Shown: positions 1 through 64,000 of the stretch, piece after piece
Layout of the letters: the number at the start of each line of letters is the position of its first letter
Position numbering within the stretch: the stretch's first letter is position 1
Virus record (IMG/VR): IMGVR_UViG_3300009130_001605
Location: 1-64,000 of that record
Source: a virus
Reading direction: 5' to 3' (one strand)
Length of the DNA: 64,000 nucleotides
Translations under genes and position numbers: made by a program
Notes under the pieces: generated by a model
Databases searched by the model: none
Told to the model about the DNA's origin: nothing
Seen by the model: the letters and a program-made list of their open reading frames with translations, nothing else

Positions 1-1
1 T

Positions 2-283
2 TTCGATGCAATTAAAAACCGTTTCCCGACAATTCATATCCCAATTAGAAAAAAGAATAATCAATCAGATTATTATATAGTATGGAATCCTACATGCACT
101 GAATTTGCAATGATTGACACAAGGGTTATTCGTGACCTTGCAAATTCCAAAGTTGTCAACGTAGCATGTAAAGAGAGCTTCGATGGAGCTCAAAAGTCTT
201 ATACAGAAGATTTTGTTGATGTACCTAAGAATATGGCAACGTTTTATAAATTAAAAAATGGTGTCTGGAAGACAGCAAAGTAG
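2..283 (+). CDS. C-terminal part of an unknown protein
   Basis: The frame is open from the left edge to TAG at 281-283, giving 93 residues; the start lies outside the window. I recognise no family. The fragment is basic at its visible start (IPIRKKN) and ends GVWKTAK. It lies 44 bases before the ColD-like gene, and a promoter-like TTG box starts directly after its stop codon, so it is probably the end of a separate transcript rather than part of the sugar operon. Confidence 0.7.
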   Translation, partial: FDAIKNRFPTIHIPIRKKNNQSDYYIVWNPTCTEFAMIDTRVIRDLANSKVVNVACKESFDGAQKSYTEDFVDVPKNMATFYKLKNGVWKTAK

Positions 284-312
284 TTGATTATGTCTAGCCT
301 TTTTTTTACATT
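284..312 (+). promoter_or_regulatory. promoter, TTG-N20-TACATT type
   Basis: TTG at 284-286 is followed, after exactly 20 bases, by TACATT at 307-312; the ATG of the ColD-like gene is at 328. The arrangement resembles the Bacteroidota -33 (TTTG) and -7 (TAnnTTTG) boxes. The same boxes and spacing recur at 5482, 7253 and 62144. Confidence 0.6.
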
Positions 313-327
313 TTAAAAAAGGGAAAT

Positions 328-1497
328 ATGGATATTAAAACACCGTTGGTAAAGGATACAATCGATAAAAATGACACTAAAGCACTTGCTGAGTGGTTAC
401 TTACAAATCCTCGTCTTACAAAAGGGCCAGAGACATTGGCTTTCGAACAAGAGTGGTCTGAGTGGTTGGGTACAAAGTACTCAATTTTTTGTAACTCAGG
501 ATCATCAGCAAATTTATTAATGCTTTACGCATTGATTGCAGCAAAAAAACTTAAGAATCAAAAGGTGGTTGTTCCATCATTGGCATGGGCCACTGATCTT
601 GCACCAGTTGTTCAATTTGGAATGGAGCCAATTATCTGTGATATCAATACAGATAACTTGTCAGTTCATTTGGGTGATTTGGAAGAGATTTTCAAGAAAG
701 AGAGTCCTTCTGTTTTGATGTTGGTTTCTGTTTTGGGGTTAACACCAAATATGACCTACATTGTTGATTTGTGTAAAAAATATGATGTAATCTTACTAGA
801 AGATACTTGTGAATCACTTGGATCAGAACATCAAGGAAAAAAACTTGGAAACTTTGGCTTAATGTCAACATTTTCGCTTTATTTCGGACACCATTTATCC
901 ACTATAGAAGGTGGTATGGTCTGCACTAATGACGAAGAAATGTGTGAGGTTCTTAAGTCTATCAGATCTCATGGATGGGATAGAGATGCATCCGAAGAAT
1001 ACAAAAACAAATGGAGAGACAAATGGGGAACAGAAGACTTCAATGGAATGTACACATTTTATTACCCAGGCTTCAATGTTAGATCAACAGACCTGCAAGC
1101 GTTCATTGGAAGAAGACAGATTAAGAAAGCAGATGAAATTTGCAAACTTAGAAGCGATAATTTCCAAAAATACCAAGACAGAATAATTAACCCAACATGG
1201 AAACCAGCTACAATTGCTGGAGACTACACTTCAAGTTTCTGTTACCCAGTATTGTCTATTCATAGAGATAAAATTGTAGAAGAACTTAAGGCGAATGGTG
1301 TTGAGGTACGTCCATTAATTTGCGGATCTATGGCAACGCAACCTTTCTACATTGAAAGATATGGTAGAAAAGAATTAGGCAATGTAAAAAACTTCGATGA
1401 GTATGGGTTTTATGTACCAAATAATGACAAAATAACAGATGAGGAAATAACCCTTATCTGTAATATCATAAACAAATACACGAATGAGCAAAAATAA
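328..1497 (+). CDS. colD: ColD-like GDP-4-keto-6-deoxy-D-mannose 3-dehydratase (PLP-dependent, DegT fold)
   Basis: This 389-residue protein has the DegT/DnrJ/StrS aminotransferase fold: a CNSGSSANLLML cofactor-binding motif (55-66), LLEDTCESLG (156-165) and a C-terminal VRPLICG segment. At the position of the usual PLP-binding lysine it has histidine 188, in GHHLSTIEGG. ColD and the E1 dehydratases are marked by this Lys-to-His change, which turns an aminotransferase into a 3-dehydratase, and ColD is almost the same length (about 388). The expected reaction is removal of the 3-hydroxyl from GDP-4-keto-6-deoxymannose on the way to colitose-type 3,6-dideoxyhexoses. The neighbouring gene encodes the enzyme that makes this substrate. 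A plain aminotransferase is unlikely without the lysine; the exact sugar is inferred. Confidence 0.85.
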   Translation: MDIKTPLVKDTIDKNDTKALAEWLLTNPRLTKGPETLAFEQEWSEWLGTKYSIFCNSGSSANLLMLYALIAAKKLKNQKVVVPSLAWATDLAPVVQFGMEPIICDINTDNLSVHLGDLEEIFKKESPSVLMLVSVLGLTPNMTYIVDLCKKYDVILLEDTCESLGSEHQGKKLGNFGLMSTFSLYFGHHLSTIEGGMVCTNDEEMCEVLKSIRSHGWDRDASEEYKNKWRDKWGTEDFNGMYTFYYPGFNVRSTDLQAFIGRRQIKKADEICKLRSDNFQKYQDRIINPTWKPATIAGDYTSSFCYPVLSIHRDKIVEELKANGVEVRPLICGSMATQPFYIERYGRKELGNVKNFDEYGFYVPNNDKITDEEITLICNIINKYTNEQK

Positions 1498-1531
1498 AAC
1501 AGCAATAATTTTTGGTATTACAGGGCAATGA
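1484..1531 (+). pseudogene. orphaned duplicate of the gmd 5' end
   Basis: An ATG overlapping the last 14 bases of the ColD-like gene opens a 15-codon frame reading MSKNKTAIIFGITGQ and then TGA. This matches the first 18 residues of the intact gmd downstream (MDKKNKKVALLYGITGQ) and stops exactly at the GITGQ Rossmann motif. The overlap with the upstream stop looks like an original translationally coupled gmd start. The two copies differ at many bases, so the duplication is old or the copies come from different sources. Confidence 0.6.
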
Positions 1532-1538
1532 AATTTTT

Positions 1539-1749
1539 ATGGAAAATAAAAAGTGTGAATTGTGTAATAATAGTTTTGAATTTAACCCAAAACGAAAAAG
1601 AGAAAGGGAAAAAAGATTTTGTTCAATGAACTGCTCTAGATTATAAAGAGAGTTCTGTTAGATTTATGAAATGGATATGTAAAAACAGGGTTATTGCTGA
1701 TCAGTATAAGTATAAATGGGAAAGTTTTAAAAAACAGATAAATGGATAA
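1539..1749 (+). pseudogene. remnant of an HNH-type homing endonuclease inserted in gmd
   Basis: Two frames, out of phase by one base, carry parts of what looks like one protein. Frame one (1539-1646) encodes 35 residues with a CELC...FCSMNC zinc-finger pattern and a basic middle. Frame two (about 1639-1749) encodes a Trp/Lys-rich tail, ending in a TAA that overlaps the gmd start by 8 bases. Small zinc fingers of this type are common at the N-terminus of phage HNH homing endonucleases, but no HNH core is visible here. The piece lies between the two copies of the gmd start. The homing-endonuclease origin is inferred. Confidence 0.4.
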
Positions 1750-2776
1750 AAAAAATAAAAAAGTCGCACTTTTGTACGGAATTACGGGACAAGATGGAAG
1801 TCACCTAGCAGAACTACTTCTTGAAAAAGGGTATGAAGTACATGGTGTAATCCGTAGACACTCCACTATTGGTGGAACAGTTAGGGTTGATCATATTTTT
1901 GATCAGTTAAACCTTCACTACGGGGACATAACAGATCCAATGAACACTTCGAGGTTAATATCAGAGATTCAACCAGATGAGGTCTATAACCTTGCTGCAC
2001 AATCTCATGTAAAAGTTTCATTCGAACAACCTTATTATACTGGTATGGTTGATGGACTTGGAACATTAAATATTTTAGAAGCAGTTCGTATTCATGCACC
2101 TAAAGCTAAGTTTTATCAAGCATCCACTTCAGAGATGTTCGGTGGACTTTCTTACAACAGGCCAGAAAATGGATATACTGAGGAATCAGCATTTCATCCA
2201 AGGTCTCCTTACGGAGTTGCTAAGATTTATAGCTATTGGATGATTAAGAACTATCGTGAGTCATACGGTATGCATGCGAGTAATGGAATTCTATTCAATC
2301 ATGAAGGTGAAAGGAGAGGGGAAACGTTTGTAACAAGAAAGATTACAATGGCACTATCAGCTATTAAGAAAGGTAAGCAAGATGTATTAACACTAGGTAA
2401 CATGGATTCTTTGCGTGATTGGGGTTATGCAAAAGATTATGTGGAAGGTATGTGGAGAATGTTGCAACAAGATACTCCTGGGGATTATGTTCTTGCTACC
2501 AATGAAACTCACACCATCAGAGAGTTTGTCGAAGAAGCTGTTAAATACTGTGGTTGGGAAATCGAGTGGAAAGGTTCAGGTGTTGACGAGAAAGGGTATG
2601 ACAAAGAAACTGGTAAATTATTAGTAGAAGTTAATTCTAAGTATTTCAGACCTGCAGAAGTAGACTTGTTACTTGGTGACCATGGGAAAGCAAAAGAAGA
2701 ACTTGGGTGGGAACCGAAGACAAAGTTTAAAGATTTGGTTAAACTAATGATGGAACATGATTTAAACAATGTCTAA
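1742..2776 (+). CDS. gmd: GDP-mannose 4,6-dehydratase
   Basis: This 344-residue short-chain dehydrogenase/reductase converts GDP-D-mannose to GDP-4-keto-6-deoxy-D-mannose using bound NADP. Visible motifs are the nucleotide-binding GITGQDG (13-19), the active-site STSE (128-131), YGVAK (Tyr157, Lys161) and the family's NHE...RRGETFVTRKIT block (from residue 186). The length is normal for the family. It is the second gene of a pair with the ColD-like dehydratase, which uses its product. Its present start follows an inserted remnant and a duplicated 5' end, so this ATG was probably acquired when the locus was rearranged. Confidence 0.93.
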   Translation: MDKKNKKVALLYGITGQDGSHLAELLLEKGYEVHGVIRRHSTIGGTVRVDHIFDQLNLHYGDITDPMNTSRLISEIQPDEVYNLAAQSHVKVSFEQPYYTGMVDGLGTLNILEAVRIHAPKAKFYQASTSEMFGGLSYNRPENGYTEESAFHPRSPYGVAKIYSYWMIKNYRESYGMHASNGILFNHEGERRGETFVTRKITMALSAIKKGKQDVLTLGNMDSLRDWGYAKDYVEGMWRMLQQDTPGDYVLATNETHTIREFVEEAVKYCGWEIEWKGSGVDEKGYDKETGKLLVEVNSKYFRPAEVDLLLGDHGKAKEELGWEPKTKFKDLVKLMMEHDLNNV

Positions 2777-3056
2777 AAAATTAAGTGTTAAAAATCGTCT
2801 TTACTTATGTTACATAAGTAACCCTTATGGTGATTGGCACACTTTTTTTAAAGTGGTTGAAGACCAAGAGACAGAAGGATCACAACACTTATTCATAGAT
2901 AACAATGCTGAGGCTTTCGGATTCAAGCAACCACCAATGAACGTTTATTTAAAGTTATCTAGAAAAAAGAAAAAGAAGTTAAAAAAAACGTTTGGTAAAA
3001 ATGCTTTTCATGTCTTTAAAGACAACGTTAGTTTTTTGAAAATGGTTTTAAAATAG
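2769..3056 (+). CDS. hypothetical basic protein
   Basis: This 95-residue protein overlaps the gmd stop by 8 bases, so it is probably translated by coupling in the same operon. It has a KLSRKKKKKLKKTF basic stretch (about 62-75) and no signal peptide or membrane segment. No family is recognised. The lysine run could bind nucleic acid, but nothing else supports that. Confidence 0.7.
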   Translation: MSKKLSVKNRLYLCYISNPYGDWHTFFKVVEDQETEGSQHLFIDNNAEAFGFKQPPMNVYLKLSRKKKKKLKKTFGKNAFHVFKDNVSFLKMVLK

Positions 3057-3059
3057 AAT

Positions 3060-3497
3060 ATGAAGAATTATAAAATCACAGAAACAGAAAGGGGTTTTGA
3101 GATCACAGGACCTAATCATTCAATGAATGGAAATGGTGTTTTATATCACACAAGTGAAACTTTAGATGATGCTAAAAAACATTTGAAAGAAAACATGGAT
3201 TATCTTGTCAAGAAAAATGACATCATTAGAAAAAGAGAAGGCTTTGAAGTAACGGAAAACGAGATTGGTGATTACACATGTAAAGGACCATGGGAGATCA
3301 AGGGAGAAACTTACACATACATCGAAGATAGTTTATCATCTGCAGACGGTGAAGGTCACGATGTGATTGTCAAGAGAGAATCTGATGGGAAATTTTTTAT
3401 GTTTGGTTGGTTTTTGTCTTTTAGCCAAAATTATTATTTTGATGGTTTCTTCAAAGAGGTTTTTCCAAAAGAGGTGACCATTATAACTTACGAATAA
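3060..3497 (+). CDS. hypothetical protein
   Basis: This 145-residue acidic protein starts 3 bases after the previous gene. It looks like two related halves: residues 4-15 (KITETERGFEIT) and about 58-70 (KREGFEVTENEIG) repeat a charged beta-strand pattern, each followed by a glycine-rich turn. No known family is recognised. The gene lies in the run between gmd and the SET gene. Confidence 0.7.
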   Translation: MKNYKITETERGFEITGPNHSMNGNGVLYHTSETLDDAKKHLKENMDYLVKKNDIIRKREGFEVTENEIGDYTCKGPWEIKGETYTYIEDSLSSADGEGHDVIVKRESDGKFFMFGWFLSFSQNYYFDGFFKEVFPKEVTIITYE

Positions 3498-3500
3498 ATT

Positions 3501-3794
3501 ATGTATAGACCATTACCAGAATCACTTACCATTAAAGCATCTGAAATTGAAGGGCTAGGTCTTTTTGCTAAAGAAGATATTAAGTCAGGCACAGAACTTG
3601 GTATATCACATTTTGAGATTGACGGAGAAATTATAAGAACTCCTTTAGGTGGGTTTTATAATCATTCTAAATCACCAAATGTAGAAAAAATAGAAAACGT
3701 TATTTCGAATAAGATTTACCACATATTGTGTGCAATAAAAGATATTAAGGCTGGTGATGAGATAACTTGTGAGTACACTTTGTATAAATTGTAA
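3501..3794 (+). CDS. small SET-domain protein
   Basis: This 97-residue protein consists almost entirely of a minimal SET fold. It has GLGLFAKEDIKSGT (18-31), the pseudoknot motif NHSKSPN (54-60) and the closing motif GDEITCEYTLY (85-95), equivalent to the canonical N-H-S-C-x-P-N and G-E-E-L-x-x-x-Y. SET proteins transfer methyl groups from S-adenosylmethionine to lysine. The cysteine of the usual NHSC is replaced by lysine, and the post-SET zinc cysteines are absent, as in many small bacterial and viral members. The substrate is unknown. It starts 3 bases after the preceding gene. Confidence 0.75.
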   Translation: MYRPLPESLTIKASEIEGLGLFAKEDIKSGTELGISHFEIDGEIIRTPLGGFYNHSKSPNVEKIENVISNKIYHILCAIKDIKAGDEITCEYTLYKL

Positions 3795-3859
3795 GTCTTT
3801 TAAAATTGCTTAAAACGATAATAAGTTTCTAAAAGTTTCATGAATTCAAAAAAATAATG

Positions 3860-3867
3860 TATTTTTG
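3860..3867 (+). promoter_or_regulatory. Bacteroidota-type -7 box (TATTTTTG)
   Basis: TATTTTTG fits the TAnnTTTG -7 consensus of Bacteroidota. A TTTC at 3836-3839 lies 20 bases upstream in the place of the -33 TTTG. The ATG of the phosphoesterase gene is 23 bases downstream. TTTGCCT follows the box here and again at 41521. Confidence 0.5.
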
Positions 3868-3890
3868 CCTAAAATGTTTATAGCAATAAT

Positions 3891-5453
3891 ATGAAATTTA
3901 AAGACTTAACAGAAAAGCAGAAAAAGAAGTTAGCCGAAATTTACAATTCCAAAGAGTATAGTTGGGATGTAAAAGAAGAGAAATTAGCTAAGTTTACTGG
4001 CAAGGCATCTAGGACTGCCAGAAAGTGGTGCGAGAAGTTAGGTTTAACTAATCCTAAAGAATCTAAATCACCTCAATTTGATTCTGCTGAAAAAAAGACT
4101 TTTAATAAAAAAGCAAAAAGGTTCATTATTACATGGGCACAAATGAACACCCCAATTCATAAGCAGTTTTTCGAAAACATCAAGGTTTATGCAGAAGAGA
4201 TTGGTGCAGAGATACATGTGATTGCTGGTAAGTATAACAATCCAAGATCCCTAAAGTCGGAAGGTGAAGAAGGAACTTGGGCAACAGAAGTTATGCCTTA
4301 CTTGGATGCTGGTCGCCATAATGTTCACCAACATATGACAATTATGTCTGATTATCCAATCATGCCAACTGCAACTAATCCTATGTCAGGGCTTAGAGGT
4401 GATACTGGAGACAACTCATGTATTTTTGGTCACCCAAGAGTTCAAATGGAAATGGTTCCTGTTCTTGATGGTCACGCACCGAAGATGATGTTAACAACTG
4501 GTGCTTGTACAGTTAACAACTATTCAAGGTCAAAAGCTGGTAAGAAAGGTGAATTCCACCACACTTTCGGATTTGCAATTGTTGAGATTAAAAACAAAGA
4601 CAAATTTTTCACAAGACAAGTAACTGCTACAAGTGATGGTAACTTCAACGACATTTATTACAATGTAAGTGATGGGAGTGTAACTAGAAACACAACTATC
4701 GATGCAGCTGTGTTAGGTGACATTCACTTAGGGCAAACTGATCCAGCTGTCTTAAAAGAAACGATCAAGTTATTTAAAAAACTTAAGCCAAAGCATACAA
4801 TTATTCACGATTTATTCGATGGTAGTTCAATTAACCATCATGAGTCACATGATCCAATTGCTCAATACCACAAAGAGAAAACTGACGGAAACTCTCTTAA
4901 AAAAGAGATTGACTTCATGATTAAGTGGATTGACAGAATGAGACAATACAACTTAGTTATTGTTCGAAGTAACCATGATGACTTTGTTGATCGTTGGATT
5001 AAGAAAATTGATTGGAAACAAAACATTAAGAACGCCATGGAATACATGGATTACACAAAAGTTCTTCTTACAGGTAAGGCTCCAAAAGGGATTATACCTT
5101 ATATCATCGATAAGCATTTCGATGATGTTATCACGCTAGGTAGAGACCAAGGTTTTCAAGTTAATGGATGGGAAGTTGGATATCATGGAGATCATGGTAC
5201 TGGTGGAACTAGAGGGTCACTTCAACAATACAGAACTCTTAGTACAAAAACTATTACAGGTCACTCTCATTCTCCTGGTAGGATGGATGGGTCTTTGGCA
5301 GTAGGTACATCAACCTATTTGAGAATGGGTTACAATCAAGGAGCTTCTGCATGGTTAAATTCTCATGTTATTATCCATACAGATGGGAAAGCACAACACC
5401 TTAATTTCATAGTTGATAAAAATGGTGGAGCTGAATTTACAACATTTAAATAA
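3891..5453 (+). CDS. calcineurin-like metallophosphoesterase with N-terminal helix-turn-helix-like region
   Basis: This is a 520-residue protein. Residues 1-55 are basic and helical (KASRTARKWCEKLGLT), like a small DNA-binding helix-turn-helix. Residues about 270-470 carry the metal ligands of a calcineurin-like phosphoesterase in order: GDIH (Asp277, His279), HDLFD (307-310), NHDD (361-364), HGDH (432-435) and GHSH (457-460). Such enzymes cleave phosphodiester or phosphomonoester bonds with two metal ions. The middle (70-260) is unassigned. Nuclease activity is plausible given the N-terminus but unproved. It is a single-gene unit with its own promoter box and a strong terminator. Confidence 0.75.
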   Translation: MKFKDLTEKQKKKLAEIYNSKEYSWDVKEEKLAKFTGKASRTARKWCEKLGLTNPKESKSPQFDSAEKKTFNKKAKRFIITWAQMNTPIHKQFFENIKVYAEEIGAEIHVIAGKYNNPRSLKSEGEEGTWATEVMPYLDAGRHNVHQHMTIMSDYPIMPTATNPMSGLRGDTGDNSCIFGHPRVQMEMVPVLDGHAPKMMLTTGACTVNNYSRSKAGKKGEFHHTFGFAIVEIKNKDKFFTRQVTATSDGNFNDIYYNVSDGSVTRNTTIDAAVLGDIHLGQTDPAVLKETIKLFKKLKPKHTIIHDLFDGSSINHHESHDPIAQYHKEKTDGNSLKKEIDFMIKWIDRMRQYNLVIVRSNHDDFVDRWIKKIDWKQNIKNAMEYMDYTKVLLTGKAPKGIIPYIIDKHFDDVITLGRDQGFQVNGWEVGYHGDHGTGGTRGSLQQYRTLSTKTITGHSHSPGRMDGSLAVGTSTYLRMGYNQGASAWLNSHVIIHTDGKAQHLNFIVDKNGGAEFTTFK

Positions 5454-5479
5454 AAAAGAGTCGAAAGACTCTTTTTTTT
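5452..5479 (+). terminator. rho-independent terminator after the phosphoesterase
   Basis: The 11-base arm AAAAAAGAGTC pairs with GACTCTTTTTT around a GAAA loop (5463-5466) and ends in a T run. It follows the TAA at 5451-5453 directly. Confidence 0.88.
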
Positions 5480-5481
5480 GT

Positions 5482-5510
5482 TTGATTTCTTGTTTTTTTC
5501 TTTTTACATT
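5482..5510 (+). promoter_or_regulatory. promoter, TTG-N20-TACATT type
   Basis: TTG at 5482-5484 and TACATT at 5505-5510 are 20 bases apart; the ATG of the HAD-like gene is at 5527. It lies just after a terminator, which supports a new transcription start here. Confidence 0.6.
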
Positions 5511-5526
5511 GTTTTAAATAGAAGAC

Positions 5527-6264
5527 ATGAAAAGAAAATTAGGAATAAACATTGACGGTGTAATTAGGAATTTTTTAGAGAGATTCGAAAAAGTCTATAT
5601 CTCTACTTACATTCACAATGAAACGTTGGTTGAATCTGGAGAAGACGGAGGAATGAAAGTCTTAACAGATCAAGAGGAAGAGGCAAGAGCTGCTGCTATT
5701 GAAAAGAAAATTGATGAAATGATCACTTTTCCAGTCGATTCTTTCGACCTTATGAACCACTTTAAATTTGAGCCTGGTAAAAACTATCTTGGTGATGAAG
5801 TTTCTGCTCAAGAAGTTTATGAGGAATTTGTAAATGAATTGAAGGCATTCCAAATTTTTGGACAAGCAAATGGTTATCAGTGGTCTATTGACACTGCTCA
5901 CAGGTTGCAACAACTTGGTGCAGATGAAGAATTGTTTGAAGTTGTGTTGTTATCAACGTTAAAGGGAAAGGCTGTTACAGCAACTTATTCATTCTTAGCA
6001 TCTATTGGATGTAGAATCAAAAATGTTATGTTTGTTGATGACGATTTCGACAAATGGGATATTTGTGATGCAATTATAGATGTAATGCCTGAGGCATTTC
6101 AGAGTAAGCCAGAAGAATGCCTATCAATCAAGATAAATCACGAGTTCAACAAATATGAAGAAGGAGACTTATCATATGACACAATGAGAGATGCATTTCA
6201 CACAAAAGATGAAAATGGAGATCCAGAACTTATCACAAAGTTGAGAAACTTTTACAATCAGTAA
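5527..6264 (+). CDS. HAD-like (5'-nucleotidase-like) protein with altered nucleophile site
   Basis: This 245-residue protein has HAD-superfamily landmarks: motif I GINIDGV (6-12), motif II LLST (141-144) and motif IV VDDDFDKWD (170-178), with an insert between motifs I and II (about 20-135). The first aspartate of the motif I D-x-D, normally the phospho-accepting nucleophile, is Asn8; only Asp10 remains. That suggests it may bind a phosphate compound without normal catalysis. The nearest family by layout is the deoxyribonucleotidase type, but the substrate is unknown. It is preceded by a promoter-like signal after the upstream terminator. Confidence 0.6.
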   Translation: MKRKLGINIDGVIRNFLERFEKVYISTYIHNETLVESGEDGGMKVLTDQEEEARAAAIEKKIDEMITFPVDSFDLMNHFKFEPGKNYLGDEVSAQEVYEEFVNELKAFQIFGQANGYQWSIDTAHRLQQLGADEELFEVVLLSTLKGKAVTATYSFLASIGCRIKNVMFVDDDFDKWDICDAIIDVMPEAFQSKPEECLSIKINHEFNKYEEGDLSYDTMRDAFHTKDENGDPELITKLRNFYNQ

Positions 6265-6287
6265 CCAATAAATTTTATAATACAAAA

Positions 6288-6696
6288 ATGAAAACTTTAA
6301 TTTTTATCAATCGTAGCATTGTTCTTGTCTATTGCATCATTTGCACAAGATGAACAATTGATTAAGCCAGGTAGATACCATGGTAGTATTACGGAAAATG
6401 ACCAGTCGAGAGATTATATCTTGGAATTTGACACAGATGGGTATGCCTATCAACTAAGTGTATCTGATACCACTAGGTATGAGTTTGATTTTAAGAAAAC
6501 AACTTCACACAATCAAATCACCACACTTCAATGGATGAATTCTGACGGAAGTTGGACGGAGACACAAACTTTTATGATTACAAAGTTGAGTAACAGTGTT
6601 ATTCAAGTTTTCCATATAAGATATGTTGTCAATAAAGGGTCTGAGAGACAGTCTTGGTTTTATGGCAACAAAGCATTGTTTTATTTAGAAGAATAA
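6288..6696 (+). pseudogene. exported protein with a frameshifted signal peptide
   Basis: ATG at 6288 begins MKTLIF and then runs out of frame. Removing one T from the T5 run at 6301-6305 joins it to the downstream frame (open from about 6301 to TAA at 6694-6696) and gives a classic Sec signal peptide, MKTLILSIVALFLSIASFAQ, followed by DEQ. SFAQ is typical of Bacteroidota cleavage sites. The mature part, about 115 residues, is a beta-rich domain with many aromatic residues and no recognised family. Either the gene is broken, the T run varies in length (phase variation), or the base is an error. A TTG at 6319 could start a version without a working signal. Confidence 0.6.
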
Positions 6697-6764
6697 CCCT
6701 TTATATTGCATCTTTTTTTGTGTATATTACGTTATAATTAATATAACCACAAATAAAAGTAATT

Positions 6765-7178
6765 ATGAGAATAATAAAGAGCGGTAGAGAATATCAATTA
6801 CAAAGTGAGCAAGGATCAAATGATCAAATAATTAAGTTCTTTGAAAGAACAGCAAGGTTCTTGACAAACAGAGAACTTCATGAAGAAAAAGCTGGTGAGT
6901 CATTGCCTAATTATTTCTTCGAAACATTGCAGCTTGACCCAGATGCTGACAGCACTGTTAAGTCAACAAATCCTTTGGACATGGTTCAAAATGATGGAGT
7001 TAGTATCAAAGAAGTTGTAAATGTTTTATTGGCACAATTCAGAAGCTACGATGAAGCAGGTCTTGGTTGTCCAGAAAATGATGCAAGCATCGAACATTTA
7101 GAGGGAGTCTTAGAGCAGCAAATGCAAAGAGAATCTAACAGGAGGCTTAATAGAACTTATGCCACTTTATTAAAATAG
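6765..7178 (+). CDS. hypothetical protein with C-terminal helical hairpin
   Basis: This 137-residue protein has a helical N-terminal half (IIKFFERTARFL, 22-33) and a C-terminal region reading AGLGCPENDASIEHLEGVL then RESNRRLNR. Spacing of a Cys, an Asn and evenly placed Leu/Arg suggests a two-helix hairpin of the sort found in many small phage proteins, some of which block host defences. I cannot assign it to a named family. It stands alone, with A-rich leader DNA upstream and a 132-base gap downstream. Confidence 0.65.
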   Translation: MRIIKSGREYQLQSEQGSNDQIIKFFERTARFLTNRELHEEKAGESLPNYFFETLQLDPDADSTVKSTNPLDMVQNDGVSIKEVVNVLLAQFRSYDEAGLGCPENDASIEHLEGVLEQQMQRESNRRLNRTYATLLK

Positions 7179-7252
7179 TAATTATTTGCTTTAGTTTTAA
7201 GGGTTGGGAATTAATTTTCTTGACCTTTTTTTTGTTTTTTACTTTTTTATAC

Positions 7253-7281
7253 TTGACTATATCTTTTCTTGTTATTACATT
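7253..7281 (+). promoter_or_regulatory. promoter, TTG-N20-TACATT type
   Basis: TTG at 7253-7255 and TACATT at 7276-7281 are 20 bases apart; the ATG of the glycosyltransferase gene is at 7311. The upstream part of this 132-base gap (7179-7250) is T-rich; a weak AAGG/CCTT hairpin near 7198-7228 may end the previous transcript. Confidence 0.6.
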
Positions 7282-7310
7282 TTAATCATATAAAAAAGAT
7301 TAAATATAAT

Positions 7311-8534
7311 ATGTCAGAAAAAGTAGAAGTAAAAGCTCCTACCACAGTAGACCCGATTCAAGCTAAGATTAGTGAGGTTGTTGGTAAATTAGAGGACAAA
7401 AGTTTCTCAATTTATTTTTACGCTCCATCACTTAACTCTGCAAGTGGAGGTGTAGGTGTTTTATTCAAACAGGCCACTATCTTAAAAGAAGCTGGTTACA
7501 ACGTAAAGGTTATTTTTGAACCTAAGGTTAACGAAAGAGCGTCTTACGATGCATCGATGAAATCTAAGAAAAGGATTTTTGTATATGATGAATTTAATCC
7601 ATCTTGGTTAGATTTTGATATTTCTGATCTTGAAATTTTACCACAAGTTGGTGCTGATGAAACTGGTAAGCCAGTTGACAAAATTATTTTCATAAACGAA
7701 GAAGGAAATACTTCTGAGCAAGATGTTAAGCAGATTGAGATTAACACTGAAGATATGATAATCATACCTGAGGGTTTCCCAAACATCATGCAACAATTAG
7801 CAGGTAGTCCATGTAAGAAAATAGTTCTTGCTCAAAGCTGGATTTATGTTCTTAATTCATTACAGCCAGGTCAAACTTGGCAGTCATACGGAATTAGTGA
7901 TGTAATCTCTATTTCTGATGCAATTACTGAATATTTACACTCTGTTATGCCAGGATTAAATGTTAAACAATACAGTCAAAGTATCAACAGAGACTTGTTT
8001 AATGTTCCTAAATTAAGCGACAAAGCTCCAATGATTGCTTTCTCTTGTTCAAGAGGGCCAGAGAACAGGATGAAAACTTACAATGTTATCAGAAACTTCC
8101 AACAATGGCACCCAAAAAATAAATTTGTAAGATTTATGGAATTAGGTGGTCTTTCGAGAGAGGAATATGCGGAGAGGCTTAAAAGTTGCTCTATCGCACT
8201 TTACACTGATGAAATTGCAGGATTTGGAACAGCACCATTAGAAGCAATGGCATGTGGAACACACGTTGTTGGTTGGACTCCTCATGGAGGAAAAGAATAT
8301 ATGGGTGAAAACGGTTTCTGGGCAACAAATGGAGACATTTTCCACTTGTCAGAATATTTAGGTATTGCAGTTGATAAATTACTTAACGGTGAGTTAGACA
8401 ACCCTGAGCTTAAAGAAGCTTACGAAAGCACTTTGAGTAGATATACTGTTGAAAAAGAAAAGGAATCAGTTTTGAACATTTTTGATAAATACGTAGAAGA
8501 AAGAATAGATGAAATTAAAGGAATTCAAAAATAA
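7311..8534 (+). CDS. GT-B glycosyltransferase, family 4-like
   Basis: This 407-residue protein has a GT-B fold with a GGVGVLF glycine loop (about 46-52) and the C-terminal donor-site block AGFGTAPLEAMACG (303-316). In the family's E-x7-E motif the second glutamate is present (Glu311) but the first position is Ala303, so activity is uncertain. ATG 7311 is chosen over a TTG 42 bases upstream because its protein starts without a low-complexity extension and it lies at a normal distance from the promoter. It shares a 26-base overlap with the next glycosyltransferase-like gene. It may glycosylate virion proteins, DNA or host surface sugars; the target is unknown. Confidence 0.82.
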   Translation: MSEKVEVKAPTTVDPIQAKISEVVGKLEDKSFSIYFYAPSLNSASGGVGVLFKQATILKEAGYNVKVIFEPKVNERASYDASMKSKKRIFVYDEFNPSWLDFDISDLEILPQVGADETGKPVDKIIFINEEGNTSEQDVKQIEINTEDMIIIPEGFPNIMQQLAGSPCKKIVLAQSWIYVLNSLQPGQTWQSYGISDVISISDAITEYLHSVMPGLNVKQYSQSINRDLFNVPKLSDKAPMIAFSCSRGPENRMKTYNVIRNFQQWHPKNKFVRFMELGGLSREEYAERLKSCSIALYTDEIAGFGTAPLEAMACGTHVVGWTPHGGKEYMGENGFWATNGDIFHLSEYLGIAVDKLLNGELDNPELKEAYESTLSRYTVEKEKESVLNIFDKYVEERIDEIKGIQK

Positions 8535-9450
8535 TAAGACCCTAGTCTCACTATATGTAGATTCAGAAGGTCTAGCGAGTAAGAAAAATTTTAACAACTG
8601 TATTTACAGTATCACTAAACAAAAAACACCAGTTGACTTGGTGATTTTTCAAAACAGTTTATCGGATTCTGAAGTTGTTGAACTTGAAAAAATCTTAAAA
8701 GACCCATTGTTAACTACGCTTAAAGTTGACGAAGAGGGTAAGGCTATTACAGAGGAAAATAAACTTGAAAAAGATGATTCTCCAGTTAACTATACGATAG
8801 TTAAAACAGAAGCTAAAAACTTCTCCGAGTTATTCAATTTAGGATTTAATTATGCAGCTGCAAACGGTTATGAGTTTTACTTAACTATCGAGCAAGATGA
8901 TTTATTTTCAATCCACTGGATAGAATATGCAGAGCAGTTTGCATCAGAAGAAGAAAACAACGATGTTTTCCTTCCTTTAATCAGACACACAATGAACGGT
9001 CAATTCCACAGTCTTATTAATGAGGCAAGTTGGGTTGAAGGAATGTCTGAGGAAGCTGGTATCACTGATATCAACTTGCTTCTTAAATTTAACTCTATTA
9101 ATCCTTTGGGAGCGGTATTCAGAGTTGAGTCTATCAAAGAAAGCAGTGAAGAAATCGATGGTTTGTATCTTCCAATGAAAGAAAGTATGAAAATCACTCA
9201 TTCATATGAGTTCTTTTTAAGAATGATCTATGATGATTTGAAAGTAAAAACTGTTCCAAGAGTAGGTTATGAGCTTCAAGTGTTCCCTAAGGAATCATTC
9301 AGTGAAGCTTCTTCAAAAATACCGCCAAATTTAAATAGCATACCTGCAGAAAAAGGTGGGATGTCTCAAGAAGAGATTCAATTCTATGTTGATTCAGCTA
9401 AGAAAGAGTATTTCTTCGAAAATGATAGGAAATTACAATTCAAAGGTTAA
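8509..9450 (+). CDS. GT-A-like glycosyltransferase (putative)
   Basis: This 313-residue protein starts inside the end of the upstream glycosyltransferase gene (26-base overlap). The first half alternates strands and helices as in GT-A enzymes, and EQDD (128-131) lies after a hydrophobic strand, where the metal-binding DXD motif is expected. The C-terminal half has HSYEFFLRMIYDD (190-202), as in acceptor-site helices. The assignment is by layout and motif, not a strong family match. Pairing with a family 4-like enzyme suggests that both act on the same glycan. Confidence 0.6.
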   Translation: MKLKEFKNNKTLVSLYVDSEGLASKKNFNNCIYSITKQKTPVDLVIFQNSLSDSEVVELEKILKDPLLTTLKVDEEGKAITEENKLEKDDSPVNYTIVKTEAKNFSELFNLGFNYAAANGYEFYLTIEQDDLFSIHWIEYAEQFASEEENNDVFLPLIRHTMNGQFHSLINEASWVEGMSEEAGITDINLLLKFNSINPLGAVFRVESIKESSEEIDGLYLPMKESMKITHSYEFFLRMIYDDLKVKTVPRVGYELQVFPKESFSEASSKIPPNLNSIPAEKGGMSQEEIQFYVDSAKKEYFFENDRKLQFKG

Positions 9451-9461
9451 GGCTGAGTATC

Positions 9462-10403
9462 ATGGTAGAAGAAGAAAATTTACTACCAGGTAATCAATAC
9501 GATAATTCAAGTCAACATCAGGAGTATCCTGATGTTGACAATGATGAAACTTTCACAAAAGATGAAAAAGAAAAGGAATTTTTAAATCAATTCCATTTCA
9601 AAAATGACCAGAAAGTATACTGGGGAAAAGAGCAAGAAGTTGCTGTTGAGGACTATCTAAGAATGAGTGAAGTTTGGCTTGAAAACAGGATCAAATGGGA
9701 ACTCAAGGAAGCAAAAGAAGGTAAGAGGGAAACTGATTGGGATCTCATTTTATCTATCGAGGATTTAATTGAAAAATCGAAAGACCCTGAAGTAAAAATA
9801 AAAAGAGAAAAACTCTTTAGAGACAAAATTGATAAGCCATTAAGCAAGTTGGTGGAAAACATTGTTTTTTCTTATAAATTGTTTAGAGGTGATATTGATG
9901 TGAAAAGTCTGCAATGGGATTGCCTAGGGTTTTTAATGGAGAAGTTTGCGAACTTCAAACCATCAAAAGGGAAAAGGTCATTCTCTTATTACGGGACTGT
10001 TGTAAAACACTATTTGATTGGTGAGAAAAAAGACAACTACAAATCTCAAACTAATAATCTTGAATACGAATCTTTTAGAGAGGAAGTAAACAATAGGAAT
10101 AAGTATGAGCTTGGAGATCGAGATCCTTTGGAAGAATCAGCAAGGTTATTTGATCACATTGTTAGTGAGATAAAAATAGAACTTGTTAACACAGAAATGT
10201 CGGATAACGACAGAAATGTTGGTAATGCTATTGTAAACATTTTTGAGAGACACGAAGAAACTAATATTTACAAAAAGAACAATCTTTACAAGCTAATAAA
10301 GGAATATACTGGATTAGAAACAAAGGATATAACTTATTCACTAAACAGGTTTAAAACCTTATATAAACTTAGAAAACAATCCTTTATTACAGATGATGAT
10401 TAG
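9462..10403 (+). CDS. gp55-like late sigma factor (putative)
   Basis: This 313-residue protein has a charged N-terminal half and a central block: LQWDCLGFLMEKFANF (150-165), then KGKRSFSYYGTVVKHYLI (169-186). The block matches the sigma region 2 pattern of phage late sigma factors (T4 gp55 family), where an F-x-Y-F/Y segment precedes a helix that binds the -10 element. Residues 255-300 are helical and could act as a region 4-like module. It stands first in the run of virion genes, whose promoters share the TATTTATnA motif. A perfect inverted repeat lies in codons 17-26. Confidence 0.6.
   Translation: MVEEENLLPGNQYDNSSQHQEYPDVDNDETFTKDEKEKEFLNQFHFKNDQKVYWGKEQEVAVEDYLRMSEVWLENRIKWELKEAKEGKRETDWDLILSIEDLIEKSKDPEVKIKREKLFRDKIDKPLSKLVENIVFSYKLFRGDIDVKSLQWDCLGFLMEKFANFKPSKGKRSFSYYGTVVKHYLIGEKKDNYKSQTNNLEYESFREEVNNRNKYELGDRDPLEESARLFDHIVSEIKIELVNTEMSDNDRNVGNAIVNIFERHEETNIYKKNNLYKLIKEYTGLETKDITYSLNRFKTLYKLRKQSFITDDD
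9511..9539 (+). repeat. perfect 13-base inverted repeat in the sigma-like gene
   Basis: GTCAACATCAGGA at 9511-9523 and its exact complement at 9527-9539 are separated by GTA. The hairpin lies 50 bases inside the coding sequence and has no T run, so it is not a normal terminator. It could fold in the mRNA near the start codon. Confidence 0.85.
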
Positions 10404-10421
10404 TGAATATTTTTAAATCTA

Positions 10422-10436
10422 TATTTATTAATAAAA
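10422..10436 (+). promoter_or_regulatory. late-type promoter motif TATTTATTAATAAAA
   Basis: This 15-mer lies 5 bases before the ATG at 10441. The identical 15-mer occurs at 38744 and 56657, and close variants precede most virion genes. Confidence 0.6.
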
Positions 10437-10440
10437 AATC

Positions 10441-10830
10441 ATGTCAAATAAAAAGGTTGAAATATCGAAAAATGGATTTGATAATTTGATTAATCAAATT
10501 CATACAAACATACAAGAAGAGAGAGAACTTGCTTTAGATAGATATAGAACTCAAGATGATCAATGTGAAACAATTGAGGATTTTATTTCCACTGGAAAAG
10601 AAATGGTTGCATATCTTAAAGTTGCCTCTGAAAGAACAAATGCTCAATTAAGTTTAGCTGATAAGCTTAAAGACATTGTGTTTAAAACTGAAGACCAAGA
10701 TAGTGGAGGTGGTGCTGATGGGGTTTCTGATGATATTAGAAAATCCATCGAGTCTCAAATTGAGGCAACAAGAAAGTTAAATGAAGATGAAGAACTTTCT
10801 GAGGGTATAGAAGAAAATGAAGAAGATTAA
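10441..10830 (+). CDS. hypothetical helical protein
   Basis: This 129-residue acidic protein is mostly helical, with a glycine-rich linker (SGGGADG, about 89-95) and a Glu/Asp-rich tail. It has no membrane segment and no recognised family. It is first in an operon-like run with the large unknown virion-assembly candidates downstream (2-base gap to the next gene) and directly follows a late-type promoter, so a role in assembly or structure is likely. Confidence 0.7.
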   Translation: MSNKKVEISKNGFDNLINQIHTNIQEERELALDRYRTQDDQCETIEDFISTGKEMVAYLKVASERTNAQLSLADKLKDIVFKTEDQDSGGGADGVSDDIRKSIESQIEATRKLNEDEELSEGIEENEED

Positions 10831-10832
10831 AA

Positions 10833-12050
10833 ATGGCTTTTAAAACCCAACAAAACGCACCTCTTACTGATTCGCAACTTGAGTTGACCGCAAAAATAGG
10901 GTCAATGAAAAGTTTGTTGGCACTTCCCTTTAGGCCTCAGAACAACATTCCAAAGGATCAACAAATATCTACTTTTGATTATTTGTTAAAAATACTTAGG
11001 TCTATTGGTCTTGCACCAGAACCTGTTTTTAGGCTTTTCCTAGAAAAGGTATTTGGAGCTCTGGAGGGTTTTTTGGATGAAAAGGTGATAGAGGCTGTTG
11101 GTGCATCTTTAGATAAAAAAGGCATAACCCTTCAATCAAGTAGAACAAATGCCAGCGTTATATCACAAGGAGTGGGATCAACATTGTTTTCTCCTGCTAT
11201 TAAGCAAGCGATGGCAAAGGAACTTACTGTCATGATATTTGGTCCCAAGCCAAAAGAAGGTGATTCAGATAAACTTGTACCAAATTCAAGAAGAAATCAG
11301 TTAATAGAAGAGGCGGTTTGTAGTTCCAACATGTTTAGGCTATCAAATAATCCTTCTGAAAAAAATCAAGACATACAATTTAACAGAGTAAAACTGAAAC
11401 AACAGTTAGAAGCTGGTGAAGTTGTATTTGAGATTAGTTGTCAAGATGTTAAAATAAAATTACCAGAAGATCCAGAAGTATTCTTTACAGGAGGTGGTGT
11501 AAACACTCAAGCCAGTAGCACTGTAACACCTGCACAAAGTATGGATCTAATTGTAAACCATGTGTCTAGTGAAGCTGGTAAAATCAATAACGAAAACAAT
11601 TCTGCTTCTGTAGGAAAAAGTTTTTTTGAAATTCTAATCGAAAAGCTTTTAAGCTATATTACCACTTTAGTTTTTCCTCACGTTGGGCCTATATTTTCAT
11701 TTCTAGGAAACCATTCAGAAACATCTGACCTTGGCCTTACTGCAGCTAATACACTTTATAGTAATTGCTCAATTGAGAGTGCTCCAACTGCTGAGAAAAC
11801 AGCATTTGCTTCCAGCCTTATTAATTCTTTGTATTTATTATTACTTAAGTTATTACTTCTTTCCGCCATCAAGGAATTCAAGAAGCTTGTTGCAGGTTAT
11901 TTTGCAAGAACAGCAAGGGAAAGGCAAAGAAGGAAGTCGGATAAATTAAGAATGAAATTTAATCTACTAAAAGGTGTGGCGGATGACGCAGGTAAAGCAG
12001 CAAAATATGCTGCAGCACTCAAGTCTCTTAGTAGTATTTTGGATAGTTAA
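10833..12050 (+). CDS. putative baseplate or tail-hub protein
   Basis: This 405-residue protein is helical at both ends. Residues about 255-275 and 328-346 (LINSLYLLLLKLLLLSAIK) are strongly hydrophobic; the second could be a membrane segment or a buried core. The C-terminus is basic (RTARERQRRKSDK) and then Ala-rich. I recognise no family. It lies three genes before the gp5-like hub protein and behind a late promoter, which points to baseplate assembly. The following gene starts 11 bases after its stop. Confidence 0.7.
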   Translation: MAFKTQQNAPLTDSQLELTAKIGSMKSLLALPFRPQNNIPKDQQISTFDYLLKILRSIGLAPEPVFRLFLEKVFGALEGFLDEKVIEAVGASLDKKGITLQSSRTNASVISQGVGSTLFSPAIKQAMAKELTVMIFGPKPKEGDSDKLVPNSRRNQLIEEAVCSSNMFRLSNNPSEKNQDIQFNRVKLKQQLEAGEVVFEISCQDVKIKLPEDPEVFFTGGGVNTQASSTVTPAQSMDLIVNHVSSEAGKINNENNSASVGKSFFEILIEKLLSYITTLVFPHVGPIFSFLGNHSETSDLGLTAANTLYSNCSIESAPTAEKTAFASSLINSLYLLLLKLLLLSAIKEFKKLVAGYFARTARERQRRKSDKLRMKFNLLKGVADDAGKAAKYAAALKSLSSILDS

Positions 12051-12060
12051 AAACAATGTT

Positions 12061-12480
12061 ATGGCAGCAATAATACAGGCCAGTAGTGATGCAAATAAAT
12101 CTGAAGAAGTTGCAGATTTCATGTTGTTTATGTTAAAAGAAAATAGGTTGAAAGTGCCTAAACTAAGTGTTTTTCAACTACTTGCTTCTAAAATTAGACC
12201 AGGTCTAAGTGCAGACATTTTGGCTGCATCAATAACTTCCAGGTTTGATGAAATAGGGATACCAACTGGTACCCTTGAAGAAGGTACTCCTAACGTAATG
12301 GAAGAGTTTGTTAAAGTGTTATCAGAATCAATTGTTGACGCACTTCAAAATGATATGAGAATCGATGTTGCAGTTGATTCAGGGGTTACAGTACAAGCAA
12401 ATGGTGCGAATGGTGGTGGTCCTGTTGTTGTTTTTGGAGCATCTGTTGCACCTCACACAGGAATTGGAGTAGCAAGGTAA
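12061..12480 (+). CDS. putative baseplate-associated protein
   Basis: This 139-residue protein starts at ATG 12061, which leaves a 10-base gap to the previous gene; an upstream in-frame start would overlap it by 77 bases. It is helical, then ends with a glycine/valine-rich tail (NGANGGGPVVVFG). No family is recognised. The next gene's ATG overlaps its TAA (TAATG), so the two are translationally coupled. Confidence 0.7.
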   Translation: MAAIIQASSDANKSEEVADFMLFMLKENRLKVPKLSVFQLLASKIRPGLSADILAASITSRFDEIGIPTGTLEEGTPNVMEEFVKVLSESIVDALQNDMRIDVAVDSGVTVQANGANGGGPVVVFGASVAPHTGIGVAR

Positions 12481-12737
12481 TGGGATTAGGTACAGATAAA
12501 AAATTGACAACAAATAAAGAATATTTGTTGGAACTGCAAAAGTTAGCAGATAAACACGCTTCTTTAAAAGAAAAATGTGAAGGCATGTTAAAAGAAGGTG
12601 ATTCAATAGAAGACAAAGTAAAAGAATCTGAAAGGGTTTTTGCAATCACAGACGCAGTTAAATCCATAATGTTTGAAATGGACGAAGTGGAAAATAAATA
12701 TTACACTATTTTAGATAACTACAAGAATAAGAAATAA
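12480..12737 (+). CDS. hypothetical small coiled-coil protein
   Basis: This 85-residue, Lys/Glu-rich protein is predicted to be helical throughout (for example LADKHASLKEKCEGML). Its ATG overlaps the previous stop and its own stop overlaps the start of the gp5-like gene, so it belongs to a tight coupled operon. Such a small helical protein beside the hub gene might be a chaperone or an assembly factor, but nothing specific shows this. Confidence 0.7.
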   Translation: MGLGTDKKLTTNKEYLLELQKLADKHASLKEKCEGMLKEGDSIEDKVKESERVFAITDAVKSIMFEMDEVENKYYTILDNYKNKK

Positions 12738-13702
12738 TGGGTTTTAACGATTTAGTAAATCAACAGTTAGGTGGAAAAGGTCAAGGTGACACTATGTCTT
12801 CTATGGGTAACCAAAGCAAGAGTAACATTTACCCTGCAGTTGTTTTAAATGTCGATGATCCAGCTGAACAAAACAGGATTGTAGCAAGAATTGTTTCATT
12901 AGATGAAACTGGTGAAATGAAAGGTGGTAGAGACAGGGAAACTCCTGATGATCAACTTCCTTTTTGTATACCTATGGTTCCTGAGTTTATTCACGTTAGA
13001 CCTCTTGTGGGAGAAATGGTTCTGATTTATTTAGAGAATCCGTCTGACAACTCTGCCCCAAGGTATTGGATGGGTCCAATGATCACATCCAAACTAAAAC
13101 TGAAATATCAATCTTTCGAAGAAGCGGATGGCATTTTTAGATACACAGACTTTTTCGGAAACGAAAAGCTAGAAAACAAAACACAGGCTTCATTAGCAAT
13201 ACCCCAGCAGGCAGATATTGCAATTCAGGGAAGAGATGACGCAGATGTTATCTTGAGACCAAGAGAAGTTCTTATTTCGGCTGGTAAATTTATTGAGAAC
13301 AGTTTTGATTTAAACGTAAATGCTCCATGTAATATCCAACTAAAACAATATGATCAAGTTGAAAGTGATGAGGTAGAATCTTTTTCACAACAAAACTTAC
13401 AAGCTAACAATGTTAACATATATTCTCCTTTTGGTAAATTTAGGGATGCAGAAAAAGGGGCTAAAATCGAGAGTACAAACCAAGACCTTCAATATTTAGG
13501 TGTACTTGCAAACAAATTGCATCCAGCAGTGTTCGGTGATGAACTAATCGTACTTCTAGATCTTATGGTTAAAGTTATTCTTACACATGTTCACACTCCA
13601 CAAGCAAAGCTTGTGGAGAATGCGAATTCAAATGAATTGGCTGAATACGTTCTCGAAGGTAAACTTCAAGACATGATTTCTAAATTTGTTAGATTTAATT
13701 AA
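12737..13702 (+). CDS. baseplate hub / spike protein with gp5-like OB fold
   Basis: This 321-residue protein has an OB-fold domain (about 30-120) of the T4 gp5 / VgrG type: YPAVVLNVDDPAEQNRIVARIV (start of the fold), CIPMVP, then RPLVGEMVLIYLENP and RYWMGPM. After it, a beta-rich stretch (150-200) repeats short strands, and LTHVHTP (about 285-291) resembles the His-containing region of phage spike proteins. No lysozyme domain is present, unlike T4 gp5. It forms the membrane-contacting centre of the baseplate. It overlaps the end of a convergent - strand gene by 4 bases. Confidence 0.75.
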   Translation: MGFNDLVNQQLGGKGQGDTMSSMGNQSKSNIYPAVVLNVDDPAEQNRIVARIVSLDETGEMKGGRDRETPDDQLPFCIPMVPEFIHVRPLVGEMVLIYLENPSDNSAPRYWMGPMITSKLKLKYQSFEEADGIFRYTDFFGNEKLENKTQASLAIPQQADIAIQGRDDADVILRPREVLISAGKFIENSFDLNVNAPCNIQLKQYDQVESDEVESFSQQNLQANNVNIYSPFGKFRDAEKGAKIESTNQDLQYLGVLANKLHPAVFGDELIVLLDLMVKVILTHVHTPQAKLVENANSNELAEYVLEGKLQDMISKFVRFN

Positions 13703-15432
13703 AAAGGTCTTTGAACTTTAAAGTCAATTACGTTAGGTAAAACTCTTACAGAACCTAGCTCTTCAACTCTAAATTCTATTTTATAAGTTTGGTTATTCAA
13801 TAACCAAGAGGTGTCTAAATCGAAATATTGTTCTTGACATTTATTTCTAACAACTTTATTTATATTTGTCCAAGGAATGACCTCATCTTGATTATTCATT
13901 ATCAACCTATAAGATATAGAATAAAAAGGAGAAGGTTTTTTACGAGAATAATTTACTCTAACATTTGCAAATATTCTTATTTTTTCATCATTTGTTAGAA
14001 TAGAATTGCCCTCAAGTCCATAGATATTTAAAGTGTAATCGTTTATACTTGGAGAACTGTTTAAATAGTAATTATCTTGTATTTGAAAATGTTGAACATA
14101 ATCTTGTTGGTCAACACCTGGTACAAAAGTAACACCTTGCCAAACATCAGAGTATTTTTGTCCCCTTGTTGCGTTAGGTAAATCAGTTGGGTTTATATCT
14201 ACATAATAAGTACCAACACCTGCTTGATTGGGAGTAAGTCCAGTTATTACATCATTTCCTGATGGGTCTTTAATAGAAACTGTTGAGGCAGAATAATAGT
14301 TAGCCGTATTGTTTCCACTAAATGTGTATAAGTATAATCTGCTAACTCTATTATTTGTAACTTGCTCACGATCATCAACAATAACTTGATCATAATTAAC
14401 TTCAATATACGGCTTGAAGGCACTATTTGTTTTCTCAGTTAAGAAAGAAGCAATACTTCTTGTGTTTGTGGACATTAGTTCAAACGGTCTTGTGTAAGCT
14501 AAACCTATACCATAGTTAGTTCCACCTGTTAGCCAGTAATTAACTAGTTTTGTAATATCTATCGAAACATCTTCATCTCCTATATCAAAATGCTGACTTG
14601 ACCACAGAGGGTCTAAGTAAGAAAATGTGCTAGAAGATAAAACAAATGAATCGCCAGAAGTTATAGTTGCCCCTGTGCTTCCAACTCCAATATCTATTCC
14701 TAAGTTAATGAAATCTAAACTTGAAGTAAGTCCAGTTTGTAAATCATAAGTTGTATTTGATCCAGACAACGGATTGAAAATGTATGTAGTATCATTTCCA
14801 GATACGCTTATGTTTACACCTGTTGTTGCAGTTGATGATAAGATATTGAATCCGTAAAAGGCGGATGAGTTGTTTCCTTCTTTTTTGAAAGTCAATCCAC
14901 TGTATGTAACGGATCCAGAATAAACATCAAGGTTTGTTGATGCTGTCGGATTCGAAAATACACCTGGCTCATCCCACGTTGTCAACATTGTTGCGTTATT
15001 CCAATTCGAGTAACCGCTTAACAAAGGGTTTCCTTGTTGTCTTACAATGTAATCTTCTTTCACCATGTCATAACCTCTGCCTTCATCCCAATCTTTGTTT
15101 ATAGGGAAAGCAACAAGGTCAAAAGAAGTTGAGATAACTTTTGTAAGCACATCGTATTCAAATTCTTTTTCTAATACAGCATCTCTTGGAATTGAGTTTG
15201 TCATTTTTAGAGTGTAGGATTTAACATTTCCACTCATAATCTCTCCAGAAGAAAACCTGCTAGATAAACCATCTAAAGGGTATTTTGCAATATGCCTACT
15301 TATTGAGTTCCTTACAGAACCTACACCACCAAACCATAGTTCACTCATAGCATTTTGGCCACTATTAAAGGTTTCAAAAAGACCTGAGGCAATCGTATTA
15401 CTTTTATCTGGATATATTCTAAATTTACTCAT
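13699..15432 (-). CDS. virion protein with DNRLRE-like module
   Basis: This 577-residue protein is on the - strand, between + strand baseplate genes. Residues 20-370 contain elements of the DNRLRE cell-surface fold, such as SIDITKLVNYWLTGGTNYGIGL (about 285-306) in which an amphipathic strand and an N-Y-G-I motif recur; a Ser/Thr/Gly-rich beta region follows, and the last 200 residues are beta-strand-rich (PFYSISYRLIMNN). It is likely a tail or fibre protein that meets the host surface. Its promoter motif, 8 bases upstream of the ATG, faces the gp25-like gene's promoter. Confidence 0.65.
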   Translation of the reverse strand: MSKFRIYPDKSNTIASGLFETFNSGQNAMSELWFGGVGSVRNSISRHIAKYPLDGLSSRFSSGEIMSGNVKSYTLKMTNSIPRDAVLEKEFEYDVLTKVISTSFDLVAFPINKDWDEGRGYDMVKEDYIVRQQGNPLLSGYSNWNNATMLTTWDEPGVFSNPTASTNLDVYSGSVTYSGLTFKKEGNNSSAFYGFNILSSTATTGVNISVSGNDTTYIFNPLSGSNTTYDLQTGLTSSLDFINLGIDIGVGSTGATITSGDSFVLSSSTFSYLDPLWSSQHFDIGDEDVSIDITKLVNYWLTGGTNYGIGLAYTRPFELMSTNTRSIASFLTEKTNSAFKPYIEVNYDQVIVDDREQVTNNRVSRLYLYTFSGNNTANYYSASTVSIKDPSGNDVITGLTPNQAGVGTYYVDINPTDLPNATRGQKYSDVWQGVTFVPGVDQQDYVQHFQIQDNYYLNSSPSINDYTLNIYGLEGNSILTNDEKIRIFANVRVNYSRKKPSPFYSISYRLIMNNQDEVIPWTNINKVVRNKCQEQYFDLDTSWLLNNQTYKIEFRVEELGSVRVLPNVIDFKVQRPF

Positions 15433-15439
15433 TTTGATG

Positions 15440-15454
15440 TTTTATTATAAATAT
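15440..15454 (-). promoter_or_regulatory. late-type promoter motif, - strand
   Basis: On the - strand this reads ATATTTATAATAAAA, 7 bases before the ATG at 15432. It is the - strand counterpart of the + strand motif and lies about 80 bases from a second copy pointing the other way. Confidence 0.6.
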
Positions 15455-15533
15455 CAATAAAAATATCATCACAAGCCATTAGTGTTTAATTTATGCAATT
15501 CATTGATTACTTTTTATAAAATTAATTGTTCAA

Positions 15534-15547
15534 TATTTATTAAAAAC
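15534..15547 (+). promoter_or_regulatory. late-type promoter motif TATTTATTAAAAAC
   Basis: The motif lies 10 bases before the ATG of the gp25-like gene. With the - strand copy at 15440 it forms a divergent promoter pair. Confidence 0.55.
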
Positions 15548-15557
15548 GAACAAATTT

Positions 15558-15953
15558 ATGCCAGTATCAATAAGTATTAAATTCCCATTCGATAGAACTC
15601 AAGAGGGAGGCGTTTTCGAAGTAAATAAAACTACTGACGAAGCTATAAGAACAAACCTTATTTCTCTACTAACCACAAAACGTGGACACAGAGTTATGAG
15701 ACCAAGTTTGTATTCTCCAATTTTCGATTTTATTATGGAACCTTGGGATGATATTTCTGAGGATGACTTGAGAGGGCAGTTGGAAACTAAAATCCAAGAG
15801 TTCATGGGTAACCAAATAGAAGTTCAAAAAATTATACTTGAGCTACAAGATGATGGAAACACTCTTAGAATTGAAATATTGTATTCGATTTTGCAGATCG
15901 GTGGAGTTACCGATGGTGTAGAACTATTTGTACCATTATCAACAAATAACTAA
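15558..15953 (+). CDS. gp25-like baseplate wedge protein
   Basis: This 131-residue protein matches the gp25/GpW family. It has IRTNLISLLTTKRGHRVMRPSLYSPIFDFIMEPWD as its centre (about 30-65), where the G-x-R-V-M-x-P and the E-P/x-W-D are the family's hallmark. The protein joins the tail sheath or tube to the baseplate wedge. It is followed after 13 bases by the gp6-like wedge gene, the usual order in contractile-tailed phages. Confidence 0.85.
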   Translation: MPVSISIKFPFDRTQEGGVFEVNKTTDEAIRTNLISLLTTKRGHRVMRPSLYSPIFDFIMEPWDDISEDDLRGQLETKIQEFMGNQIEVQKIILELQDDGNTLRIEILYSILQIGGVTDGVELFVPLSTNN

Positions 15954-15966
15954 ATTATAAAACACA

Positions 15967-17829
15967 ATGGCAAGGACAAAAAAAAATCCAGACATTAACC
16001 TTTTAAGTAGAGATTTCCAAAGCATTAGATCTGATTTAGAATCTTTCCTTCAAGCATTTTACCCTGAAGTTTGGAAAGACTTTAACGTGACTTCACCTGG
16101 TATGGCATTAGTAGATTTAAATGCTTATGTAGGTGATTTATTATCTTATATTGCTGATAAAAAATATAATGAAAACTACCTTGATGGCGTTTCGGAAAGA
16201 AAGTCTGTTTATAGATTAGCGAAAACAAAAGGCTACAGACCTCCAGGGTTTAGGCCTGGTGTTGCTATTGCAGACATTACAATAGAGGTTCCAGTTACTG
16301 CAGATGGGCCAAACCCAGATTACCTACCTATTTATAGAGAAGGGATGCAAATAAATGGTGGTGGTCAAATATATGAAACAGAATTTCCAATTGATTTTAG
16401 CTCAGATTTCTCTGAAGAAGGAACTGCGAATAGAACAATTGAACCTATATTAAATACAAATCAAGATATTATTAGATATAGGATTGTAAAAAGGGAGAAA
16501 ATTAGAGCAGGTGTAACTGTTATATATTCAGAAGAAGTCTTTCAAGAAGATGCAATTCCGTTTTACAGATTGTTTTTGCCAGAAAACAATGTGCTTGACA
16601 TACAAAATGTAATAGCAATAAATCAAGTGGGTTTAAGTGATGTTCCGACATATCAAGAATTTAATGACCCAAACAATTCTTTTACAGAGGTTGACTTTCT
16701 TGCACAAAGCAAAGTTTTTGAAGAAGATCCAACTTCAGAAAGAGTTAATGGTGTTGCCATTGGTAAATTAATAGAAGTTAATAAAAGATTTGAAAAACAT
16801 TTTTTAGCAGACGGTAGCTGTATGCTTCAGTTCGGTGGAGGAACACCGAGTTTTAATGCATATGAAAGTTATTTGAAAGATATTACTTCTGTTTCTGGAA
16901 CAACTAACATAGATGCTTCTGTGTTGCTTGATAACACAGCTCTTGGTGAAACAGTTCCTGCAAACTCAACTGTGTTTGTTAAATACAGAATTGGTGGCGG
17001 TCTTAGTAGTAATGTTGGTCAAGGTGTCTTGACTGAAGCATCTAATATAGACGCTCTTATACTTGGGTCTGATCCAAAACTTAATCAACAAGTCATACAA
17101 TCAACAAGGGTGTTTAATCCAATACCTGCTGTTGGAGGGGCAGGGTTACCGACTGTTGAGGAAATAAAGCATTTCACTGCTGGTAATCATGCAGCACAAG
17201 ACAGGTGTGTTACTCTTAAGGATTATCTTGCTAAGTCAGCACAAATACCGAGTAAGTTTGGTGCACCTTTTCGTATACAAGGGAAAGTTGAAGACAACAA
17301 GGTTAAACTATACATATTATCCAGAGATGGTAATGGTAGATTAGTTTCTAACTCAACATCAACAATAAAAAACAACCTTGCAACCTGGTTGTCTCAATTT
17401 AGGATGATAAATGATTTCGTTGAGATTAATGACGGAAAAGTGGTAAACCTTCAATGCGAAGTAGACTTATTGGTTGACAAAACATTTAATGTAAACGAGA
17501 TAAAACTGGCAGCTATTCAAGAGGTGAAAAACTTCTTAGATATCAGCAAAAAGCAAATGAATGAACATATTTATATTTCTCAAATAACAGATTTGATTAG
17601 AGAGATACCAGGTGTGATCAATGTTGTTGATATTCGTTTCTATAACATGGAAGGTGGAGGTTATTCGTCTACCGCAATCAGTCAAGCTGTTATTGATAGG
17701 ACAATAGTACCTGGTACAGGTGGGTTTAGAACTCAAATTGAGTATATTGATAATCAGATTTTTGGAACACCTTTATCTATGTTTGAGATAAAGTTTCCTT
17801 CTAAGGATGTTAAGGTGCGTTGCGGATAG
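15967..17829 (+). CDS. gp6/GpJ-like baseplate wedge protein
   Basis: This 620-residue protein starts NLLSRDFQSIRSDLESFLQ (10-28), followed by VTSPGMALVDLNAYVGDLLSYIADKKYNENYL, the conserved N-terminal region of T4 gp6 / phage GpJ proteins. The middle holds repeated beta modules (130-370) and the C-terminal third has the GpJ helical segment FHTAGNHAAQDRCVTLKDY (about 400-418). It forms the ring of the baseplate wedge. The length fits T4 gp6 (660). Partner of the upstream gp25-like gene. Confidence 0.85.
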   Translation: MARTKKNPDINLLSRDFQSIRSDLESFLQAFYPEVWKDFNVTSPGMALVDLNAYVGDLLSYIADKKYNENYLDGVSERKSVYRLAKTKGYRPPGFRPGVAIADITIEVPVTADGPNPDYLPIYREGMQINGGGQIYETEFPIDFSSDFSEEGTANRTIEPILNTNQDIIRYRIVKREKIRAGVTVIYSEEVFQEDAIPFYRLFLPENNVLDIQNVIAINQVGLSDVPTYQEFNDPNNSFTEVDFLAQSKVFEEDPTSERVNGVAIGKLIEVNKRFEKHFLADGSCMLQFGGGTPSFNAYESYLKDITSVSGTTNIDASVLLDNTALGETVPANSTVFVKYRIGGGLSSNVGQGVLTEASNIDALILGSDPKLNQQVIQSTRVFNPIPAVGGAGLPTVEEIKHFTAGNHAAQDRCVTLKDYLAKSAQIPSKFGAPFRIQGKVEDNKVKLYILSRDGNGRLVSNSTSTIKNNLATWLSQFRMINDFVEINDGKVVNLQCEVDLLVDKTFNVNEIKLAAIQEVKNFLDISKKQMNEHIYISQITDLIREIPGVINVVDIRFYNMEGGGYSSTAISQAVIDRTIVPGTGGFRTQIEYIDNQIFGTPLSMFEIKFPSKDVKVRCG

Positions 17830-17880
17830 TTGATTTCCAACATACTACTTACTACATTGTTAGTAAACGATTAATTTTGA

Positions 17881-17970
17881 GAAAGTAAAAGAAAAAAGGT
17901 ACAAGAAATAATTAAACTTTATGTTGATGAACATGTACCAACAACTAAGTTAGGTAGTAAGTTTAACTAG
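17881..17970 (+). pseudogene. helix-turn-helix fragment, possible homing-endonuclease remnant
   Basis: A 29-codon open stretch with no ATG start, ending at TAG 17968-17970, reads RKKVQEIIKLYVDEHVPTTKLGSKFN. This looks like the first half of an HTH of the type found in homing endonucleases and recombinases, in which the strand ends after the first helix and turn. It lies in a 383-base gap between structural genes; 17830-17880 shows nothing. The origin is inferred from composition only. Confidence 0.3.
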
Positions 17971-18033
17971 AGATGCAAGTGGTATATTGTAAAAATAATG
18001 TTATATATAAACCTATTTTAAAAGAGTTGGGTG

Positions 18034-18210
18034 ATGAAAAAATTAGCAATTTATATGACAAGGTGGCAACTGAGCACACCTATCTTAGCACTGGTGCCAA
18101 TTGTTTTGGTAAATAACTTTAATATAAGCAACTTTTGGACTACCGCAATTATTTCGAACCTGATAGGATCTTTAATTTTCTTTTGGGTAGATAAAAAAAT
18201 ATTTAAGTAA
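18034..18210 (+). CDS. small two-helix membrane protein
   Basis: This 58-residue protein starts with a basic segment (MKKLAIYMTRWQLSTP), then a hydrophobic helix (ILALVPIVLV), a short loop (NNFNISN) and a second helix (AIISNLIGSLIFFWV), ending DKKIFK. The R-W-Q-L-S-T-P and L-I-x-x-L-I-F-F-W-V-D signature recalls a small inner-membrane family in Bacteroidota and their phages. An overlapping frame (17973-18116) is less convincing. The next gene begins 2 bases after its stop. Confidence 0.6.
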   Translation: MKKLAIYMTRWQLSTPILALVPIVLVNNFNISNFWTTAIISNLIGSLIFFWVDKKIFK

Positions 18211-18212
18211 TT

Positions 18213-18428
18213 ATGTTATTCAAAGTAGAGTCTTCAAACATTTCAATGGTGGATTATGAACCACAAGATTTAACATTAACTGTTTATTTTAACAACGGAA
18301 GTGTTTACAATTATTATCCGATCTATGAACATCAAGTTCTGGAGTTCTCTTCATCGGCTAGTAAAGGAAAATGGTTCAACAAAAACATAAGAGGCAACAA
18401 ATCTCTTGGTGGAAAGAAAATTAAATAA
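18213..18428 (+). CDS. KTSC-domain protein
   Basis: This 71-residue protein is one KTSC domain: VESSNISMVDYE (5-16), LTLTVYFNNGSVYNYYPIY (22-40) and SASKGKWFNKNIR (48-60), the S-x-x-x-G-x-x-F/Y...I-R end of the family. The domain is found with lysyl-tRNA synthetases and in many small phage proteins; its role is unclear. The gene is 2 bases after the membrane-protein gene and its stop adjoins the next gene's ATG. Confidence 0.75.
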   Translation: MLFKVESSNISMVDYEPQDLTLTVYFNNGSVYNYYPIYEHQVLEFSSSASKGKWFNKNIRGNKSLGGKKIK

Positions 18429-21380
18429 ATGGAACAAGTTTTATTGACAGGATCGACAAGGAGTGGGACTACACTGTTTGCTTTTAGCCCAACACCTTTT
18501 AGGAAAGGTATTGATCAAAGCACTGGGTATGTAACATTTAATGACATGGGCATAACAAGTGGTATTTACCAGTTTAGCGGAGATACTATATGGTCAAGAA
18601 ATAACAGTAACCATTTTGCACCACTGTCTTCTGTTACAACAAACTACCAAACTGGTTATACGTTTATACAAACAAGCGAAGATGTTATAAGCCAGAAAAG
18701 TAAAGATAGATTGATATCTAAGCTTCCAGGTATGGTTGAAGATGCTAATTCTAAGCAAAATTTAAGATACCTATTTAAAGATGAGCCTATTAACGACATT
18801 TTTTATAATGTGTCAATAACAAAGACTTTCGATACACTTGACACCTTTAATGTTTATAATTCAGTCTCTAATAGTTCTCCTATTTTAAACGCCAATACTG
18901 GTGTTGTATTCGGAAAATTAGAAGCTATTCAAAAAATTAAAAACCCACTACCTTTAGACGCTGATCACGAAGACAGGGATAATGTTAGAATCCCTTTAAG
19001 AAATGTTCCAATAGGAATTTTTCAAGAATCCGAAGAATTTCCACAAACAACATCCGTTGATGAAAATGGAGATAGAATTAAGTTCTCTTTTAAAACAGAG
19101 TCTGAGTTTGCAGATTCAAGGTATTTTAATACAGAATCTCAAGAATATGATGAACAATTTTTAAACACTAATAATTACGACAAAATACCTGATCATTATA
19201 AATTGATGACTACAACTAATGAGAATGGTGAGTTTATTATATATAATGTTCCAGTTGGAACACAATCTATTGTTTTTGAGGTCGATTTGCTTAAGCAAGG
19301 GTTGACTAAAGAAGAGGTTGCTTTAAATTTCTTTCCATATCCAACTAGTGATTCACCCAATATTGACACTGTTCCTCATTTCTTTTTTAGGCAAATACCA
19401 GTGGATGTTGTTCCTGCATGGGGCGATTTTCAAACTGGATATACTGAAGTTAATATATCTGCAAATATAGATCTTAGAAAATGGGCAACTTACTATTTTG
19501 TTCCATCTTCATATGGTGGTTTTACAATGCCAGAACTTCCTGCAAACAATATTAACAACCCCTTGTCTATAGCAGTAAGAGATATGACGAAACCAAGTGC
19601 AGGTGGAGGATATAACCAAGAAGACTTAATGCCAAGTGAGATCGTACAAATTGGAGACACTTTAGATAGAGATACAGAACAAGAAATCTCTTGGTTTAAT
19701 GAATTCATACAAAGAAAAAGTACTGCAAAATTTAGGCACGATGATTTTTCTGTTATAAAATTACCTGCAAACATTTACCATCCAACAATGATAAACAGCG
19801 TTGAATCGGGAAATGCTATCAAAGAGGTTGGGGATCCAATTGTTCTTAAAACAAATCCTGTACCTGGAACTTGGTTTGCATCATATCAATTTAAACAGTT
19901 TATAACTAGGGAGAATTATAGAACAACAGGTGCTGAGAGCAGGGGGATAAATGGTTCTGCTGGATTGGTTGTTTGGAGAAATCATTTTGATTTAACCTAC
20001 CCACTTGGTCAACAAGAATATCCACCAAATGAAAGTGAAATTGAAGATCCAGCCAGTGTTGCATCAAACAACGAAACTTTAACTGATCCTTTATATGAAC
20101 AGCCATGGAGTTATTTTTACCCAAATGAAGTCTCAATACCAACAGTTCCAGTTAACATTATTAATGACAACCCAAATGATGGAGAGGCAAAATACTCTGA
20201 CGGAGATCTAATTGGTGTAAATACAGACACATCTGTTGATGAAACTGGTGGTTATGGTTTGCAAAAAAGAATAGATTCAACAGAAGAATTTATAAACAAA
20301 TTTTCACAAAGAGTGACCAAAAATTATGTGTATAAATATGAACAGGGTAATTTTTGGGATGAAAAATATGGAACAGGTTATGCTAATCACCCAGATAGAG
20401 CCACTAATAGTTCTGTTGAGAACGGTGAAGGATATCAAAGAGTAGAGTGTGGTTTTGCATATTTCATGAGGCCAATGGATTGGCCTATTATAAAACAAAG
20501 TGATGATAAGGATTACGTTGATCCAAGTGATCATGATACAAATATTTTCCTTAAAGAAGGCACTCAAGACATGAGTCTTAATTTGGACGGGACATCAAGT
20601 CAAATCACAGGAAGGTTAGATATTTATAGAATTTTAAACCCAAGTCCATCTAATTTAATTTCTCCAGATCCAATTGTTACACCAACTTTTATAAACATTG
20701 ATTTACAAAGAATTTACAGACCAGCAGGTGAATCTGGTACAAGAACTTGGTTAAGGTATCCAGTAGGAAACGAAGAGGTAGATAGAAATAATTTACATTT
20801 GTTAGGCTATTTTAGGAATGATGATAAAAAATTTACAGAAACAACAATTTTTATAACAAACCTTGGGGAAAGGACTGTAAACATTAGAGGTGTTGAAACA
20901 CCTCCTAATAAATCATTTTCAACCATTTTAAACAGTAGTAGTGATCTGGTTTTTTCATTACCAGGTAATGGTGAGTTTGATTTCGGTCAATTTAAGTTCA
21001 CAAAATCAAATTACAGTATAAGATTCGAAGAATACAGTGCAGGTAATCAAGGGGGTACAAGTTGGAATGGTGATCCATGGTACGTCCCATCAATTTCAAA
21101 AGATGCTAATGAAGAAGGGGAAGTGATGACATATTATTATGTAACCCAAATTTCAGGTAATTATAGGAATGGTAAGTTTAAAAATAATGGAGGCTGTGAT
21201 GATGAAGGTCAAAGGCAAAACGACAATTCAAACACCTACATTGATGGGTTGGTTGTGGGATTAAGTGCAAACAACAAAGAAACTGATGGCAACTCCATTT
21301 TAGATCCTGGTAGTATAAATGTAAACTGGACAGGTTGTGAATTAAATGATAAGCAGTGGATTCCTTATGAATGGAAATAG
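18429..21380 (+). CDS. large baseplate/tail structural protein
   Basis: This 983-residue protein follows the gp25- and gp6-like wedge genes, where T4 has gp7, but no direct family match is seen. Residues about 255-295 (TNENGEFIIYNVPVGTQSIVFEV) form a carboxypeptidase-regulatory-like beta-sandwich, common in tail proteins. Long Asn/Ser/Gly-rich beta stretches follow. A role as baseplate or fibre-attachment protein is the likeliest. It overlaps the next gene by 10 bases (start at 21371). Confidence 0.65.
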   Translation: MEQVLLTGSTRSGTTLFAFSPTPFRKGIDQSTGYVTFNDMGITSGIYQFSGDTIWSRNNSNHFAPLSSVTTNYQTGYTFIQTSEDVISQKSKDRLISKLPGMVEDANSKQNLRYLFKDEPINDIFYNVSITKTFDTLDTFNVYNSVSNSSPILNANTGVVFGKLEAIQKIKNPLPLDADHEDRDNVRIPLRNVPIGIFQESEEFPQTTSVDENGDRIKFSFKTESEFADSRYFNTESQEYDEQFLNTNNYDKIPDHYKLMTTTNENGEFIIYNVPVGTQSIVFEVDLLKQGLTKEEVALNFFPYPTSDSPNIDTVPHFFFRQIPVDVVPAWGDFQTGYTEVNISANIDLRKWATYYFVPSSYGGFTMPELPANNINNPLSIAVRDMTKPSAGGGYNQEDLMPSEIVQIGDTLDRDTEQEISWFNEFIQRKSTAKFRHDDFSVIKLPANIYHPTMINSVESGNAIKEVGDPIVLKTNPVPGTWFASYQFKQFITRENYRTTGAESRGINGSAGLVVWRNHFDLTYPLGQQEYPPNESEIEDPASVASNNETLTDPLYEQPWSYFYPNEVSIPTVPVNIINDNPNDGEAKYSDGDLIGVNTDTSVDETGGYGLQKRIDSTEEFINKFSQRVTKNYVYKYEQGNFWDEKYGTGYANHPDRATNSSVENGEGYQRVECGFAYFMRPMDWPIIKQSDDKDYVDPSDHDTNIFLKEGTQDMSLNLDGTSSQITGRLDIYRILNPSPSNLISPDPIVTPTFINIDLQRIYRPAGESGTRTWLRYPVGNEEVDRNNLHLLGYFRNDDKKFTETTIFITNLGERTVNIRGVETPPNKSFSTILNSSSDLVFSLPGNGEFDFGQFKFTKSNYSIRFEEYSAGNQGGTSWNGDPWYVPSISKDANEEGEVMTYYYVTQISGNYRNGKFKNNGGCDDEGQRQNDNSNTYIDGLVVGLSANNKETDGNSILDPGSINVNWTGCELNDKQWIPYEWK

Positions 21381-22048
21381 ATATGAATAATAGAAAAAAA
21401 ATATTACTAAGAAGCACTTCTTTGTTTGGGTTGGAAAATTTAGACATGCATATTAATGTTGATTTGAAATCAAACTTTAAAGAAATTAGACCAGATTCTT
21501 ATGAGAATAATTTTGATTTACAAAAACAATATGATAAAGAAAGAAACTCTTCTAGGAACTTTACTATCTATGGAGGGGTAAACTCTGTTTTCACCGACAG
21601 CTCAAGTAAAATTTTAAGGTTTTTTGCTGAGATCCTCCCATCTTCTGACCCCGTGTTAGAAAATAATTTCACTATAGCAAGTTCTACAAGTCAACAAAAT
21701 TCTGGTGTAGACACTATCGTATTATCCAACGGTGCAAGTTTAAGTTACATAGGAGAAGTTACTTCGAGGCCTATTTCTCATAATCCAAAAAACATATTTG
21801 GATTTAATGAAGCTTACTATAAAAAAGATTTGACAGATTTTAATTACGATGCTATTTACATAGTCATAGATCAAAACATAGTTGCAAGGCAACAGTTGGT
21901 GTTTAATGATGCAGATGGAAACTTTGTTAAGTACGGTAATGATACAGAGGAGATTAGAGAAAATGGAACTACGTTTACTGTTTTTAATGATTTTCCGTTC
22001 TTTTACAATATTCATTGGATAAAACTCCCACTGGAAATAACAAAATAA
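21371..22048 (+). CDS. putative virion protein
   Basis: This 225-residue protein starts within the end of the preceding gene; ATG 21383 is an alternative. Residues 100-130 (SGVDTIVLSNGASLSYIGE) and the aromatic C-terminus are beta-rich. No family is recognised. It is in the series of tail genes and ends 21 bases before the next start. Confidence 0.6.
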   Translation: MEIDMNNRKKILLRSTSLFGLENLDMHINVDLKSNFKEIRPDSYENNFDLQKQYDKERNSSRNFTIYGGVNSVFTDSSSKILRFFAEILPSSDPVLENNFTIASSTSQQNSGVDTIVLSNGASLSYIGEVTSRPISHNPKNIFGFNEAYYKKDLTDFNYDAIYIVIDQNIVARQQLVFNDADGNFVKYGNDTEEIRENGTTFTVFNDFPFFYNIHWIKLPLEITK

Positions 22049-22057
22049 TTTGGTAGA

Positions 22058-22067
22058 TATTTATTTG
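22058..22067 (+). promoter_or_regulatory. late-type promoter motif (weak copy)
   Basis: TATTTATTTG lies 2 bases before the ATG at 22070. It lacks the A-rich tail seen in other copies, so it is less certain. Confidence 0.35.
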
Positions 22068-22069
22068 TG

Positions 22070-22627
22070 ATGGAAGATAACGTTAGAAAACATAAAATTT
22101 ATATAGACATAGAGCCAACTGTAAACGGTGCAGTGGGAACTGTGGGTACAACTGGTGTGACAATAGACAATTCAGAAGTGTTTTATAAAATAAAACACTC
22201 AGACGGAACTTTTCACAATTACCCTGAGAATGATTTTTACATAAACATACCTGTTTATAAATCTGAAAGGGTTTTTGAATATATAGATTTACAAAGAGAA
22301 GATGCTATCCACACAGTTCAGAGACAAGAAATAAATCCTTTTTTTATTGAATATGAGTTTTTTAATTCAGTTACTTTTAGTAGAATAAATAAAGGTGATG
22401 ACTTAGACGACAATAATATTAGTTTCATTAAAAGTGTCGTGTCAGAAGTTGCAAATTCTAGTGACAGTTATGTTAGAGAATGGTATGATAATGCTGGAAA
22501 GTTTAAGTTTCCATGGAACGCTGGCACACCTAATGAAGTTACAAAAGATGATCTTGACAAATCCTCTATGAATAAAGATGGTATAGTGTCAAAATCAACT
22601 GTTTACCCAATTGACATAAACAACTAA
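22070..22627 (+). CDS. putative virion protein
   Basis: This 185-residue protein starts at ATG 22070; a GTG at 22067 is directly before it. It is acidic and beta-rich, with VNGAVGTVGTTGVTIDN (about 16-32) and a conserved-looking EWYDNAGKFKFPW (138-150). No family is recognised. Its TAA overlaps the next ATG (TAATG), so the two are coupled. Confidence 0.6.
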   Translation: MEDNVRKHKIYIDIEPTVNGAVGTVGTTGVTIDNSEVFYKIKHSDGTFHNYPENDFYINIPVYKSERVFEYIDLQREDAIHTVQRQEINPFFIEYEFFNSVTFSRINKGDDLDDNNISFIKSVVSEVANSSDSYVREWYDNAGKFKFPWNAGTPNEVTKDDLDKSSMNKDGIVSKSTVYPIDINN

Positions 22628-23573
22628 TGCAATCTTATAAATTAACGATATATTCAGGTTCTGAAACAACAAACATTGTGACAGGATCAACGCTAAGTTT
22701 TGATGGTGATTATTATTCATACGATCAATCTGGGTTTAACCTTGGGGTTGTAACAGAGTTTAATGTTCGACAGTATCTTAACAATCCTAACAATGAAGGT
22801 GTTGCAGTTGACTTTTTCACATATTTAACAGCAAACACAAGTAATAGTGAATTTGTAGAGATAGCAAATAGTAATAAAAAATTAGCAGATTCATTTGTTG
22901 AGTATTATTCAACATCTGTAACAAGTGGCCTAACAACACCGATTTCAATTATAGACAATAGTTTAACTGGAACAAGTGCTGTCACTGTCACAAATTATAA
23001 TTATGATCTTAGTGACGCAGGTTCAACGTCTAATCCTTTAGGTTTTCCAGACACTATAATTAAGGGCGGTAATAGAATTGGTACTGAAACAGAATCTTTG
23101 ACAACTTATACTAATGAACAAAGTTTTTTTATTCCAGTTAAAATAAAAAGAAGTAATTTAGATGTTGCAAGAATTAATTTCTCTGAATTTTCTGAAGATT
23201 CTACAAAAGTAATAAATGGTCAAAATGTTTATTTAACCAAAGGCTTTGTCGATTTAAATAAAAATGAAGACCCAGCATCATTTTGGTATGACAGATAAGT
23301 GGTCTTAATAGAAATGAGACATTGGGCAGATCTTATCAAATAGAAGTTGGTTTAACCAATGCTTCTATGATAGGGTTTTTTGTAACAGGAATGTATGGGT
23401 ATGGAGAGAAAATGTTTATAAATGAAAACAATTTAGGGTGTACCTCAGAAGTTGAGGGTGTAATTCCAGATTGTAGATCGGATTCAACTGACGATTTAAG
23501 ACAAGATGATGATGGTTTAACCAATACATTTATTACAGTTTATAACTTTTTCTTCACTTGCCCTGTTGAGTAG
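22627..23573 (+). pseudogene. virion protein split by a frameshift
   Basis: The frame starting at 22627 runs for 223 residues and ends FWYDR and TAA at 23296-23298. A second frame, -1 relative to it, opens at 23292 with no ATG or GTG near and reads on as ISGLNRNETLGRSYQIEVG for about 90 more residues to TAG at 23573. Together they form one plausible beta-rich protein of about 315 residues, and there is no visible ribosome site for the second part. The cause may be a mutation, programmed frameshifting or an error. No slippery heptamer is seen near the join. Confidence 0.6.
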
Positions 23574-23592
23574 TTGTATTTTTTATGCAACA

Positions 23593-23606
23593 TATTTATA
23601 TTAAAA
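23593..23606 (+). promoter_or_regulatory. late-type promoter motif TATTTATATTAAAA
   Basis: The motif lies 16 bases before the ATG at 23623 and agrees with the late consensus. Confidence 0.5.
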
Positions 23607-23622
23607 TAAAAACAAATTTAAA

Positions 23623-24501
23623 ATGGCAGTAGGAATATACGGATCGAAAAAATTAGCAGACTCAGATTTTAATGACTTTGATATACTGTATGCTTATAAT
23701 CCAAACAATCAATCATTAGGTGATTTAGAATTGAAACCACTCTTTTCGAACATCTCTAATAATGAGATTAGAAAAATGTCAGGTGCAGACGGACTTTATA
23801 AACTTAGGCTTCCTGCTTCTGTTTTTAATAAACTTGGGTTTTATACAATTGTATTGCAACCAAAAAAGTTTGAAGTTGAAATTGTAGACTGCTCTTTCAT
23901 TGTTAGCACAGGTGATGACGAAATACAAGTTTCAAAAAAAGGTATAGTTATACCAGCACTTCAATTTAGAAAAACGGGTGCATTAATCGGTTATCAAATA
24001 GAATACTTTGACGATGCAAATCAAAAGATAAAGAATTTACACAGAATTGTTACAAGTTCAGATCTTGTTAGTGTTGCTCCAAGTAACTCATCAAACACAG
24101 CTGCTTCAACAAATTACAGTTTAGACCCAAGTGGTAGTTTATTGTTTCTTACACTAACTCCAGATGAACTAAGTCTTATCTCGGATCAACAAAAGGTTGA
24201 CTTAGGTAGTGCTGGTCAGAAAATACTAATTAGCAACACTTTCTTTGACCCTGAGGTGATTGAAATTGAAATGGTAGACCAAACCATTAAAACTCTTTCT
24301 CATGCCTTATATGGAAATAATACGAGAGATTTGGGAACTGGTGTTTATTCTATATTCGATGAATTTGGAAATCTTTACAAACAGTATAATTTACTGGAAA
24401 GAAAAAATGAATTTAACAACGCAACAATAGAAGTTAAGGAATTGAGGACGAGTATAAATCTGGATCAAAGTTTCTTCAACTTATCACAAGGTATTAGTTA
24501 A
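23623..24501 (+). CDS. putative virion protein
   Basis: This 292-residue protein begins MAVGIYGSKKLADSDFNDFD and is beta-rich through the first 100 residues, with a long hydrophobic strand (FSNISNNEIRKMSGADG region, about 45-60). It is last in the + strand tail series; the next genes run the other way, with a 60-base gap that has no strong terminator. No family is recognised. Confidence 0.65.
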   Translation: MAVGIYGSKKLADSDFNDFDILYAYNPNNQSLGDLELKPLFSNISNNEIRKMSGADGLYKLRLPASVFNKLGFYTIVLQPKKFEVEIVDCSFIVSTGDDEIQVSKKGIVIPALQFRKTGALIGYQIEYFDDANQKIKNLHRIVTSSDLVSVAPSNSSNTAASTNYSLDPSGSLLFLTLTPDELSLISDQQKVDLGSAGQKILISNTFFDPEVIEIEMVDQTIKTLSHALYGNNTRDLGTGVYSIFDEFGNLYKQYNLLERKNEFNNATIEVKELRTSINLDQSFFNLSQGIS

Positions 24502-24561
24502 GTGTTTTTGATAAAGAACCACCTTTAATACATAAAGTATTTAAATTATATTGAATCTTTA

Positions 24562-26028
24562 TTAGTTGTAATCTATCCATTTATTATTATCCTTACTCCA
24601 CATTGTATCTATGTAAGAAGAACCGTCTACGTGAGAAGTGTTTAATGTTATAGTATTCCCACTATCACCGCTTATAGTAGCACCTTGAAATGTATCAAAG
24701 TCGAATTTCTCATCTTGTAAAGAGAAGTCTTTAATAGTAGTGTCAGACCAGGTTGAACTACCATCTTGTGAACATAACCATGTACCTGCTGAAAAGTCAG
24801 TATCTAAGTCTAAATCAAAGTCAGTAATTGTTCTAGAATCACCGTCTATAGTTGCTACACCGTTCTTTATAGTTAAAGTATAAGTTTGTCCTACAACAAC
24901 CACCCATCTTTCATCAATAGTATTAGAGTTACTAAGCCCCGAAGCTTGTAATTGAACCTTGTTACCTGCACTAATTCTCTGTCTAAGGTTAAGCCAACCT
25001 GTATTGGCATTATTGAATTTACCAGAACTTAGTATGGTCAAGTTGTTAACTACAGTATCACAAACAAAAGTCAGTTCAAGGTCTAAATCATGAAACTTAT
25101 CTATGACATGATCTACATTTACCTTACCATCATCTTGATTGCTACGATTAAAAGTAACCACATAACTGTTCTTTTTCCACATACCATAATTGATTCTTCT
25201 CATGCCGTCTACGTGGTTAGTTTCTATATCCCATACCGTCCCATCACTCCCTATTACCTCGTTTCCTAGACCTTCTCTAAGCTTGTAATCTTCGTTGTTA
25301 ATAGAAAAACTGTAAAGCTCAATATCAGCGTAGAATAAACCTCTCTTACCTATTTGTGAAATAATGAAAGGGGAAGTGCAGGAAGGCATGTTTACAGTAG
25401 TACCGTTTACAGTAATATCGTTATCAGTTCCATTGAAGTTTAATTCTATCGTGTTAATACCACTAATTGCTGACAGCCCTGTGTTAACTGTTGCACTACC
25501 TGTAACCCGTAAATACACATTCCCACTAGATAATACTGTAATTCTGCTATTACTGGCTGAATTACTCTCTGAACAAATATCGAACTGTGTACCAATAGAG
25601 TCTAAGTTAAACGTGAACTTTAGTGGTTCATTTGTGTTGCAAGTTATAGCGGAACTTCTTTTTAGATACTCTTGATTAGCACTATCAAGCTCTAAAGCAA
25701 ATGATTTCTTTTGCCAAACCTCTGAGTTTAATATTGTCGTAGATTCGTTTATAGATATAGTAGCGATATCACCAGTTTCACTTTCAATAGAAGCACCAAT
25801 AGACTCTCCAAAAAGCCAAGTCTTACCCTCAGCTGAAAAGGATAGAATAACACTTGTCTGCGGATAATCTACACCATTAAAGGTTATCTTACCTCCTGTG
25901 ACGTTTGTAAAGTCTAGTTTATAGTCATTATGTCTAAACCTTGGATTTTCATCACCCAACATAACTTCTCTGTATGGACTAGAATCAGATCTTAATATCC
26001 TTTTTTGCCTTTTTACGTTTATTGCCAT
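24562..26028 (-). CDS. tail-fibre protein with three related sandwich domains
   Basis: This 488-residue - strand protein has three similar segments, each with G/N-x-V-x-G-x-x-G-x-x...I/L and an M-W-x-K/Q-K ending: near residues 75-110, 225-285 and 445-485 (for example HVDGMRRINYGMW and HVDGSSYIDTMW). Between them are beta strands like LamG/concanavalin-type sandwich domains. Such multidomain beta fibres bind host surface sugars. It follows the SHAEG-repeat fibre gene by 15 bases. The exact ligand is unknown. Confidence 0.65.
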   Translation of the reverse strand: MAINVKRQKRILRSDSSPYREVMLGDENPRFRHNDYKLDFTNVTGGKITFNGVDYPQTSVILSFSAEGKTWLFGESIGASIESETGDIATISINESTTILNSEVWQKKSFALELDSANQEYLKRSSAITCNTNEPLKFTFNLDSIGTQFDICSESNSASNSRITVLSSGNVYLRVTGSATVNTGLSAISGINTIELNFNGTDNDITVNGTTVNMPSCTSPFIISQIGKRGLFYADIELYSFSINNEDYKLREGLGNEVIGSDGTVWDIETNHVDGMRRINYGMWKKNSYVVTFNRSNQDDGKVNVDHVIDKFHDLDLELTFVCDTVVNNLTILSSGKFNNANTGWLNLRQRISAGNKVQLQASGLSNSNTIDERWVVVVGQTYTLTIKNGVATIDGDSRTITDFDLDLDTDFSAGTWLCSQDGSSTWSDTTIKDFSLQDEKFDFDTFQGATISGDSGNTITLNTSHVDGSSYIDTMWSKDNNKWIDYN

Positions 26029-26043
26029 TTTGTTTACTTTTTG

Positions 26044-27537
26044 TTAAGGTATGTCAACACCATCAATTGATATCCATAATGTGTTGGTTGCAGTATCATC
26101 AAATGCTCTTATACCGCCAGTTTGTGTTTTAGAAGGGTTGTCGGTGTGACTTATTTTTTCATCAAAAACAGTTTGCAAATCCGTTCCACCACTATAAATC
26201 ACCTCACTCACATCAAGGTTTGTCGTATAAACAGTATCAGATGTGGAACCTGTTATATTTTGTCCACCAAGAATAACAGATCTTATAGCAGATGATTCTA
26301 ACTTGTTATTCTGGCCCCCAAGTATTGCTGAATAATCAGCATTAGTTATAGATCCATTTGAGTGTGCAAAAGCATAAGTTCCGTTTACTAGTGTGTTACC
26401 CCCACCTACATGAGACCCTTGTGTAGTTGCAGATGTTACACGACCTCCAGCATGAGAAAATGCCCCACTTGCCACTGTTAAATAACCTTGTGCATGAGAT
26501 CTAGGTGCATTAGCAATTGTTTTATCGCCTTCTGCATGTGAATAAATGCCACTAGCAGTTGTGTTAAGACCTTCTGCGTGAGATCCTATTCCAGAAGCAG
26601 TTGTACCTAATCCTTCTGAGTGAGATCCAACTGCAGTTGCCGATGTATTGAATCCTTCTGCATGAGAATAATTTCCAGAAGCTAAAGTCTGCCTACCCTC
26701 TGCGTGAGAAGCTGTTGTTATTGCAGTTGTGATATGACCCTCTGCATGAGAATAATCACCATAAGCAAGTGTATTTCTTCCTTCTGCGTGAGAAGCATCA
26801 CCAGAAGCACTTGAAAAAAATCCTTCTGCATGAGATCCATAAGACCCAGAAGCAGTTGTGCTGTGACCTTCTGCATGTGATGGTCTTCCAAGTGCCTGTG
26901 TGCTTTGGCCTTCAGAGTGAGACCAGTCAGCATGTGCCGTTGTAGATTGCCCTTCAGCGTGACTATATCTACCATAAGCTATTGTACCTGCACCTTCAGA
27001 GTGAGCACCTCTGCCTTGTGCCATTGTGACAAACCCTTCTGCATGAGATCCATAAGACCCAGAAGACAATGTACCTCTACCTTCAGCGTGAGAAGTGTTC
27101 GTTGTTGCACTTGTGTTTTGACCTTCAGCGTGAGCATAAGATCCAGCAAATGTGTTTTGACCTTCAGCGTGAGACCATGGTCCATAAGCTATTGTTTGAA
27201 ACCCTTCCGCATGTGAGTACCTTCCATTAGCAACAGTCCCAAAACCCTCAGCGTGAGAATAATTACCACCTGCTGTGTTTCCAGATCCACCAGCAACAAA
27301 TGAGCTATTCCCACTTGCTATGTTAGATCCTAATACAGGTTTAATTGAGTTTGTTCCTGATCCAATGATAAACGGTGTAGTGCCTCCACCAGTACTGATT
27401 ATATCACCAATATCTGTCCCTGCTGAATATATTGTTGTGGCACTAATGGTGTTAAAGTTTGCAGCTCCACTGAATGCGTCATTTATTGCTTGCCTCCCTG
27501 CACCAAAGGTGACTCCCGTAGGTATTAATTCTGACAT
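26044..27537 (-). CDS. tail fibre with SHAEG beta-roll repeats
   Basis: This 497-residue protein has an N-terminal anchor (1-80), then 21 imperfect copies of a 14-residue unit with core S-H-A-E-G-x-x-T-x-A from about residue 94 to 385, and a C-terminal beta segment (EVIYSGGTDLQTVF). The repeat resembles the YadA/Hia head (hep_Hag) units that form a trimeric left-handed beta-roll, so the product is likely a trimeric fibre. The unit's loop residues vary between copies (Q/R/F/G/H/S), as expected of a receptor-binding face. The last copies degenerate. The - strand order is baseplate, fibre, fibre. Confidence 0.75.
   Translation of the reverse strand: MSELIPTGVTFGAGRQAINDAFSGAANFNTISATTIYSAGTDIGDIISTGGGTTPFIIGSGTNSIKPVLGSNIASGNSSFVAGGSGNTAGGNYSHAEGFGTVANGRYSHAEGFQTIAYGPWSHAEGQNTFAGSYAHAEGQNTSATTNTSHAEGRGTLSSGSYGSHAEGFVTMAQGRGAHSEGAGTIAYGRYSHAEGQSTTAHADWSHSEGQSTQALGRPSHAEGHSTTASGSYGSHAEGFFSSASGDASHAEGRNTLAYGDYSHAEGHITTAITTASHAEGRQTLASGNYSHAEGFNTSATAVGSHSEGLGTTASGIGSHAEGLNTTASGIYSHAEGDKTIANAPRSHAQGYLTVASGAFSHAGGRVTSATTQGSHVGGGNTLVNGTYAFAHSNGSITNADYSAILGGQNNKLESSAIRSVILGGQNITGSTSDTVYTTNLDVSEVIYSGGTDLQTVFDEKISHTDNPSKTQTGGIRAFDDTATNTLWISIDGVDIP
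26397..27258 (-). repeat. 42-base in-frame tandem repeat coding for SHAEG units
   Basis: About 21 copies of a 42- to 51-base unit lie within the fibre gene. They keep frame, vary at the third base and at loop codons, and recombine easily, so copy number may vary between strains. Confidence 0.8.
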
Positions 27538-27553
27538 GTTTTTATGTTTTAGG

Positions 27554-27567
27554 TTTAATTATAAATA
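27554..27567 (-). promoter_or_regulatory. late-type promoter motif, - strand
   Basis: The - strand reads TATTTATAATTAAA, 16 bases before the fibre ATG at 27537, in the gene's own orientation. Confidence 0.55.
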
Positions 27568-27573
27568 TGGTAT

Positions 27574-29304
27574 TTAATTTTTAATTATATCAAATTCTTT
27601 ACTAGCCCAAGTGTCAGTTTCATTATCCCAAAGTATCTCAATATAAAAATCTTCTGAGTAACCTGTTTCTGTTGTTTTGTTTTTGTCCATGTTTATTGTT
27701 TGAACATGGGGCTCGTATCCCCTGTAATCAGTTGTCAACGTGTACATTCCTGCTGTGAGTCCTGTAAACAAGAATCCGCCTGTATGATCAGAAACTTGCA
27801 TAATTGAATTACCATCTTGGTAAGTTAATTCTAACGTTGCACCTGTAACAACACTACCAGTTACAACTCCACTAAGGGAATAATTACCAGGAGTTTCAAG
27901 GTTTAATGATTCAGGTGTGAAAGAAGCCTCTATTTCATCTACAAAAGGGGAATCTATTTCACCAGACACAAACAACACTTTTGGTGCAACATCTGTTCTA
28001 CCAGTCATGTTGTCAGAAAATGTTATAATTTTTTGATCGACATCGAATACATTTCTTATTTTTTTGACATTACCAATTCTGTACATAAAATCCATTCCAG
28101 TTTTCAATGGAAAACCTGCTTCTTGTATGCCGTTTTCATTTAGGTTTTTTTCTATTTGAAAAATAAATTTTTCACTCGAAGTAAAACCAGTATCTATCAG
28201 GTTATATATCACCTCAACAACGGATGAATCTCCATCACCTACGTTTGAGTAATAAATTTTTGGTGAGAACGTATTAAGGAAACCTGTCACAAGAGGCTCT
28301 TCTATTATTGGCTTGTTGGGTACTGTAAAATATGTAAAAAAATGACCTTGCACAACTATTCCATTAAATGTTGTAGAAGTTATACTATGCTCTTCTATTG
28401 TTGAATTAAAAGGTTCGTATTCTGGTAAGTTTACAGAAACTCTAGCAATAGACTCTCCTGAGTGAAAAGGGGATTCATAAAAAGACAATTCTTCAGATGT
28501 GGTTGTCGCAGTTACACCTTCTCCAATATCTGGATATTCTAAATTTTCATTTTCTGTTGAGTTTATGATAAGACTATCAATATTATCTACAGCCATCATT
28601 TCAACATCCACGTAGTCACTTGGAGTTTTTTCATAAAAAGCAAAAGAGGTGGCAACAAAATATTGACATTTATCTTCAAATAACTCTTTTTTATATAATC
28701 CAGATGTTGTCCCTGTTGTTTTAATAAATTGACCTGGAGCATAATCGTAAACTGGCGTTGTCACTCCAGTGGCCGACACTACATCTTCCAAAAAAGGGGT
28801 TTCCATCAACTTTTGTATTTCATCAAACGAAACAGTGTCTAATTTTGAGAAATTTTCAGTTTTACCAGTAGCAGATGTTTCAAGAACTTTTGTGATAGAA
28901 GAAATTTGATTACCATCTTCATCGTATAAAGTTTCTTTTTCTGTAACCAAGTTCTCATGATTAACCCCTTCTGTTTCTTTTTTGTTAAAAAGAGGGCTAT
29001 AACCTTTATAAGATTCAAAATCTAATTTATAAGTTTTATGAACAATTTCTGTTTTACCACTCATTGAATGAGTGTTTCCAGTAAACTCATATCTAATAAA
29101 TGGAACATTAAGATTTGTAAACAACATATGAGGATCTTGTGAGTAATAGTTCACGGAACCGCCCAAAGTTGTAAATTTAGGTACATCAAAAGTTATGTCT
29201 CTTAACTTATCCTCATTTATATCAACATTTTTGTTGGAATAAAAACTTCTTGCAACAGAGTTATTATCTCCAGTCTTTTTTCTGTATTCTTTATTAATTA
29301 TCAT
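27574..29304 (-). CDS. tail protein with C-terminal carboxypeptidase-like domain
   Basis: This 576-residue - strand protein has a long unassigned beta-rich region, with domains of about 100 residues separated by Glu/Thr-rich linkers. Residues about 470-555 form a carboxypeptidase-regulatory-like beta-sandwich (NYSLSGVVTGS, GGFLFTGLTAGMYTL, DYRGYEPHVQTI), widespread in fibre-attachment proteins. It starts 3 bases after the gpI-like gene on this strand and precedes the fibre genes, the usual place for a connector between baseplate and fibre. Confidence 0.65.
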   Translation of the reverse strand: MIINKEYRKKTGDNNSVARSFYSNKNVDINEDKLRDITFDVPKFTTLGGSVNYYSQDPHMLFTNLNVPFIRYEFTGNTHSMSGKTEIVHKTYKLDFESYKGYSPLFNKKETEGVNHENLVTEKETLYDEDGNQISSITKVLETSATGKTENFSKLDTVSFDEIQKLMETPFLEDVVSATGVTTPVYDYAPGQFIKTTGTTSGLYKKELFEDKCQYFVATSFAFYEKTPSDYVDVEMMAVDNIDSLIINSTENENLEYPDIGEGVTATTTSEELSFYESPFHSGESIARVSVNLPEYEPFNSTIEEHSITSTTFNGIVVQGHFFTYFTVPNKPIIEEPLVTGFLNTFSPKIYYSNVGDGDSSVVEVIYNLIDTGFTSSEKFIFQIEKNLNENGIQEAGFPLKTGMDFMYRIGNVKKIRNVFDVDQKIITFSDNMTGRTDVAPKVLFVSGEIDSPFVDEIEASFTPESLNLETPGNYSLSGVVTGSVVTGATLELTYQDGNSIMQVSDHTGGFLFTGLTAGMYTLTTDYRGYEPHVQTINMDKNKTTETGYSEDFYIEILWDNETDTWASKEFDIIKN

Positions 29305-29307
29305 GAT

Positions 29308-32286
29308 TTACACTTCTAATAATTGAGCTGTTTTTGTTGCAACATCGTAAACAATTTTACCAACATCATCTCCAGTTGAATAATTATTGTTAGTTATGGT
29401 TGTTTGTATAATTTTCTTGTCTACCAATATTCCAGTTGGGTTAATGAAGTTATGTCCATTTCTAACAATTTCACCACCTAAATATGTTTCCATCTCAATG
29501 GATATGTTACCAGAATTTATCGTTTGGAATAATGCTCTCAACCTGATTTCAAAAGATACTTCAAGAGGGAAGTCGTTTTCTAACTGTAAAAAGTTTATTT
29601 TAACTGATTCAGTTCCTGTTACCTCTGAGTTATCTGTACCCCATGTTAAGAATGGCTCTCCTGTTGACAGCGGACCAACAGTTGTAGGTCCTTCACTCCA
29701 ACCTACTTCATCGCCATCTATACTGACATTTCCAGTGTTAACAATTGCAGTTTTTGTATCAAGGTCATTACCTCCTTCTGAAGTCCACTTATACCTAATT
29801 ACAGCAAAATCGAATGGATCAAAATCGAATTGATCACTCGAAGTGTTTGGGTAAATCTCAGAGGTTAAACTTATCGGATTTAACACAGAATCAAGTTTTG
29901 TTGGCATATTACTAATTACTTGTATAGGGTTTAGTTGCATGCCAACTCTAGGTGTCAAATACCCCTTAACTTCAATAATATTTAAATCTGCCTTGTTGTT
30001 ATCGTTTGTATCTGCTGTTGGTATAACTGGGTACAATTGTGGATCTAATGGCGGTATATAATCAGCCTGGAATTCAGAACCATCATTTATACCTTCTTTA
30101 TAGACAAACTTTTGCCTATTAAACAATGTGTTTCTGTATTCCGTACCTGTACCTTGGAAAATTGTTGTAGCAGGAATGAGTTGCAAGAAATAATCTTGAA
30201 ACTGCACCTCCAATAGTTCAATAAAAAACTCTAGACTTCTAAAGGTTAATCTGTTTGACCTTGGGCTATCGCCATAATAATATGTTAAATATAATTTTTT
30301 AAGATTTTGATACCAAAAGCTTGTGTGTTCTTGGTCTACCGTTTTTCTAGTTCTTGGATCTGTTGAGTTTGCATAGACATGTTCTGCAAATTCATTAAAT
30401 GTCATTCCAGAAATAACTCCATAGTCGATTACGTCACAAAATTCGTAAATATGTTCAAACGGAACTGTTAATGCACTAAATGAGAATGTTGTAGAAGTTG
30501 TACCCCACACCCAACAAGTGCCTGTTGATTGAAGCCAGTGCATTACATCACACTCAATTGCTGCAGCTGGGCTTATACTAACGTCCAATTCTTTTGTATT
30601 CAGAATGTGCTCCGTCCCAAAGTAATTTGTGTCACCAGTTTGAACTTTAATGTTATCAGCTCTCTTAATTGGATCAAATTCTGGTCTCCATTGGTTTATA
30701 TATGCTTGACCGTCACCTCTTCCTGGTCCACCTTCTTGAAATATATAAGAACTTGCATCGTAATTTATATATCCGTTTTCATTTATTTTTTTAGGACCAC
30801 CTTCAATTACAGAATCACTTATCTGAATAAAATCCGTTTGCCCTTCTGATGGGGCAAAATCACCAGTAAGACCTTCTGTAGAATCTGAAACAACTTTTTT
30901 AATATCATAAACAAATTCGTTTAGGTTGATAAGGCATTCAGGAGCACCAATTAGTTTAAATACAAACTGTAATGCATCTCTTGTACCTTTTTTCTTAAAC
31001 AGCCAAATAATATTGATTAATATTCTTTTCCATATCTCAACATTTACTTCAGCTAGTGTTGTTTTGTCCCCTTCTACATCTCCAACCAAATATTCAAACA
31101 AATCGGTTTCATTAAAAGATGATGACAATTCCCAACCTAAAAGATTACTTAATTTGTGTAAAAACTTGTTAGGCAAACTTTCTTCCTCTGAGTAGTTTAC
31201 GGTATGTGCGAATGCAATAGAGTCAATAAACTGTTTGATGTCATCAAACTGCTTAGAGTAAGTCTCTACCAAACTCCTATAATCACCTTCGTCACTATCT
31301 TGTTCCAAAAAGTTCTCAGGAACCATTGTCCTAAGCATTATACCCGTTTTACTATCATCAACTAATTGAGCAGCATTTAATATGTCTTCTAGGTAAAGTG
31401 TGAAATCACCACCTTGATTATCAGGGTTGAATCCATCAATTGATCTAGGCCATGGGAATTGCAAGAGGTTTTCTGTGTCTGGTTCTTCTGCACTTGGTAT
31501 TAAAAACTCCCCTTCCAATACCAATTGTTTTTGAAGCCTTGTCATTCTGCTTAAAAACAAGTTATGCCTTATCTTTGTAGGTCTTACATAAATAGCATTT
31601 GCATAACTACTCGCTGTTACAGAGCTGTCAAACAATAGTCCTCCAATTCTGAAATTCATGTAAGAAGTTCCAGCGGAAGTTGCAAAAGGTGTGAAACTAT
31701 AATCTATTATTTCATGTATAGTTTCGTTTCCGAATAACTGAATAGCAAATTCACTTGTATCATTTACAAGAGTTGGGTTTGTTGACGTACCTGAGTTTAC
31801 AACAACTTCGCCCTGATTTGTTGCAGATGTGTAAGGAATGGAAAACGAAGATTCAAATGTTGAACCAACTTTTTCAGTTGTGTAGTTTACTATTGTACTA
31901 CCAGTCCCATTGTCATAAGATAAAACAGCATAAGGAAAGTTTTCATTTACATCGTTTATTCCTTGTGCAACAGATGTGTAAAAAGAACTAAAGTAAGCGT
32001 AACTTAATGGGTCTGTTTTTTTAAAATTTAACTCCCTGTTATCAACAGAAAAAGAAAGCTCTGGCTCAAAAGTGCTAACATTTAAACTCTCTAATGTACC
32101 ATAACTGTCGAATGACAGATGTCTACTGTCAGCCGATAAACTATCGGAATCCGTATTTCTTTGGACTCTAAATGAACCGAATGTAAACAAAGATTCTGAC
32201 TTGCTTGTAGATATTCTTGTGTCTTCACCAGGTTTTTGAAAAACCGATAAGGTTTGACCGCTGTCTATTTTGACTAAATCTGCCAT
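29308..32286 (-). CDS. gpI-like baseplate protein with C-terminal adaptor domain
   Basis: This 992-residue protein is first in the - strand cluster. Residues about 335-455 have the tail protein I pattern: a helical FLHKLSNLLGWEL, then EIWKRILINIIWLFKKKGTRDALQFVFKLIGAPECL, in which R-x-L...K-G-T is the family hallmark; this part docks onto the gp6/GpJ ring. The last 175 residues (from FDFAVIRYKW at about 820) form a domain that is also found at the end of the virion protein at 37816. The N-terminal third is unassigned. Confidence 0.75.
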   Translation of the reverse strand: MADLVKIDSGQTLSVFQKPGEDTRISTSKSESLFTFGSFRVQRNTDSDSLSADSRHLSFDSYGTLESLNVSTFEPELSFSVDNRELNFKKTDPLSYAYFSSFYTSVAQGINDVNENFPYAVLSYDNGTGSTIVNYTTEKVGSTFESSFSIPYTSATNQGEVVVNSGTSTNPTLVNDTSEFAIQLFGNETIHEIIDYSFTPFATSAGTSYMNFRIGGLLFDSSVTASSYANAIYVRPTKIRHNLFLSRMTRLQKQLVLEGEFLIPSAEEPDTENLLQFPWPRSIDGFNPDNQGGDFTLYLEDILNAAQLVDDSKTGIMLRTMVPENFLEQDSDEGDYRSLVETYSKQFDDIKQFIDSIAFAHTVNYSEEESLPNKFLHKLSNLLGWELSSSFNETDLFEYLVGDVEGDKTTLAEVNVEIWKRILINIIWLFKKKGTRDALQFVFKLIGAPECLINLNEFVYDIKKVVSDSTEGLTGDFAPSEGQTDFIQISDSVIEGGPKKINENGYINYDASSYIFQEGGPGRGDGQAYINQWRPEFDPIKRADNIKVQTGDTNYFGTEHILNTKELDVSISPAAAIECDVMHWLQSTGTCWVWGTTSTTFSFSALTVPFEHIYEFCDVIDYGVISGMTFNEFAEHVYANSTDPRTRKTVDQEHTSFWYQNLKKLYLTYYYGDSPRSNRLTFRSLEFFIELLEVQFQDYFLQLIPATTIFQGTGTEYRNTLFNRQKFVYKEGINDGSEFQADYIPPLDPQLYPVIPTADTNDNNKADLNIIEVKGYLTPRVGMQLNPIQVISNMPTKLDSVLNPISLTSEIYPNTSSDQFDFDPFDFAVIRYKWTSEGGNDLDTKTAIVNTGNVSIDGDEVGWSEGPTTVGPLSTGEPFLTWGTDNSEVTGTESVKINFLQLENDFPLEVSFEIRLRALFQTINSGNISIEMETYLGGEIVRNGHNFINPTGILVDKKIIQTTITNNNYSTGDDVGKIVYDVATKTAQLLEV

Positions 32287-32296
32287 TAATGGAGTG

Positions 32297-32311
32297 TTTT
32301 TATTATAAATA
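32297..32311 (-). promoter_or_regulatory. late-type promoter motif, - strand
   Basis: The - strand reads TATTTATAATAAAAA, 10 bases before the ATG of the gpI-like gene at 32286. It drives the whole - strand cluster. Confidence 0.55.
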
Positions 32312-32364
32312 TCACTTAAAAAGAATTCAAATTAAATAGTAGGGATAAAAAAGTTTTTAGGAAA

Positions 32365-32379
32365 TATTTATTTTAAAAA
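32365..32379 (+). promoter_or_regulatory. late-type promoter motif TATTTATTTTAAAAA
   Basis: This + strand copy lies 225 bases before the virion gene at 32604. The distance is explained by the short remnant gene lying between them. Confidence 0.45.
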
Positions 32380-32451
32380 AATAACTGTTTACATTCCATT
32401 AGTTTAAAATAAGAAAAAAGAAGTAAACTATCATCAAAACCAATAATACAA

Positions 32452-32604
32452 ATGAATATAGATGGATCTATAATAAAAGAGTGGGAAAGTGCAAAAAAAG
32501 CATCAGATTTCTTGTATATAAATAAGAACACAATAGTCAGGTGTTGCAGGGGTGAACAGAAAAAAGGTGCTGGTTTTATTTGGAAATTTAAAAACAAAAA
32601 ATAA
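32452..32604 (+). pseudogene. NUMOD1-like domain, remnant of an HNH homing endonuclease
   Basis: A 50-codon frame with ATG and TAA encodes IKEWESAKKASDFLYINKNTIVRCCRGEQ, then GAGFIWKFK, the NUMOD1 pattern: an HTH followed by a G-x-x-W-x-F/Y end. NUMOD1 normally stands at the C-terminus of HNH homing endonucleases to recognise DNA. No HNH core lies upstream, where a promoter motif and A/T-rich DNA are found. Its stop overlaps the next gene's ATG (TAATG). It may be a fossil, or a small DNA-binding protein in its own right. Confidence 0.5.
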
Positions 32605-34664
32605 TGAGTGGATTTTTACCTAATGAGCCTAGTGTTTTTATTAATATAAAATTGACCGACACAGGAAGACGCTTACTTTCTCTTGGAAGGCTTACATTCG
32701 ATAAAGCAGCTCTGTCTGACAGGGAAATCAACTACGGCTTTGATAGGCAGGCTGTTGGTGGTTATGATATGCAAAACAATAGGGTTTTAGCACCTAAAGA
32801 TGATCATCCTACTTTCTCTAATTTTGATGGGAGTGACTTTATACCTTTAGGTCCAGCAAGAGTTCATTCTGCTAAGCAAATTGTTTCAGCTTTAACCGAT
32901 TCTGTTGGGTTCTTCACAGGAGACACTAAATCAGGTTTTGGGCTTGATGTTTCGAAAGCAATAACAACAGTAAATATTACATACTCTTCATCTACATCTT
33001 TACCTAACGGAACAAATGTTGTTGGTTATGATGCTGGGTCGGAACTGGGTGGAATTGCTCCAGTTGCAGGTAACTTGATTTACATCCCATGGGAACCGAT
33101 ACAAAACAGTGGGAACACGTTTAATTCAAGTTCTTATGATTTAAACCCAACAAATGCAACAAACGCTCTTTGGTATAGAATAAGTGATGTAACATCTAAT
33201 ATGATGTCTAGTTGTTTAACTTTAGATAGACCAGTTCCTAATTTCGGAACATCTACAACAGACCAAACAATTAGAGCTTACGTTTATCCTTATAACGGAG
33301 TAGAGGATTACTATGGTTCAGCATCAACGGTAAATGTTGGCGTTTGGAACATGAATATTGTTAGAACAAGTGATGTGATTGGAACTGAGTCTACAGGTAG
33401 TGGGTATACAACTTATGGATCAGTTGAGTATAATGGAATGAAAAACTATTTAGGGTTTTCTTCTGAAACTAAATCATTCGGTGTTGTTCATTTTACAAAC
33501 GAGCATACAGGAAATACTTACGCAGAACAATTTGTTGAAAAAACTATTGAGTTAAACCTACCAAATGTAATGTGGCATAAAACAAGTGCCAACGTTGGTC
33601 AAGGAATGGCTCAAGGTCTTACTTTATATGATGTTGCTGGTATAACTTACATTGACTCAGCAAACAATTCAACATACAGAGAGTTAAGGGATGGTAGTTC
33701 AACTGACAACGTTGTTGTTGGTAGAGTGTATCATAAACTTAAAATAATTGTAATTACAGACCCTGAATTACTTACAGCTCTTAGTTATAAGTCAAATAGG
33801 AATTACACAATTCCTAAGCCTCAATTAACACTTCAATCTTCACCAAAGTATCCACTAACATATAATGATGCAACAGGTCTCTGCAATAGTGGTAGCACTT
33901 ATTATGTTACTTATAATTTGGAGTCTGGTTCTGAATATTCACCAAACTCTAGTTTTGGTTATCCAGAAACAATGCCTGGTGCATACGTTTCAAAGGTTGC
34001 AGGAGAATATGATGCAAACGGAAATCCAACATTCTTGTCAATAAACTTCCCTCCAACATCATTCCCTTTTATGAGGTCTGATGTAAACATGGATCCAACG
34101 GGATCTTTCTCTGGAACAGGATGGAATGCAAATAAGATACAAATAATGGTGAACGAAGTTGCAAACACTAGTTCATTGGATTATGACACCATACCAGAAT
34201 ATGGTTGGGTAAAAGTCTCTAACGTAGTAGGTAATGGTATTTACACAGGAGAAACTGGAGAAACTTCAATCAACCCACTTCAATTACAAGCTTATCAATT
34301 TGTTATCTCAAGAGAAGATTATGAATCAGGTACAACTTATTCGTTGGGAACAGGGTTTACAGAAAACATGGATTCAGGTAGTAATGGGTTAACATTCGGT
34401 GATGAATCTTTCTTCTTTGGATCATTGAAGACAGGTATTGCTGCAACATCATTTAAAACATCTATTACGATACCTGTTTCAAATAATGGATTTAACTCAT
34501 CTAACAACCCAACATTTGATAGCGATTTAGATCACAACACATATATCACCGAATTTGGTGTATTTAATGCAGAAAATGAATTGGTAGGAATTGCCAAGCC
34601 AACTTATCCATTGAAAAAGAACAATGGAAAACTCTTGGCACTTAAATTAGAATACGACTTTTAA
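32604..34664 (+). CDS. modular virion protein with GR-type N-terminal adaptor
   Basis: This 686-residue protein begins with a domain (about 10-110) with TDTGRRLLSLGRLTFDKAALSDREINYGFDR, which is shared with the three proteins at 34682, 37816 and 38763. The rest is beta-rich with repeated Gly/Ser/Thr segments; residues 520-690 carry three short repeats (EYGWVKVSN, DYDTIPE...). It is likely an appendage or fibre protein. The start codon overlaps the previous frame's stop. Confidence 0.65.
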   Translation: MSGFLPNEPSVFINIKLTDTGRRLLSLGRLTFDKAALSDREINYGFDRQAVGGYDMQNNRVLAPKDDHPTFSNFDGSDFIPLGPARVHSAKQIVSALTDSVGFFTGDTKSGFGLDVSKAITTVNITYSSSTSLPNGTNVVGYDAGSELGGIAPVAGNLIYIPWEPIQNSGNTFNSSSYDLNPTNATNALWYRISDVTSNMMSSCLTLDRPVPNFGTSTTDQTIRAYVYPYNGVEDYYGSASTVNVGVWNMNIVRTSDVIGTESTGSGYTTYGSVEYNGMKNYLGFSSETKSFGVVHFTNEHTGNTYAEQFVEKTIELNLPNVMWHKTSANVGQGMAQGLTLYDVAGITYIDSANNSTYRELRDGSSTDNVVVGRVYHKLKIIVITDPELLTALSYKSNRNYTIPKPQLTLQSSPKYPLTYNDATGLCNSGSTYYVTYNLESGSEYSPNSSFGYPETMPGAYVSKVAGEYDANGNPTFLSINFPPTSFPFMRSDVNMDPTGSFSGTGWNANKIQIMVNEVANTSSLDYDTIPEYGWVKVSNVVGNGIYTGETGETSINPLQLQAYQFVISREDYESGTTYSLGTGFTENMDSGSNGLTFGDESFFFGSLKTGIAATSFKTSITIPVSNNGFNSSNNPTFDSDLDHNTYITEFGVFNAENELVGIAKPTYPLKKNNGKLLALKLEYDF

Positions 34665-34681
34665 ATAAAAAAAACATAAAA

Positions 34682-35053
34682 ATGGGAAAAATACCTTCAG
34701 CATCAACACTTTCATCTATCGCTTACTTAACTGAAAGTGGTAGAAGATATCTTTACGGAAAAGATAACGATGGAAACCAAATTAGATTCAATGACGATGG
34801 AAGTGACAATTTTGAAATTGTTAGTTTTGCATTATTTGATGGAGATAGAAATTACAAAGTTGCCACAAACTTTAGTACTGGTGAAATGCCAGATATTGCA
34901 GGAACTACAGATAAAACTTGTTTAAAGACAGCTGCTGATATAAGTAGAAAAAACTCTATTGTATATGCAGGAACCATTGTTAACACTGTTGCTGACACTT
35001 TCTTTTACCAAGCAAGTTCTGAATCAGTAGAAATAGACATTGATAGTTTATAA
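34682..35053 (+). CDS. small adaptor-domain virion protein
   Basis: This 123-residue protein is little more than the GR-type adaptor domain: LTESGRRYLYGKDNDG (18-33), FEIVSFALFDGDRNYKV (45-61), GEMPDIAGTTDKTCLKTAADISRKN (68-92). It is the stand-alone version of the domain that opens the longer neighbours. It starts 17 bases after the previous gene in an A-rich leader. Confidence 0.65.
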   Translation: MGKIPSASTLSSIAYLTESGRRYLYGKDNDGNQIRFNDDGSDNFEIVSFALFDGDRNYKVATNFSTGEMPDIAGTTDKTCLKTAADISRKNSIVYAGTIVNTVADTFFYQASSESVEIDIDSL

Positions 35054-35069
35054 TCATTAAAAAACAAAA

Positions 35070-36176
35070 ATGAACGAATTTAAAAAATTAACTGAGGACC
35101 CTGTTAGTACAAGACAAGAAACTCAGACATCAAGAGCAATAAACGGTAGTGAACTAACTTACACTTTGTGTGATAGAACTGATCTAAACAGTAGTACAAC
35201 GAATTATTTTGTAAGTTTCAATTTACCTTACACATCTACTGATTTCCCTACTACTTCTCAACTTTCTTTGTCAAAGCCAGAGTTGCAACAGTTAAATGTT
35301 GACAAAATGGTAATAACTCCGATTGCCAAAGAAAATTATAACGAAATTTTAGACGGTAGATCGATTACTTTTACAGTTCCTCAAACAGGTGCTGGGAGTA
35401 TGTCTGCAAAAACAGTTGTATCTTCTACTTATTCTAGTCTTGATAAGAAAAGTACAAATGAATTGTTAGGATCAAACATTGCCTTTTTGTTCTCAGATGA
35501 TGTTAACTTGCCTTACAGTGGTACAACTGGTGACGGATCTTTTGATAACTCATCAAATTCGACTTGGAATACCACTTCTTCTTTTGCTAACAGGCCTGCA
35601 GCGGTTTCATTCAGCAATATGGGTCAAAATGATTACTCTACAGATGGGAGGGATTTTGCTACTGATGTTAATTTGGCTGTTACAGTTGACGAAGGTTATC
35701 CTTTACCAACTTTGAGAGGTTATAACTACGACATCCCTGTTGGATTTGTTGCATTAGATAAAGGGTGGATGATTCTTACTCACCCAAATATTGTTGACAA
35801 CATACCTTATAACGAAGGGTTTAAGTTGTCAGATGGGTCTTTGAACACAGGTCCTACTTCAGCAACAACAGATATTTACTTTACAGATAACACTGTCTCT
35901 CAATTAAGTTTTGTTGATATTAATATAGAATATAAAACTTCTGTTATTGCATTAGTGTTTCCAACAGAATTCTTCTTTACAACGAACAAGTCTTGGGATT
36001 TGGAGAAAAATTATCAAGAACAACAAAATGGGACTTTTGGTTATGATGCTGTTTCAATTTCAGAAATAGCACTTTATAATGCAAAGGGAGAAATTATTGC
36101 CATATCTAAACTTGATAGACCGTTAGAAAAACAATATAACGATTTAGTTACTTTTAACTTAGACATTAACATTTAA
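35070..36176 (+). CDS. virion protein, DRTDL paralogue 1
   Basis: This 368-residue protein is beta-rich and shares its whole length with the protein at 36699: SELTYTLCDRTDLN (28-41), YFVSFNLPYTS, KPELQQLNVDKMVI, VSEIALYNAKGEIIAISKLDRPL near the C-terminus. The two form a tandem paralogue pair with one small gene between them. No outside family is recognised. Late expression is likely. Confidence 0.65.
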   Translation: MNEFKKLTEDPVSTRQETQTSRAINGSELTYTLCDRTDLNSSTTNYFVSFNLPYTSTDFPTTSQLSLSKPELQQLNVDKMVITPIAKENYNEILDGRSITFTVPQTGAGSMSAKTVVSSTYSSLDKKSTNELLGSNIAFLFSDDVNLPYSGTTGDGSFDNSSNSTWNTTSSFANRPAAVSFSNMGQNDYSTDGRDFATDVNLAVTVDEGYPLPTLRGYNYDIPVGFVALDKGWMILTHPNIVDNIPYNEGFKLSDGSLNTGPTSATTDIYFTDNTVSQLSFVDINIEYKTSVIALVFPTEFFFTTNKSWDLEKNYQEQQNGTFGYDAVSISEIALYNAKGEIIAISKLDRPLEKQYNDLVTFNLDINI

Positions 36177-36186
36177 AAATAAAATT

Positions 36187-36693
36187 ATGGCAACATTTAC
36201 AGATAGTGAATATACACCATCATACGCTTTCGCTTCGGTTAACCTAAATACAGTTATAGATGGAGTAACAATGGACCCAAAAGAGGTTTATCAGTGTCAA
36301 ATATCAGTCACAACAGCAGACAATACTCCTGCGTTTGTTGGAGATATAGGCAATTCATCTTTACCATATAATTATTACCAATTAGGTTCTGTTAATGGTA
36401 GATCTTATTATTTAGGAATTGGGGGTATAACAAGGAGTCAACAAAATGTTATTCATTTTTTACCCCTTGGATATAACAGTACATTCCCTGGTTATATAGC
36501 ACCTTTGTCAGCTAATGAATTAACTGATTGGAAGACAGCTTGTAAAAATTGGATCATAAGCACAACTGGGTCTGAAAATGCAACAGTTGGAACAAATATC
36601 GCTCAAACAATAACTGTAAGTTTTTATGGTGTTGAGACAAATAGAGAAGAAGAAGCTGGGTCATTCCAGTTTACATTAAAAACAACAGTATAA
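36187..36693 (+). CDS. hypothetical virion protein
   Basis: This 168-residue protein lies between the two DRTDL paralogues, with 10- and 5-base gaps. It is beta-rich with NYYQLGSVNGRSYYLGIGG (about 59-77) and ends in KTTV. No family is recognised. Confidence 0.6.
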   Translation: MATFTDSEYTPSYAFASVNLNTVIDGVTMDPKEVYQCQISVTTADNTPAFVGDIGNSSLPYNYYQLGSVNGRSYYLGIGGITRSQQNVIHFLPLGYNSTFPGYIAPLSANELTDWKTACKNWIISTTGSENATVGTNIAQTITVSFYGVETNREEEAGSFQFTLKTTV

Positions 36694-36698
36694 AATAA

Positions 36699-37811
36699 AT
36701 GACACAATTCACTAAACAAGTCGTAGACCCTATAAGCACAAAGCAGGAGATTCATACATTAACGGTGGCTAATGGAAGTGGATTGACGTACACTTTTTGT
36801 GATAGAACAGACTTAGCTTCTAAGGAGGCAAATTATTTCATAAGCTTCAATTTACCTTATGAATTTGATGCTTTCCCTTTGACGGACACTGTCGCTCTTC
36901 AAAAGCCAGAGTTGCAACAATTAAACGTTGACCAAATGGTTATTGTAGATATTGATGGTCAATACTATAACGAACTTATAGATGGTAGATCGGTTAACTT
37001 TACTGTACCTCAAACAAGTAATGGTGGTGCCTCTATTTCCGCAAAGACAGTTGTTTCAACAACGTATACAACTTTGGAAAAAAACACAAATGATCAATTC
37101 TTGGGAACAAACATTGCTTATTTATTTTCCGATGATGTTAATTTACCATATACAGGAACAACGACCCTTACAGACAAGTCTTCTGTGACTTCTTGGATAA
37201 ATCCAGACAACGATAGTATCATGGCTGTGCCAGTTGCTACTTCTTATACTGAATTAGATTTAAGTTCTAACGTAAACACAGATCAAAGACCTTTTTCTGA
37301 TGTGAGTTATGCAGTTGATGTTGGTGTTCATTATCCTGGAACTTCAAACCTTGGATACAACTATGATATTCCAGTAGGATTCGTGGCTCTTGATAAAGGT
37401 TATTTAGTACTAACTCATCCTGACATTGTAAATAACATTCCTTTTTCACAAGGTGTTAAAAGACATAGTAATTTACCAAACACAGGATCAACTTCAGCAA
37501 CAACAGACATATATTTTTCAAACACGAGCACTTCTGCTGCTAGGTTTGTCGATATTGATATTAATTACACAACTTCAATTATTTGTATCATTATGCCTAA
37601 GGAGTTTTACAAAACTACAAATCCAAGTTATGACACAATTAGGGCAGCTGAAGAAGAAGCTGCTGGAACAAATGGTATGGAACCTGTCTACATTTCTGAG
37701 ATCGCATTACATAACACAAATAATGAAGTTATTGCTTTTGCAAAATTGGATAGACCATTAAAAAAGACCTATAGTGATTTCGTTAGTTTCACAGTAGACA
37801 TAAAATCATAA
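36699..37811 (+). CDS. virion protein, DRTDL paralogue 2
   Basis: This 370-residue protein is the second copy of the 35070 family: GLTYTFCDRTDLAS (28-41), YFISFNLPYEF, KPELQQLNVDQMVI, NYDIPVGFVALDKGYLVLTHPDIVNNIPF (about 218-246), and a similar C-terminus. Long stretches of DNA are near-identical to the first copy (for example 35279-35312 against 36906-36939), so the duplication is fairly recent or kept alike by recombination. Confidence 0.65.
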   Translation: MTQFTKQVVDPISTKQEIHTLTVANGSGLTYTFCDRTDLASKEANYFISFNLPYEFDAFPLTDTVALQKPELQQLNVDQMVIVDIDGQYYNELIDGRSVNFTVPQTSNGGASISAKTVVSTTYTTLEKNTNDQFLGTNIAYLFSDDVNLPYTGTTTLTDKSSVTSWINPDNDSIMAVPVATSYTELDLSSNVNTDQRPFSDVSYAVDVGVHYPGTSNLGYNYDIPVGFVALDKGYLVLTHPDIVNNIPFSQGVKRHSNLPNTGSTSATTDIYFSNTSTSAARFVDIDINYTTSIICIIMPKEFYKTTNPSYDTIRAAEEEAAGTNGMEPVYISEIALHNTNNEVIAFAKLDRPLKKTYSDFVSFTVDIKS

Positions 37812-37815
37812 AAAA

Positions 37816-38700
37816 ATGGCAAGATTAGAGTCAGCATCAACAATATATGTTCAAGCCTACCTTACAAGTAAGGGTAGAGAATATTTTTCTGGATTTAATT
37901 TAGATGGTGAAAACGCTAGGTTTGATGGTGATATCGATTTGTTTCAAGCAAAAACTTTTTCTTTGTATGATACCGATGTTAATTATAAAACCACACAGCC
38001 ATTAGAATCTGGTGATGTTCCAGATATATCTGGATCAGACGGATGTTTAATGACATCTGCATACCAACTTAGAAAACATTTTTTAACAAATGGTGTAAAT
38101 GTAGAAGAAATACCATTTGATTTTGCTGTTATTAGATATTCTTGGGAAGCAGTTGGCTATCAAACTGATGTGGATACTAGAACTGCAATTTTGGGTACAG
38201 GATCAGATGCTGTTGACATGGTAGATGTTGGTTATGATAGAGGTACTCAAGTTAACATGACTTACCCAAACCCTGTTGGTGGAGTAGAAAGATATGTTGG
38301 ACCATCTGAAGATGAATATTATTTAAAATGGGGTAGGGACAATGCAAGTGCAAGTGTTGGAGGTAAATATACAGAAAGTGTTCTTGTTGATTTTAATAGA
38401 CTTATAGAAGACTTTGGTACCGTTGAAGAATTTCAAGTTAGACTAAGATCTTATTGGGTTAGTAGCATTGCTATTAGTGGGCCATTGACAGTTGAATTAA
38501 CCACTTATACAGGTGGTGAAATGGTTTATGATTCATATACATTTAATTACTTTAATGAAGGTGGCGTAGAATCTTTTACAACAAGTTTTGATACCGTTTT
38601 AAATCATTATGTAGTAAATGGGAATGAAAATGGTAGTGATGTTGGATTAATAAGTTTTAATGCAGCAACAAGAACTGCTAGTTTAATAAAAGTTGAATAA
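37816..38700 (+). CDS. modular virion protein: GR adaptor plus FDFAVIRY domain
   Basis: This 294-residue protein has two parts. Residues 10-95 are the GR-type adaptor (YLTSKGREYFSGFN, FSLYDTDVNYK, GDVPDISG). Residues 99-294, from IPFDFAVIRYSW, match the last 175 residues of the gpI-like baseplate protein at 29308 (FDFAVIRYKW, KWG/TWG, YTGGEM/YLGGEI). The two domains meet at a short linker with no spacer. Either domain may bind a common partner in the tail. Confidence 0.65.
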   Translation: MARLESASTIYVQAYLTSKGREYFSGFNLDGENARFDGDIDLFQAKTFSLYDTDVNYKTTQPLESGDVPDISGSDGCLMTSAYQLRKHFLTNGVNVEEIPFDFAVIRYSWEAVGYQTDVDTRTAILGTGSDAVDMVDVGYDRGTQVNMTYPNPVGGVERYVGPSEDEYYLKWGRDNASASVGGKYTESVLVDFNRLIEDFGTVEEFQVRLRSYWVSSIAISGPLTVELTTYTGGEMVYDSYTFNYFNEGGVESFTTSFDTVLNHYVVNGNENGSDVGLISFNAATRTASLIKVE

Positions 38701-38743
38701 AAACAATTACATCATTTATAAAGTTTAAAATTTTTAATAATAT

Positions 38744-38758
38744 TATTTATTAATAAAA
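38744..38758 (+). promoter_or_regulatory. late-type promoter motif TATTTATTAATAAAA
   Basis: Exact copy of the 15-mer at 10422 and 56657; it lies 4 bases before the ATG at 38763. Confidence 0.6.
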
Positions 38759-38762
38759 CACT

Positions 38763-40652
38763 ATGTCAAAAATAAGCTCAGCCACATCACTTACACTCAC
38801 TGCGTATCTAACCGAAAAAGGTAGAGACTACTTGGCTGGGTTTAATGGAAACAGCTCTAATAGAATTGTTGATGGGACGGACATGTTTAAGCCAACGAAA
38901 TTTACCCTTTACGACAGTGATGTAAATTATAGGGTTTCGGATAAACTTACAACAGGAGATCCAACCGATCTTGCTGGAAATAAAGGGGACAATTGTCTAA
39001 GTACAATTGCCAATCAAGTAAAAAAGAACATTCTAATTTATGAAGAAGGAAATACACCAACAATCTCTTTCGAATCTGATCTTTATGTGATAGACGAGGG
39101 GCAGGCTGTTTCTTTTCCAACATTATTAAGTCACTTGCAATTTGGTTTCATAAACAAGTCTGTAGATATATCAATTGACGAAGTTAGGTCAACTCTTGCA
39201 CCAAATCAATATTCAATTGATAATACACCTTCTACATTCACATACGAAGGGAGTATACAGGAATTTACATCCAACTTCACATCTACAACAGACGAAGAGT
39301 TTTTAATTGGTGAAACAAGGGATGTGGTTTTAACTCTCAGTAATTTTGTTGAAGCAGAGCCAGGTGAAATAACGGAGACAACAATAAGAATTAATGGAAC
39401 GGCTCCTCTTGAAATACCAATTAACTTTGATAGATTGGAGGATTCAGTCAGAACAGGATATGATGGACAGCATGGAAACATTGTTATAAATAATGGGTTG
39501 TTAACAGAGCCTTCTTTTGCTAATGCAACAGAAAACTATATGGAAATTGAGATTTCTGATAATCTAATTCCATATATAGACTTATTAAATATTAAAATTA
39601 TAGAATCTGATGTATTAGCTGAAAGTAACAGGCCAATAATATTAGTTGATCGGCATACTGTGTCTTCTATGATAAGAAATGGAGAAAGAGTTCCATTTGA
39701 GATGCTAGAGGGTGATGACAGTTTTGCTATTGACACAAGGATTAGCACAATAGATTCTATTGACTCTTCTTTCAGGGGTTCTATCACATTTAGGATTGTA
39801 GAAGCTGGAGAAGGGATTTCAGTTGGAGTAAGAGATACTTATGTAATAAATGTAGAAGGTGTTGATCAACCTGTTATTCCAGAATGTGTTCCTGCTGTTT
39901 TTGAAGACCCTATGTTTGATGAAGGTAATTATCGTTGGGCACACACAGTCAATGCTCATATTCCATCATATATTGAAAATCTTGATAATAACAATCAAGC
40001 TGTTTTGGCTGTAGAGTCTTTTGATCAATGGCAAGATTCCACAAATGGTGTATCTATGGCTTTTGGTGGTCCTCTAAGTGAGTATGATCGCTCAGACATA
40101 CCAGGGGAAGTGTCTCTTCAAGAAAGGTGGAAATTAATAGATCCTGAAAAAAACATTGATAGTGATTCTGGTATATATTCAAAAATACTTTTTGAAAACG
40201 GAGGAAGTCTTTCTGGTGATTATATTGCAAAAATAAGCATAAGGGCCTATACCGCTGGTAACCCTAGAGATATATTAAGAAGGCCTAGGGTTTATATAGT
40301 TGCAGGGTATAATAACTCTGATTTTGAAATTAAAGCGGAACAAAATTTCGATGTTGAAAATGGTGTCACTGATTCTGGAGTTCCTGATTTTATAAATATT
40401 GAGCTCCCTATAACACTTGATGGAGAAAGTTATTTTGGTTTTTTCGTAAAAGCAATTGATGGAGCTACAGCAGAAGGGGCTTCTGGGGTTAGACTGCCAG
40501 CTTTTGGATATGAAGAATGTCTAAACGAGCCAGACAGAGAATTAAGAGACGTTCCTCAAGGTCAAATTTGGGCGTGTACTAAAGAGTTTGGGGGTACTAT
40601 CGAATTTGCTACCAATGTAGAAGTGGATTCTTTTCAGGTAATTTGTCCATAA
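38763..40652 (+). CDS. modular virion protein with GR-type adaptor
   Basis: This 629-residue protein starts with the GR-type adaptor (YLTEKGRDYLAGFN, FTLYDSDVNYRVSD, GDPTDLAG). Residues 110-370 are acidic beta-strand repeats; the C-terminal part (about 380-560) has an NYRWAHTVNAH start and resembles a carbohydrate-binding sandwich with a KISIRAYTAGN strand pattern. The end holds three Cys near the last strands (ECL, ACT, ICP). A binding role at the host surface is inferred. Confidence 0.6.
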   Translation: MSKISSATSLTLTAYLTEKGRDYLAGFNGNSSNRIVDGTDMFKPTKFTLYDSDVNYRVSDKLTTGDPTDLAGNKGDNCLSTIANQVKKNILIYEEGNTPTISFESDLYVIDEGQAVSFPTLLSHLQFGFINKSVDISIDEVRSTLAPNQYSIDNTPSTFTYEGSIQEFTSNFTSTTDEEFLIGETRDVVLTLSNFVEAEPGEITETTIRINGTAPLEIPINFDRLEDSVRTGYDGQHGNIVINNGLLTEPSFANATENYMEIEISDNLIPYIDLLNIKIIESDVLAESNRPIILVDRHTVSSMIRNGERVPFEMLEGDDSFAIDTRISTIDSIDSSFRGSITFRIVEAGEGISVGVRDTYVINVEGVDQPVIPECVPAVFEDPMFDEGNYRWAHTVNAHIPSYIENLDNNNQAVLAVESFDQWQDSTNGVSMAFGGPLSEYDRSDIPGEVSLQERWKLIDPEKNIDSDSGIYSKILFENGGSLSGDYIAKISIRAYTAGNPRDILRRPRVYIVAGYNNSDFEIKAEQNFDVENGVTDSGVPDFINIELPITLDGESYFGFFVKAIDGATAEGASGVRLPAFGYEECLNEPDRELRDVPQGQIWACTKEFGGTIEFATNVEVDSFQVICP

Positions 40653-40683
40653 AATTAAACAAAATGTCAAAATAAGGTATAAC

Positions 40684-40694
40684 TATTTATTAAG
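40684..40694 (+). promoter_or_regulatory. late-type promoter motif (weak copy)
   Basis: TATTTATTAAG lies 58 bases before the resolvase ATG, farther than in the other copies, so its use is doubtful. Confidence 0.3.
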
Positions 40695-40752
40695 ACGTGT
40701 GTTTAAACTTGACTTTGTCAAATTGGCTTATTAGATTAAAACAAAAACGAGA

Positions 40753-41319
40753 ATGTTAATAAGTTTAGATATATCAACTTCAGTAATAGGAATCACATCT
40801 TTCGATGAAGAAACTGGTGCTTTAATTGAATTGGATTACATAAAATTCAAATCAGGTAAAACCATTTTCGAAAAATTAGAGGATTTCAAAGAGAAGATAA
40901 AACATTACGAAGGTGCAAATGTAAATTACATTGCAATCGAGGAACCATTAAAGAAATTTATGGGTAAATTCTCAAATGCATCAACAATATCTTTGCTTAA
41001 TTTTTTCAATGGGATGATTAGTTCATACATGTACACAACTTTCGGAATTGAGCCATGGTATATGAATGTGAATACAGTTCGTAAAACTGCATTTCCAGAA
41101 GTTAAATTAAACGCAAAGAATATTAAGCATGAAATCTGGGGACAGGTTAAAAACTGTGAACCTCAAATAAATTGGAAGTATTCAAAAAGAACAATGAAGC
41201 TTATGCAAGAAAACTACGATATGACAGATTCATATGCAGTAGGCAGAGCATATCTTAGAACATTAAATGAAAGTGGAAAAATAACTCTTAAAGAAGATTA
41301 TTTCGAAACTAAATCATAA
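40753..41319 (+). CDS. RuvC-like Holliday junction resolvase
   Basis: This 188-residue protein has the RuvC/RNase H-like fold: LDISTSVIG at the start (Asp6), IEEPL (Glu63/Glu64) at the end of the third strand, and DMTDSYAVGRAYL near the C-terminus (Asp156/Asp159), the three acidic sites that bind two metal ions. The product cuts branched DNA, a job done in T4 by endonuclease VII; a RuvC type is an alternative used in many large phages. A terminator follows. Confidence 0.75.
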   Translation: MLISLDISTSVIGITSFDEETGALIELDYIKFKSGKTIFEKLEDFKEKIKHYEGANVNYIAIEEPLKKFMGKFSNASTISLLNFFNGMISSYMYTTFGIEPWYMNVNTVRKTAFPEVKLNAKNIKHEIWGQVKNCEPQINWKYSKRTMKLMQENYDMTDSYAVGRAYLRTLNESGKITLKEDYFETKS

Positions 41320-41350
41320 GACACTTATTTGTGGTTAGATGAGGGAAATT

Positions 41351-41381
41351 GGATAGGTATTTTTATCTATCCTTTTTTTTT
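41351..41381 (+). terminator. rho-independent terminator after the resolvase
   Basis: GGATAGGTA (41351-41359) pairs with TATCTATCC (41364-41372, one G-T pair) around TTTT, followed by nine Ts. It lies 32 bases after the resolvase stop. Confidence 0.8.
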
Positions 41382-41516
41382 ACAAGCCTTCTATTGAAGA
41401 AAGCGATGATATTACTCTTAGTAATACTTACCCAATTCATGTGGAAAAAATTTATGGCACAAATGAATAAGTAAAGAATTATAGCAAGTAATTTTTTTTA
41501 TGTCATAAATTTCATT

Positions 41517-41524
41517 TATATTTG
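41517..41524 (+). promoter_or_regulatory. Bacteroidota-type -7 box (TATATTTG)
   Basis: TATATTTG is a perfect TAnnTTTG, followed by CC as at 3860. The primase ATG (41531) is only 6 bases further, so the transcript would be nearly leaderless. Confidence 0.5.
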
Positions 41525-41530
41525 CCTGAT

Positions 41531-42502
41531 ATGACAGATGTAGACGAAATGCTTATTTTTCTTGTTGAGGATATTCTTGGACCACACAGGCCAACTAAGA
41601 AGGATAACCCACAAAAATACTTCCATTGCAAAAGCCCACAGTGCATACACAATCATGATAAATTTCATTTAGCATATAATGCTGAAAAACGTGTATTCAA
41701 GTGCTTTAAATGTGAAAACAAAGGATCTATACAAAGATTGGTTTCTTACTATGGTGGTAAAACTCATAGTGAGAAATTAAAACTAATCCTTCCATATCAC
41801 ATTCCGCAAAGTTACTTTGATAGACCTAAGGTTGACTTTGCAAATGTTACTTGTGAATTACCAAAAGAATATCTTCCTCTTTGGAAAAAAAGAGATTCAT
41901 TTAAGTATAGACAAGCACTCGACTATGTGATTAATACTCGAAAGATCACAATGGAACAGATTAAGGAATACAACATCGGTTACACCGAGGAAGGTAATCG
42001 TAAGTTGCGTATCATCATCCCATCGTACAACAGTAGTGGCAAGGTGAATTACTATGAAGCAAGAGCTTATTGGGATAAGATTAAGATGAACTATATCAAG
42101 CCTGACAATCCGAATAAAGATGATGTTATATTTTTTGAGAATAGGGTTAATTGGGATTTACCAGTATTCCTAGTGGAAGGAGTATTCGATGCATTGAGAG
42201 TTCCTAATGCAATACCTATGCTTGGGAAGATACCTTCTTACTATTTGATTTCGAAATTACTTGAGCATAACTCCAGGGTTATTCTTTGTCTTGATGAAGA
42301 TGCAATCAAAGAAGCGTATGAAATATACGAAGATTTCTCTTCTCTTGGTCTTGATATGTACTTTATTGACATGTCTGGTAGAAAGGATATATCTAAAATT
42401 TTTGAAGATAATGGTAAGAAAGCTATTGTTGATTTGCTTAAGACGATTCAAAAGCTTAACTTTGAGAAATTTCTCGAAAAACTAATACAATATGAGCGTT
42501 AA
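41531..42502 (+). CDS. DnaG-type DNA primase
   Basis: This 323-residue protein starts at ATG 41531 rather than a TTG 9 bases earlier. It has an N-terminal zinc-binding domain (Cys33, Cys38, His42, and Cys58-x2-Cys61), a linker, and a TOPRIM core: VEGVFD (Glu216) and LDEDA (Asp255, Asp257). It makes RNA primers for lagging-strand synthesis. It is shorter than bacterial DnaG and lacks a C-terminal helicase-binding domain. Its last codons overlap the next gene by 11 bases. Confidence 0.85.
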   Translation: MTDVDEMLIFLVEDILGPHRPTKKDNPQKYFHCKSPQCIHNHDKFHLAYNAEKRVFKCFKCENKGSIQRLVSYYGGKTHSEKLKLILPYHIPQSYFDRPKVDFANVTCELPKEYLPLWKKRDSFKYRQALDYVINTRKITMEQIKEYNIGYTEEGNRKLRIIIPSYNSSGKVNYYEARAYWDKIKMNYIKPDNPNKDDVIFFENRVNWDLPVFLVEGVFDALRVPNAIPMLGKIPSYYLISKLLEHNSRVILCLDEDAIKEAYEIYEDFSSLGLDMYFIDMSGRKDISKIFEDNGKKAIVDLLKTIQKLNFEKFLEKLIQYER

Positions 42503-45500
42503 AAAAATAGCACACTTTGCCGATATACAATTAAGAAGAGGGTCGAGACACGAAGAATTCAAACAAGTTTTCCTAAGGGTTTATGATGACCTTAGAAAAG
42601 AAAAGCCTGATAGAATTTATTTGGCAGGAGACATTTTTCACAATAAGATCGATATGTCTCCAAACTTGGTTTTAATAACCAATCAATTTTTTTCTGAATT
42701 ATCAAAAATAGCACCAGTTGACATTATACCAGGTAACCATGACCTTAATTTGTCACAGTTATCTCAAGGTGACACAATTCTCTCAATTATAGATCCTCTT
42801 TATAACGGGGTTGTTGTAAGAGAAAATGATGATGCCACAACTGATTATTGGAAACAATATGGAGACAGGTATGGTATTTTCTATTTCCCAGAAAGTGGAT
42901 ATTACAATATCGATTCTGAGACCGTTTACGGACATTACTCTTGTATCGATGGGAAAATACTTAACCTAACACAAAAAGACCCACAAAAGAACTACATTGC
43001 CCTCTATCATGGACAAGTGTATGAGTCGATGAATGACAATGGGTCTATGAACATGGGTCATGATTTATTGAAGATCGAAGCGTTCAATAACTTCGATATT
43101 GTTGCAATGGGAGATATTCATGAACACCAGACGTTCAGAGATAATCACTCAATGGCATACCCAGGAAGTCTTATTCAACAGGGGTATGGAGAGTCAATTG
43201 AAAAGGGTTACATCGTATGGGATGTTGAAGACAGGAGTTTCAGAAAGAAATATATCCCGAATGATTACGGATTTGCAAAAATCAGTATTTCTCATGGAGA
43301 ACTTTGGGAAGACAGGCTTAGGAACATGCAATTCTCTAACGACAAAGAAAAAACTAAAGTCTATGTCGAATGGGAAGATTATGATGAAAATTATTCTGTC
43401 GAGAAAGAAGATCAAATTGTAAAATTCCTTAAAAACCAATACGGATGTAAAGTTATCACTGTTGTTCACAAATCGATTGTGAAAAATGCGGAGCTTGCAG
43501 TTGAGGATGGAGAGGCGGACATAATGCTTGAAAAAGATTTCATCGAAGTATTAAAAGAGTACATCGAGGACAATGATGAGCAATTTGATCTGGAGAATGT
43601 AGACATAGATGACATTTTAAAGTTTGCAAAAACTGTTGATAATGAATTAGGGATTGAGATTGGCAAAAACTATTCAAATGTATCTTGGTACATCGAGTCT
43701 TTTGAGGTTTGTAATTTATTTTCATACGGTACAACACCAATTAAGTTCGACTTTAGAACTCTTCGAGGACTAACTGGTATCTTTGGTCCAAATTACTCAG
43801 GTAAAACAAACTTTATCAAATCTCTTGTTTGGGGGTTATTCCAAAGCATTTTGGGAGGTGGAGATGCTAAGAAACTTGTAAACATATTCACAGAAAAGGA
43901 TAAGGCTTACGTGAACATCTATATTGACCTTGGTGGCCAAAAGATTCGTATTCTACGTTCTGTTCGTAATGTTGTGAAGAAAGACGGAACAATTAAAAAC
44001 GAATACGATGTTAGGTATGAGAAATGGATCAAGAATGATACGTCTGGTGTTTGGGAGTGGAAGGCTGAGGAAAACGATAAGAAAACAAACACAAAGTCTG
44101 CTGTAAAGGAACAAGTGATCGAAGCAATCGGTACCCCTGAAGATTTCACCAAAGTAAATCTTCAGTCTGAGAACGGTAAAGACAACTACCTTAACTCCGA
44201 GCAACAAGGCAAGAATAAGTTGATGAAGAAATACTTAGGACTTCAACCTTATTCTGACAGATTTGATTATGTGAAAAAGAAATATTTTAATCCAATTTCT
44301 AGGGAGCAGAAAAAACTTGGTGATGTAAATGCTATTTACGAAGACTTGAAGGAAGCTAAGGAAAAACTCGCAATCGATAGAGAGAACTTCAAAAAGCTCA
44401 ATAAAGAAAAAGAAGAAAAAAGTGAACTTGCAGATAAATACAACTCTGAGATTATAAAACTTAGTGAACAACTTCATGCTATTGATGCCACAAGAGAGAA
44501 GAGTGTTGATGAAGTTGAGAACAAAATCGGTGACACAAAAAAATTGTTGTCTGAAAACAAGAAAAAATACTCCGAATTAGAAGAGTGGCTATCTAATAAT
44601 TTCAAGAAAGAAATGCCAGAAGAGATTAATGGTACAGTAGAGACAATAAGCACTGCATTGTTAAAAAAGAAACAAGAACTAGAACAGGCAAGAAATTGTT
44701 TTAAAAAATCTAATGAATGGATTAAAGTTAATCCAAAAAAGGATGAAGTTGATATTTCTGATTTTGAAAAAGAGGTTGATAATATCAAAGCTGATATTGT
44801 TAAGTATGAAAACATGCTCCCTAATTTTAGGGGAGAAAAATGCACTTCATGTGGACATGTGTCTCACGAGCCTCAGCCAGAAAGAGAAAAAGGTTGCCTA
44901 AACTATATCGCAGGATTAAAGGAAAAGCTAAGTGAAGTTAAGTCAAAAATAGATGATGCTAAATCTATTGTTGATCATAACTTGAGGGTAGATATGGCTA
45001 ATTCTGAATTGTCAAACTTAAAGTCTAAAGGTCAAGTCCTAAAATCTGAAGTAGATGAGTTTTCTAGGAAATTGAAGGTTTTGGAAAGTTCTAAAGATCT
45101 CATTGAGAAAAACAGGCTTGTAGATTACAAATCTGCCGAGTTAAAGAATTTTAGAAACTTCATAGATAGAGATAAAGACTTGTTGATCGAATACAGTGAA
45201 ACAATTGTAAAGATTAAACAAAACGAAGAGAATGCTCAGGTTAATGCAAAGATTAACGTTGACATTAAATCGAAAAAAGATAAATTGACTGAATTGAAGT
45301 ACGCTGTTTCAAATATAGAGAGACAACGTGTAGAAGTGAACGGTGATATTCGTGTCAATTCAAAAGCAATCGATGATTATGAAAATCAACTTGAGAGCAT
45401 AAGAGAGCAGGAAAAGATGTACAAGGTTTATTCAATCTATGTTCAATGCACAAGTAGGGATGGTATCCCTGCAAACATTATCAGAAAGAAACTTCCGTCT

Positions 45501-45953
45501 ATCAACAGTAAGATTAGAAGTATTCTTAAAGATTTGGTGGAATACAAACTTGAGCTTTGGCTTGATAAGAAAGGTGATATTAAGGAAAGTTTTTTCTACA
45601 ACGATGATAAGAGTGACAACTTGCCTATGGATAGTTCTTCTGGAGCTCAAGGGTTCCTTGCAAACCTTGCAATTAGAGATGCATTGCATTACGCTAGTAA
45701 GCTTCCTAAGTCCTCTATGTGTATCATTGATGAAGGATTCGGTAAATTGGACCCAGACATCACAATAAACATGCAGGAGCCTCTTAATTACCTTAAGAAC
45801 AAATACAGAAATGTATTCGTGGTAACTCACAAGGATATTGTAAAAGACTTCATGGATAACATTATCGTTGTCGGGAAAAGTAAAAAAGATATAAGCTCTG
45901 AGAATCAACAAAAATATCCTCAGGCTTGGACAACTCAAATTACAATTAAGTAA
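42492..45953 (+). CDS. fused Mre11-Rad50 (SbcD-SbcC; T4 gp47-gp46) recombination nuclease
   Basis: This 1153-residue protein joins two proteins that are separate in bacteria, T4 and eukaryotes. Residues 1-370 are the Mre11/SbcD phosphoesterase (FADIQL, GDIFH, GNHDL, and GDIHEH). Residues about 400-1153 are the Rad50/SbcC ATPase: Walker A GPNYSGKT (432-439), two coiled-coil arms with the zinc-hook CTSCGH (Cys784, Cys787), signature SSGAQGFLANLA, and Walker B CIIDEG (Asp1080, Glu1081). The complex resects DNA ends for recombination-dependent replication. The join lies at about residue 380. No internal stop or ATG with a ribosome site suggests separate products. Confidence 0.9.
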   Translation: MSVKKIAHFADIQLRRGSRHEEFKQVFLRVYDDLRKEKPDRIYLAGDIFHNKIDMSPNLVLITNQFFSELSKIAPVDIIPGNHDLNLSQLSQGDTILSIIDPLYNGVVVRENDDATTDYWKQYGDRYGIFYFPESGYYNIDSETVYGHYSCIDGKILNLTQKDPQKNYIALYHGQVYESMNDNGSMNMGHDLLKIEAFNNFDIVAMGDIHEHQTFRDNHSMAYPGSLIQQGYGESIEKGYIVWDVEDRSFRKKYIPNDYGFAKISISHGELWEDRLRNMQFSNDKEKTKVYVEWEDYDENYSVEKEDQIVKFLKNQYGCKVITVVHKSIVKNAELAVEDGEADIMLEKDFIEVLKEYIEDNDEQFDLENVDIDDILKFAKTVDNELGIEIGKNYSNVSWYIESFEVCNLFSYGTTPIKFDFRTLRGLTGIFGPNYSGKTNFIKSLVWGLFQSILGGGDAKKLVNIFTEKDKAYVNIYIDLGGQKIRILRSVRNVVKKDGTIKNEYDVRYEKWIKNDTSGVWEWKAEENDKKTNTKSAVKEQVIEAIGTPEDFTKVNLQSENGKDNYLNSEQQGKNKLMKKYLGLQPYSDRFDYVKKKYFNPISREQKKLGDVNAIYEDLKEAKEKLAIDRENFKKLNKEKEEKSELADKYNSEIIKLSEQLHAIDATREKSVDEVENKIGDTKKLLSENKKKYSELEEWLSNNFKKEMPEEINGTVETISTALLKKKQELEQARNCFKKSNEWIKVNPKKDEVDISDFEKEVDNIKADIVKYENMLPNFRGEKCTSCGHVSHEPQPEREKGCLNYIAGLKEKLSEVKSKIDDAKSIVDHNLRVDMANSELSNLKSKGQVLKSEVDEFSRKLKVLESSKDLIEKNRLVDYKSAELKNFRNFIDRDKDLLIEYSETIVKIKQNEENAQVNAKINVDIKSKKDKLTELKYAVSNIERQRVEVNGDIRVNSKAIDDYENQLESIREQEKMYKVYSIYVQCTSRDGIPANIIRKKLPSINSKIRSILKDLVEYKLELWLDKKGDIKESFFYNDDKSDNLPMDSSSGAQGFLANLAIRDALHYASKLPKSSMCIIDEGFGKLDPDITINMQEPLNYLKNKYRNVFVVTHKDIVKDFMDNIIVVGKSKKDISSENQQKYPQAWTTQITIK

Positions 45954-45954
45954 T

Positions 45955-46677
45955 ATGGATTTCAATAAAGAAGCAATAAAGTCACCAATGTTAGAGTTGG
46001 TGACTTTATCTGAAGAAAAAAGATCGGAAGTAACAAAATTTGTCAAAGAAGTTGTTGGTGAAAAATCGAAAGAAGACCATCACAAAAGAGATAGTGGCCA
46101 AGAAGAAAAAAGGTGGTACACTGGTTTTTGTGGCGAATCTGCTTTGGAGCAATTTCTTGGAGAGGAATTCGTTGATTTATCTGTTGGTAACTCAAATGGG
46201 TATCACGTATCCGACTTGTCAAAACTAAATCTCGACATTGGAGTTAAAACTGTTGAGAAAGGTAAGTTCCCGATCATCTTTAAGAAAAACAGAACGCCTC
46301 AAATCATAGTTATCAAAGACAGTAATTCCAGATTTACAATCGCAGGTTTGGCTACTCCAGAAATTCTTAACAAATACCAAAGTGATGAATTGATACTTAG
46401 CCCTGCTCTTCGTGCCAGGGGAACAAAAACAGGGTTCTACGGCTTTAAGTTCCTAAAGAAATTCGATAGCATATCGGATTTAAAGATGATGACAAGGAGC
46501 GTACCAAATGGGACTAAAATTGTTTCCAAAGGTGTTGTATACATTCTTAATGTAAAAAATGGAAAGTACGAACTTACACTTGAGAGTGACGGTAAATTAA
46601 TTGGTTCCTACAGTTTATTCTCTATGAACTTTCGATTAAAAGACATGAGCAAAAAAGACGGTGTTTTTTACGAATGA
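45955..46677 (+). CDS. putative PD-(D/E)XK-type nuclease
   Basis: This 240-residue protein follows the recombination nuclease gene at 1 base. Residues 55-110 contain GFCGESALEQFLG (acidic helix) then LNLDIGVKTVEKGKFPII, a D-x10-K-type arrangement of the PD-(D/E)XK core. The C-terminal half (150-240) is beta-rich. The assignment rests on pattern only. Its first codons hold a perfect 13-base inverted repeat. Confidence 0.5.
   Translation: MDFNKEAIKSPMLELVTLSEEKRSEVTKFVKEVVGEKSKEDHHKRDSGQEEKRWYTGFCGESALEQFLGEEFVDLSVGNSNGYHVSDLSKLNLDIGVKTVEKGKFPIIFKKNRTPQIIVIKDSNSRFTIAGLATPEILNKYQSDELILSPALRARGTKTGFYGFKFLKKFDSISDLKMMTRSVPNGTKIVSKGVVYILNVKNGKYELTLESDGKLIGSYSLFSMNFRLKDMSKKDGVFYE
45976..46009 (+). 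repeat. perfect 13-base inverted repeat at the start of the nuclease-like gene
   Basis: ATAAAGTCACCAA at 45976-45988 and its complement at 45997-46009 flank an 8-base loop, in codons 8-19 of the gene. There is no T run after it. Confidence 0.85.
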
Positions 46678-46724
46678 TCTTGAAACATTCTTAACACAAC
46701 TCTCGTTATAAAAAGAAAAAACTT

Positions 46725-46934
46725 ATGGGAAGAGAATATATTTTAAGCATGACATCGGAAGATGGGTCAGTTAGATACCTTAAAGAATTTGAGATAAGTT
46801 CAAAGAGAATTTCTCAAGAGTGGTCTTCAAATATAGAGGATGCAGATAAGTTTGACACTAGACAATTAGCAAATGGTGTAAAAACCTGCCTTCAAGACGA
46901 GGAAAGTTTCATCAGCGTAATGGAAGCATGTTAA
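46725..46934 (+). CDS. hypothetical small protein
   Basis: This 69-residue acidic protein starts 47 bases after the previous gene and overlaps the next by 7. No family is recognised. It opens a run of four small + strand genes. Confidence 0.6.
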   Translation: MGREYILSMTSEDGSVRYLKEFEISSKRISQEWSSNIEDADKFDTRQLANGVKTCLQDEESFISVMEAC

Positions 46935-47083
46935 AACGTTGGAAGGAAAAACTTTACCACCTATGGTACCTAGCTTGCATGTCCCCTCAAAAAAGGGAGT
47001 GGCGTAAAAACTTAATAAGGCTTGGTAAGGTTTTAGAGGAATCGAAAAAAACTACTGTAATAAAAGATTATGAAAAAAAGTAA
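46928..47083 (+). CDS. hypothetical small basic protein
   Basis: This 51-residue protein starts in the last bases of the previous gene (7-base overlap) and overlaps the next by 14. It is rich in Trp, Lys and Arg (KRWKEKLYHLWYL, 3-15), and may bind nucleic acid or a membrane surface. No family is recognised. Confidence 0.55.
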   Translation: MLKRWKEKLYHLWYLACMSPQKREWRKNLIRLGKVLEESKKTTVIKDYEKK

Positions 47084-47264
47084 TTGGGTTTTCAAATTAC
47101 CAAGAAAGAAAAAAAAGGCATTTAAAATTTGGTTTGCAAATCTTGAAGGTTTCACGGTTGCTCCTGACAAGGAAATTACACCAGAGGGAATATTCAAAGA
47201 CTTGTACTCGATGTTTAGATCTCAGAATTGTGCCAAAGTAGTAATGACCACAAAAGGTAGGTAA
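47070..47264 (+). CDS. hypothetical small basic protein
   Basis: This 64-residue protein has an N-terminal basic cluster (PRKKKKAF, 11-18) and an IWFANLEGFTVAP core. It overlaps the previous gene by 14 bases and is 2 bases from the next. No family is recognised. Confidence 0.6.
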   Translation: MKKSNWVFKLPRKKKKAFKIWFANLEGFTVAPDKEITPEGIFKDLYSMFRSQNCAKVVMTTKGR

Positions 47265-47266
47265 CT

Positions 47267-47515
47267 ATGAGCGACATAATAAAAGAAGCCTTTGACAACT
47301 TGGACCCAAAATCAGAGGAGAGAGTCAAAAAACTTGTAGATGAAATCGAGTTAGGTTCTAAAAGTAATATTTGGAAAAAAATCTACAAAGGATATAACAA
47401 AAAAGAACAAGAAGTTTGTTGGCTAATATGGGGCGGTGTTCCAGTAGACCATGAGTGGGCTAAAGGTACCAAGGTATTCAAGGAAGCTTATAAAATGGCT
47501 TATCCTGCAAACTGA
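47267..47515 (+). CDS. hypothetical small protein
   Basis: This 82-residue protein is helical with aromatic core residues (NIWKKIYKGYNKKEQEVCWLIWGG, 38-61). Its last 16 bases overlap the end of the - strand gene. No family is recognised. Confidence 0.6.
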   Translation: MSDIIKEAFDNLDPKSEERVKKLVDEIELGSKSNIWKKIYKGYNKKEQEVCWLIWGGVPVDHEWAKGTKVFKEAYKMAYPAN

Positions 47516-48144
47516 TTACCGAATTGACCTGGAGCAAATACTTGCTTAGGTTCAACTGGCTCTGATTGGGTATTTTGTTGCATCTGATCTAAGTCATCTT
47601 GTTTTTGTGTTTCTTGATCATCAACGTCTTTTTGTTGAGATAATGCTGTTTGTGCTTGTGCGGCTTTTCCTGCATTAAAAGCAACTTGTACACTCATTTG
47701 CTTGTCGTTAGGATTATATCCTGGAGGTGCTTGTGTAAAGAAATTATCCGTAAACCACATCCCTTTGATGTTGTTTGCATTAAAAAGTCTCCATTCACCT
47801 TCTGCCTCTGCACTTCTGTTTCCAGTTTCTCTTGCCTTTCTCTCTGATTGTCCGATTAGGTGCAATCCTCTAATTACAGTGTTTCCATCTGCAGATGTAC
47901 CCATTGCCATTGGTCTGATAATTCTGTATTTTGGTACAGGCATTTCATAGTTCTCGTTGTCACTTTTAAAAAGAAGCCCAACCTCACGACCTTGCTCAAT
48001 AGCTTGTTTCATCATCTCTCTATTAAAAGGAACTCTTTCCACACTTTTAGATAGCATGTTCGTTTTAGTCTGTGCATCAACCTCGGTGATGATACCAGCT
48101 AGTTCTTGAATTCTTTTTCTGTATGATTCTTCTAGGATAAGCAT
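47500..48144 (-). CDS. putative virion-associated protein
   Basis: This 214-residue - strand protein begins MLILEESYRKRIQELAGII, an N-terminal amphipathic helix like those of several other proteins here, then has a beta-rich central domain (IIRPMAMGT, GEWRLFNANNIKGMWF) and a Gln-rich disordered tail (155-200). Its late-type promoter motif is the - strand copy at 48149. Role unknown. Confidence 0.6.
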   Translation of the reverse strand: MLILEESYRKRIQELAGIITEVDAQTKTNMLSKSVERVPFNREMMKQAIEQGREVGLLFKSDNENYEMPVPKYRIIRPMAMGTSADGNTVIRGLHLIGQSERKARETGNRSAEAEGEWRLFNANNIKGMWFTDNFFTQAPPGYNPNDKQMSVQVAFNAGKAAQAQTALSQQKDVDDQETQKQDDLDQMQQNTQSEPVEPKQVFAPGQFGNQFAG

Positions 48145-48148
48145 ATTC

Positions 48149-48156
48149 TATAAATA
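48149..48156 (-). promoter_or_regulatory. late-type promoter motif core, - strand
   Basis: The - strand reads TATTTATA, 4 bases before the ATG at 48144. The A-rich tail is shorter than usual. Confidence 0.45.
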
Positions 48157-48189
48157 TAACCAAAATTTTAATTTGATGTCTTTTTTCAT

Positions 48190-48197
48190 TAACTTTG
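48190..48197 (+). promoter_or_regulatory. Bacteroidota-type -7 box (TAACTTTG)
   Basis: TAACTTTG fits TAnnTTTG; the nuclease ATG is at 48215. The expected upstream TTTG is not at the right spacing. Confidence 0.4.
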
Positions 48198-48214
48198 CTT
48201 AAATAACTTTGAGC

Positions 48215-49153
48215 ATGACCACAAAAAAAATACAGCAAGAATCTAAGAACGAAGCTTATGAGAGGCTAAAGAAGGGAAGGGTGAATAATATTCACATTTC
48301 TTTCTCCGAGTTTACTCAATACAAAAATTGTCCTCACAAACATCTTATTCAAAAACACCTGAGTATTGACAAAGACGACCAATCAATACACTTGTTTTTT
48401 GGTAACTGTATACATGAGTCTTTCGAATATGCTTTGCGTGATGGAATGGGTGTTGAAGATCGTATAAAGAAATTCAAAGAAGATTTTTACAAACAAATGG
48501 TGGACAACATGAAAGGTCTCCCTGGGTTTTCTGAAGTTTTCGATTTCTTAGATCAAGGTGAGAACATTATCCGAGTTTTCGACACAGATGCTCTCATGGG
48601 CCAATATGAAATTGTGTCGGTTGAAGAAGATTTATACGAGAACTTATCTGGAAGATTCTTTTTCAAAGGTTTTATTGACCTTGTATTGAGAAACAAATTA
48701 ACAGGAAGATATTTAATTGTTGATTGGAAAACCTCTGGTCAAGAATGGAAGGTTGATAAGAAAAAAGAGAATGAGATCTTTATGTGTCAAATGAGGTTTT
48801 ATAAATTTTTCTGGGCTCGTAAACACAGTGTTGATATTGACCAAATAGATTGTGAGTACATTGTTCTTAACAGACTTGTTAACAAGAAGAAGCCAAGCAA
48901 AGGCTTTGGTGTTCCTCAATACGTTCCGATAGACTCAACGCTAGATGAAATTGAATACTCTCTTAGAATGCTTGCAAATGCTGTGAAGGGAATACATTTG
49001 GATAACAACTTCCCAAAGATAAAGGAAACAAACCCTGAGTTGATTTGGAAAGAGAATGGATGCCTGTTTTGTAAGTACAAAGGAAACAAACATCCGATGT
49101 GCAACAGAAATAATAAGCAGTATAAGCACATTTTATTAGAACATAAGTTTTAA
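48215..49153 (+). CDS. RecB/Cas4-like PD-(D/E)XK nuclease with iron-sulphur cysteines
   Basis: This 313-residue protein starts at ATG 48215, not at the TTG 6 bases before. Motifs in order are SFSEFTQYKNCP (Cys39), His67 (FGNCIHESF), GFIDLV (Asp155) and VDWKTS (Asp170, Lys172), the PD-(D/E)XK catalytic site. Near the C-terminus three more cysteines (CLFCKYKGNKHPMC, about 287-300) join Cys39 in a Cas4/AddB-like 4Fe-4S pattern. Such exonucleases trim DNA ends in recombination and repair. No cas or CRISPR genes lie nearby. Confidence 0.8.
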   Translation: MTTKKIQQESKNEAYERLKKGRVNNIHISFSEFTQYKNCPHKHLIQKHLSIDKDDQSIHLFFGNCIHESFEYALRDGMGVEDRIKKFKEDFYKQMVDNMKGLPGFSEVFDFLDQGENIIRVFDTDALMGQYEIVSVEEDLYENLSGRFFFKGFIDLVLRNKLTGRYLIVDWKTSGQEWKVDKKKENEIFMCQMRFYKFFWARKHSVDIDQIDCEYIVLNRLVNKKKPSKGFGVPQYVPIDSTLDEIEYSLRMLANAVKGIHLDNNFPKIKETNPELIWKENGCLFCKYKGNKHPMCNRNNKQYKHILLEHKF

Positions 49154-49154
49154 C

Positions 49155-49274
49155 ATGGAAACAAAAAAATAGCTTGGCGATGGTTTTGGTGTGTCAGTAA
49201 AGCATATGGATACTTACCCTACTGGTTATGCATATTATAATGTAACCATAGATTTCTATATAAATGACTTATAA
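49155..49274 (+). pseudogene. small gene interrupted by an amber codon
   Basis: ATG-GAA-ACA-AAA-AAA is followed in frame by TAG (49170-49172) and then 33 codons without a stop, reading LGDGFGVSVKHM, DTYPTGYAYYN, VTIDFYINDL. The downstream part looks like real protein, so this is either a nonsense mutation, a suppressed amber codon or an error. No known family. Confidence 0.45.
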
Positions 49275-49294
49275 ATCATTGATATTGTAATTTC

Positions 49295-49305
49295 TATTTA
49301 TTATC
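49295..49305 (+). promoter_or_regulatory. late-type promoter motif
   Basis: TATTTATTATC lies 29 bases before the ATG of the histone-like gene at 49335. Confidence 0.4.
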
Positions 49306-49334
49306 TTTAAGTTGAAAAATAAAAAATTACAGAA

Positions 49335-49529
49335 ATGGAAGGACAAAATGTATTAGACTTACTTGTTGAAATTCAGACAGTTGCAGCAGAATCTGAGGTT
49401 GATGCAGAAAAGGTTATAAAAGGAAATAAAACTGCAGGTATTAGGTTGCGAAAAACTATGCAGACAATTAAGAGCCTCGCTCAAGACATTAGAGACGGAG
49501 TTCAAGACAACAAAAAAGCTAATCAATAA
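49335..49529 (+). CDS. Hc1/histone H1-like nucleoid protein of Bacteroidota type
   Basis: This 64-residue protein carries VIKGNKTAGIRLRKTMQTIKSLAQDIRDGVQ (about 27-57), the helix of Bacteroidota Hc1-type DNA-binding proteins (K-G-N-K-x-A-G-x-R-x-R-K-x-M-Q-x-x-K-x-x-A-Q-x-I-R). Host members bind and compact DNA. A phage copy could pack or shield phage DNA or alter host gene use. It is a monocistronic gene with its own terminator. Confidence 0.7.
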   Translation: MEGQNVLDLLVEIQTVAAESEVDAEKVIKGNKTAGIRLRKTMQTIKSLAQDIRDGVQDNKKANQ

Positions 49530-49542
49530 GATTAGCTTTTTT
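49512..49542 (+). terminator. rho-independent terminator after the histone-like gene
   Basis: AAAAAAGCTAATC (49512-49524) pairs with GATTAGCTTTTTT (49530-49542) around AATAA. The 5' arm overlaps the last codons of the gene. Confidence 0.85.
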
Positions 49543-49608
49543 GTTTTACACCCACATTTTAACTGGTGTTTTCTTTAAAATAGACTGGTTTTTTTAAAGT
49601 TTTTTGTT

Positions 49609-49614
49609 TACATT
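49609..49614 (+). promoter_or_regulatory. possible promoter -7 box TACATT
   Basis: TACATT ends 5 bases before the helicase ATG at 49620. The matching upstream TTG is not at 20 bases (a CTG is at about 21), so the transcript would be leaderless if used. Confidence 0.3.
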
Positions 49615-49619
49615 AATTC

Positions 49620-52600
49620 ATGGCAAAAAGGAAAAAAAGCAATAAACCTGTACAAAAGGTTGAGATAAGACGACTGAGAGGTGGTACTAACTACCGCTTT
49701 ACATATGACTACATACCAATGCTAAACGCATACATTAAAGGCAATTTGCCTCGTGAACACTGGAAAGTTCATGTTGAGAATGTGTATGATCCGATAGCTA
49801 AACAACCAAAAGACGTTTGGTCTAGAGACGTTAGGGAGTTTTCTGTTGGTAAAGTAATTGCTTTCCTTGTTGATAATGGAATTAAATTCGACTTCATCAA
49901 TATGACTGAAGGTGAAATTAACGTTCTTCGTAAAGAATTTAGAGAAAGACAAATGAGGATGAAACAGATCCTTAAAGAAAAAGCTGATGGTCTTGATGTG
50001 ACAGGTATGGATTTTAGTTATATGACAATGCAGCCATATGACTACCAAAAGAAAGCAGTTAAGTTTTTTGAGCTGAATGAAGGAAATGTTATTTTAGCCG
50101 ACCAACCAGGTGTTGGGAAACAAGCAGGTTTAGACACTCTCATTTCTACTCCAAATGGATGGAAAAGAATGGGAGATATGGAAGTTGGTGATAGAATACA
50201 CAACAGGTTTGGAAGTGTTTCAAATGTAAAAGGTGTGTATCCTCAAGGATACAAGGATTCTTATAAAATAACATTCAATGATGGTTCTCACACTTTCTGT
50301 GGATTAGAACACTTATGGACTGTTAGAGATAAAAACAGAAGGAAAAGAAACAAAGGGTGGGTCGTTAAATCTTTAAAAGAATTATTAGACTCAGGACTTG
50401 AATATGGAATGTCACCAAACGGATCTAATTCAAATAGAAAACCTGCTTTAAAATGGGAGATTCCAGTTACTGAACCTGTTTATTTTGACGACAAGGAATA
50501 TTATATTAGCCCATATCTACTAGGAGCATTAATCGGTTGCGGTTGCACATGCGTTAAATTAAACATGTATTTAACTGTACCAGACTTTCAAATAGAAATT
50601 GCAAACAAAGCAGAGAGTTTGTTGCCAGAAGGATATGGATTTAGTGTTAACAGAAGCCCTAAACGTCCACACTATAACATTGTTAAAGACAAAAACGCAA
50701 AAACGCTTGAAAACAGAGTTGTAACATACATAAGAAGACTTGGCCTTGATGTTAAATCTAGTGATAAATTTATACCACAAGAATACATGATAGGATCTGT
50801 TTATCAGAGAATTGAGTTGTTACGTGGATTGATGGACACTGATGGTAGTTGTTTGAAAAACAGAAGTAATTACCACACCACTTCAGAAAAGTTGGCAAAA
50901 GATGTTGTTGAACTAGTTCAATCACTTGGTGGCATTGCAAAAATAAACATCTACGATAGATCTCATGAAGACAAATCTACTGAATACATAGTTAATATTA
51001 AAACTAACTTCTGCCCTTTTTCTTTGAGTGAAAAAGTGAACGAATGGAAGTCTGTGAAGTCTAATAAAATATCACGTTACATTAAAAGTGTGGAATTGTT
51101 CAAACAAGAAGAACAACAGTGTATTGCAACAGATGCACCAGATCACACTTATTTAACGGATCAATACATTGTTACACATAACACATTGCCTCCTTTTTCA
51201 TATGCATACAAGCATAATCTTAAGACGTTAATCGTTTGCCCATCTTCTCTTAAACTAAATTGGAAAAGAGAGATTGATAGCTTTCTTAAACAGCATTCTT
51301 TTGTTTACAAATATGCTCCACCAAAAAGGAGTAATAATGTAAATCATCCAAAAGAATATTGTAACTTCCATATAATCAATTACGAATCTCTTGAGACATA
51401 TTTCAAATATGAATTTAGTCACAAGTGTTCTTCTCCAAACTGTAAATTTAAAGCAGTTGATCTTGAGAAGGGTTATAAGAAATGTCCTTTGTGTGCCACT
51501 CCTAAGAGTGTCAAGTCAAGAAGGGTTAATATTCTTGAATTCGAAGACAAGCAAGGTATGACATTAAATCCAGAGGATTATGATTTGATTATTCTTGACG
51601 AATGCCATTACATCAAAAACGAGGCTGCACAAAGAACAAAGATTATCAAAAAGGTCTTTAAAGACATTCCAAAAAAAATACTTATTTCTGGCACACCAAT
51701 CAAAAGTAGACCAATGGAGTTTTTCTCAATATTAAACTTCCTTAGACCTGAAGAGTTCAATAGCTCTCATGAGTTCGGGAAAAGATATGGAGCAGGATTT
51801 CAAGATAACTTCGGTTGGAAATATGACGGAGCATCAAACCTTGAAGAATTGTTTGAGAGAGTTCAGCCATATTTTTTAAGAAGATTGAAAAGCGATGTGC
51901 TAGAACTTCCACCTAAGACTTTTGTAAACATTCCTATCGAGCTTACAAATAAGCAGATGAAGGATTACGGGAAAGTTGAAGAAGGTGTTGTTGAACAACT
52001 TGAAGGAGAAGATAATTCTGGTGAGAAAAAATCAGCACTTGAAATCATTCTTGAATTGAAGAGGTACGTTTCAACAATAAAAGTGAAAGAATCAATTCCG
52101 ATTATCAAGGATATTATTGAACAAGGTGAAAAGATTGTTGTATTCTCCGAGTTCCAAGATACAGCAGAGGCAATTAGAGATGCATTCGCTGGACAATCCG
52201 TTATGATACATGGTTCTGTTGGAACTGAAGAAAGAGATCAGGCTGTTCAACAGTTTCAAGACCCGAAAAGTGATATAAAGGTTTTCTCTGGAACAATCGG
52301 TGCTGCAGGAGTTGGGCTTACGCTTACTCGTGCAAGTAATTTAATTTTTATCGGTTCAGCATGGACAAGTGGAGATATGGAACAAGCAGAAGATAGGGTT
52401 CACAGAGCCTCAACAACAGCAAGTAAAGTAACAATTATGACGCTTTATTGTGAGAACACAGTTGACGAATATATTATGCAACTACTTCAGGATAAGGCAC
52501 AAGTGGTTTCGAAAGCACTTGATAATAAAGTAGCAAACAAAACTGTAAATCAAACCGACTCTTTGAGTCAAGAGACAAGCAACATGAGTATTGTTGGAGC

Positions 52601-52628
52601 ATTAGTTGCAAGACTAACAGGAAACTGA
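49620..52628 (+). CDS. SNF2-family DNA helicase/translocase containing an intein
   Basis: The 1002-residue precursor contains a 648-residue SNF2 helicase split by a 354-residue intein (168-521). The host protein has Walker A QPGVGK|T (the intein sits between Lys and Thr), the DECH box (660-663), a zinc-finger-like CSSPNCKFK...KCPLC (about 602-625) between the lobes, and motif VI QAEDRVHRAS. The second RecA lobe ends in TLYCENTVDEYI, as in SMARCAL1/Rad54-like enzymes. It remodels replication forks or DNA-protein complexes. Splicing is needed to rebuild Walker A, so activity depends on it. Confidence 0.85.
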   Translation: MAKRKKSNKPVQKVEIRRLRGGTNYRFTYDYIPMLNAYIKGNLPREHWKVHVENVYDPIAKQPKDVWSRDVREFSVGKVIAFLVDNGIKFDFINMTEGEINVLRKEFRERQMRMKQILKEKADGLDVTGMDFSYMTMQPYDYQKKAVKFFELNEGNVILADQPGVGKQAGLDTLISTPNGWKRMGDMEVGDRIHNRFGSVSNVKGVYPQGYKDSYKITFNDGSHTFCGLEHLWTVRDKNRRKRNKGWVVKSLKELLDSGLEYGMSPNGSNSNRKPALKWEIPVTEPVYFDDKEYYISPYLLGALIGCGCTCVKLNMYLTVPDFQIEIANKAESLLPEGYGFSVNRSPKRPHYNIVKDKNAKTLENRVVTYIRRLGLDVKSSDKFIPQEYMIGSVYQRIELLRGLMDTDGSCLKNRSNYHTTSEKLAKDVVELVQSLGGIAKINIYDRSHEDKSTEYIVNIKTNFCPFSLSEKVNEWKSVKSNKISRYIKSVELFKQEEQQCIATDAPDHTYLTDQYIVTHNTLPPFSYAYKHNLKTLIVCPSSLKLNWKREIDSFLKQHSFVYKYAPPKRSNNVNHPKEYCNFHIINYESLETYFKYEFSHKCSSPNCKFKAVDLEKGYKKCPLCATPKSVKSRRVNILEFEDKQGMTLNPEDYDLIILDECHYIKNEAAQRTKIIKKVFKDIPKKILISGTPIKSRPMEFFSILNFLRPEEFNSSHEFGKRYGAGFQDNFGWKYDGASNLEELFERVQPYFLRRLKSDVLELPPKTFVNIPIELTNKQMKDYGKVEEGVVEQLEGEDNSGEKKSALEIILELKRYVSTIKVKESIPIIKDIIEQGEKIVVFSEFQDTAEAIRDAFAGQSVMIHGSVGTEERDQAVQQFQDPKSDIKVFSGTIGAAGVGLTLTRASNLIFIGSAWTSGDMEQAEDRVHRASTTASKVTIMTLYCENTVDEYIMQLLQDKAQVVSKALDNKVANKTVNQTDSLSQETSNMSIVGALVARLTGN
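50121..51182 (+). mobile_element. intein with class 3 signature and degenerate LAGLIDADG endonuclease
   Basis: The intein runs from Gln168 to Asn521. Block A is QAGLDTLIST (first residue Gln, not Cys/Ser/Ala). Block B ends EHLW, with Trp233 two places after His231. Block F holds Cys501 in CIATDAPDHTYL, and block G is IVTHN with Thr519, His520, Asn521, followed by Thr522. Trp, Cys and Thr at these sites are the WCT signature of class 3 inteins, which splice through the block F cysteine and need no N-terminal nucleophile. The first LAGLIDADG motif reads LLGALIGCG with Cys307 where Asp is catalytic; the second, LLRGLMDTDG, is intact. Confidence 0.8.
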
Positions 52629-52660
52629 TAGTCTCTGGTAAAAATATCACTTTTTCGACC

Positions 52661-52675
52661 TATTTATAAGAAAAA
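52661..52675 (+). promoter_or_regulatory. late-type promoter motif TATTTATAAGAAAAA
   Basis: Located 6 bases before the endolysin ATG; the same 15-mer occurs at 61147. Confidence 0.6.
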
Positions 52676-52681
52676 AGAGAT

Positions 52682-53593
52682 ATGTTTGTAAGACAAGGAG
52701 ATAAAGGAGAAGGTGTAGCAAGTGTACAAAAGCTATTATCTTTATTAGGTTATGATTTAATTATAGATGGAGACTTCGGAGCTAGAACAACTAGGTCTGT
52801 TAGATCATTTCAAAAAAAATATGGTTTAGATATTGATGGTATTGTAGGGAATGCAACTTACAGTACATTAAAAGCTGCACAAAAAAGAAATTCAAAAGAA
52901 TCAGGCGTATCATCTGAGCAAAGCTATGGGGCGTTGGAGATTGTCCAACACCCTCTTAGCCCTGGACAATACATCAAACAAGTATTTGATAAGAAACAAA
53001 TTTATTTACACTTCACTGCAGGTGGGCCAACAGCTAAGAATGTGATTTCAGGATGGGATGCAAATGATCCAAGAATTGCAACAGCTTACGTTATCGATGG
53101 TAATGATGGCTCTGTGCTTGAGTGTTTCAACCCTACTTTTTGGTCTTACCACCTTGGTATCAAAGGAACAAGGGGAAAGGTTGACAAAGCTTCTATCGGT
53201 ATTGAGATTTGTAATTGGGGTCCTCTTGACGAAAAAGACGGTAAGTATTACGGTTGGCCAGCAAAGACGTACGACAAGTGGTTAGATAGATATGAGGTTA
53301 AGAAAGAGGATGTTATATTTTTAGACACTCCACACAGAGGCTATAAGCATTATCACAAAATCACAGATGAGCAAATTGAATCTGTAGAAAAATTACTTAT
53401 TTATTTAGTAAAGGAGTTTGGCATTCCAGTTAATGACGGCTTTGGTTCTGACTGGTATGAATTCAAAGAACACGTTATCAAAGAATTAACTCCAGGCATT
53501 TGGAATCACGTTAACGTTCGTAAAGATAAATACGATCTTTGTCCTGACCCAAGAGTTACGGCCATGTTGAATGGATTAAAAGATAAGTTATAA
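52682..53593 (+). CDS. endolysin: PG-binding domain plus N-acetylmuramoyl-L-alanine amidase
   Basis: This 303-residue protein has an N-terminal PG_binding_1 domain (VRQGDKGEGVASVQKLLSLLGY at the start, DIDGIVGNATYSTLKAAQK ending near 66), then a linker, then an Amidase_2 catalytic domain (about 85-290) with YLHFTAGG (first zinc-binding His), YHLGIKG and KASIGIEI. It cuts the amide bond between muramic acid and L-alanine. There is no signal peptide, so it needs a holin; the later two-helix protein at 63000 is a candidate. It overlaps the next start (TAATGG). Confidence 0.85.
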   Translation: MFVRQGDKGEGVASVQKLLSLLGYDLIIDGDFGARTTRSVRSFQKKYGLDIDGIVGNATYSTLKAAQKRNSKESGVSSEQSYGALEIVQHPLSPGQYIKQVFDKKQIYLHFTAGGPTAKNVISGWDANDPRIATAYVIDGNDGSVLECFNPTFWSYHLGIKGTRGKVDKASIGIEICNWGPLDEKDGKYYGWPAKTYDKWLDRYEVKKEDVIFLDTPHRGYKHYHKITDEQIESVEKLLIYLVKEFGIPVNDGFGSDWYEFKEHVIKELTPGIWNHVNVRKDKYDLCPDPRVTAMLNGLKDKL

Positions 53594-53859
53594 TGGCAAG
53601 AGATTGGTCTAAAAGAGATATTGAGAATATCGTCAACAAAATTGTTGATAACAAAATAGAGCAAGCTACTAAAAATCTTACTAGCGATAAAGAGGTCAGG
53701 AAGATGATTAAGTCGGATATTGATGCTTTCTATAAGGAATTGAAGAAAGGCAAAGATGCTATGTCTGATAAAGAAACCAAAGAGCTTATTAGAAAATCCA
53801 TGATAAACCTTTATAAGTTTATGTGGGAAAAATCAAACTTCTTCATTAGAAATATTTAA
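53593..53859 (+). CDS. hypothetical helical protein
   Basis: This 88-residue protein is highly charged and helical: IENIVNKIVDNKIEQA (10-25) and an acidic-basic continuation. The C-terminus is FIRNI. Its ATG overlaps the endolysin stop. It may be an endolysin partner or virion component, but no family is recognised. Confidence 0.65.
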   Translation: MARDWSKRDIENIVNKIVDNKIEQATKNLTSDKEVRKMIKSDIDAFYKELKKGKDAMSDKETKELIRKSMINLYKFMWEKSNFFIRNI

Positions 53860-53861
53860 AA

Positions 53862-54464
53862 ATGGAACTTAACAATAGATTGAAAGAAATAATTCAGGAT
53901 GAAATTAAAAACTTCTCACTTGAACAATTAAAGGGTAAAAAATCACCAGAATCAGCTCCTGCTAAATCTGATTACGATAAAATTAAAGAGGCAGAAGCTG
54001 AATCTAAAGATGTGGATAACATTTTGTTTTTCGGTGGTGATGACCCAGAGACAATTAAAAAATCTAAGCAGAGATATATCAAAGAAAACGAAGAACCTGC
54101 TGCTGTTGATAATCAATCTGAAGATCCAAGAATAACTCAAACAGAGATAGATCAATTCGAAAAAGATTTCCGTGAGAAAGTTAGCCCATTAGTTCAATTT
54201 TCTTCTAAAGATGACGGTGCCATAAATTTTAAGCTTTACAAAGGTGAAGCTGGAATTGAAGCGAGAATTTCTGGTGTTATTCCAATTAGCGGAGACAGTA
54301 AGGTCGAATGGAGTTTTTCCCTTCAAGAAGGTTCATATGTTAATATGAGTTCTGAGCTTACAACAGAAGTTGCTGAAGTTCTTAATAAAATGGCTTTTTT
54401 CTATGAAGAATGGAAAAGAGAATGGACTGAAAAATTAACAGAATTGCCAGCCGATAAAGAATAG
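53862..54464 (+). CDS. hypothetical protein with N-terminal amphipathic helix
   Basis: This 200-residue protein starts LNNRLKEIIQDEIKNFSLEQL (3-23), a helix of the type seen at the start of several proteins here. A disordered Glu/Pro-rich stretch (25-110) follows, then a beta-rich domain (110-200, with ISGVIPISGDSKVEWSF) of unknown family. It starts 2 bases after the previous gene. Confidence 0.6.
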   Translation: MELNNRLKEIIQDEIKNFSLEQLKGKKSPESAPAKSDYDKIKEAEAESKDVDNILFFGGDDPETIKKSKQRYIKENEEPAAVDNQSEDPRITQTEIDQFEKDFREKVSPLVQFSSKDDGAINFKLYKGEAGIEARISGVIPISGDSKVEWSFSLQEGSYVNMSSELTTEVAEVLNKMAFFYEEWKREWTEKLTELPADKE

Positions 54465-54490
54465 TTGTTTATTTTAGAACAGCTTTTATG

Positions 54491-54496
54491 TACATT
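54491..54496 (+). promoter_or_regulatory. possible promoter -7 box TACATT
   Basis: TACATT lies 8 bases before the ATG at 54505. The upstream TTG is at 23 bases rather than 20. Confidence 0.3.
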
Positions 54497-54504
54497 CTTC
54501 TTGT

Positions 54505-54795
54505 ATGAAAACTTTTCAAGAGATAATAGCGAATCAAAAGAAGTTTAAAAACGAAATATTACTATATTTGAGAGATGAAGTAAGATCCTCAAAAGAGGAA
54601 TTGAGTAGTATTAAAACTGATGATGAGTATATTATGTCTCAAAAGAAGAAGATGGAACAAAGCTTCAAAAAGGCTAAATTTAGAAAATCTTTTAGTGAAC
54701 TGTTTTTTATGCATCCACGAAGAAACAAAGAGAAATTTGTTTGGTGGGACGAAAAAAAACAGGAAGCTTTAATTCTAAACTATGAAAAAAAATAA
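54505..54795 (+). CDS. hypothetical basic protein
   Basis: This 96-residue protein is very basic and helical, with KKKMEQSFKKAKFRK (47-61) and a Trp-rich C-terminal half (KFVWWDEKK). Nucleic-acid binding is plausible. Its last 14 bases overlap the next gene. Not a recognised family. Confidence 0.6.
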   Translation: MKTFQEIIANQKKFKNEILLYLRDEVRSSKEELSSIKTDDEYIMSQKKKMEQSFKKAKFRKSFSELFFMHPRRNKEKFVWWDEKKQEALILNYEKK

Positions 54796-55132
54796 GCATT
54801 TAGACATACTGATTGACATACGCTTCAACGGTTCAATGAATAGATTCGAAGAACTATATGGAGAAGGTGTTTCATATAGGAGGTTTGAACAAGAAACTTA
54901 CGTAGAACTAAAGTCTATGGTTTTCGAAAGATTGGGTAGAAAGATTAAGTTCAAAAAATGTAGGGACTTGGAAAAGTATGCGGACCCAATGGTGCTCACC
55001 ATTAAGGCTGAAATGACTGATGAAGAACATGAAGAATTCATTAATATTTATGATCAAGGTGAATTCGTATTTTTATATGACTTCATTGTTTCAAAAATAA
55101 GGTTACAAGAAGAAAATCAAAATCAAGATTAA
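54782..55132 (+). CDS. hypothetical protein
   Basis: This 116-residue protein overlaps its neighbour by 14 bases and is followed by a 6-base gap. It has a mixed alpha/beta pattern with LDILIDIRFNGSMNRFE (6-22) and an acidic C-terminal helix. No family is recognised. Confidence 0.6.
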   Translation: MKKNKHLDILIDIRFNGSMNRFEELYGEGVSYRRFEQETYVELKSMVFERLGRKIKFKKCRDLEKYADPMVLTIKAEMTDEEHEEFINIYDQGEFVFLYDFIVSKIRLQEENQNQD

Positions 55133-55138
55133 AAAACA

Positions 55139-56041
55139 ATGGAACAATTCAACCAAGAACAAGCTGAACATTTAGCTAATTTGAAAAATAAGAGAAAAGC
55201 TATGTTTGATCAGATGAATGTGACACCAACTTTCACCCAGGACCAAATAAATCAAGGTGCTGCTGCGAGTAATTCTGGTGGATCTGTAAACCTTGCTGTT
55301 AGAGATAGGATCGCTGCTATTAAAGGTGGACATATGAAGCAGGAGATGAAAGAGTTAAACGAGGCTAAAAATCCGAATGAATTCCAAGCACTTTCAGTTC
55401 CAAAACCAAAAGGTCCTGCTCTTACACCAGAGCAAGAGGCTAAAAGAGCACAAGGTTTAAAAGAATCTGGTCTTGCTGACACTATCAAACCCTCAAAGGG
55501 TTCGAGAGAGGCAAGCAGTTTAGAAGCTATGTTTGACACCGATTCATCTGGACCATTATCAAGCGATGTGGTTATGGGTAATGCTTGGGACAATAAAAGA
55601 CAACAGGCACAACAAGCCCCAACAGGAACTCTTATACAAGAAGATCAAATGATGGGTGGAATTGGATCTTGGGAAAATAGTTACAAAAACACTCTTAATC
55701 AAGCATCTACGTCTGGGCAATATCAAAACCCAAATGTTAACCCACATGGTCAGAAAATGATGAACGAAGCTCAGCAGATGCAACAAGCACCAATGGGCAT
55801 GAACGCTACTCCAATGGGACCAACTCAAATAACTCAATTAATTGAGTCCAAGGTTTCCGAGATTGTTGATAGCAGAATGAAAGCTGTATTGTCAGAACTT
55901 AGCCAAGGGGATACAAGTAGGAAAACAAACCCAAACCAAATTATTGGTGAAAGAGTTAAGTCTGAAAGTGGTAAGTATTATAAAAACGCCATCAAAATAG
56001 ATGGAAAAGTATATATATTAAAAGAGGTTACTGGAAAGTAA
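55139..56041 (+). CDS. disordered scaffold-like protein with C-terminal domain
   Basis: This 300-residue protein is mostly low-complexity Gln/Ala/Gly/Met (QAPMGMNATPMGPTQI, 214-229), like a flexible scaffold or head-decoration protein. Residues 230-255 (TQITQLIESKVSEIVDSRM) form a helix, and the last 40 residues form a compact beta end (YYKNAIKIDGKVYIL). Its role in the virion is inferred. The stop lies inside a terminator hairpin shared with the convergent gene. Confidence 0.55.
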   Translation: MEQFNQEQAEHLANLKNKRKAMFDQMNVTPTFTQDQINQGAAASNSGGSVNLAVRDRIAAIKGGHMKQEMKELNEAKNPNEFQALSVPKPKGPALTPEQEAKRAQGLKESGLADTIKPSKGSREASSLEAMFDTDSSGPLSSDVVMGNAWDNKRQQAQQAPTGTLIQEDQMMGGIGSWENSYKNTLNQASTSGQYQNPNVNPHGQKMMNEAQQMQQAPMGMNATPMGPTQITQLIESKVSEIVDSRMKAVLSELSQGDTSRKTNPNQIIGERVKSESGKYYKNAIKIDGKVYILKEVTGK

Positions 56042-56049
56042 CCTCTTTT
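56021..56049. terminator. bidirectional rho-independent terminator between convergent genes
   Basis: AAAGAGGTTACT (56021-56032) pairs with AGTAACCTCTTT (56037-56048) around GGAA. T-rich DNA follows on the + strand and A-rich DNA precedes it for the - strand gene ending at 56053. Confidence 0.85.
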
Positions 56050-56052
56050 ATT

Positions 56053-56592
56053 TTATTTCTGTAAGAACTTATTTGTGAAAACAACTTTAACCATGCTTAA
56101 ATGAGAGCTTTCATGGTCCTCTCTGATTTCATTTAGTATTTCCAAAGGATCTCTTTTTAATTCGATAAAAGCTCGGTCTGATTCCGCTTTTTCACGATTA
56201 TTACCAACAATCTGATCTCTACTAACATCACTCCAAGAAATCCTATTCAAATCTCTTTGTGTAAATCTTGAGTTAACAAATTTAACAAAACCATGACTTA
56301 CACCTAAGTCGATGTGGTTTATAATATAACAAGAACGGCACAACAAAGTGACTTTTGTGTCTTCTGGCTTACTCTCATTGAAGTCCTCAATGTGTAAAAC
56401 CAAGTGTTTCTTCTTATATTCAAACTGACTTTCGTTTTCACCTTCTTCTTCTAAAGGTTTCCAACCACAACATTGACATGTGTTGTCATAAAGCATTTGT
56501 GTCTCTTTTGTTATCCTAGCAAATTCTTCACCACCTATTGCTTCTATATACGGCTTACTTGGAGTTGTTACTTTTAAAGTTAAGTCTATCAT
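56053..56592 (-). CDS. HNH-like zinc protein
   Basis: This 179-residue - strand protein has CQCCGW (39-44), then LVLHIEDFNE (69-78) and LLCRSCY (88-94): two C-x2-C pairs around an H-x-x-D...N-x, as in the beta-beta-alpha metal core of HNH nucleases. The first His is not followed by a second in the usual place, so activity is uncertain. It could be a nuclease of the HNH superfamily or only a zinc protein. It stands alone, in the direction opposite to its neighbours. Confidence 0.5.
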   Translation of the reverse strand: MIDLTLKVTTPSKPYIEAIGGEEFARITKETQMLYDNTCQCCGWKPLEEEGENESQFEYKKKHLVLHIEDFNESKPEDTKVTLLCRSCYIINHIDLGVSHGFVKFVNSRFTQRDLNRISWSDVSRDQIVGNNREKAESDRAFIELKRDPLEILNEIREDHESSHLSMVKVVFTNKFLQK

Positions 56593-56656
56593 AATTCAAT
56601 TTTTCCCAAAGATAAAAAAAAAAACTGAATTTTTTAGAATTTTCATTATTAACTGC

Positions 56657-56671
56657 TATTTATTAATAAAA
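56657..56671 (+). promoter_or_regulatory. late-type promoter motif TATTTATTAATAAAA
   Basis: Exact copy of the 15-mer at 10422 and 38744; it lies 12 bases before the ATG at 56684. Confidence 0.6.
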
Positions 56672-56683
56672 ATTTTACTTACC

Positions 56684-57421
56684 ATGGGAAAAAAACTTAA
56701 TGAAAAGCAATTCAGAGAAGTAGTAAGAAATATAATTAAAGAAAGTGTTAAAGATTTAGGTGATTCTATGAATCAAGACTTAAACACTATGGATTCTGTT
56801 AATACAACGGATCATCCAAATACTTTAATTGGTGCTCCTGAAAATACTAATGATCCTTCTCAATCTCCTGTAGATACAAAGAAAGAGAACGATAAAGATG
56901 CTCCTGAAACTCCAAAGACAGAACAATTGAAAGAAAGTAAAGGCGATGTTGAGAATGCAGGTGAAGTGACTGATGTTGATATGAATTCACAAGATTCTGA
57001 ACTAGGTGATCACAAAGACGGTGCTGTTGTTGAAGTTGAAGCAGGTGGTGGAACTCACTCAGGTGAATCAACAAAAGGTATGGCTAAAGCTAAAGAGGAA
57101 ACAAAATCAGGAATGAATGATTCTTCTAATGAAAACGGTGGTGATGACAAGGGTGCGGAAGCTACTGAAACAAAAATGAATGCAATGGACAAAGAGGTTG
57201 ACGAAGGAACAAAAACTTACGTTGAAGCTGGGTCTGAAGATTCTACTGGTCAAAAAGATGCTAAATGGAGCAAAGAAGCTAAGAATGAAAAAGCTGATGA
57301 GCCTATTGCAACAGCAATTCAATTACCAGAAGGATTCGGTAAAAAAGCAATTTCTAGTTCTGAATTATTAAAATTCATCAACGAAGAAGCAGACAAACTT
57401 TCTGACAAAGGTTTACTTTAA
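56684..57421 (+). CDS. acidic disordered protein with N-terminal helix
   Basis: This 245-residue protein begins with a basic amphipathic helix (EKQFREVVRNIIKESVKDL, 6-24), then a long acidic disordered tract rich in Asn, Asp, Glu, Thr, with few aromatics, and a short helical end (ELLKFINEEADKL). It may be a prohead core or packaging protein, because such N-terminal helices and acidic tracts mark scaffold-type proteins. A terminator follows. Confidence 0.6.
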   Translation: MGKKLNEKQFREVVRNIIKESVKDLGDSMNQDLNTMDSVNTTDHPNTLIGAPENTNDPSQSPVDTKKENDKDAPETPKTEQLKESKGDVENAGEVTDVDMNSQDSELGDHKDGAVVEVEAGGGTHSGESTKGMAKAKEETKSGMNDSSNENGGDDKGAEATETKMNAMDKEVDEGTKTYVEAGSEDSTGQKDAKWSKEAKNEKADEPIATAIQLPEGFGKKAISSSELLKFINEEADKLSDKGLL

Positions 57422-57441
57422 TATTTAATAACAACTTTTTT

Positions 57442-57478
57442 AACCAGAACATTATTTTATTAGTGTTCTGGTTTTTTT
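57442..57478 (+). terminator. rho-independent terminator
   Basis: AACCAGAACA (57442-57451) pairs with TGTTCTGGTT (57464-57473) around a 12-base loop, followed by Ts. Confidence 0.85.
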
Positions 57479-57543
57479 CTTACTAAAGAAAACTTTACTA
57501 TCTCATTTGCTTTTTTTATATTAAATATAAACGAAGACTTAAA

Positions 57544-59541
57544 ATGAGCAATATCTTAGATATAAAAGATTCAATTGGTGCATATACTTTTTATGCAACA
57601 AATACAAACAAAGAACAATACTTTTGTAAATGTGGAAACCATTTCGAAGTAGATGCTCCTTCAGACGAACTTTCAGATGTAGAAAACCTGTTTAATGATG
57701 GTGACGATGATGATGGTATTATGGGAGCACTTAACAGTGCCAAAATATCTTTAAGGGATAATATTAAATGCCCTCATTGTAATGTCGATTACAAAATCCC
57801 TGTAAACCAAAAGAGATTAAGAGAAATTGGTAAATATTTCTTATCAGGATACAATGTTAACGAAGATAACGGTAGACTGACCTTAAATAAGGTTAAAGTA
57901 AAACCTTTGCTTGCACCAGAAGAATCAGAGGAACCTTTGGAATTTGAAGAAATTGTTAGGCACCTTTCTTATGAGATTGAGACAGGGAAATTGTTTTTCA
58001 AAGATTATAAGTCTGAAGAAATAGAGTTTGATCTAGATCAAACTCTATCAGTAGTTAGCAAGTTTTTTGAAAATGACACACCACTTGTTGTCAATCTATT
58101 TGATTTACATAACTACATAATGAAATTATCAAATTATGTATCCGATTCAGAAAATATCGACACAGTAAAAGGTTTACTTGAGGAAGCAAGGTCAAATATG
58201 AACAAGAGTGCTGATGACACTTTTGAGAAAGTCTTATCTATCTTGTTGTCAATCATCAAATATTCAAACTTGTCAACAATTGCAATGACTAAAAGTCCTA
58301 TTTTCCTATACGAAATGCTTAGAGATTGTAATCCTCCGAAAGCAGAGGTGTTGGAGAAAGAGGGTGTCACTTCACCAATCAAGATTTTTAACTTCTTGGC
58401 AAAAACTTACATCAACAGAATAAACGAAGAAGTTAAAGAAGAAAAGATTGTTGAAAAGGAATTTACATTCTCTAGTAATATCGTCTTGGAAGACCACGAG
58501 GATCATTCAAAGGTATCAAAAGTTGGTGATGATTTTGAGGAAGGAACTGAAGATACAATGTCTGTATCAGAAGGAGAAACAAGAGAGTTGAAAATAAACT
58601 TAAAATCCATTCAGGATTATGAGTCTAAGGTTTCTAAAACCGCCCAAGGTAATTTTGAGGTTTTTCAAATCGGAGGTGACGGACAGATTTCAAAATTCAT
58701 ATACAAGAAACTTAAAGCGTTTCACGACTATAAACAACTGGTTAAGTATATGAAACATTTCGAGTATAAGAACTTGGTTGAACTTATGACGAAATATGAC
58801 TATGATCTTATCGTGAACATGATAGATGTGATCTATTACCGATTAGACATAGACATGGATGAGGTGAAAAGGCTTATTCCGTTATTTATAGACCATTGTC
58901 AGGTTCAAACCAAAGATATGAAGATAAAAACTAATACGTTTGATCCAAATGAAGAGCTTACGTTAGATTACACTTACATCAATAGTTTTAATTTTGAGTT
59001 TTACGATGACTGTAAGATGATGATTAAAACTTTGGAATTTGATCCAAGAAAGGATTTGTACAAAATCAAAACAAATGCCGTTCTTAAAGCCTTCCATGAT
59101 GAAGTGGTGAAATACTATGGGGCAATTAAATTAGAAGAAGAAGGCGGTTATAAAGGTTATTTCAATAACTTTAAATTCCTTGAGGATAAAAACAACTACG
59201 ATGGGTTATTGAGATTCGAAATAATTGATACTCCTAAAGCTGTTGTTGCAGAAGGTAGGGAACTACACCATAGTGTGAGTTCTTACGCAGCTAGATTGAT
59301 GGACGGGGATTATGTATTACTTAGAGTCTATGATGACACTGAGGACGCTCCAGAAAAGGATTTAGATAGATTCACAATGGGGCTTCATTACAACAAGAAT
59401 AACGGTCTTGAGTTTGATCAATTAAAAGGTGTGGCAAACAAGCCAGCAAGTGATCGGGTTAAGAAAATGGCTATTGAATGGATGAAATCCAAAGAAGTGA
59501 ATTATAACGAAAAAAGACCAGACATCCGTATTAGACGATAA
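57544..59541 (+). CDS. PcfJ-domain protein with N-terminal zinc ribbon
   Basis: This 665-residue protein has a zinc ribbon at the start (CKCG at about 28-31 and CPHC at about 77-80). The middle is helical (140-500). The C-terminal 180 residues form a PcfJ-like module: EGRELHHSVSSYAARLMDGDYVLLRVYDD (about 570-598) then FTMGLHYNKNNGLEFDQLKGVAN. PcfJ-like proteins are known from conjugative plasmids and phages, but their function is unclear. A perfect 28-base palindrome lies inside at 58021. The 122-base upstream gap has no strong late motif. Confidence 0.7.
   Translation: MSNILDIKDSIGAYTFYATNTNKEQYFCKCGNHFEVDAPSDELSDVENLFNDGDDDDGIMGALNSAKISLRDNIKCPHCNVDYKIPVNQKRLREIGKYFLSGYNVNEDNGRLTLNKVKVKPLLAPEESEEPLEFEEIVRHLSYEIETGKLFFKDYKSEEIEFDLDQTLSVVSKFFENDTPLVVNLFDLHNYIMKLSNYVSDSENIDTVKGLLEEARSNMNKSADDTFEKVLSILLSIIKYSNLSTIAMTKSPIFLYEMLRDCNPPKAEVLEKEGVTSPIKIFNFLAKTYINRINEEVKEEKIVEKEFTFSSNIVLEDHEDHSKVSKVGDDFEEGTEDTMSVSEGETRELKINLKSIQDYESKVSKTAQGNFEVFQIGGDGQISKFIYKKLKAFHDYKQLVKYMKHFEYKNLVELMTKYDYDLIVNMIDVIYYRLDIDMDEVKRLIPLFIDHCQVQTKDMKIKTNTFDPNEELTLDYTYINSFNFEFYDDCKMMIKTLEFDPRKDLYKIKTNAVLKAFHDEVVKYYGAIKLEEEGGYKGYFNNFKFLEDKNNYDGLLRFEIIDTPKAVVAEGRELHHSVSSYAARLMDGDYVLLRVYDDTEDAPEKDLDRFTMGLHYNKNNGLEFDQLKGVANKPASDRVKKMAIEWMKSKEVNYNEKRPDIRIRR
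58021..58048 (+). repeat. perfect 28-base palindrome inside the PcfJ-domain gene
   Basis: The 14-base arm ATAGAGTTTGATCT is followed directly by its complement, with no loop. The encoded peptide EEIEFDLDQTLS does not require it. A perfect 28-mer of this kind is not expected by chance in 64 kb. Confidence 0.85.
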
Positions 59542-59543
59542 TT

Positions 59544-59912
59544 ATGTGGATTAGAAAATACAATAAACAAAATGAATTAGCTCTATCTGTTCAACTTGAC
59601 GAAACAGGTGGAACTAAATCATTATATTCAGTTGAAAAAGACACTTTCTTGAGATTTAACAGATGGGGAAAAAGAAATATCGTTGAATATAAAGTTTCTG
59701 ACGAAGAAATTGAATTGGTGGAAAACAGAGAAGGTGCAAAATTTTTTAGATGCATCTCAAAGAATAACAAAAAAGGGGGTATTAACTACCCTGGATATCA
59801 CAAACATTTCTCTATTGAGAATGGGGATGTTATAAATTTTAATATTGACAAATCTAAACTTAAATCATGGAAGGCAAAAGCCACGAAGAAAAGCAGGATA
59901 GCAAAAACCTAA
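59544..59912 (+). CDS. hypothetical basic protein
   Basis: This 122-residue protein starts 2 bases after the PcfJ-domain gene and its TAA overlaps the next ATG (TAATG). It is beta-rich, with a Lys-rich end (KSKLKSWKAKATKKSR). No family is recognised. Confidence 0.6.
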   Translation: MWIRKYNKQNELALSVQLDETGGTKSLYSVEKDTFLRFNRWGKRNIVEYKVSDEEIELVENREGAKFFRCISKNNKKGGINYPGYHKHFSIENGDVINFNIDKSKLKSWKAKATKKSRIAKT

Positions 59913-60211
59913 TGATGAGTGCCATTAAACATGGTCTCGATGGAATCTCTTATTCACAGTCATCAAAGGCAATTAGCCTAGATGAAAATGAAATCTATGA
60001 AATAACTGACAAATCATCGAAAGGGAAAACTTTAGATGAATTAGAGCAAAGAAAGCTTACACTTCACAATATTCAGTCTGGTAATTTTAAAAGTTTTTTT
60101 ACAGTTGTAAATAAATATGAACAAGAAGACCAGTGTGTAATTGCAAAAATGATTGAATTAGGCCAAGAGTCAAACGAGGACACAAACAACAAAATAAACG
60201 AATATGAATAA
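59912..60211 (+). CDS. hypothetical protein
   Basis: ATG 59912 is chosen for its TAATG overlap with the previous stop; an upstream in-frame ATG (59867) would give 15 extra residues. The 99-residue product is acidic and helical (LDELEQRKLTLHNIQS). No family is recognised. It overlaps the next gene by 8 bases. Confidence 0.55.
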   Translation: MMSAIKHGLDGISYSQSSKAISLDENEIYEITDKSSKGKTLDELEQRKLTLHNIQSGNFKSFFTVVNKYEQEDQCVIAKMIELGQESNEDTNNKINEYE

Positions 60212-60686
60212 GAATGAAAAGGAACAAGAATTGATTTGTAAAAAGCTAAAAGATATTACAGCATCAAATGTAAAGCATTTAAGTAAAGAAGAAAAGGATG
60301 CGGAAATAAAGAATTTGAAGGTGAAAAACCCAGAACAATATTTACATTTACAAAAAATGTACTCTTTGTTTGAAGAAAGGTATGAAGACCTCAACCCAGA
60401 AGAAATCATAGAAAGGAAAGGCGAAATACTAAAAGAAAGATTGAACTTAATCAACCAAATTCAAAATGGAGAGTTTAAGGAAAGGATGGAAGCAAATGTT
60501 GGGTTTAAAGAAGAAGTTGTTGTTGACAAAAAAACAACAGAAGAATTACTTCTTGAAGAGGTGGAAACACTAAATGTTTCAATTGAATTATTAGCAAATC
60601 AAATTGAAGAGCTTTCAAACAAGAAATCTTTATTAGAAAGATTGTTTATTTCAGCACTAAATTTTTTTAGAATTGTCTTTTGGTAA
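60204..60686 (+). CDS. hypothetical coiled-coil protein with hydrophobic end
   Basis: This 160-residue protein is almost all helix with charged heptads (ELLLEEVETLNVSIELLANQ, about 112-131) and ends in a hydrophobic anchor (FISALNFFRIVFW). It could be a membrane-linked spanin-like or assembly protein. Spanins normally pair with a second gene in overlap; none is seen. Confidence 0.6.
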   Translation: MNKNEKEQELICKKLKDITASNVKHLSKEEKDAEIKNLKVKNPEQYLHLQKMYSLFEERYEDLNPEEIIERKGEILKERLNLINQIQNGEFKERMEANVGFKEEVVVDKKTTEELLLEEVETLNVSIELLANQIEELSNKKSLLERLFISALNFFRIVFW

Positions 60687-60699
60687 TAAAATAATTCCC

Positions 60700-60713
60700 T
60701 ATTTATAAATAAA
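60700..60713 (+). promoter_or_regulatory. late-type promoter motif TATTTATAAATAAA
   Basis: Located 7 bases before the ATG at 60721. Confidence 0.55.
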
Positions 60714-60720
60714 GAGTATA

Positions 60721-61128
60721 ATGGGACTTGCTTACGAAAATATAGACAAAATAGATTCAGTTAAATCATCAAAAGGTGACAGGTATATCAAATTTGATAT
60801 GGGGTTACGTGATGGGAAAAGGGCTTCTTTAGTTGCTGAATATGATCAGTATTGCAAATGGGTAAAAGACAACAAGGGTTCTTATAACAATATTTTCGGA
60901 GACTTTGTTAAAGACTTTTTAGGTTCTTCTTCTGAATCGGAAGAGGAATTAAGTGAAATAGTTGACAAGGACGGTAATTTATACCCAGACCAAGACATGC
61001 CAAACAATGCTACAAACAAAATGGTGGGTTCTTCAAAGTTTGATTTAGACAAAGTTTATAAGCAAACTGTTCCTGCAGGATCTAGATATTATTCTGGCGA
61101 TTTAGGTGTTGGCATCATAACTTGGTAA
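60721..61128 (+). CDS. hypothetical protein
   Basis: This 135-residue protein has alternating charged helices and a central hydrophobic segment (IFGDFVKDFL) and ends DLGVGIITW. It follows a late-type motif at 7 bases, so it may be a virion protein. No family is recognised. Confidence 0.6.
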   Translation: MGLAYENIDKIDSVKSSKGDRYIKFDMGLRDGKRASLVAEYDQYCKWVKDNKGSYNNIFGDFVKDFLGSSSESEEELSEIVDKDGNLYPDQDMPNNATNKMVGSSKFDLDKVYKQTVPAGSRYYSGDLGVGIITW

Positions 61129-61146
61129 TAAATCAAAAAAAAATCA

Positions 61147-61161
61147 TATTTATAAGAAAAA
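61147..61161 (+). promoter_or_regulatory. late-type promoter motif TATTTATAAGAAAAA
   Basis: Identical to the copy at 52661; it lies 9 bases before the ATG at 61171. Confidence 0.6.
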
Positions 61162-61170
61162 TTACCAACA

Positions 61171-61668
61171 ATGAATTCAACAGAAAAAAATAACGACCAA
61201 AGAATGAAAGACATACTTAAAAAGATGTCTACCCCAGGTGTTGCTACTAGAGATGAAAATGAAACTTTATCTGAAAACAAAAACCTTGAAGGTCATTCTG
61301 AAAGATTTAAGAGAGTTGCTACTTATGATCCAATTCAGGAAAACATGAAGTTCACTTCAAAGTCTAATCCAGTTGGAGGTCATGGTGAAACAGTTAATTC
61401 TATCATCAACACTGTTGACGGCACTTCTGTAAATAAATACGGATTTGATAACGGAAAGCCATCTGTCAGCCCAGGATTAACTGCAAAAGAGGCTTTGGAA
61501 ATCGCTATTAAAAGAACAATGGAGTCAGGTGCCCCTGTAAATAGCATTGGGTTTTATGACGAAATTAATTGGAACTTAGAAAAATTAGGTTATTCAGCAA
61601 AACTTCCTATTGATGTTAAGGGTGCATTAAATGATATGCTTAAATATGGAGAAATCAGAAATTCATAA
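61171..61668 (+). CDS. hypothetical protein
   Basis: This 165-residue protein has a disordered N-terminal half (Asn/Glu/Lys-rich) and a helical C-terminal half (SPGLTAKEALEIAIKRTMESG, 96-116). It overlaps the start of the next gene. No family is recognised. Late expression is likely. Confidence 0.6.
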   Translation: MNSTEKNNDQRMKDILKKMSTPGVATRDENETLSENKNLEGHSERFKRVATYDPIQENMKFTSKSNPVGGHGETVNSIINTVDGTSVNKYGFDNGKPSVSPGLTAKEALEIAIKRTMESGAPVNSIGFYDEINWNLEKLGYSAKLPIDVKGALNDMLKYGEIRNS

Positions 61669-62140
61669 AATTATCAATGAAGAGATTCAACTTTTCTTAG
61701 AAGATTTTAAATTTAATAATAGTCAAAAAACATTTAACCCAACACCGTCAATGATCTCTAATTGCAAGAGAGGGATTGAAGCTGTTAAACAAAAAGATTT
61801 AACAGTAGATGGTGAGAACGAAGGTTCGGGTAAAGAAAAAGCTATGTCCATAATTGCCAATGAACCAATGACTCATGCAATGCTAAAAAGGATGAAAGCG
61901 TTTTTTGACAATAATTCTTCTGATTATCAAGCACAATTGGGTGCTGGAAAAACAATAAAAGATTCTGGGATAATCCAAACATGGAATCTTTGGGGTGGAG
62001 ATGCAGGAAAAGAAATGTCTAACAGAGAGGTTGATTACACACAAAGGGACAATCAAAAAAGAAAAGACATCAAGACTTTTATTGCTCCAGTAAAAACTTC
62101 TACATTAATGGATCCTCACAACACAAGGATTCACAAATAA
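61646..62140 (+). CDS. hypothetical protein with N-terminal amphipathic helix
   Basis: ATG 61646 is chosen because the product then begins MEKSEIHKIINEEIQLFLEDF, matching the helix type of neighbouring genes; ATG 61631 (5 codons upstream) is possible. The 164-residue protein then has a basic-to-neutral domain ending in THNTRIHK-like residues. It overlaps the previous gene by 23 bases. No family is recognised. Confidence 0.55.
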   Translation: MEKSEIHKIINEEIQLFLEDFKFNNSQKTFNPTPSMISNCKRGIEAVKQKDLTVDGENEGSGKEKAMSIIANEPMTHAMLKRMKAFFDNNSSDYQAQLGAGKTIKDSGIIQTWNLWGGDAGKEMSNREVDYTQRDNQKRKDIKTFIAPVKTSTLMDPHNTRIHK

Positions 62141-62143
62141 CAC

Positions 62144-62172
62144 TTGATAAATTCATCTTTTATTTTTACATT
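62144..62172 (+). promoter_or_regulatory. promoter, TTG-N20-TACATT type
   Basis: TTG at 62144-62146 and TACATT at 62167-62172 are 20 bases apart; the ATG is at 62196. Confidence 0.6.
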
Positions 62173-62195
62173 TCGTTGTAAATAAAAATTAAAAG

Positions 62196-62711
62196 ATGAT
62201 ATTCGATTACAATTTCTCAGAAATAGAAGACAACCTTAACTTACCTGAACTAGGAGAGTTTGAAGGATTTCAAGATGCAGATGACGATTTACGTCCTGTT
62301 GCAAACTTTATTAAAAGCAAAACGTTTCACAACGAGTACATAGAGCCAAATAGAATTAAGTTTTTCTATACGAACAAACCAAAGAAAGACGGTGGTAGGT
62401 ATGTAACAGGAACTTTAATGGTTCGTTCGGAAATTGAAAGACTTGTTGATGATAGATACGACTTCATTGCCATTATCTATTACCCAGTGTTCAAAATGCT
62501 TGAAGACGAGGATAAAATCATCCAATTAGACAAAGTTCTTTGTGGTATTGACTTAGGAACCCTTGAGAAGCCTGTAGTAAAAAAGCAGCAACCAGATTCG
62601 AAAGAATTTATTGGAAACTTGAGCTTTTATGGTAGAGACAAAGTTCACGACAGTTCTGAGACAGTTCACTTAGCAACAGAATCAATCGTCCAATCAGAAA
62701 AAGAAGGGTAA
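62196..62711 (+). CDS. hypothetical protein
   Basis: This 171-residue acidic protein has an N-terminal acidic region (FSEIEDNLNLPELGEFEG) and an alpha/beta core (DRYDFIAIIYYPVFKML, about 88-104). It shares a non-structural-type promoter with the early class. No family is recognised. Confidence 0.6.
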   Translation: MIFDYNFSEIEDNLNLPELGEFEGFQDADDDLRPVANFIKSKTFHNEYIEPNRIKFFYTNKPKKDGGRYVTGTLMVRSEIERLVDDRYDFIAIIYYPVFKMLEDEDKIIQLDKVLCGIDLGTLEKPVVKKQQPDSKEFIGNLSFYGRDKVHDSSETVHLATESIVQSEKEG

Positions 62712-62712
62712 A

Positions 62713-62997
62713 ATGAATGTAGAAATAATAAAATCTACCTTCCAAGCTATTGTTAGTCAATTCGTGGCAGAAAGAGATGCTACTGTTGCTAACATCAACC
62801 AACTTCTTTACTCTAAAGGTGATAACGTAGAGGCGTTAACCGAGTTAATGTCCAAATTGACTTTGGCTAAAATGAATATAGCCAACACTCAAGAAGAATT
62901 AAACAAAGCTATGACTTTAATAGCTTTAGAAAAACAAACACCAAAGGATAACGGTTCTCAAGAACCAGAGATCCCTTCGGGAAATAGACCAGAATAA
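62713..62997 (+). CDS. hypothetical coiled-coil protein
   Basis: This 94-residue protein is a long helix (VEALTELMSKLTLAKMNIANTQEELNKAM) with a disordered end. It starts 1 base after the previous gene. No family is recognised. Confidence 0.6.
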   Translation: MNVEIIKSTFQAIVSQFVAERDATVANINQLLYSKGDNVEALTELMSKLTLAKMNIANTQEELNKAMTLIALEKQTPKDNGSQEPEIPSGNRPE

Positions 62998-62999
62998 AC

Positions 63000-63230
63000 A
63001 TGGTAATAACACTTAAAATAATAATTTGCATTTTCCTACTTGCCATAGGTATAGCAGGGTATTCTATATTCAGAATGTTCAAAGATTCCATTGACTCTGA
63101 AGATTATGATAATATCTCATTGCTAGGTAAATTATTAAATCAGCTGCTGTTCACTACAATAGCAGCTGGTTTACTTTCCTTGATCTCATTCTTATCGGTT
63201 GTTTTGTTTTCTACCATTACAATTTCATAA
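63000..63230 (+). CDS. small membrane protein, holin candidate
   Basis: This 76-residue protein has two hydrophobic helices (IIICIFLLAIGIAGYSIF, 7-24, and LLNQLLFTTIAAGLLSLISFLSVVLF, 45-70) separated by a charged loop. That fits a class II holin, but small membrane proteins of other kinds have the same plan and the endolysin is 10 kb away. A CAGCTGCT hairpin (63141-63168) lies in the gene. Confidence 0.5.
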   Translation: MVITLKIIICIFLLAIGIAGYSIFRMFKDSIDSEDYDNISLLGKLLNQLLFTTIAAGLLSLISFLSVVLFSTITIS

Positions 63231-63231
63231 A

Positions 63232-63537
63232 ATGTTTAATTGGATTAAGAAAAAAATAAGACATTCAAAATTAAACTTCTATCTACAAAACTTTTTGTTT
63301 AATGTTTCTTTTTGGCTTAGATGTAGAAAGCTTTATAAAACCATTGGGTATAGAAAGCGAACAGGAAACTTCGATATTGATGAAGTTGGTAGAATGCATT
63401 ACAAATACACCACTGTTAAAAAAAAGAGGTTTGTTGGATACGTGTATAAAAACGACATCTATTTAGATAACCCTGGAATGCAAATAAAAGACAGGGAACA
63501 ATGGGAATCTTGGAGAAAGAAAAATTTGATTAAATGA
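63232..63537 (+). CDS. hypothetical basic protein
   Basis: ATG 63232 is chosen; an upstream in-frame start would overlap the previous gene by 32 bases. The 101-residue product is very basic (FNWIKKKIRHSKLNFYLQN at its start) and ends with a GMQIKDREQWESWRKKN helix. No family is recognised. A terminator overlaps its stop. Confidence 0.6.
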   Translation: MFNWIKKKIRHSKLNFYLQNFLFNVSFWLRCRKLYKTIGYRKRTGNFDIDEVGRMHYKYTTVKKKRFVGYVYKNDIYLDNPGMQIKDREQWESWRKKNLIK

Positions 63538-63564
63538 AACCAACTAGAAATAGTTGGTTTTTTA
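63537..63564 (+). terminator. rho-independent terminator
   Basis: AAACCAACTA (63537-63546) pairs with TAGTTGGTTT (63551-63560) around GAAA, followed by Ts. It starts at the TGA of the preceding gene. Confidence 0.85.
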
Positions 63565-63595
63565 CTTACAGCTCACGATATTGGTTTTTTTGTGA

Positions 63596-63608
63596 TATTT
63601 ATAGAAAA
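63596..63608 (+). promoter_or_regulatory. late-type promoter motif TATTTATAGAAAA
   Basis: Located 15 bases before the ATG at 63624. Confidence 0.55.
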
Positions 63609-63623
63609 TAAATATTTCCATCG

Positions 63624-64000
63624 ATGGCTGAATATAAAAAGAAAAAAATTGTAGATAAAGAAGTCCAAACTAATGGATTCGAGAAAAGAAGTGAAGAATT
63701 TCAAGACAACGTATCTGATAGAGGTGAAATGTATGAAATGATTCATGACCTATCAGAAAAGGCTACAGAAAAGGCATTTGACAAAGAAGGTGTTGAGAGA
63801 GTTGAGAAATACGCAGGTGTTTATGCAACAGGTAAACCTTACGGAGCAGGTGTTCAAAAAGGAAAGTATGATGTAAGATTTTCAAGTCAAGTAAAATCTG
63901 CTTATCAAAAACAAACAATTTTCGGTACAAAAAGAATGGAAACAGAAATAACTTCTGATTTCGATGCTGAAAATGATCTACTTACTGTTCATTACGATGG
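63624..64000 (+). CDS. N-terminal part of an unknown late protein
   Basis: ATG 63624 starts a frame open to the right edge (125 residues seen). The start is basic (MAEYKKKKIVDKE) and the rest is charged and helical, then TGKPYGAGVQKGKYDVRF. The late-type promoter 15 bases upstream suggests a virion protein. No family is recognised. Confidence 0.65.
   Translation, partial: MAEYKKKKIVDKEVQTNGFEKRSEEFQDNVSDRGEMYEMIHDLSEKATEKAFDKEGVERVEKYAGVYATGKPYGAGVQKGKYDVRFSSQVKSAYQKQTIFGTKRMETEITSDFDAENDLLTVHYD

Follow-up and report, generated by a model that had tools for sequence, protein, structure and literature searches.

A phage contig carries, close to its left end, a gene for a DegT-fold protein that appears from sequence and predicted fold to be a His-type, ColD-like 3-dehydratase, with a GDP-mannose 4,6-dehydratase (Gmd) gene downstream. 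The window analyzed here is the stretch of 64,000 nucleotides at positions 1 to 64,000 of IMG/VR record IMGVR_UViG_3300009130_001605. The DegT/Gmd pair is part of a glycan island (Table 1), a variable region of large phages, and it probably supplies the middle steps of a route to a deoxysugar donor, working like colitose synthesis. A colitose-type GDP-3,6-dideoxyhexose is the likely product; the activity, substrate, product, and target assigned here are putative.

Table 1. Features of the glycan island and its right border in the window
Feature	Coordinates	Strand	Basis
ColD-like DegT-fold protein with His188, predicted PMP/PLP-dependent nucleotide-sugar 3-dehydratase	328..1497	+	Pfam, phmmer, alignment, tree, fold
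His188 codon (residue replacing the aminotransferase lysine)	889..891	+	Alignment with ColD and E1
244-bp spacer between DegT and Gmd genes	1498..1741	+	Comparison with sisters
35-aa CxxC-type mini-ORF inside the spacer	1539-1646	+	
Gmd, GDP-mannose 4,6-dehydratase	1742..2776	+	TIGR01472 score, motifs
Conserved phage gene phrog_1745, right-hand anchor of the island	3891..5453	+	
Glycosyltransferase, Glycos_transf_1 match (1.4e-8), syntenic in sister phages	7269..8534	+	
Glycosyltransferase, GT2/GT-A type by homolog and model, syntenic in sister phages	8509..9450	+	
Late-sigma-factor-like gene at the region border	9462..10403	+	Clustered homolog L097

A His-type, ColD-like 3-dehydratase candidate

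The first gene encodes 389 amino acids and matches Pfam DegT_DnrJ_EryC1 (PF01041) with 220 bits. The initial annotation had described a DegT-fold protein whose His188 takes the place of the catalytic lysine, and the reading frame, the Pfam match, and the alignment with ColD agree on this. Aligned with the ColD structure (reference segments were ColD residues 5–382 and E1 residues 57–402), His188 of the window protein falls on the active-site residue His188 of ColD, within FGHH versus YSHH, where Lys-type relatives have lysine. This column holds histidine in 175 of 192 rows and lysine in 17, the latter being Lys-type DegT proteins. Among the best matches, the histidine was kept in 95/95 viral and 80/80 bacterial proteins, with the nearest 80 kept in both scans; the bacterial genome scan was seeded in part with a motif ending in His188, and the viral scan was not. 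Totals of 574 (viral) and 582 (bacterial genomes) count DegT relatives of any kind, with Lys-type kin not filtered out. That the residue bears the number 188 in both the window protein and ColD is partly numbering luck; the alignment carries the evidence.

Among solved structures, phmmer ranked ColD first (4.5e-58), and a 76-sequence profile matched ColD at 4.9e-96, E1 at 2.9e-69, and GDP-perosamine synthase at 3.1e-57. The predicted model (pLDDT 96.6) gave Z values of 49.0 for ColD, 46.0 for E1, and 44.4 for perosamine synthase, with ColD ranked top in both Foldseek and VIA-align. Of nine ColD active-site residues compared, seven are kept (W88, D159, E162, S183, H215, N248, and R250) and two are changed (Ser187 to Gly and Phe240 to Tyr). 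The region aligned with the E1-type iron–sulfur cysteine motif contains no cysteine, and the score against the RfbH equivalog NF011936 was 198 bits, compared with a cut-off of 423. We infer from sequence and model that the protein would work like ColD.

Relationship to ColD and origin of the gene

The name ColD is nevertheless too strong for this protein, because its identity to ColD is about 31% and it lies outside the 25-row ColD clade of a quick tree (158 rows, SH-aLRT only). Judged by sequence, it is not a ColD ortholog. The earlier assignment to ColD-type 3-dehydratases thus stands for the His-type residue, the fold, and most active-site columns, and gives way on clade placement and identity. 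The clade that holds the window protein comprises 83 rows, 64 from phages and 19 from bacteria. For the residue counts and the tree, DegT rows of at most 330 aa or at least 460 aa were excluded, leaving 94/95 viral and 73/80 bacterial rows; collapsing at 80% identity kept 72 viral and 65 bacterial rows among the 158. L013, which is the window itself, was dropped.

Recent capture of the DegT gene from a host was considered and found unsupported. In codon use it stands 10th among 35 long genes, and the nearest bacterial relatives kept by the scan reach at most 47% identity, against up to 72% for viral relatives. A megablast search with window positions 1–25000 gave no match among GenBank phages.

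Organization of the island

The next gene had been proposed to encode Gmd, and this proved well founded: its 344-aa product passes the TIGR01472 gmd equivalog cut-off (490.7 bits versus 415) and retains TSE and YxxxK, which we take to be the catalytic motifs of Gmd. Two less similar relatives fall just below that cut-off (L097, 379.5; L100, 407.5), so the Gmd counts given below take in relatives uncertified by TIGR01472; one family member, in L167, has just 30% identity to the window Gmd. The spacer ahead of the gene is missing from the sister phages L014, L015, and L179, in which the DegT and Gmd genes overlap or abut. Late-promoter timing was sought through TATAAATA and rejected; the motif occurs at most 120 nt upstream of 4/65 genes, and 200 shuffles gave a mean of 2.4 and a maximum of 7. 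Neither this motif nor its near match TATAAATG upstream of Gmd is evidence for expression time.

The two glycosyltransferases reported about 4.5 kb farther on were recovered as a gene pair beginning 4,492 bp after Gmd. The second of them has no Pfam match of its own; its homolog in L113 matches PF00535 (2.1e-6), and a predicted structure of middling quality (pLDDT 69) places the protein with GT-A glycosyltransferases (best E 2.6e-11). At the region border, the late-sigma-factor-like protein of the window itself has no match in PHROG, and the L097 homolog in its cluster, which is present in 19/72 of the viral loci surveyed below, matches the phrog_234 late sigma factor (9.9e-8). The late-sigma, GT10, and GT11 clusters were each named from one representative. 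Baseplate genes come after the island region.

Absent from the 75.9-kb record as a whole are both a second epimerase-family gene, which would provide the third enzyme, and GT11. In all four sister phages that share this gene order (L014, L015, L099, and L179), a Fcl/ColC-like reductase and a fucosyl-type GT11 are encoded within about 6 kb upstream. Because the window record begins 327 bp ahead of the DegT gene and 4/4 sisters have the reductase upstream, the lack of a third step is apparently an effect of the contig edge; the window pathway is probably more than a two-step stub, with Fcl and GT11 presumably lying beyond the end of the record. The initial annotation had read a two-step path, which the sisters make improbable; the reductase or epimerase that it suggested looking for downstream, outside the window, is not in the record and is found upstream, as a Fcl-like SDR, in the four sisters. 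A sugar pathway cut short by the end of a contig is not to be taken for a two-step path. In the closest sister, the Fcl-like SDR is related to GDP-L-fucose synthase (1.5e-63), and its family retains the catalytic columns. The score of the Fcl-like SDR falls below the NCBIfam cut-off (201 versus 500). An NTP_transferase domain over cut-off was found neither in the window record nor in the four sister records, all possibly incomplete, so host GDP-mannose would serve.

The right-hand anchor gene was used for a control of 83 rows. Five rows contained Gmd, Fcl, or GT11 (the window, L014, L015, L216, and L179, with L015 and L216 being one record), and all five had a strong DegT match. The other 78 had none of the three, 64 of them with at least 6 kb of upstream sequence, and a weak DegT match appeared in two (L199 and L200). 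The viral contigs were scanned with an alignment of three sequences, which gave 368 relatives, 80 of which were kept; the anchor protein alone as query found no relative. Because L099, which has the anchor, the glycosyltransferase pair, DegT, and Gmd, was not among these 80 loci, the list is incomplete.

Related loci in viruses and bacteria

Gene neighborhoods within 8 kb were surveyed at 72 viral loci that encode a His-type relative; the set counts the window, is non-redundant at 80%, and takes in contigs cut near the gene. Fcl-like SDRs, which are GDP-fucose-synthase-like reductases, were present at 47 loci, Gmd at 43, GT11 at 24, and GT10-type enzymes at 20, with Gmd and Fcl-like genes together at 36. 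Identity to the window protein reaches at least 50% at 36 loci (window included), and there the counts were 27 for Gmd, 26 for Fcl-like, and 22 for both; for the 47 loci with at least 6 kb on both sides, they were 32, 34, and 27. The statement that phages seldom keep such a path is not borne out by these frequencies. Gmd was lacking within 8 kb at 29/72 loci, and at 14/72 Gmd, Fcl-like, GT10, and GT11 genes were all absent. His-type genes with Gmd nearby are already present in GenBank cyanophages. A literature search by title and abstract opening, mostly outside subscription journals, showed no paper dealing with ColD-type dehydratases of phages.

In bacteria, loci of the ColD clade had Gmd in 19/22 and a Fcl-like SDR in 21/22. 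For bacterial loci of the same wider clade as the window protein (L017–L044), the figures were 5/25 and 9/25, and for other bacterial loci 12/26 and 10/26. Neighbors in the wider-clade bacteria included a 263-aa SDR (11/28), a nucleotidyltransferase (9/28), and a GHMP kinase (7/28). The kinase and nucleotidyltransferase point to heptose-like sugars, and the substrate of the DegT lineage may therefore vary.

Proposed pathway and alternative explanations

In the proposed pathway, Gmd would supply GDP-4-keto-6-deoxymannose. Glutamate would charge the DegT protein to the PMP form, and with His188 serving as acid/base the protein would remove the C3 hydroxyl to yield GDP-4-keto-3,6-dideoxymannose. 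A Fcl/ColC-like epimerase-reductase, presumably encoded past the left record end, would convert this into GDP-L-colitose (3-deoxy-L-fucose) or a stereoisomer, and GT11 with other island transferases may attach the sugar to a virion or host-surface glycan.

An ordinary sugar aminotransferase of the perosamine-synthase type, or an inactive protein, is highly improbable. Although aminotransferases share the DegT fold (Z about 44), the PLP-position lysine is missing in 95/95 viral relatives, the active-site columns are kept across deep divergence, and codon use lies inside the phage range. It is distinctly unlikely, too, that the His-type clade acts on another nucleotide sugar such as GDP-heptose, with Gmd merely a neighbor in a mixed sugar island. 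Wider-clade bacteria do place heptose-type kinase and nucleotidyltransferase genes or the 263-aa SDR beside the gene, and seldom Gmd; Campylobacter jejuni C3-dehydratases are described as acting on GDP-heptose (PMC10440746). Such partners are scarce near the viral genes (nucleotidyltransferase 0, GHMP kinase 2, and 263-aa SDR 1 of 72 loci), where Gmd is found at 43, and the window Gmd is a full-scoring one.

A branched scheme, in which Gmd feeds Fcl for GDP-L-fucose and the His-type enzyme draws on the same intermediate so that fucose and a 3,6-dideoxyhexose are both made, seems rather unlikely as well. L014 would fit it, having two different Fcl-like SDRs and GT11 by DegT and Gmd, as would the frequent presence of GT10 and GT11 families near His-type genes and the gmd and GDP-fucose synthase reported for cyanophage S-SCSM1 (PMC9602691). 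The L015 and L179 records, however, have one epimerase-family gene each besides Gmd. Whichever sugar is made, its placement on host O-antigen or capsule to exclude rival phages, instead of on virion or DNA, is somewhat less likely than not; such a role has been proposed for cyanophage LPS genes (PMC9602691). The position of the baseplate genes leans slightly toward the virion, and the persistence of the glycosyltransferase pair in L182, with neither DegT nor Gmd in 9 kb upstream, also speaks against a host-surface target.

If the colitose-like chemistry holds, many phages make 3,6-dideoxyhexose donors, which are known from bacterial surface antigens, and a mostly phage-encoded 3-dehydratase branch stands beside ColD. 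Since the closest sisters hold an apparently full set for synthesis and transfer, the question of glycosylation targets in large phages becomes testable. More speculatively, and with little expectation that it is right, we suggest that phages possess a sugar 3-dehydratase lineage of their own, old and diversified, whose 3-deoxygenated fucose-type donors cap glycans; lacking a C3 hydroxyl, the sugar would permit no extension there, sealing virion glycans or stopping host chains in a phage-specific manner.

Relation to known nucleotide-sugar systems

The E1/RfbH and SpnQ 3-dehydratases likewise have histidine for lysine and deoxygenate C3, and according to PMC8987622 they bind a [2Fe-2S] cluster through four cysteines, a motif missing in the window protein. 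The C. jejuni HS:5 and HS:11 enzymes use PLP to deoxygenate a GDP-4-keto-6-deoxy sugar at C3, and ColD-type enzymes also accept GDP-heptoses (PMC10440746). By the published figure alone, 62–67% identity to ColD (PMC10440746), these GDP-heptose C3-dehydratases resemble that enzyme much more closely than the phage protein does.

In the Synechococcus cyanophages ACG-2014f and S-CAM7, gmd, a Fcl-like epimerase, and DegT are consecutive and glycosyltransferases follow. Their DegT proteins carry the annotation aminotransferase or hypothetical, and two records of S-CAM7 name a putative CDP-4-keto-6-deoxy-D-glucose-3-dehydrase; these DegT proteins share 32–36% identity with the window protein and belong to another clade (23 rows, 8 of them phage). 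With ColD itself, the GDP-4-keto-6-deoxy-D-mannose 3-dehydratase (Escherichia coli WbdK, PDB 2gms/3b8x/2r0t/3gr9), the window protein has in common the fold, His188, most checked active-site residues, the absence of an iron–sulfur motif, and the Gmd partner. It differs in identity, in Gly187 and the tyrosine for Phe240, and in its separate, mostly phage clade, and its gene lies in a phage glycan island rather than an O-antigen operon. The colitose cassette combines gmd-colC-colD with a colitosyltransferase, presumably of family GT11; the sister phages likewise cluster Gmd, a His-type DegT protein, a Fcl-like SDR, and GT11, and their islands differ in having extra glycosyltransferases and a product that is putative.

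Likeness of the DegT protein to ColD

Single-sequence, profile and fold searches all place ColD as the nearest solved relative of the DegT protein, whose AlphaFold2 model is confident (pLDDT 96.6). Seven of nine other checked positions that we take to belong to the ColD active site are kept (W88, D159, E162, S183, H215, N248, R250); S187 is replaced by Gly and F240 by Tyr. His188 aligns in place of the catalytic lysine, as the initial annotation had claimed, and the review PMC8987622 singles this exchange out as what chiefly sets such enzymes apart from aminotransferases.

With the His column masked, a quick 158-row tree nests the protein in a group of 35 rows, all from phages (SH-aLRT 93; nested 29-row group, 99), itself within an 83-row clade of 64 phage and 19 bacterial rows (100). 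ColD sits apart with its bacterial orthologs in a clade of 25 rows (97), and on this placement the DegT protein is not a ColD ortholog; E1 falls with Lys-type enzymes (97), and another clade of 23 rows holds eight further phage rows, cyanophages included. Identities are 31% (window–ColD), 30% (window–E1) and 33% (ColD–E1). The predicted functional likeness to ColD is based on residues and fold rather than on closeness. Two viral loci, L138 and L157, carry, next to the ColD-like gene, a second His-type DegT gene that groups with E1 and shows three cysteines where the E1 motif lies; CDP-type 3-dehydratases may therefore occur in phages too.

Gene layout

The virus record is linear (75,938 bases, of which the window is 1-64000) and belongs to a tailed phage encoding a baseplate wedge (phrog_219, 1.7e-18), an SbcC-like protein (phrog_77, 3.5e-42) and a late-sigma-like gene identified through its homolog L097 (phrog_234). 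The two glycosyltransferase genes said to follow the DegT/Gmd pair are present.

Features of the window
Feature	Position	Remarks
DegT-fold protein, 389 aa	328-1497
Spacer, 244 bp	1498-1741	separates DegT and Gmd; three sisters lack it
Mini-ORF, 35 aa	1539-1646	CxxC...CxxxC pattern
Gmd, 344 aa	1742-2776
SET-domain protein, 97 aa	3501-3794	PF00856 2.8e-11; phrog_28741 3.3e-28; adjoins sugar genes
Anchor gene	3891-5453	phrog_1745; small genes between Gmd and anchor
Glycosyltransferase genes, two	7269-8534 and 8509-9450	downstream of anchor
1002-aa protein	49620-52628	profile matches: first half, residues 148-522, large terminase (phrog_19299); second half, 533-982, phage DNA helicase (phrog_62)

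The mini-ORF is perhaps a homing endonuclease remnant. A 664-aa version of the 1002-aa protein in record G004, the source of locus L182, matches only residues 3-168 and 522-978, and the terminase-like part therefore seems absent there.

Occurrence in phages

At least 574 stretches of viral contigs encode DegT relatives of any kind (profile scan), and 85 GenBank phage records match the DegT protein (tblastn), 65 of them over at least 80% of its length and all below 60% identity. Neighbors within 8 kb were counted at 72 viral loci, non-redundant at 80% and including the window: Fcl-like SDR (GDP-fucose-synthase-like) genes occur at 47, Gmd at 43, GT11 at 24 and GT10-type genes at 20, while 14 have none of these. 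Gmd and Fcl-like genes occur together at 36/72, and at 27 of the 47 loci whose flanks both extend 6 kb or further; the earlier view that phages seldom keep such a path is contradicted by these counts. Consecutive gmd-like, Fcl-like and DegT genes are found in GenBank ACG-2014f and S-CAM7.

Sister phages and the glycan island

Four sister phages (L014, 96-kb record; L015, also L216, 388.6-kb record, DegT 72% identical to the window's; L099; L179) share the order DegT, Gmd, anchor, gp5527 and two glycosyltransferases. The search for a reductase or epimerase beyond the pair came up empty in the window's 75.9-kb record, which lacks GT11 and any further epimerase-family gene and stops 327 bases upstream of the DegT gene. 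In all four sisters the roughly 6 kb on the upstream side include both GT11 and an Fcl-like SDR (the L099 GT11 is cut by the contig end). The missing third step probably lies beyond the record edge. GDP-L-fucose synthases are closest to the L015 Fcl-like SDR (1.5e-63), and the columns we presume catalytic from E. coli Fcl are kept in most of 50 aligned Fcl-like SDRs (Ser in 42, Cys in 46, Tyr in 47, Lys in 49, His in 46).

In two sisters the Gmd gene contains a long in-frame insert, at a different conserved site in each (L015 5998-8010, equal to L216 6918-8930, 670-aa ORF; L179 6710-8953, 747-aa ORF). By eye, these resemble inteins that include homing-endonuclease parts. The best PDB match of the L015 insert is a bacterial intein-like domain (only E 0.11), the interrupted protein has no intein match in Pfam or NCBIfam at 1e-3, and literature on intein, GDP-mannose and phage yielded nothing related by title.

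The DegT/Gmd pair sits in a swappable island. Left of the anchor, the L015 and L179 phages (regions L265, L266) carry a series of genes that, by eye, resemble glycosyltransferases and methyltransferases; the series ends GT11, Fcl, DegT, Gmd in L015, with the Fcl/GT11 order reversed in L179. Locus L182 has the same anchor and glycosyltransferase pair with other glycan-type genes on the left (3-7663; a different glycosyltransferase- and methyltransferase-like set, by eye), without DegT or Gmd. Among 83 anchor-gene rows (relatives being the best 80 of 368), 78 lack Gmd, Fcl-like and GT11 genes, 64 of these with at least 6 kb of upstream sequence; the five that have them represent four phages. L199 and L200 show a weak DegT match on the opposite side of the anchor. 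Locus L016 encodes proteins with many SHAEG-like repeats, by eye resembling adhesin or tail-fibre repeats (6012-7520 and 12194-12937; record 69011-70519 and 75193-75936).

Substrate and proposed role

The bacterial contexts of the wider clade speak against a simple ColD reading. Gmd and Fcl-like genes lie near 5/25 and 9/25 of its bacterial loci (L017-L044), compared with 19/22 and 21/22 ColD-clade loci and 12/26 and 10/26 other bacterial loci. Its neighbors include a 263-aa SDR (11/28), a nucleotidyltransferase (9/28) and a GHMP kinase (7/28) whose best NCBIfam match is heptose kinase HddA, far below cut-off (109.7 vs 600); at viral loci the corresponding counts are 1/72, 0/72 and 2/72. According to PMC10440746, GDP-heptose is the substrate of C. 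jejuni C3-dehydratases, which share 62-67% identity with ColD. Together with the wider-clade neighbors, this indicates that the substrate can drift. Six bacterial loci (L023, L027, L030, L031, L034, L036) place the ColD-like gene beside GHMP (heptose-type) kinase, nucleotidyltransferase, SDR or radical-SAM-like genes, possibly an unstudied deoxy-heptose path.

For the phage pair, we consider a predicted GDP-3,6-dideoxyhexose donor path reasonably likely. Host GDP-mannose would feed it, because no NTP_transferase domain exceeds the cut-off in the window's record or the four sister records, possibly fragments. The donor would pass to glycosyltransferases of the same island, and the baseplate genes downstream lean slightly to the virion over the host surface as target.

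Gmd and GDP-fucose synthase genes have been reported for cyanophage S-SCSM1 (PMC9602691); judged by title and abstract start, none of the papers listed deals with a phage ColD-type dehydratase. PMC8987622 places a [2Fe-2S] cluster in E1 and SpnQ and not in ColD. Whereas E1 has the cysteine motif, alignment with E1 reveals none in the DegT protein, which in this respect resembles ColD.

Follow-up and report, generated by a model that had tools for sequence, protein, structure and literature searches.

The insertion in the SNF2-family helicase gene of an uncultured phage was analysed, and it is very probably a class 3 P-loop intein in which splicing has been kept and homing has probably been lost. 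The window, a stretch of 64,000 nucleotides, comprises most of a 75,938-base IMG/VR virus record (IMGVR_UViG_3300009130_001605). The helicase gene is an open reading frame at 49620..52628 and the intein of 354 residues, Gln1 to Asn354, lies at 50121..51182 (codons 168-521); both are on the plus strand, as are all the features of this gene described below. The precursor has 1002 residues and the spliced product would have 648. The intein residues Gln1, His64, Trp66, Cys140, Cys334, Thr352, His353 and Asn354 and the Thr at +1 correspond to Gln168, His231, Trp233, Cys307, Cys501, Thr519, His520, Asn521 and Thr522 of the precursor. The 75,938-base record yielded no further intein.

The helicase assignment was made with Pfam (SNF2-rel_dom, E 5e-37; Helicase_C, E 9e-14) and with PHROG 62, DNA helicase (E 2e-104). 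The N-extein ends at 50100..50120 with DQPGVGK, the N-terminal part of Walker A, and the C-extein at 51183..52628 carries the motifs DECH, SGTP and QAEDRVHR. When the exteins were joined (648 residues), Walker A (DQPGVGKT), DECH, SGTP, GVGLTLT and QAEDRVHR were all found intact, which is expected if splicing is selected. Around the intein, at 50028-51186 of the window (residues 137-522 of its reading frame), this gene is also matched by PHROG profiles for terminase large subunit (19299, 36964, 15), helicase loader (50) and primase (510). Class 3 inteins seem to be included in these five profiles, and automatic annotation could thus label this SNF2 helicase as a terminase.

The boundaries of the intein were determined from orthologs with an empty and with a filled site. 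The intein separates Lys and Thr of Walker A, DQPGVGK|TLPPF, within a P-loop of the form GxGK|T; its first codon is CAA (Gln) and its last AAC (Asn), followed by ACA (Thr+1). An intein-free ortholog on a viral contig (L025), obtained by a search with the C-extein, is 48% identical to the joined exteins over 645 residues and reads GDAPGVGKTLSALVYA uninterrupted across the insertion site. Its neighbourhood is similar at the level of translations, with genes resembling the PD-(D/E)XK nuclease of the window upstream and its peptidoglycan-binding amidase downstream. The profile search gave 20 distinct phage SNF2 orthologs, 13 without the intein and 7, the window included, with it. All 13 intein-free orthologs (L025 and 12 others) read GD[Q/A]PGVGK-T without a gap, so that GVGK runs directly into Thr, and all seven intein-bearing ones are interrupted at the identical bond, GVGK|T. 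Both junctions are fixed by these orthologs, and the Gln1 boundary is therefore no matter of interpretation. The results confirmed two claims of the earlier note, namely that the intein interrupts the GVGK|T site and that it starts with Gln, which the empty-site orthologs put at position 1. From the lack of Cys or Ser at position 1 one could suspect that the intein belongs to class 1 or class 2 and that its junction has been misplaced. The probability of this reading is negligible, as the empty-site orthologs determine the boundary with single-residue precision and blocks A, B, F and G align throughout with class 3 inteins, with Cys at F:4; the shifted junction was rejected on the empty-site orthologs. 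The search of IMG/VR for further GVGK|QAG junctions returned 69 contigs fitting the DNA pattern, none with a class 3 intein there.

The conservation of the splicing residues was analysed in an alignment of 200 inteins, that of the window and 199 others, non-redundant (<90% identical) and collected via conserved motifs from IMG/VR, GTDB genomes and a small set of phage records. The closest inteins were 56-57% identical to that of the window. The WCT signature, which defines class 3 inteins (PMC3196547, PMC7891396), is complete. The N-terminal half of the HINT splicing domain (approximately residues 1-108, 50121..50444), which matches the structures of the class 3 inteins 6bs8 and 6rix, contains His64 of block B:10 (50310..50312; His in 200/200) and Trp66 of B:12, the W of WCT (50316..50318; Trp in 197 of the 200). 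The C-terminal half with blocks F and G (51072..51182) reads EEQQCIATDAPDHTYLTDQYIVTHN and contains Cys334 at F:4 (51120..51122; Cys in all 200), the predicted first nucleophile and branch point, and Thr352-His353-Asn354 at G:5, G:6 and G:7 (51174..51182; Thr 199/200, His 198/200, Asn 200/200). The following Thr+1 (51183..51185) is at once the Walker A Thr and the predicted second nucleophile, a position with Thr in 184 and Ser in 16 of the 200. Position 1 holds no Cys, Ser or Thr nucleophile, and the tree placed the intein among the WCT inteins. Judged from its sequence, the insertion at 50121-51182 is a class 3 intein, in accordance with the earlier note; the phage setting proposed there is likewise borne out. 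The similarity lies well beyond chance, with tblastn E-values down to 3e-85 in phage records, the 56-57% identity to the closest inteins and the Foldseek match given below. The class 3 Thr that the note had listed is present, but it is Thr519 at G:5, while Thr522 is the predicted +1 nucleophile. The Pfam model Intein_splicing (PF14890) had no match anywhere in the record, which marks the limit of the model's reach and not the absence of an intein.

The residue at position 1 was surveyed in 189 non-redundant class 3 inteins having Lys or Arg before the junction. Ala was found in 119, Gly in 13, Glu in 12, Ser in 11, Met and Cys in 8 each, Leu and Phe in 7 each, Asp in 3 and Gln in one, that of the window (codon CAA, block A:1, 50121..50123). 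The seven intein-bearing SNF2 orthologs have Q, E, A, S, A, A and S. The Gln1 singled out by the earlier note is hence unique among the 189, in a motif-based sample (IMG/VR, GTDB, few phages) that says little on its rarity elsewhere; it is less exotic than had been thought, as nine other residues occur at this position. Since residue 1 is not the nucleophile in class 3 inteins, Gln1 is regarded as a tolerated variant and no new mechanism. As far as these sequences tell, class 3 inteins vary freely at position 1 and Gln1 is a new letter there. The survey shows how little this residue is constrained after the transfer of the nucleophile to block F, and Gln1 gives an extra natural data point on the leaving-group requirement of the first step. 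Eight related P-loop inteins (L075, L082, L107, L123, L369, L372, L385, L401) combine Cys1 with the full WCT; they bear a mixed class 1/class 3 signature and either Cys may start splicing.

In the published class 3 mechanism, the Cys at F:4 attacks the N-terminal splice bond, the N-extein is transferred to the +1 residue and Asn cyclises (PMC4031507, PMC7891396; mechanism and definition also in PMC7664689). By analogy with its class, Cys334 of the window intein would attack the Lys167-Gln168 peptide bond directly, with Gln1 acting as the leaving-group residue of this step only and having no role as nucleophile. The N-extein would then move to Thr+1, Asn354 would cyclise, and an acyl shift would leave a normal GVGKT Walker A. 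The intein could instead be a pseudogene that does not splice or only cleaves, like Arth_1007 of Arthrobacter FB24; such a state would suit Gln1 and Cys140, neither of which recurs in the sample. The Arthrobacter pseudogene, however, has lost the F:4 Cys and the B:10 His (PMC3196547), both of which are present here; only 1 of 29 strongly conserved columns deviates in the HINT region, below the median of 2, and the helicase motifs are intact. A pseudogene is accordingly considered very unlikely, and the intein of the window is expected to splice.

The K|T insertion splits the ATP site and the unspliced helicase should therefore be inactive. It had been claimed earlier that splicing would control the helicase; this holds in so far as any P-loop intein must leave before the ATP site can form, but nothing here shows regulation. 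Conditional splicing as a helicase switch, for example by redox control via the catalytic Cys334, gains some interest from the split Walker A, which should keep the precursor inactive, and from the M. smegmatis DnaB intein, which is described as an oxidative stress sensor (PMC6195587). Nothing specific to the window sequence points to it, and 13 orthologs lack the intein, so that such a switch is no conserved part of helicase biology; it is judged quite unlikely.

The structure of the intein was predicted with AlphaFold2 from 38 related sequences. The model has a mean pLDDT of 94.1 and shows a HINT fold combined with a LAGLIDADG fold, whose two LAGLIDADG helices span residues 131-140 and 227-241. 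Foldseek matched the model to PI-SceI (E 1e-15), and the comparison with full-length inteins gave PI-SceI (Z 27.4), TliVMA and PI-PfuI. Of the small inteins, 6bs8, the class 3 DnaB intein of M. smegmatis, came closest (Z 18.9 and 28% identity, with 1.7 A over 123 residues), with the class 3 M. chimaera DnaB intein 6rix at Z 18.3 and 2.2 A, structure matches within one Z unit being counted as tied.

The LAGLIDADG homing endonuclease domain extends approximately from residue 116 to 314 (50466..51062; Pfam LAGLIDADG_3, E 4.5e-9) and its fold matches PI-SceI, TliVMA and I-DmoI. The first motif reads LLGALIGCGC, with GCG instead of GDG, so that Cys140 (TGC, 50538..50540) replaces the first LAGLIDADG Asp. 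In the alignment this position is Asp in 195 of 200 inteins, Asn in four and Cys only in the window, counts that are biased towards Asp by the GDG pattern used in the genome scan; in an earlier viral-only subset, found mostly via other motifs, the Asp was present in 77 of 79. The second LAGLIDADG Asp, Asp241 (50841..50843), is intact and is Asp in 196 of 200. The profile match to PI-SceI placed Cys140 on Asp218 and Asp241 on Asp326, which are the two catalytic aspartates of that enzyme. The acidic residue that ends both motifs of an active endonuclease is thus present in motif 2 (Asp241) and replaced by Cys140 in motif 1. These data agree with the change from Asp to Cys described in the earlier note. 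Its wording of a damaged endonuclease stands for the loss of the first Asp, but the damage is a single residue, and elsewhere the domain is conserved to the same degree as in relatives.

Other explanations of the endonuclease sequence were considered. General decay of the domain was rejected, as 2 of its 32 strongly conserved columns deviate, which equals the median, and its mean identity to the outgroup inteins (45.0%) is the highest of the seven orthologs. Arg304 to Glu was rejected as a second deviation, since it is common to the related L030 intein. A frame-shift origin of the GCGCTC stretch was also rejected, as no Asp codon lies in another frame and the length is within one residue of the relatives. 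The Cys140 codon is read from a single contig and may be a sequencing or assembly error. Four other inteins (L076, L118, L149, L389) have Asn instead of the first LAGLIDADG Asp, and loss of this residue has probably happened several times.

The homing-cycle model predicts that an intein, once fixed, retains splicing and loses cutting. For the window intein, Cys140 is proposed to have replaced the metal-binding Asp of motif 1, by which double-strand cutting and homing were probably lost, and splicing would be kept because the helicase needs it. The same conclusion of the earlier note is a reasonable one, given that the splicing residues are consensus and the joined helicase keeps its motifs. 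The loss of cutting looks recent or incomplete on this evidence; the lone change at Cys140 fits a very recent loss, retention of the domain as a scaffold, or residual activity. An endonuclease that is conserved apart from one lost catalytic Asp resembles an early stage in the homing cycle. Retention of the domain for a new job, as a non-cutting DNA binder, a scaffold or a Cys-based redox or metal sensor (Cys140, Cys142, Cys144) that tunes splicing, is considered highly improbable.

The distribution of the intein was compared with that of its host gene. Five outgroup SNF2 proteins have an intein at the same site; their exteins are 25-27.5% identical to the SNF2 extein of the window, as against 43-49% for the inteins. 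The exteins of L255, which is empty, and L325, which is filled, are sisters that share 78% identity and are joined with 100% support. The higher identity of the inteins and the empty/filled sister pair indicate horizontal movement among SNF2 P-loops, with or without repeated loss; the lineage would have moved by homing. The branches of the intein tree have mixed support and no specific donor is proposed. The intein has 34.3% G+C, close to the 35.9% of its extein and the 34.1% of the window, and the base composition gave no sign of very recent import. This clear mobility of the lineage, together with the good conservation of the remaining domain, the second Asp included, would allow an endonuclease that is still active, with Cys140 or a neighbour replacing the Asp, perhaps as a nicking or weak cutter, in an intein that is still mobile. 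Such activity is nevertheless unlikely, since the missing residue aligns with PI-SceI Asp218 and is replaced by Cys in no other of the 200 inteins, and since the loss of the LAGLIDADG Asp residues in the PhoVMA intein accompanies the loss of cutting (PMC8966425). Lost homing with retained splicing is hence preferred.

The surroundings of the gene were also inspected. The contigs that carry two relatives of the helicase gene measure 388,594 and 372,283 bases, and an SbcC-like gene is common to all six relatives checked (38-43% identity); the window is plausibly one part of a large phage genome. In the record of the closest intein-bearing relative (L324, record G006), the match to the SbcC-like gene at 6866-10288 has one internal TAG stop. 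Two window reading frames of very different length, 29308-32286 (minus strand) and 37816-38700 (plus strand), have matches to PHROG 24956, a family of unknown function, at their C-termini, sharing a domain of about 170-200 residues. The large protein encoded near the 3' end (57544-59541, plus strand) has a PcfJ-like domain (Pfam PF14284, E 1.8e-7). An aminotransferase gene adjoins a nucleotide-sugar epimerase gene (328-2776, plus strand) and a weakly glycosyltransferase-like gene lies at 7269-8534; the three suggest a phage-borne sugar pathway.

The intein was finally compared with known systems. The class 3 inteins of mycobacteriophage Bethlehem DnaB, D. radiodurans Snf2 and M. smegmatis/M. 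chimaera DnaB1 likewise have WCT, a C-terminal His-Asn and the HINT fold, and likewise lack the class 1 nucleophile at position 1 (PMC3196547); Gln1 is absent from the 188 other class 3 inteins of the position-1 survey. The K|T bond of Walker A has been called the classic P-loop intein site (PMC5050341). Mycobacteriophage TerL1-a is also a P-loop K|T intein of a phage ATPase, whereas the host protein here is a SNF2 helicase from an uncultured phage group. The SNF2 inteins of Brevundimonas phage Domovoi (L019) and of the Bacteroidota contigs L105, L115, L148 and L107 share the site (DxPGLGK|T), WCT and the LAGLIDADG domain and are 42-49% identical to that of the window, but have both LAGLIDADG Asp residues and Met, Ser, Phe, Ala or Cys at position 1. 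PI-SceI and PhoVMA have the same HINT and LAGLIDADG architecture; both are class 1, unlike the window intein. PI-SceI is an active endonuclease, in contrast to the predicted state here, and in PhoVMA the active-site residues are missing from both motifs (PMC8966425), whereas the window intein lacks only the first. Insertion in the P-loop, residence in phages and degenerate endonucleases all have published precedents, and the window intein is an ordinary member of the known class 3 P-loop family with two unusual residues. It leaves the known picture of class 3 inteins unchanged and adds to it one well-bounded class 3 P-loop intein of uncultured phages with natural empty- and filled-site orthologs.
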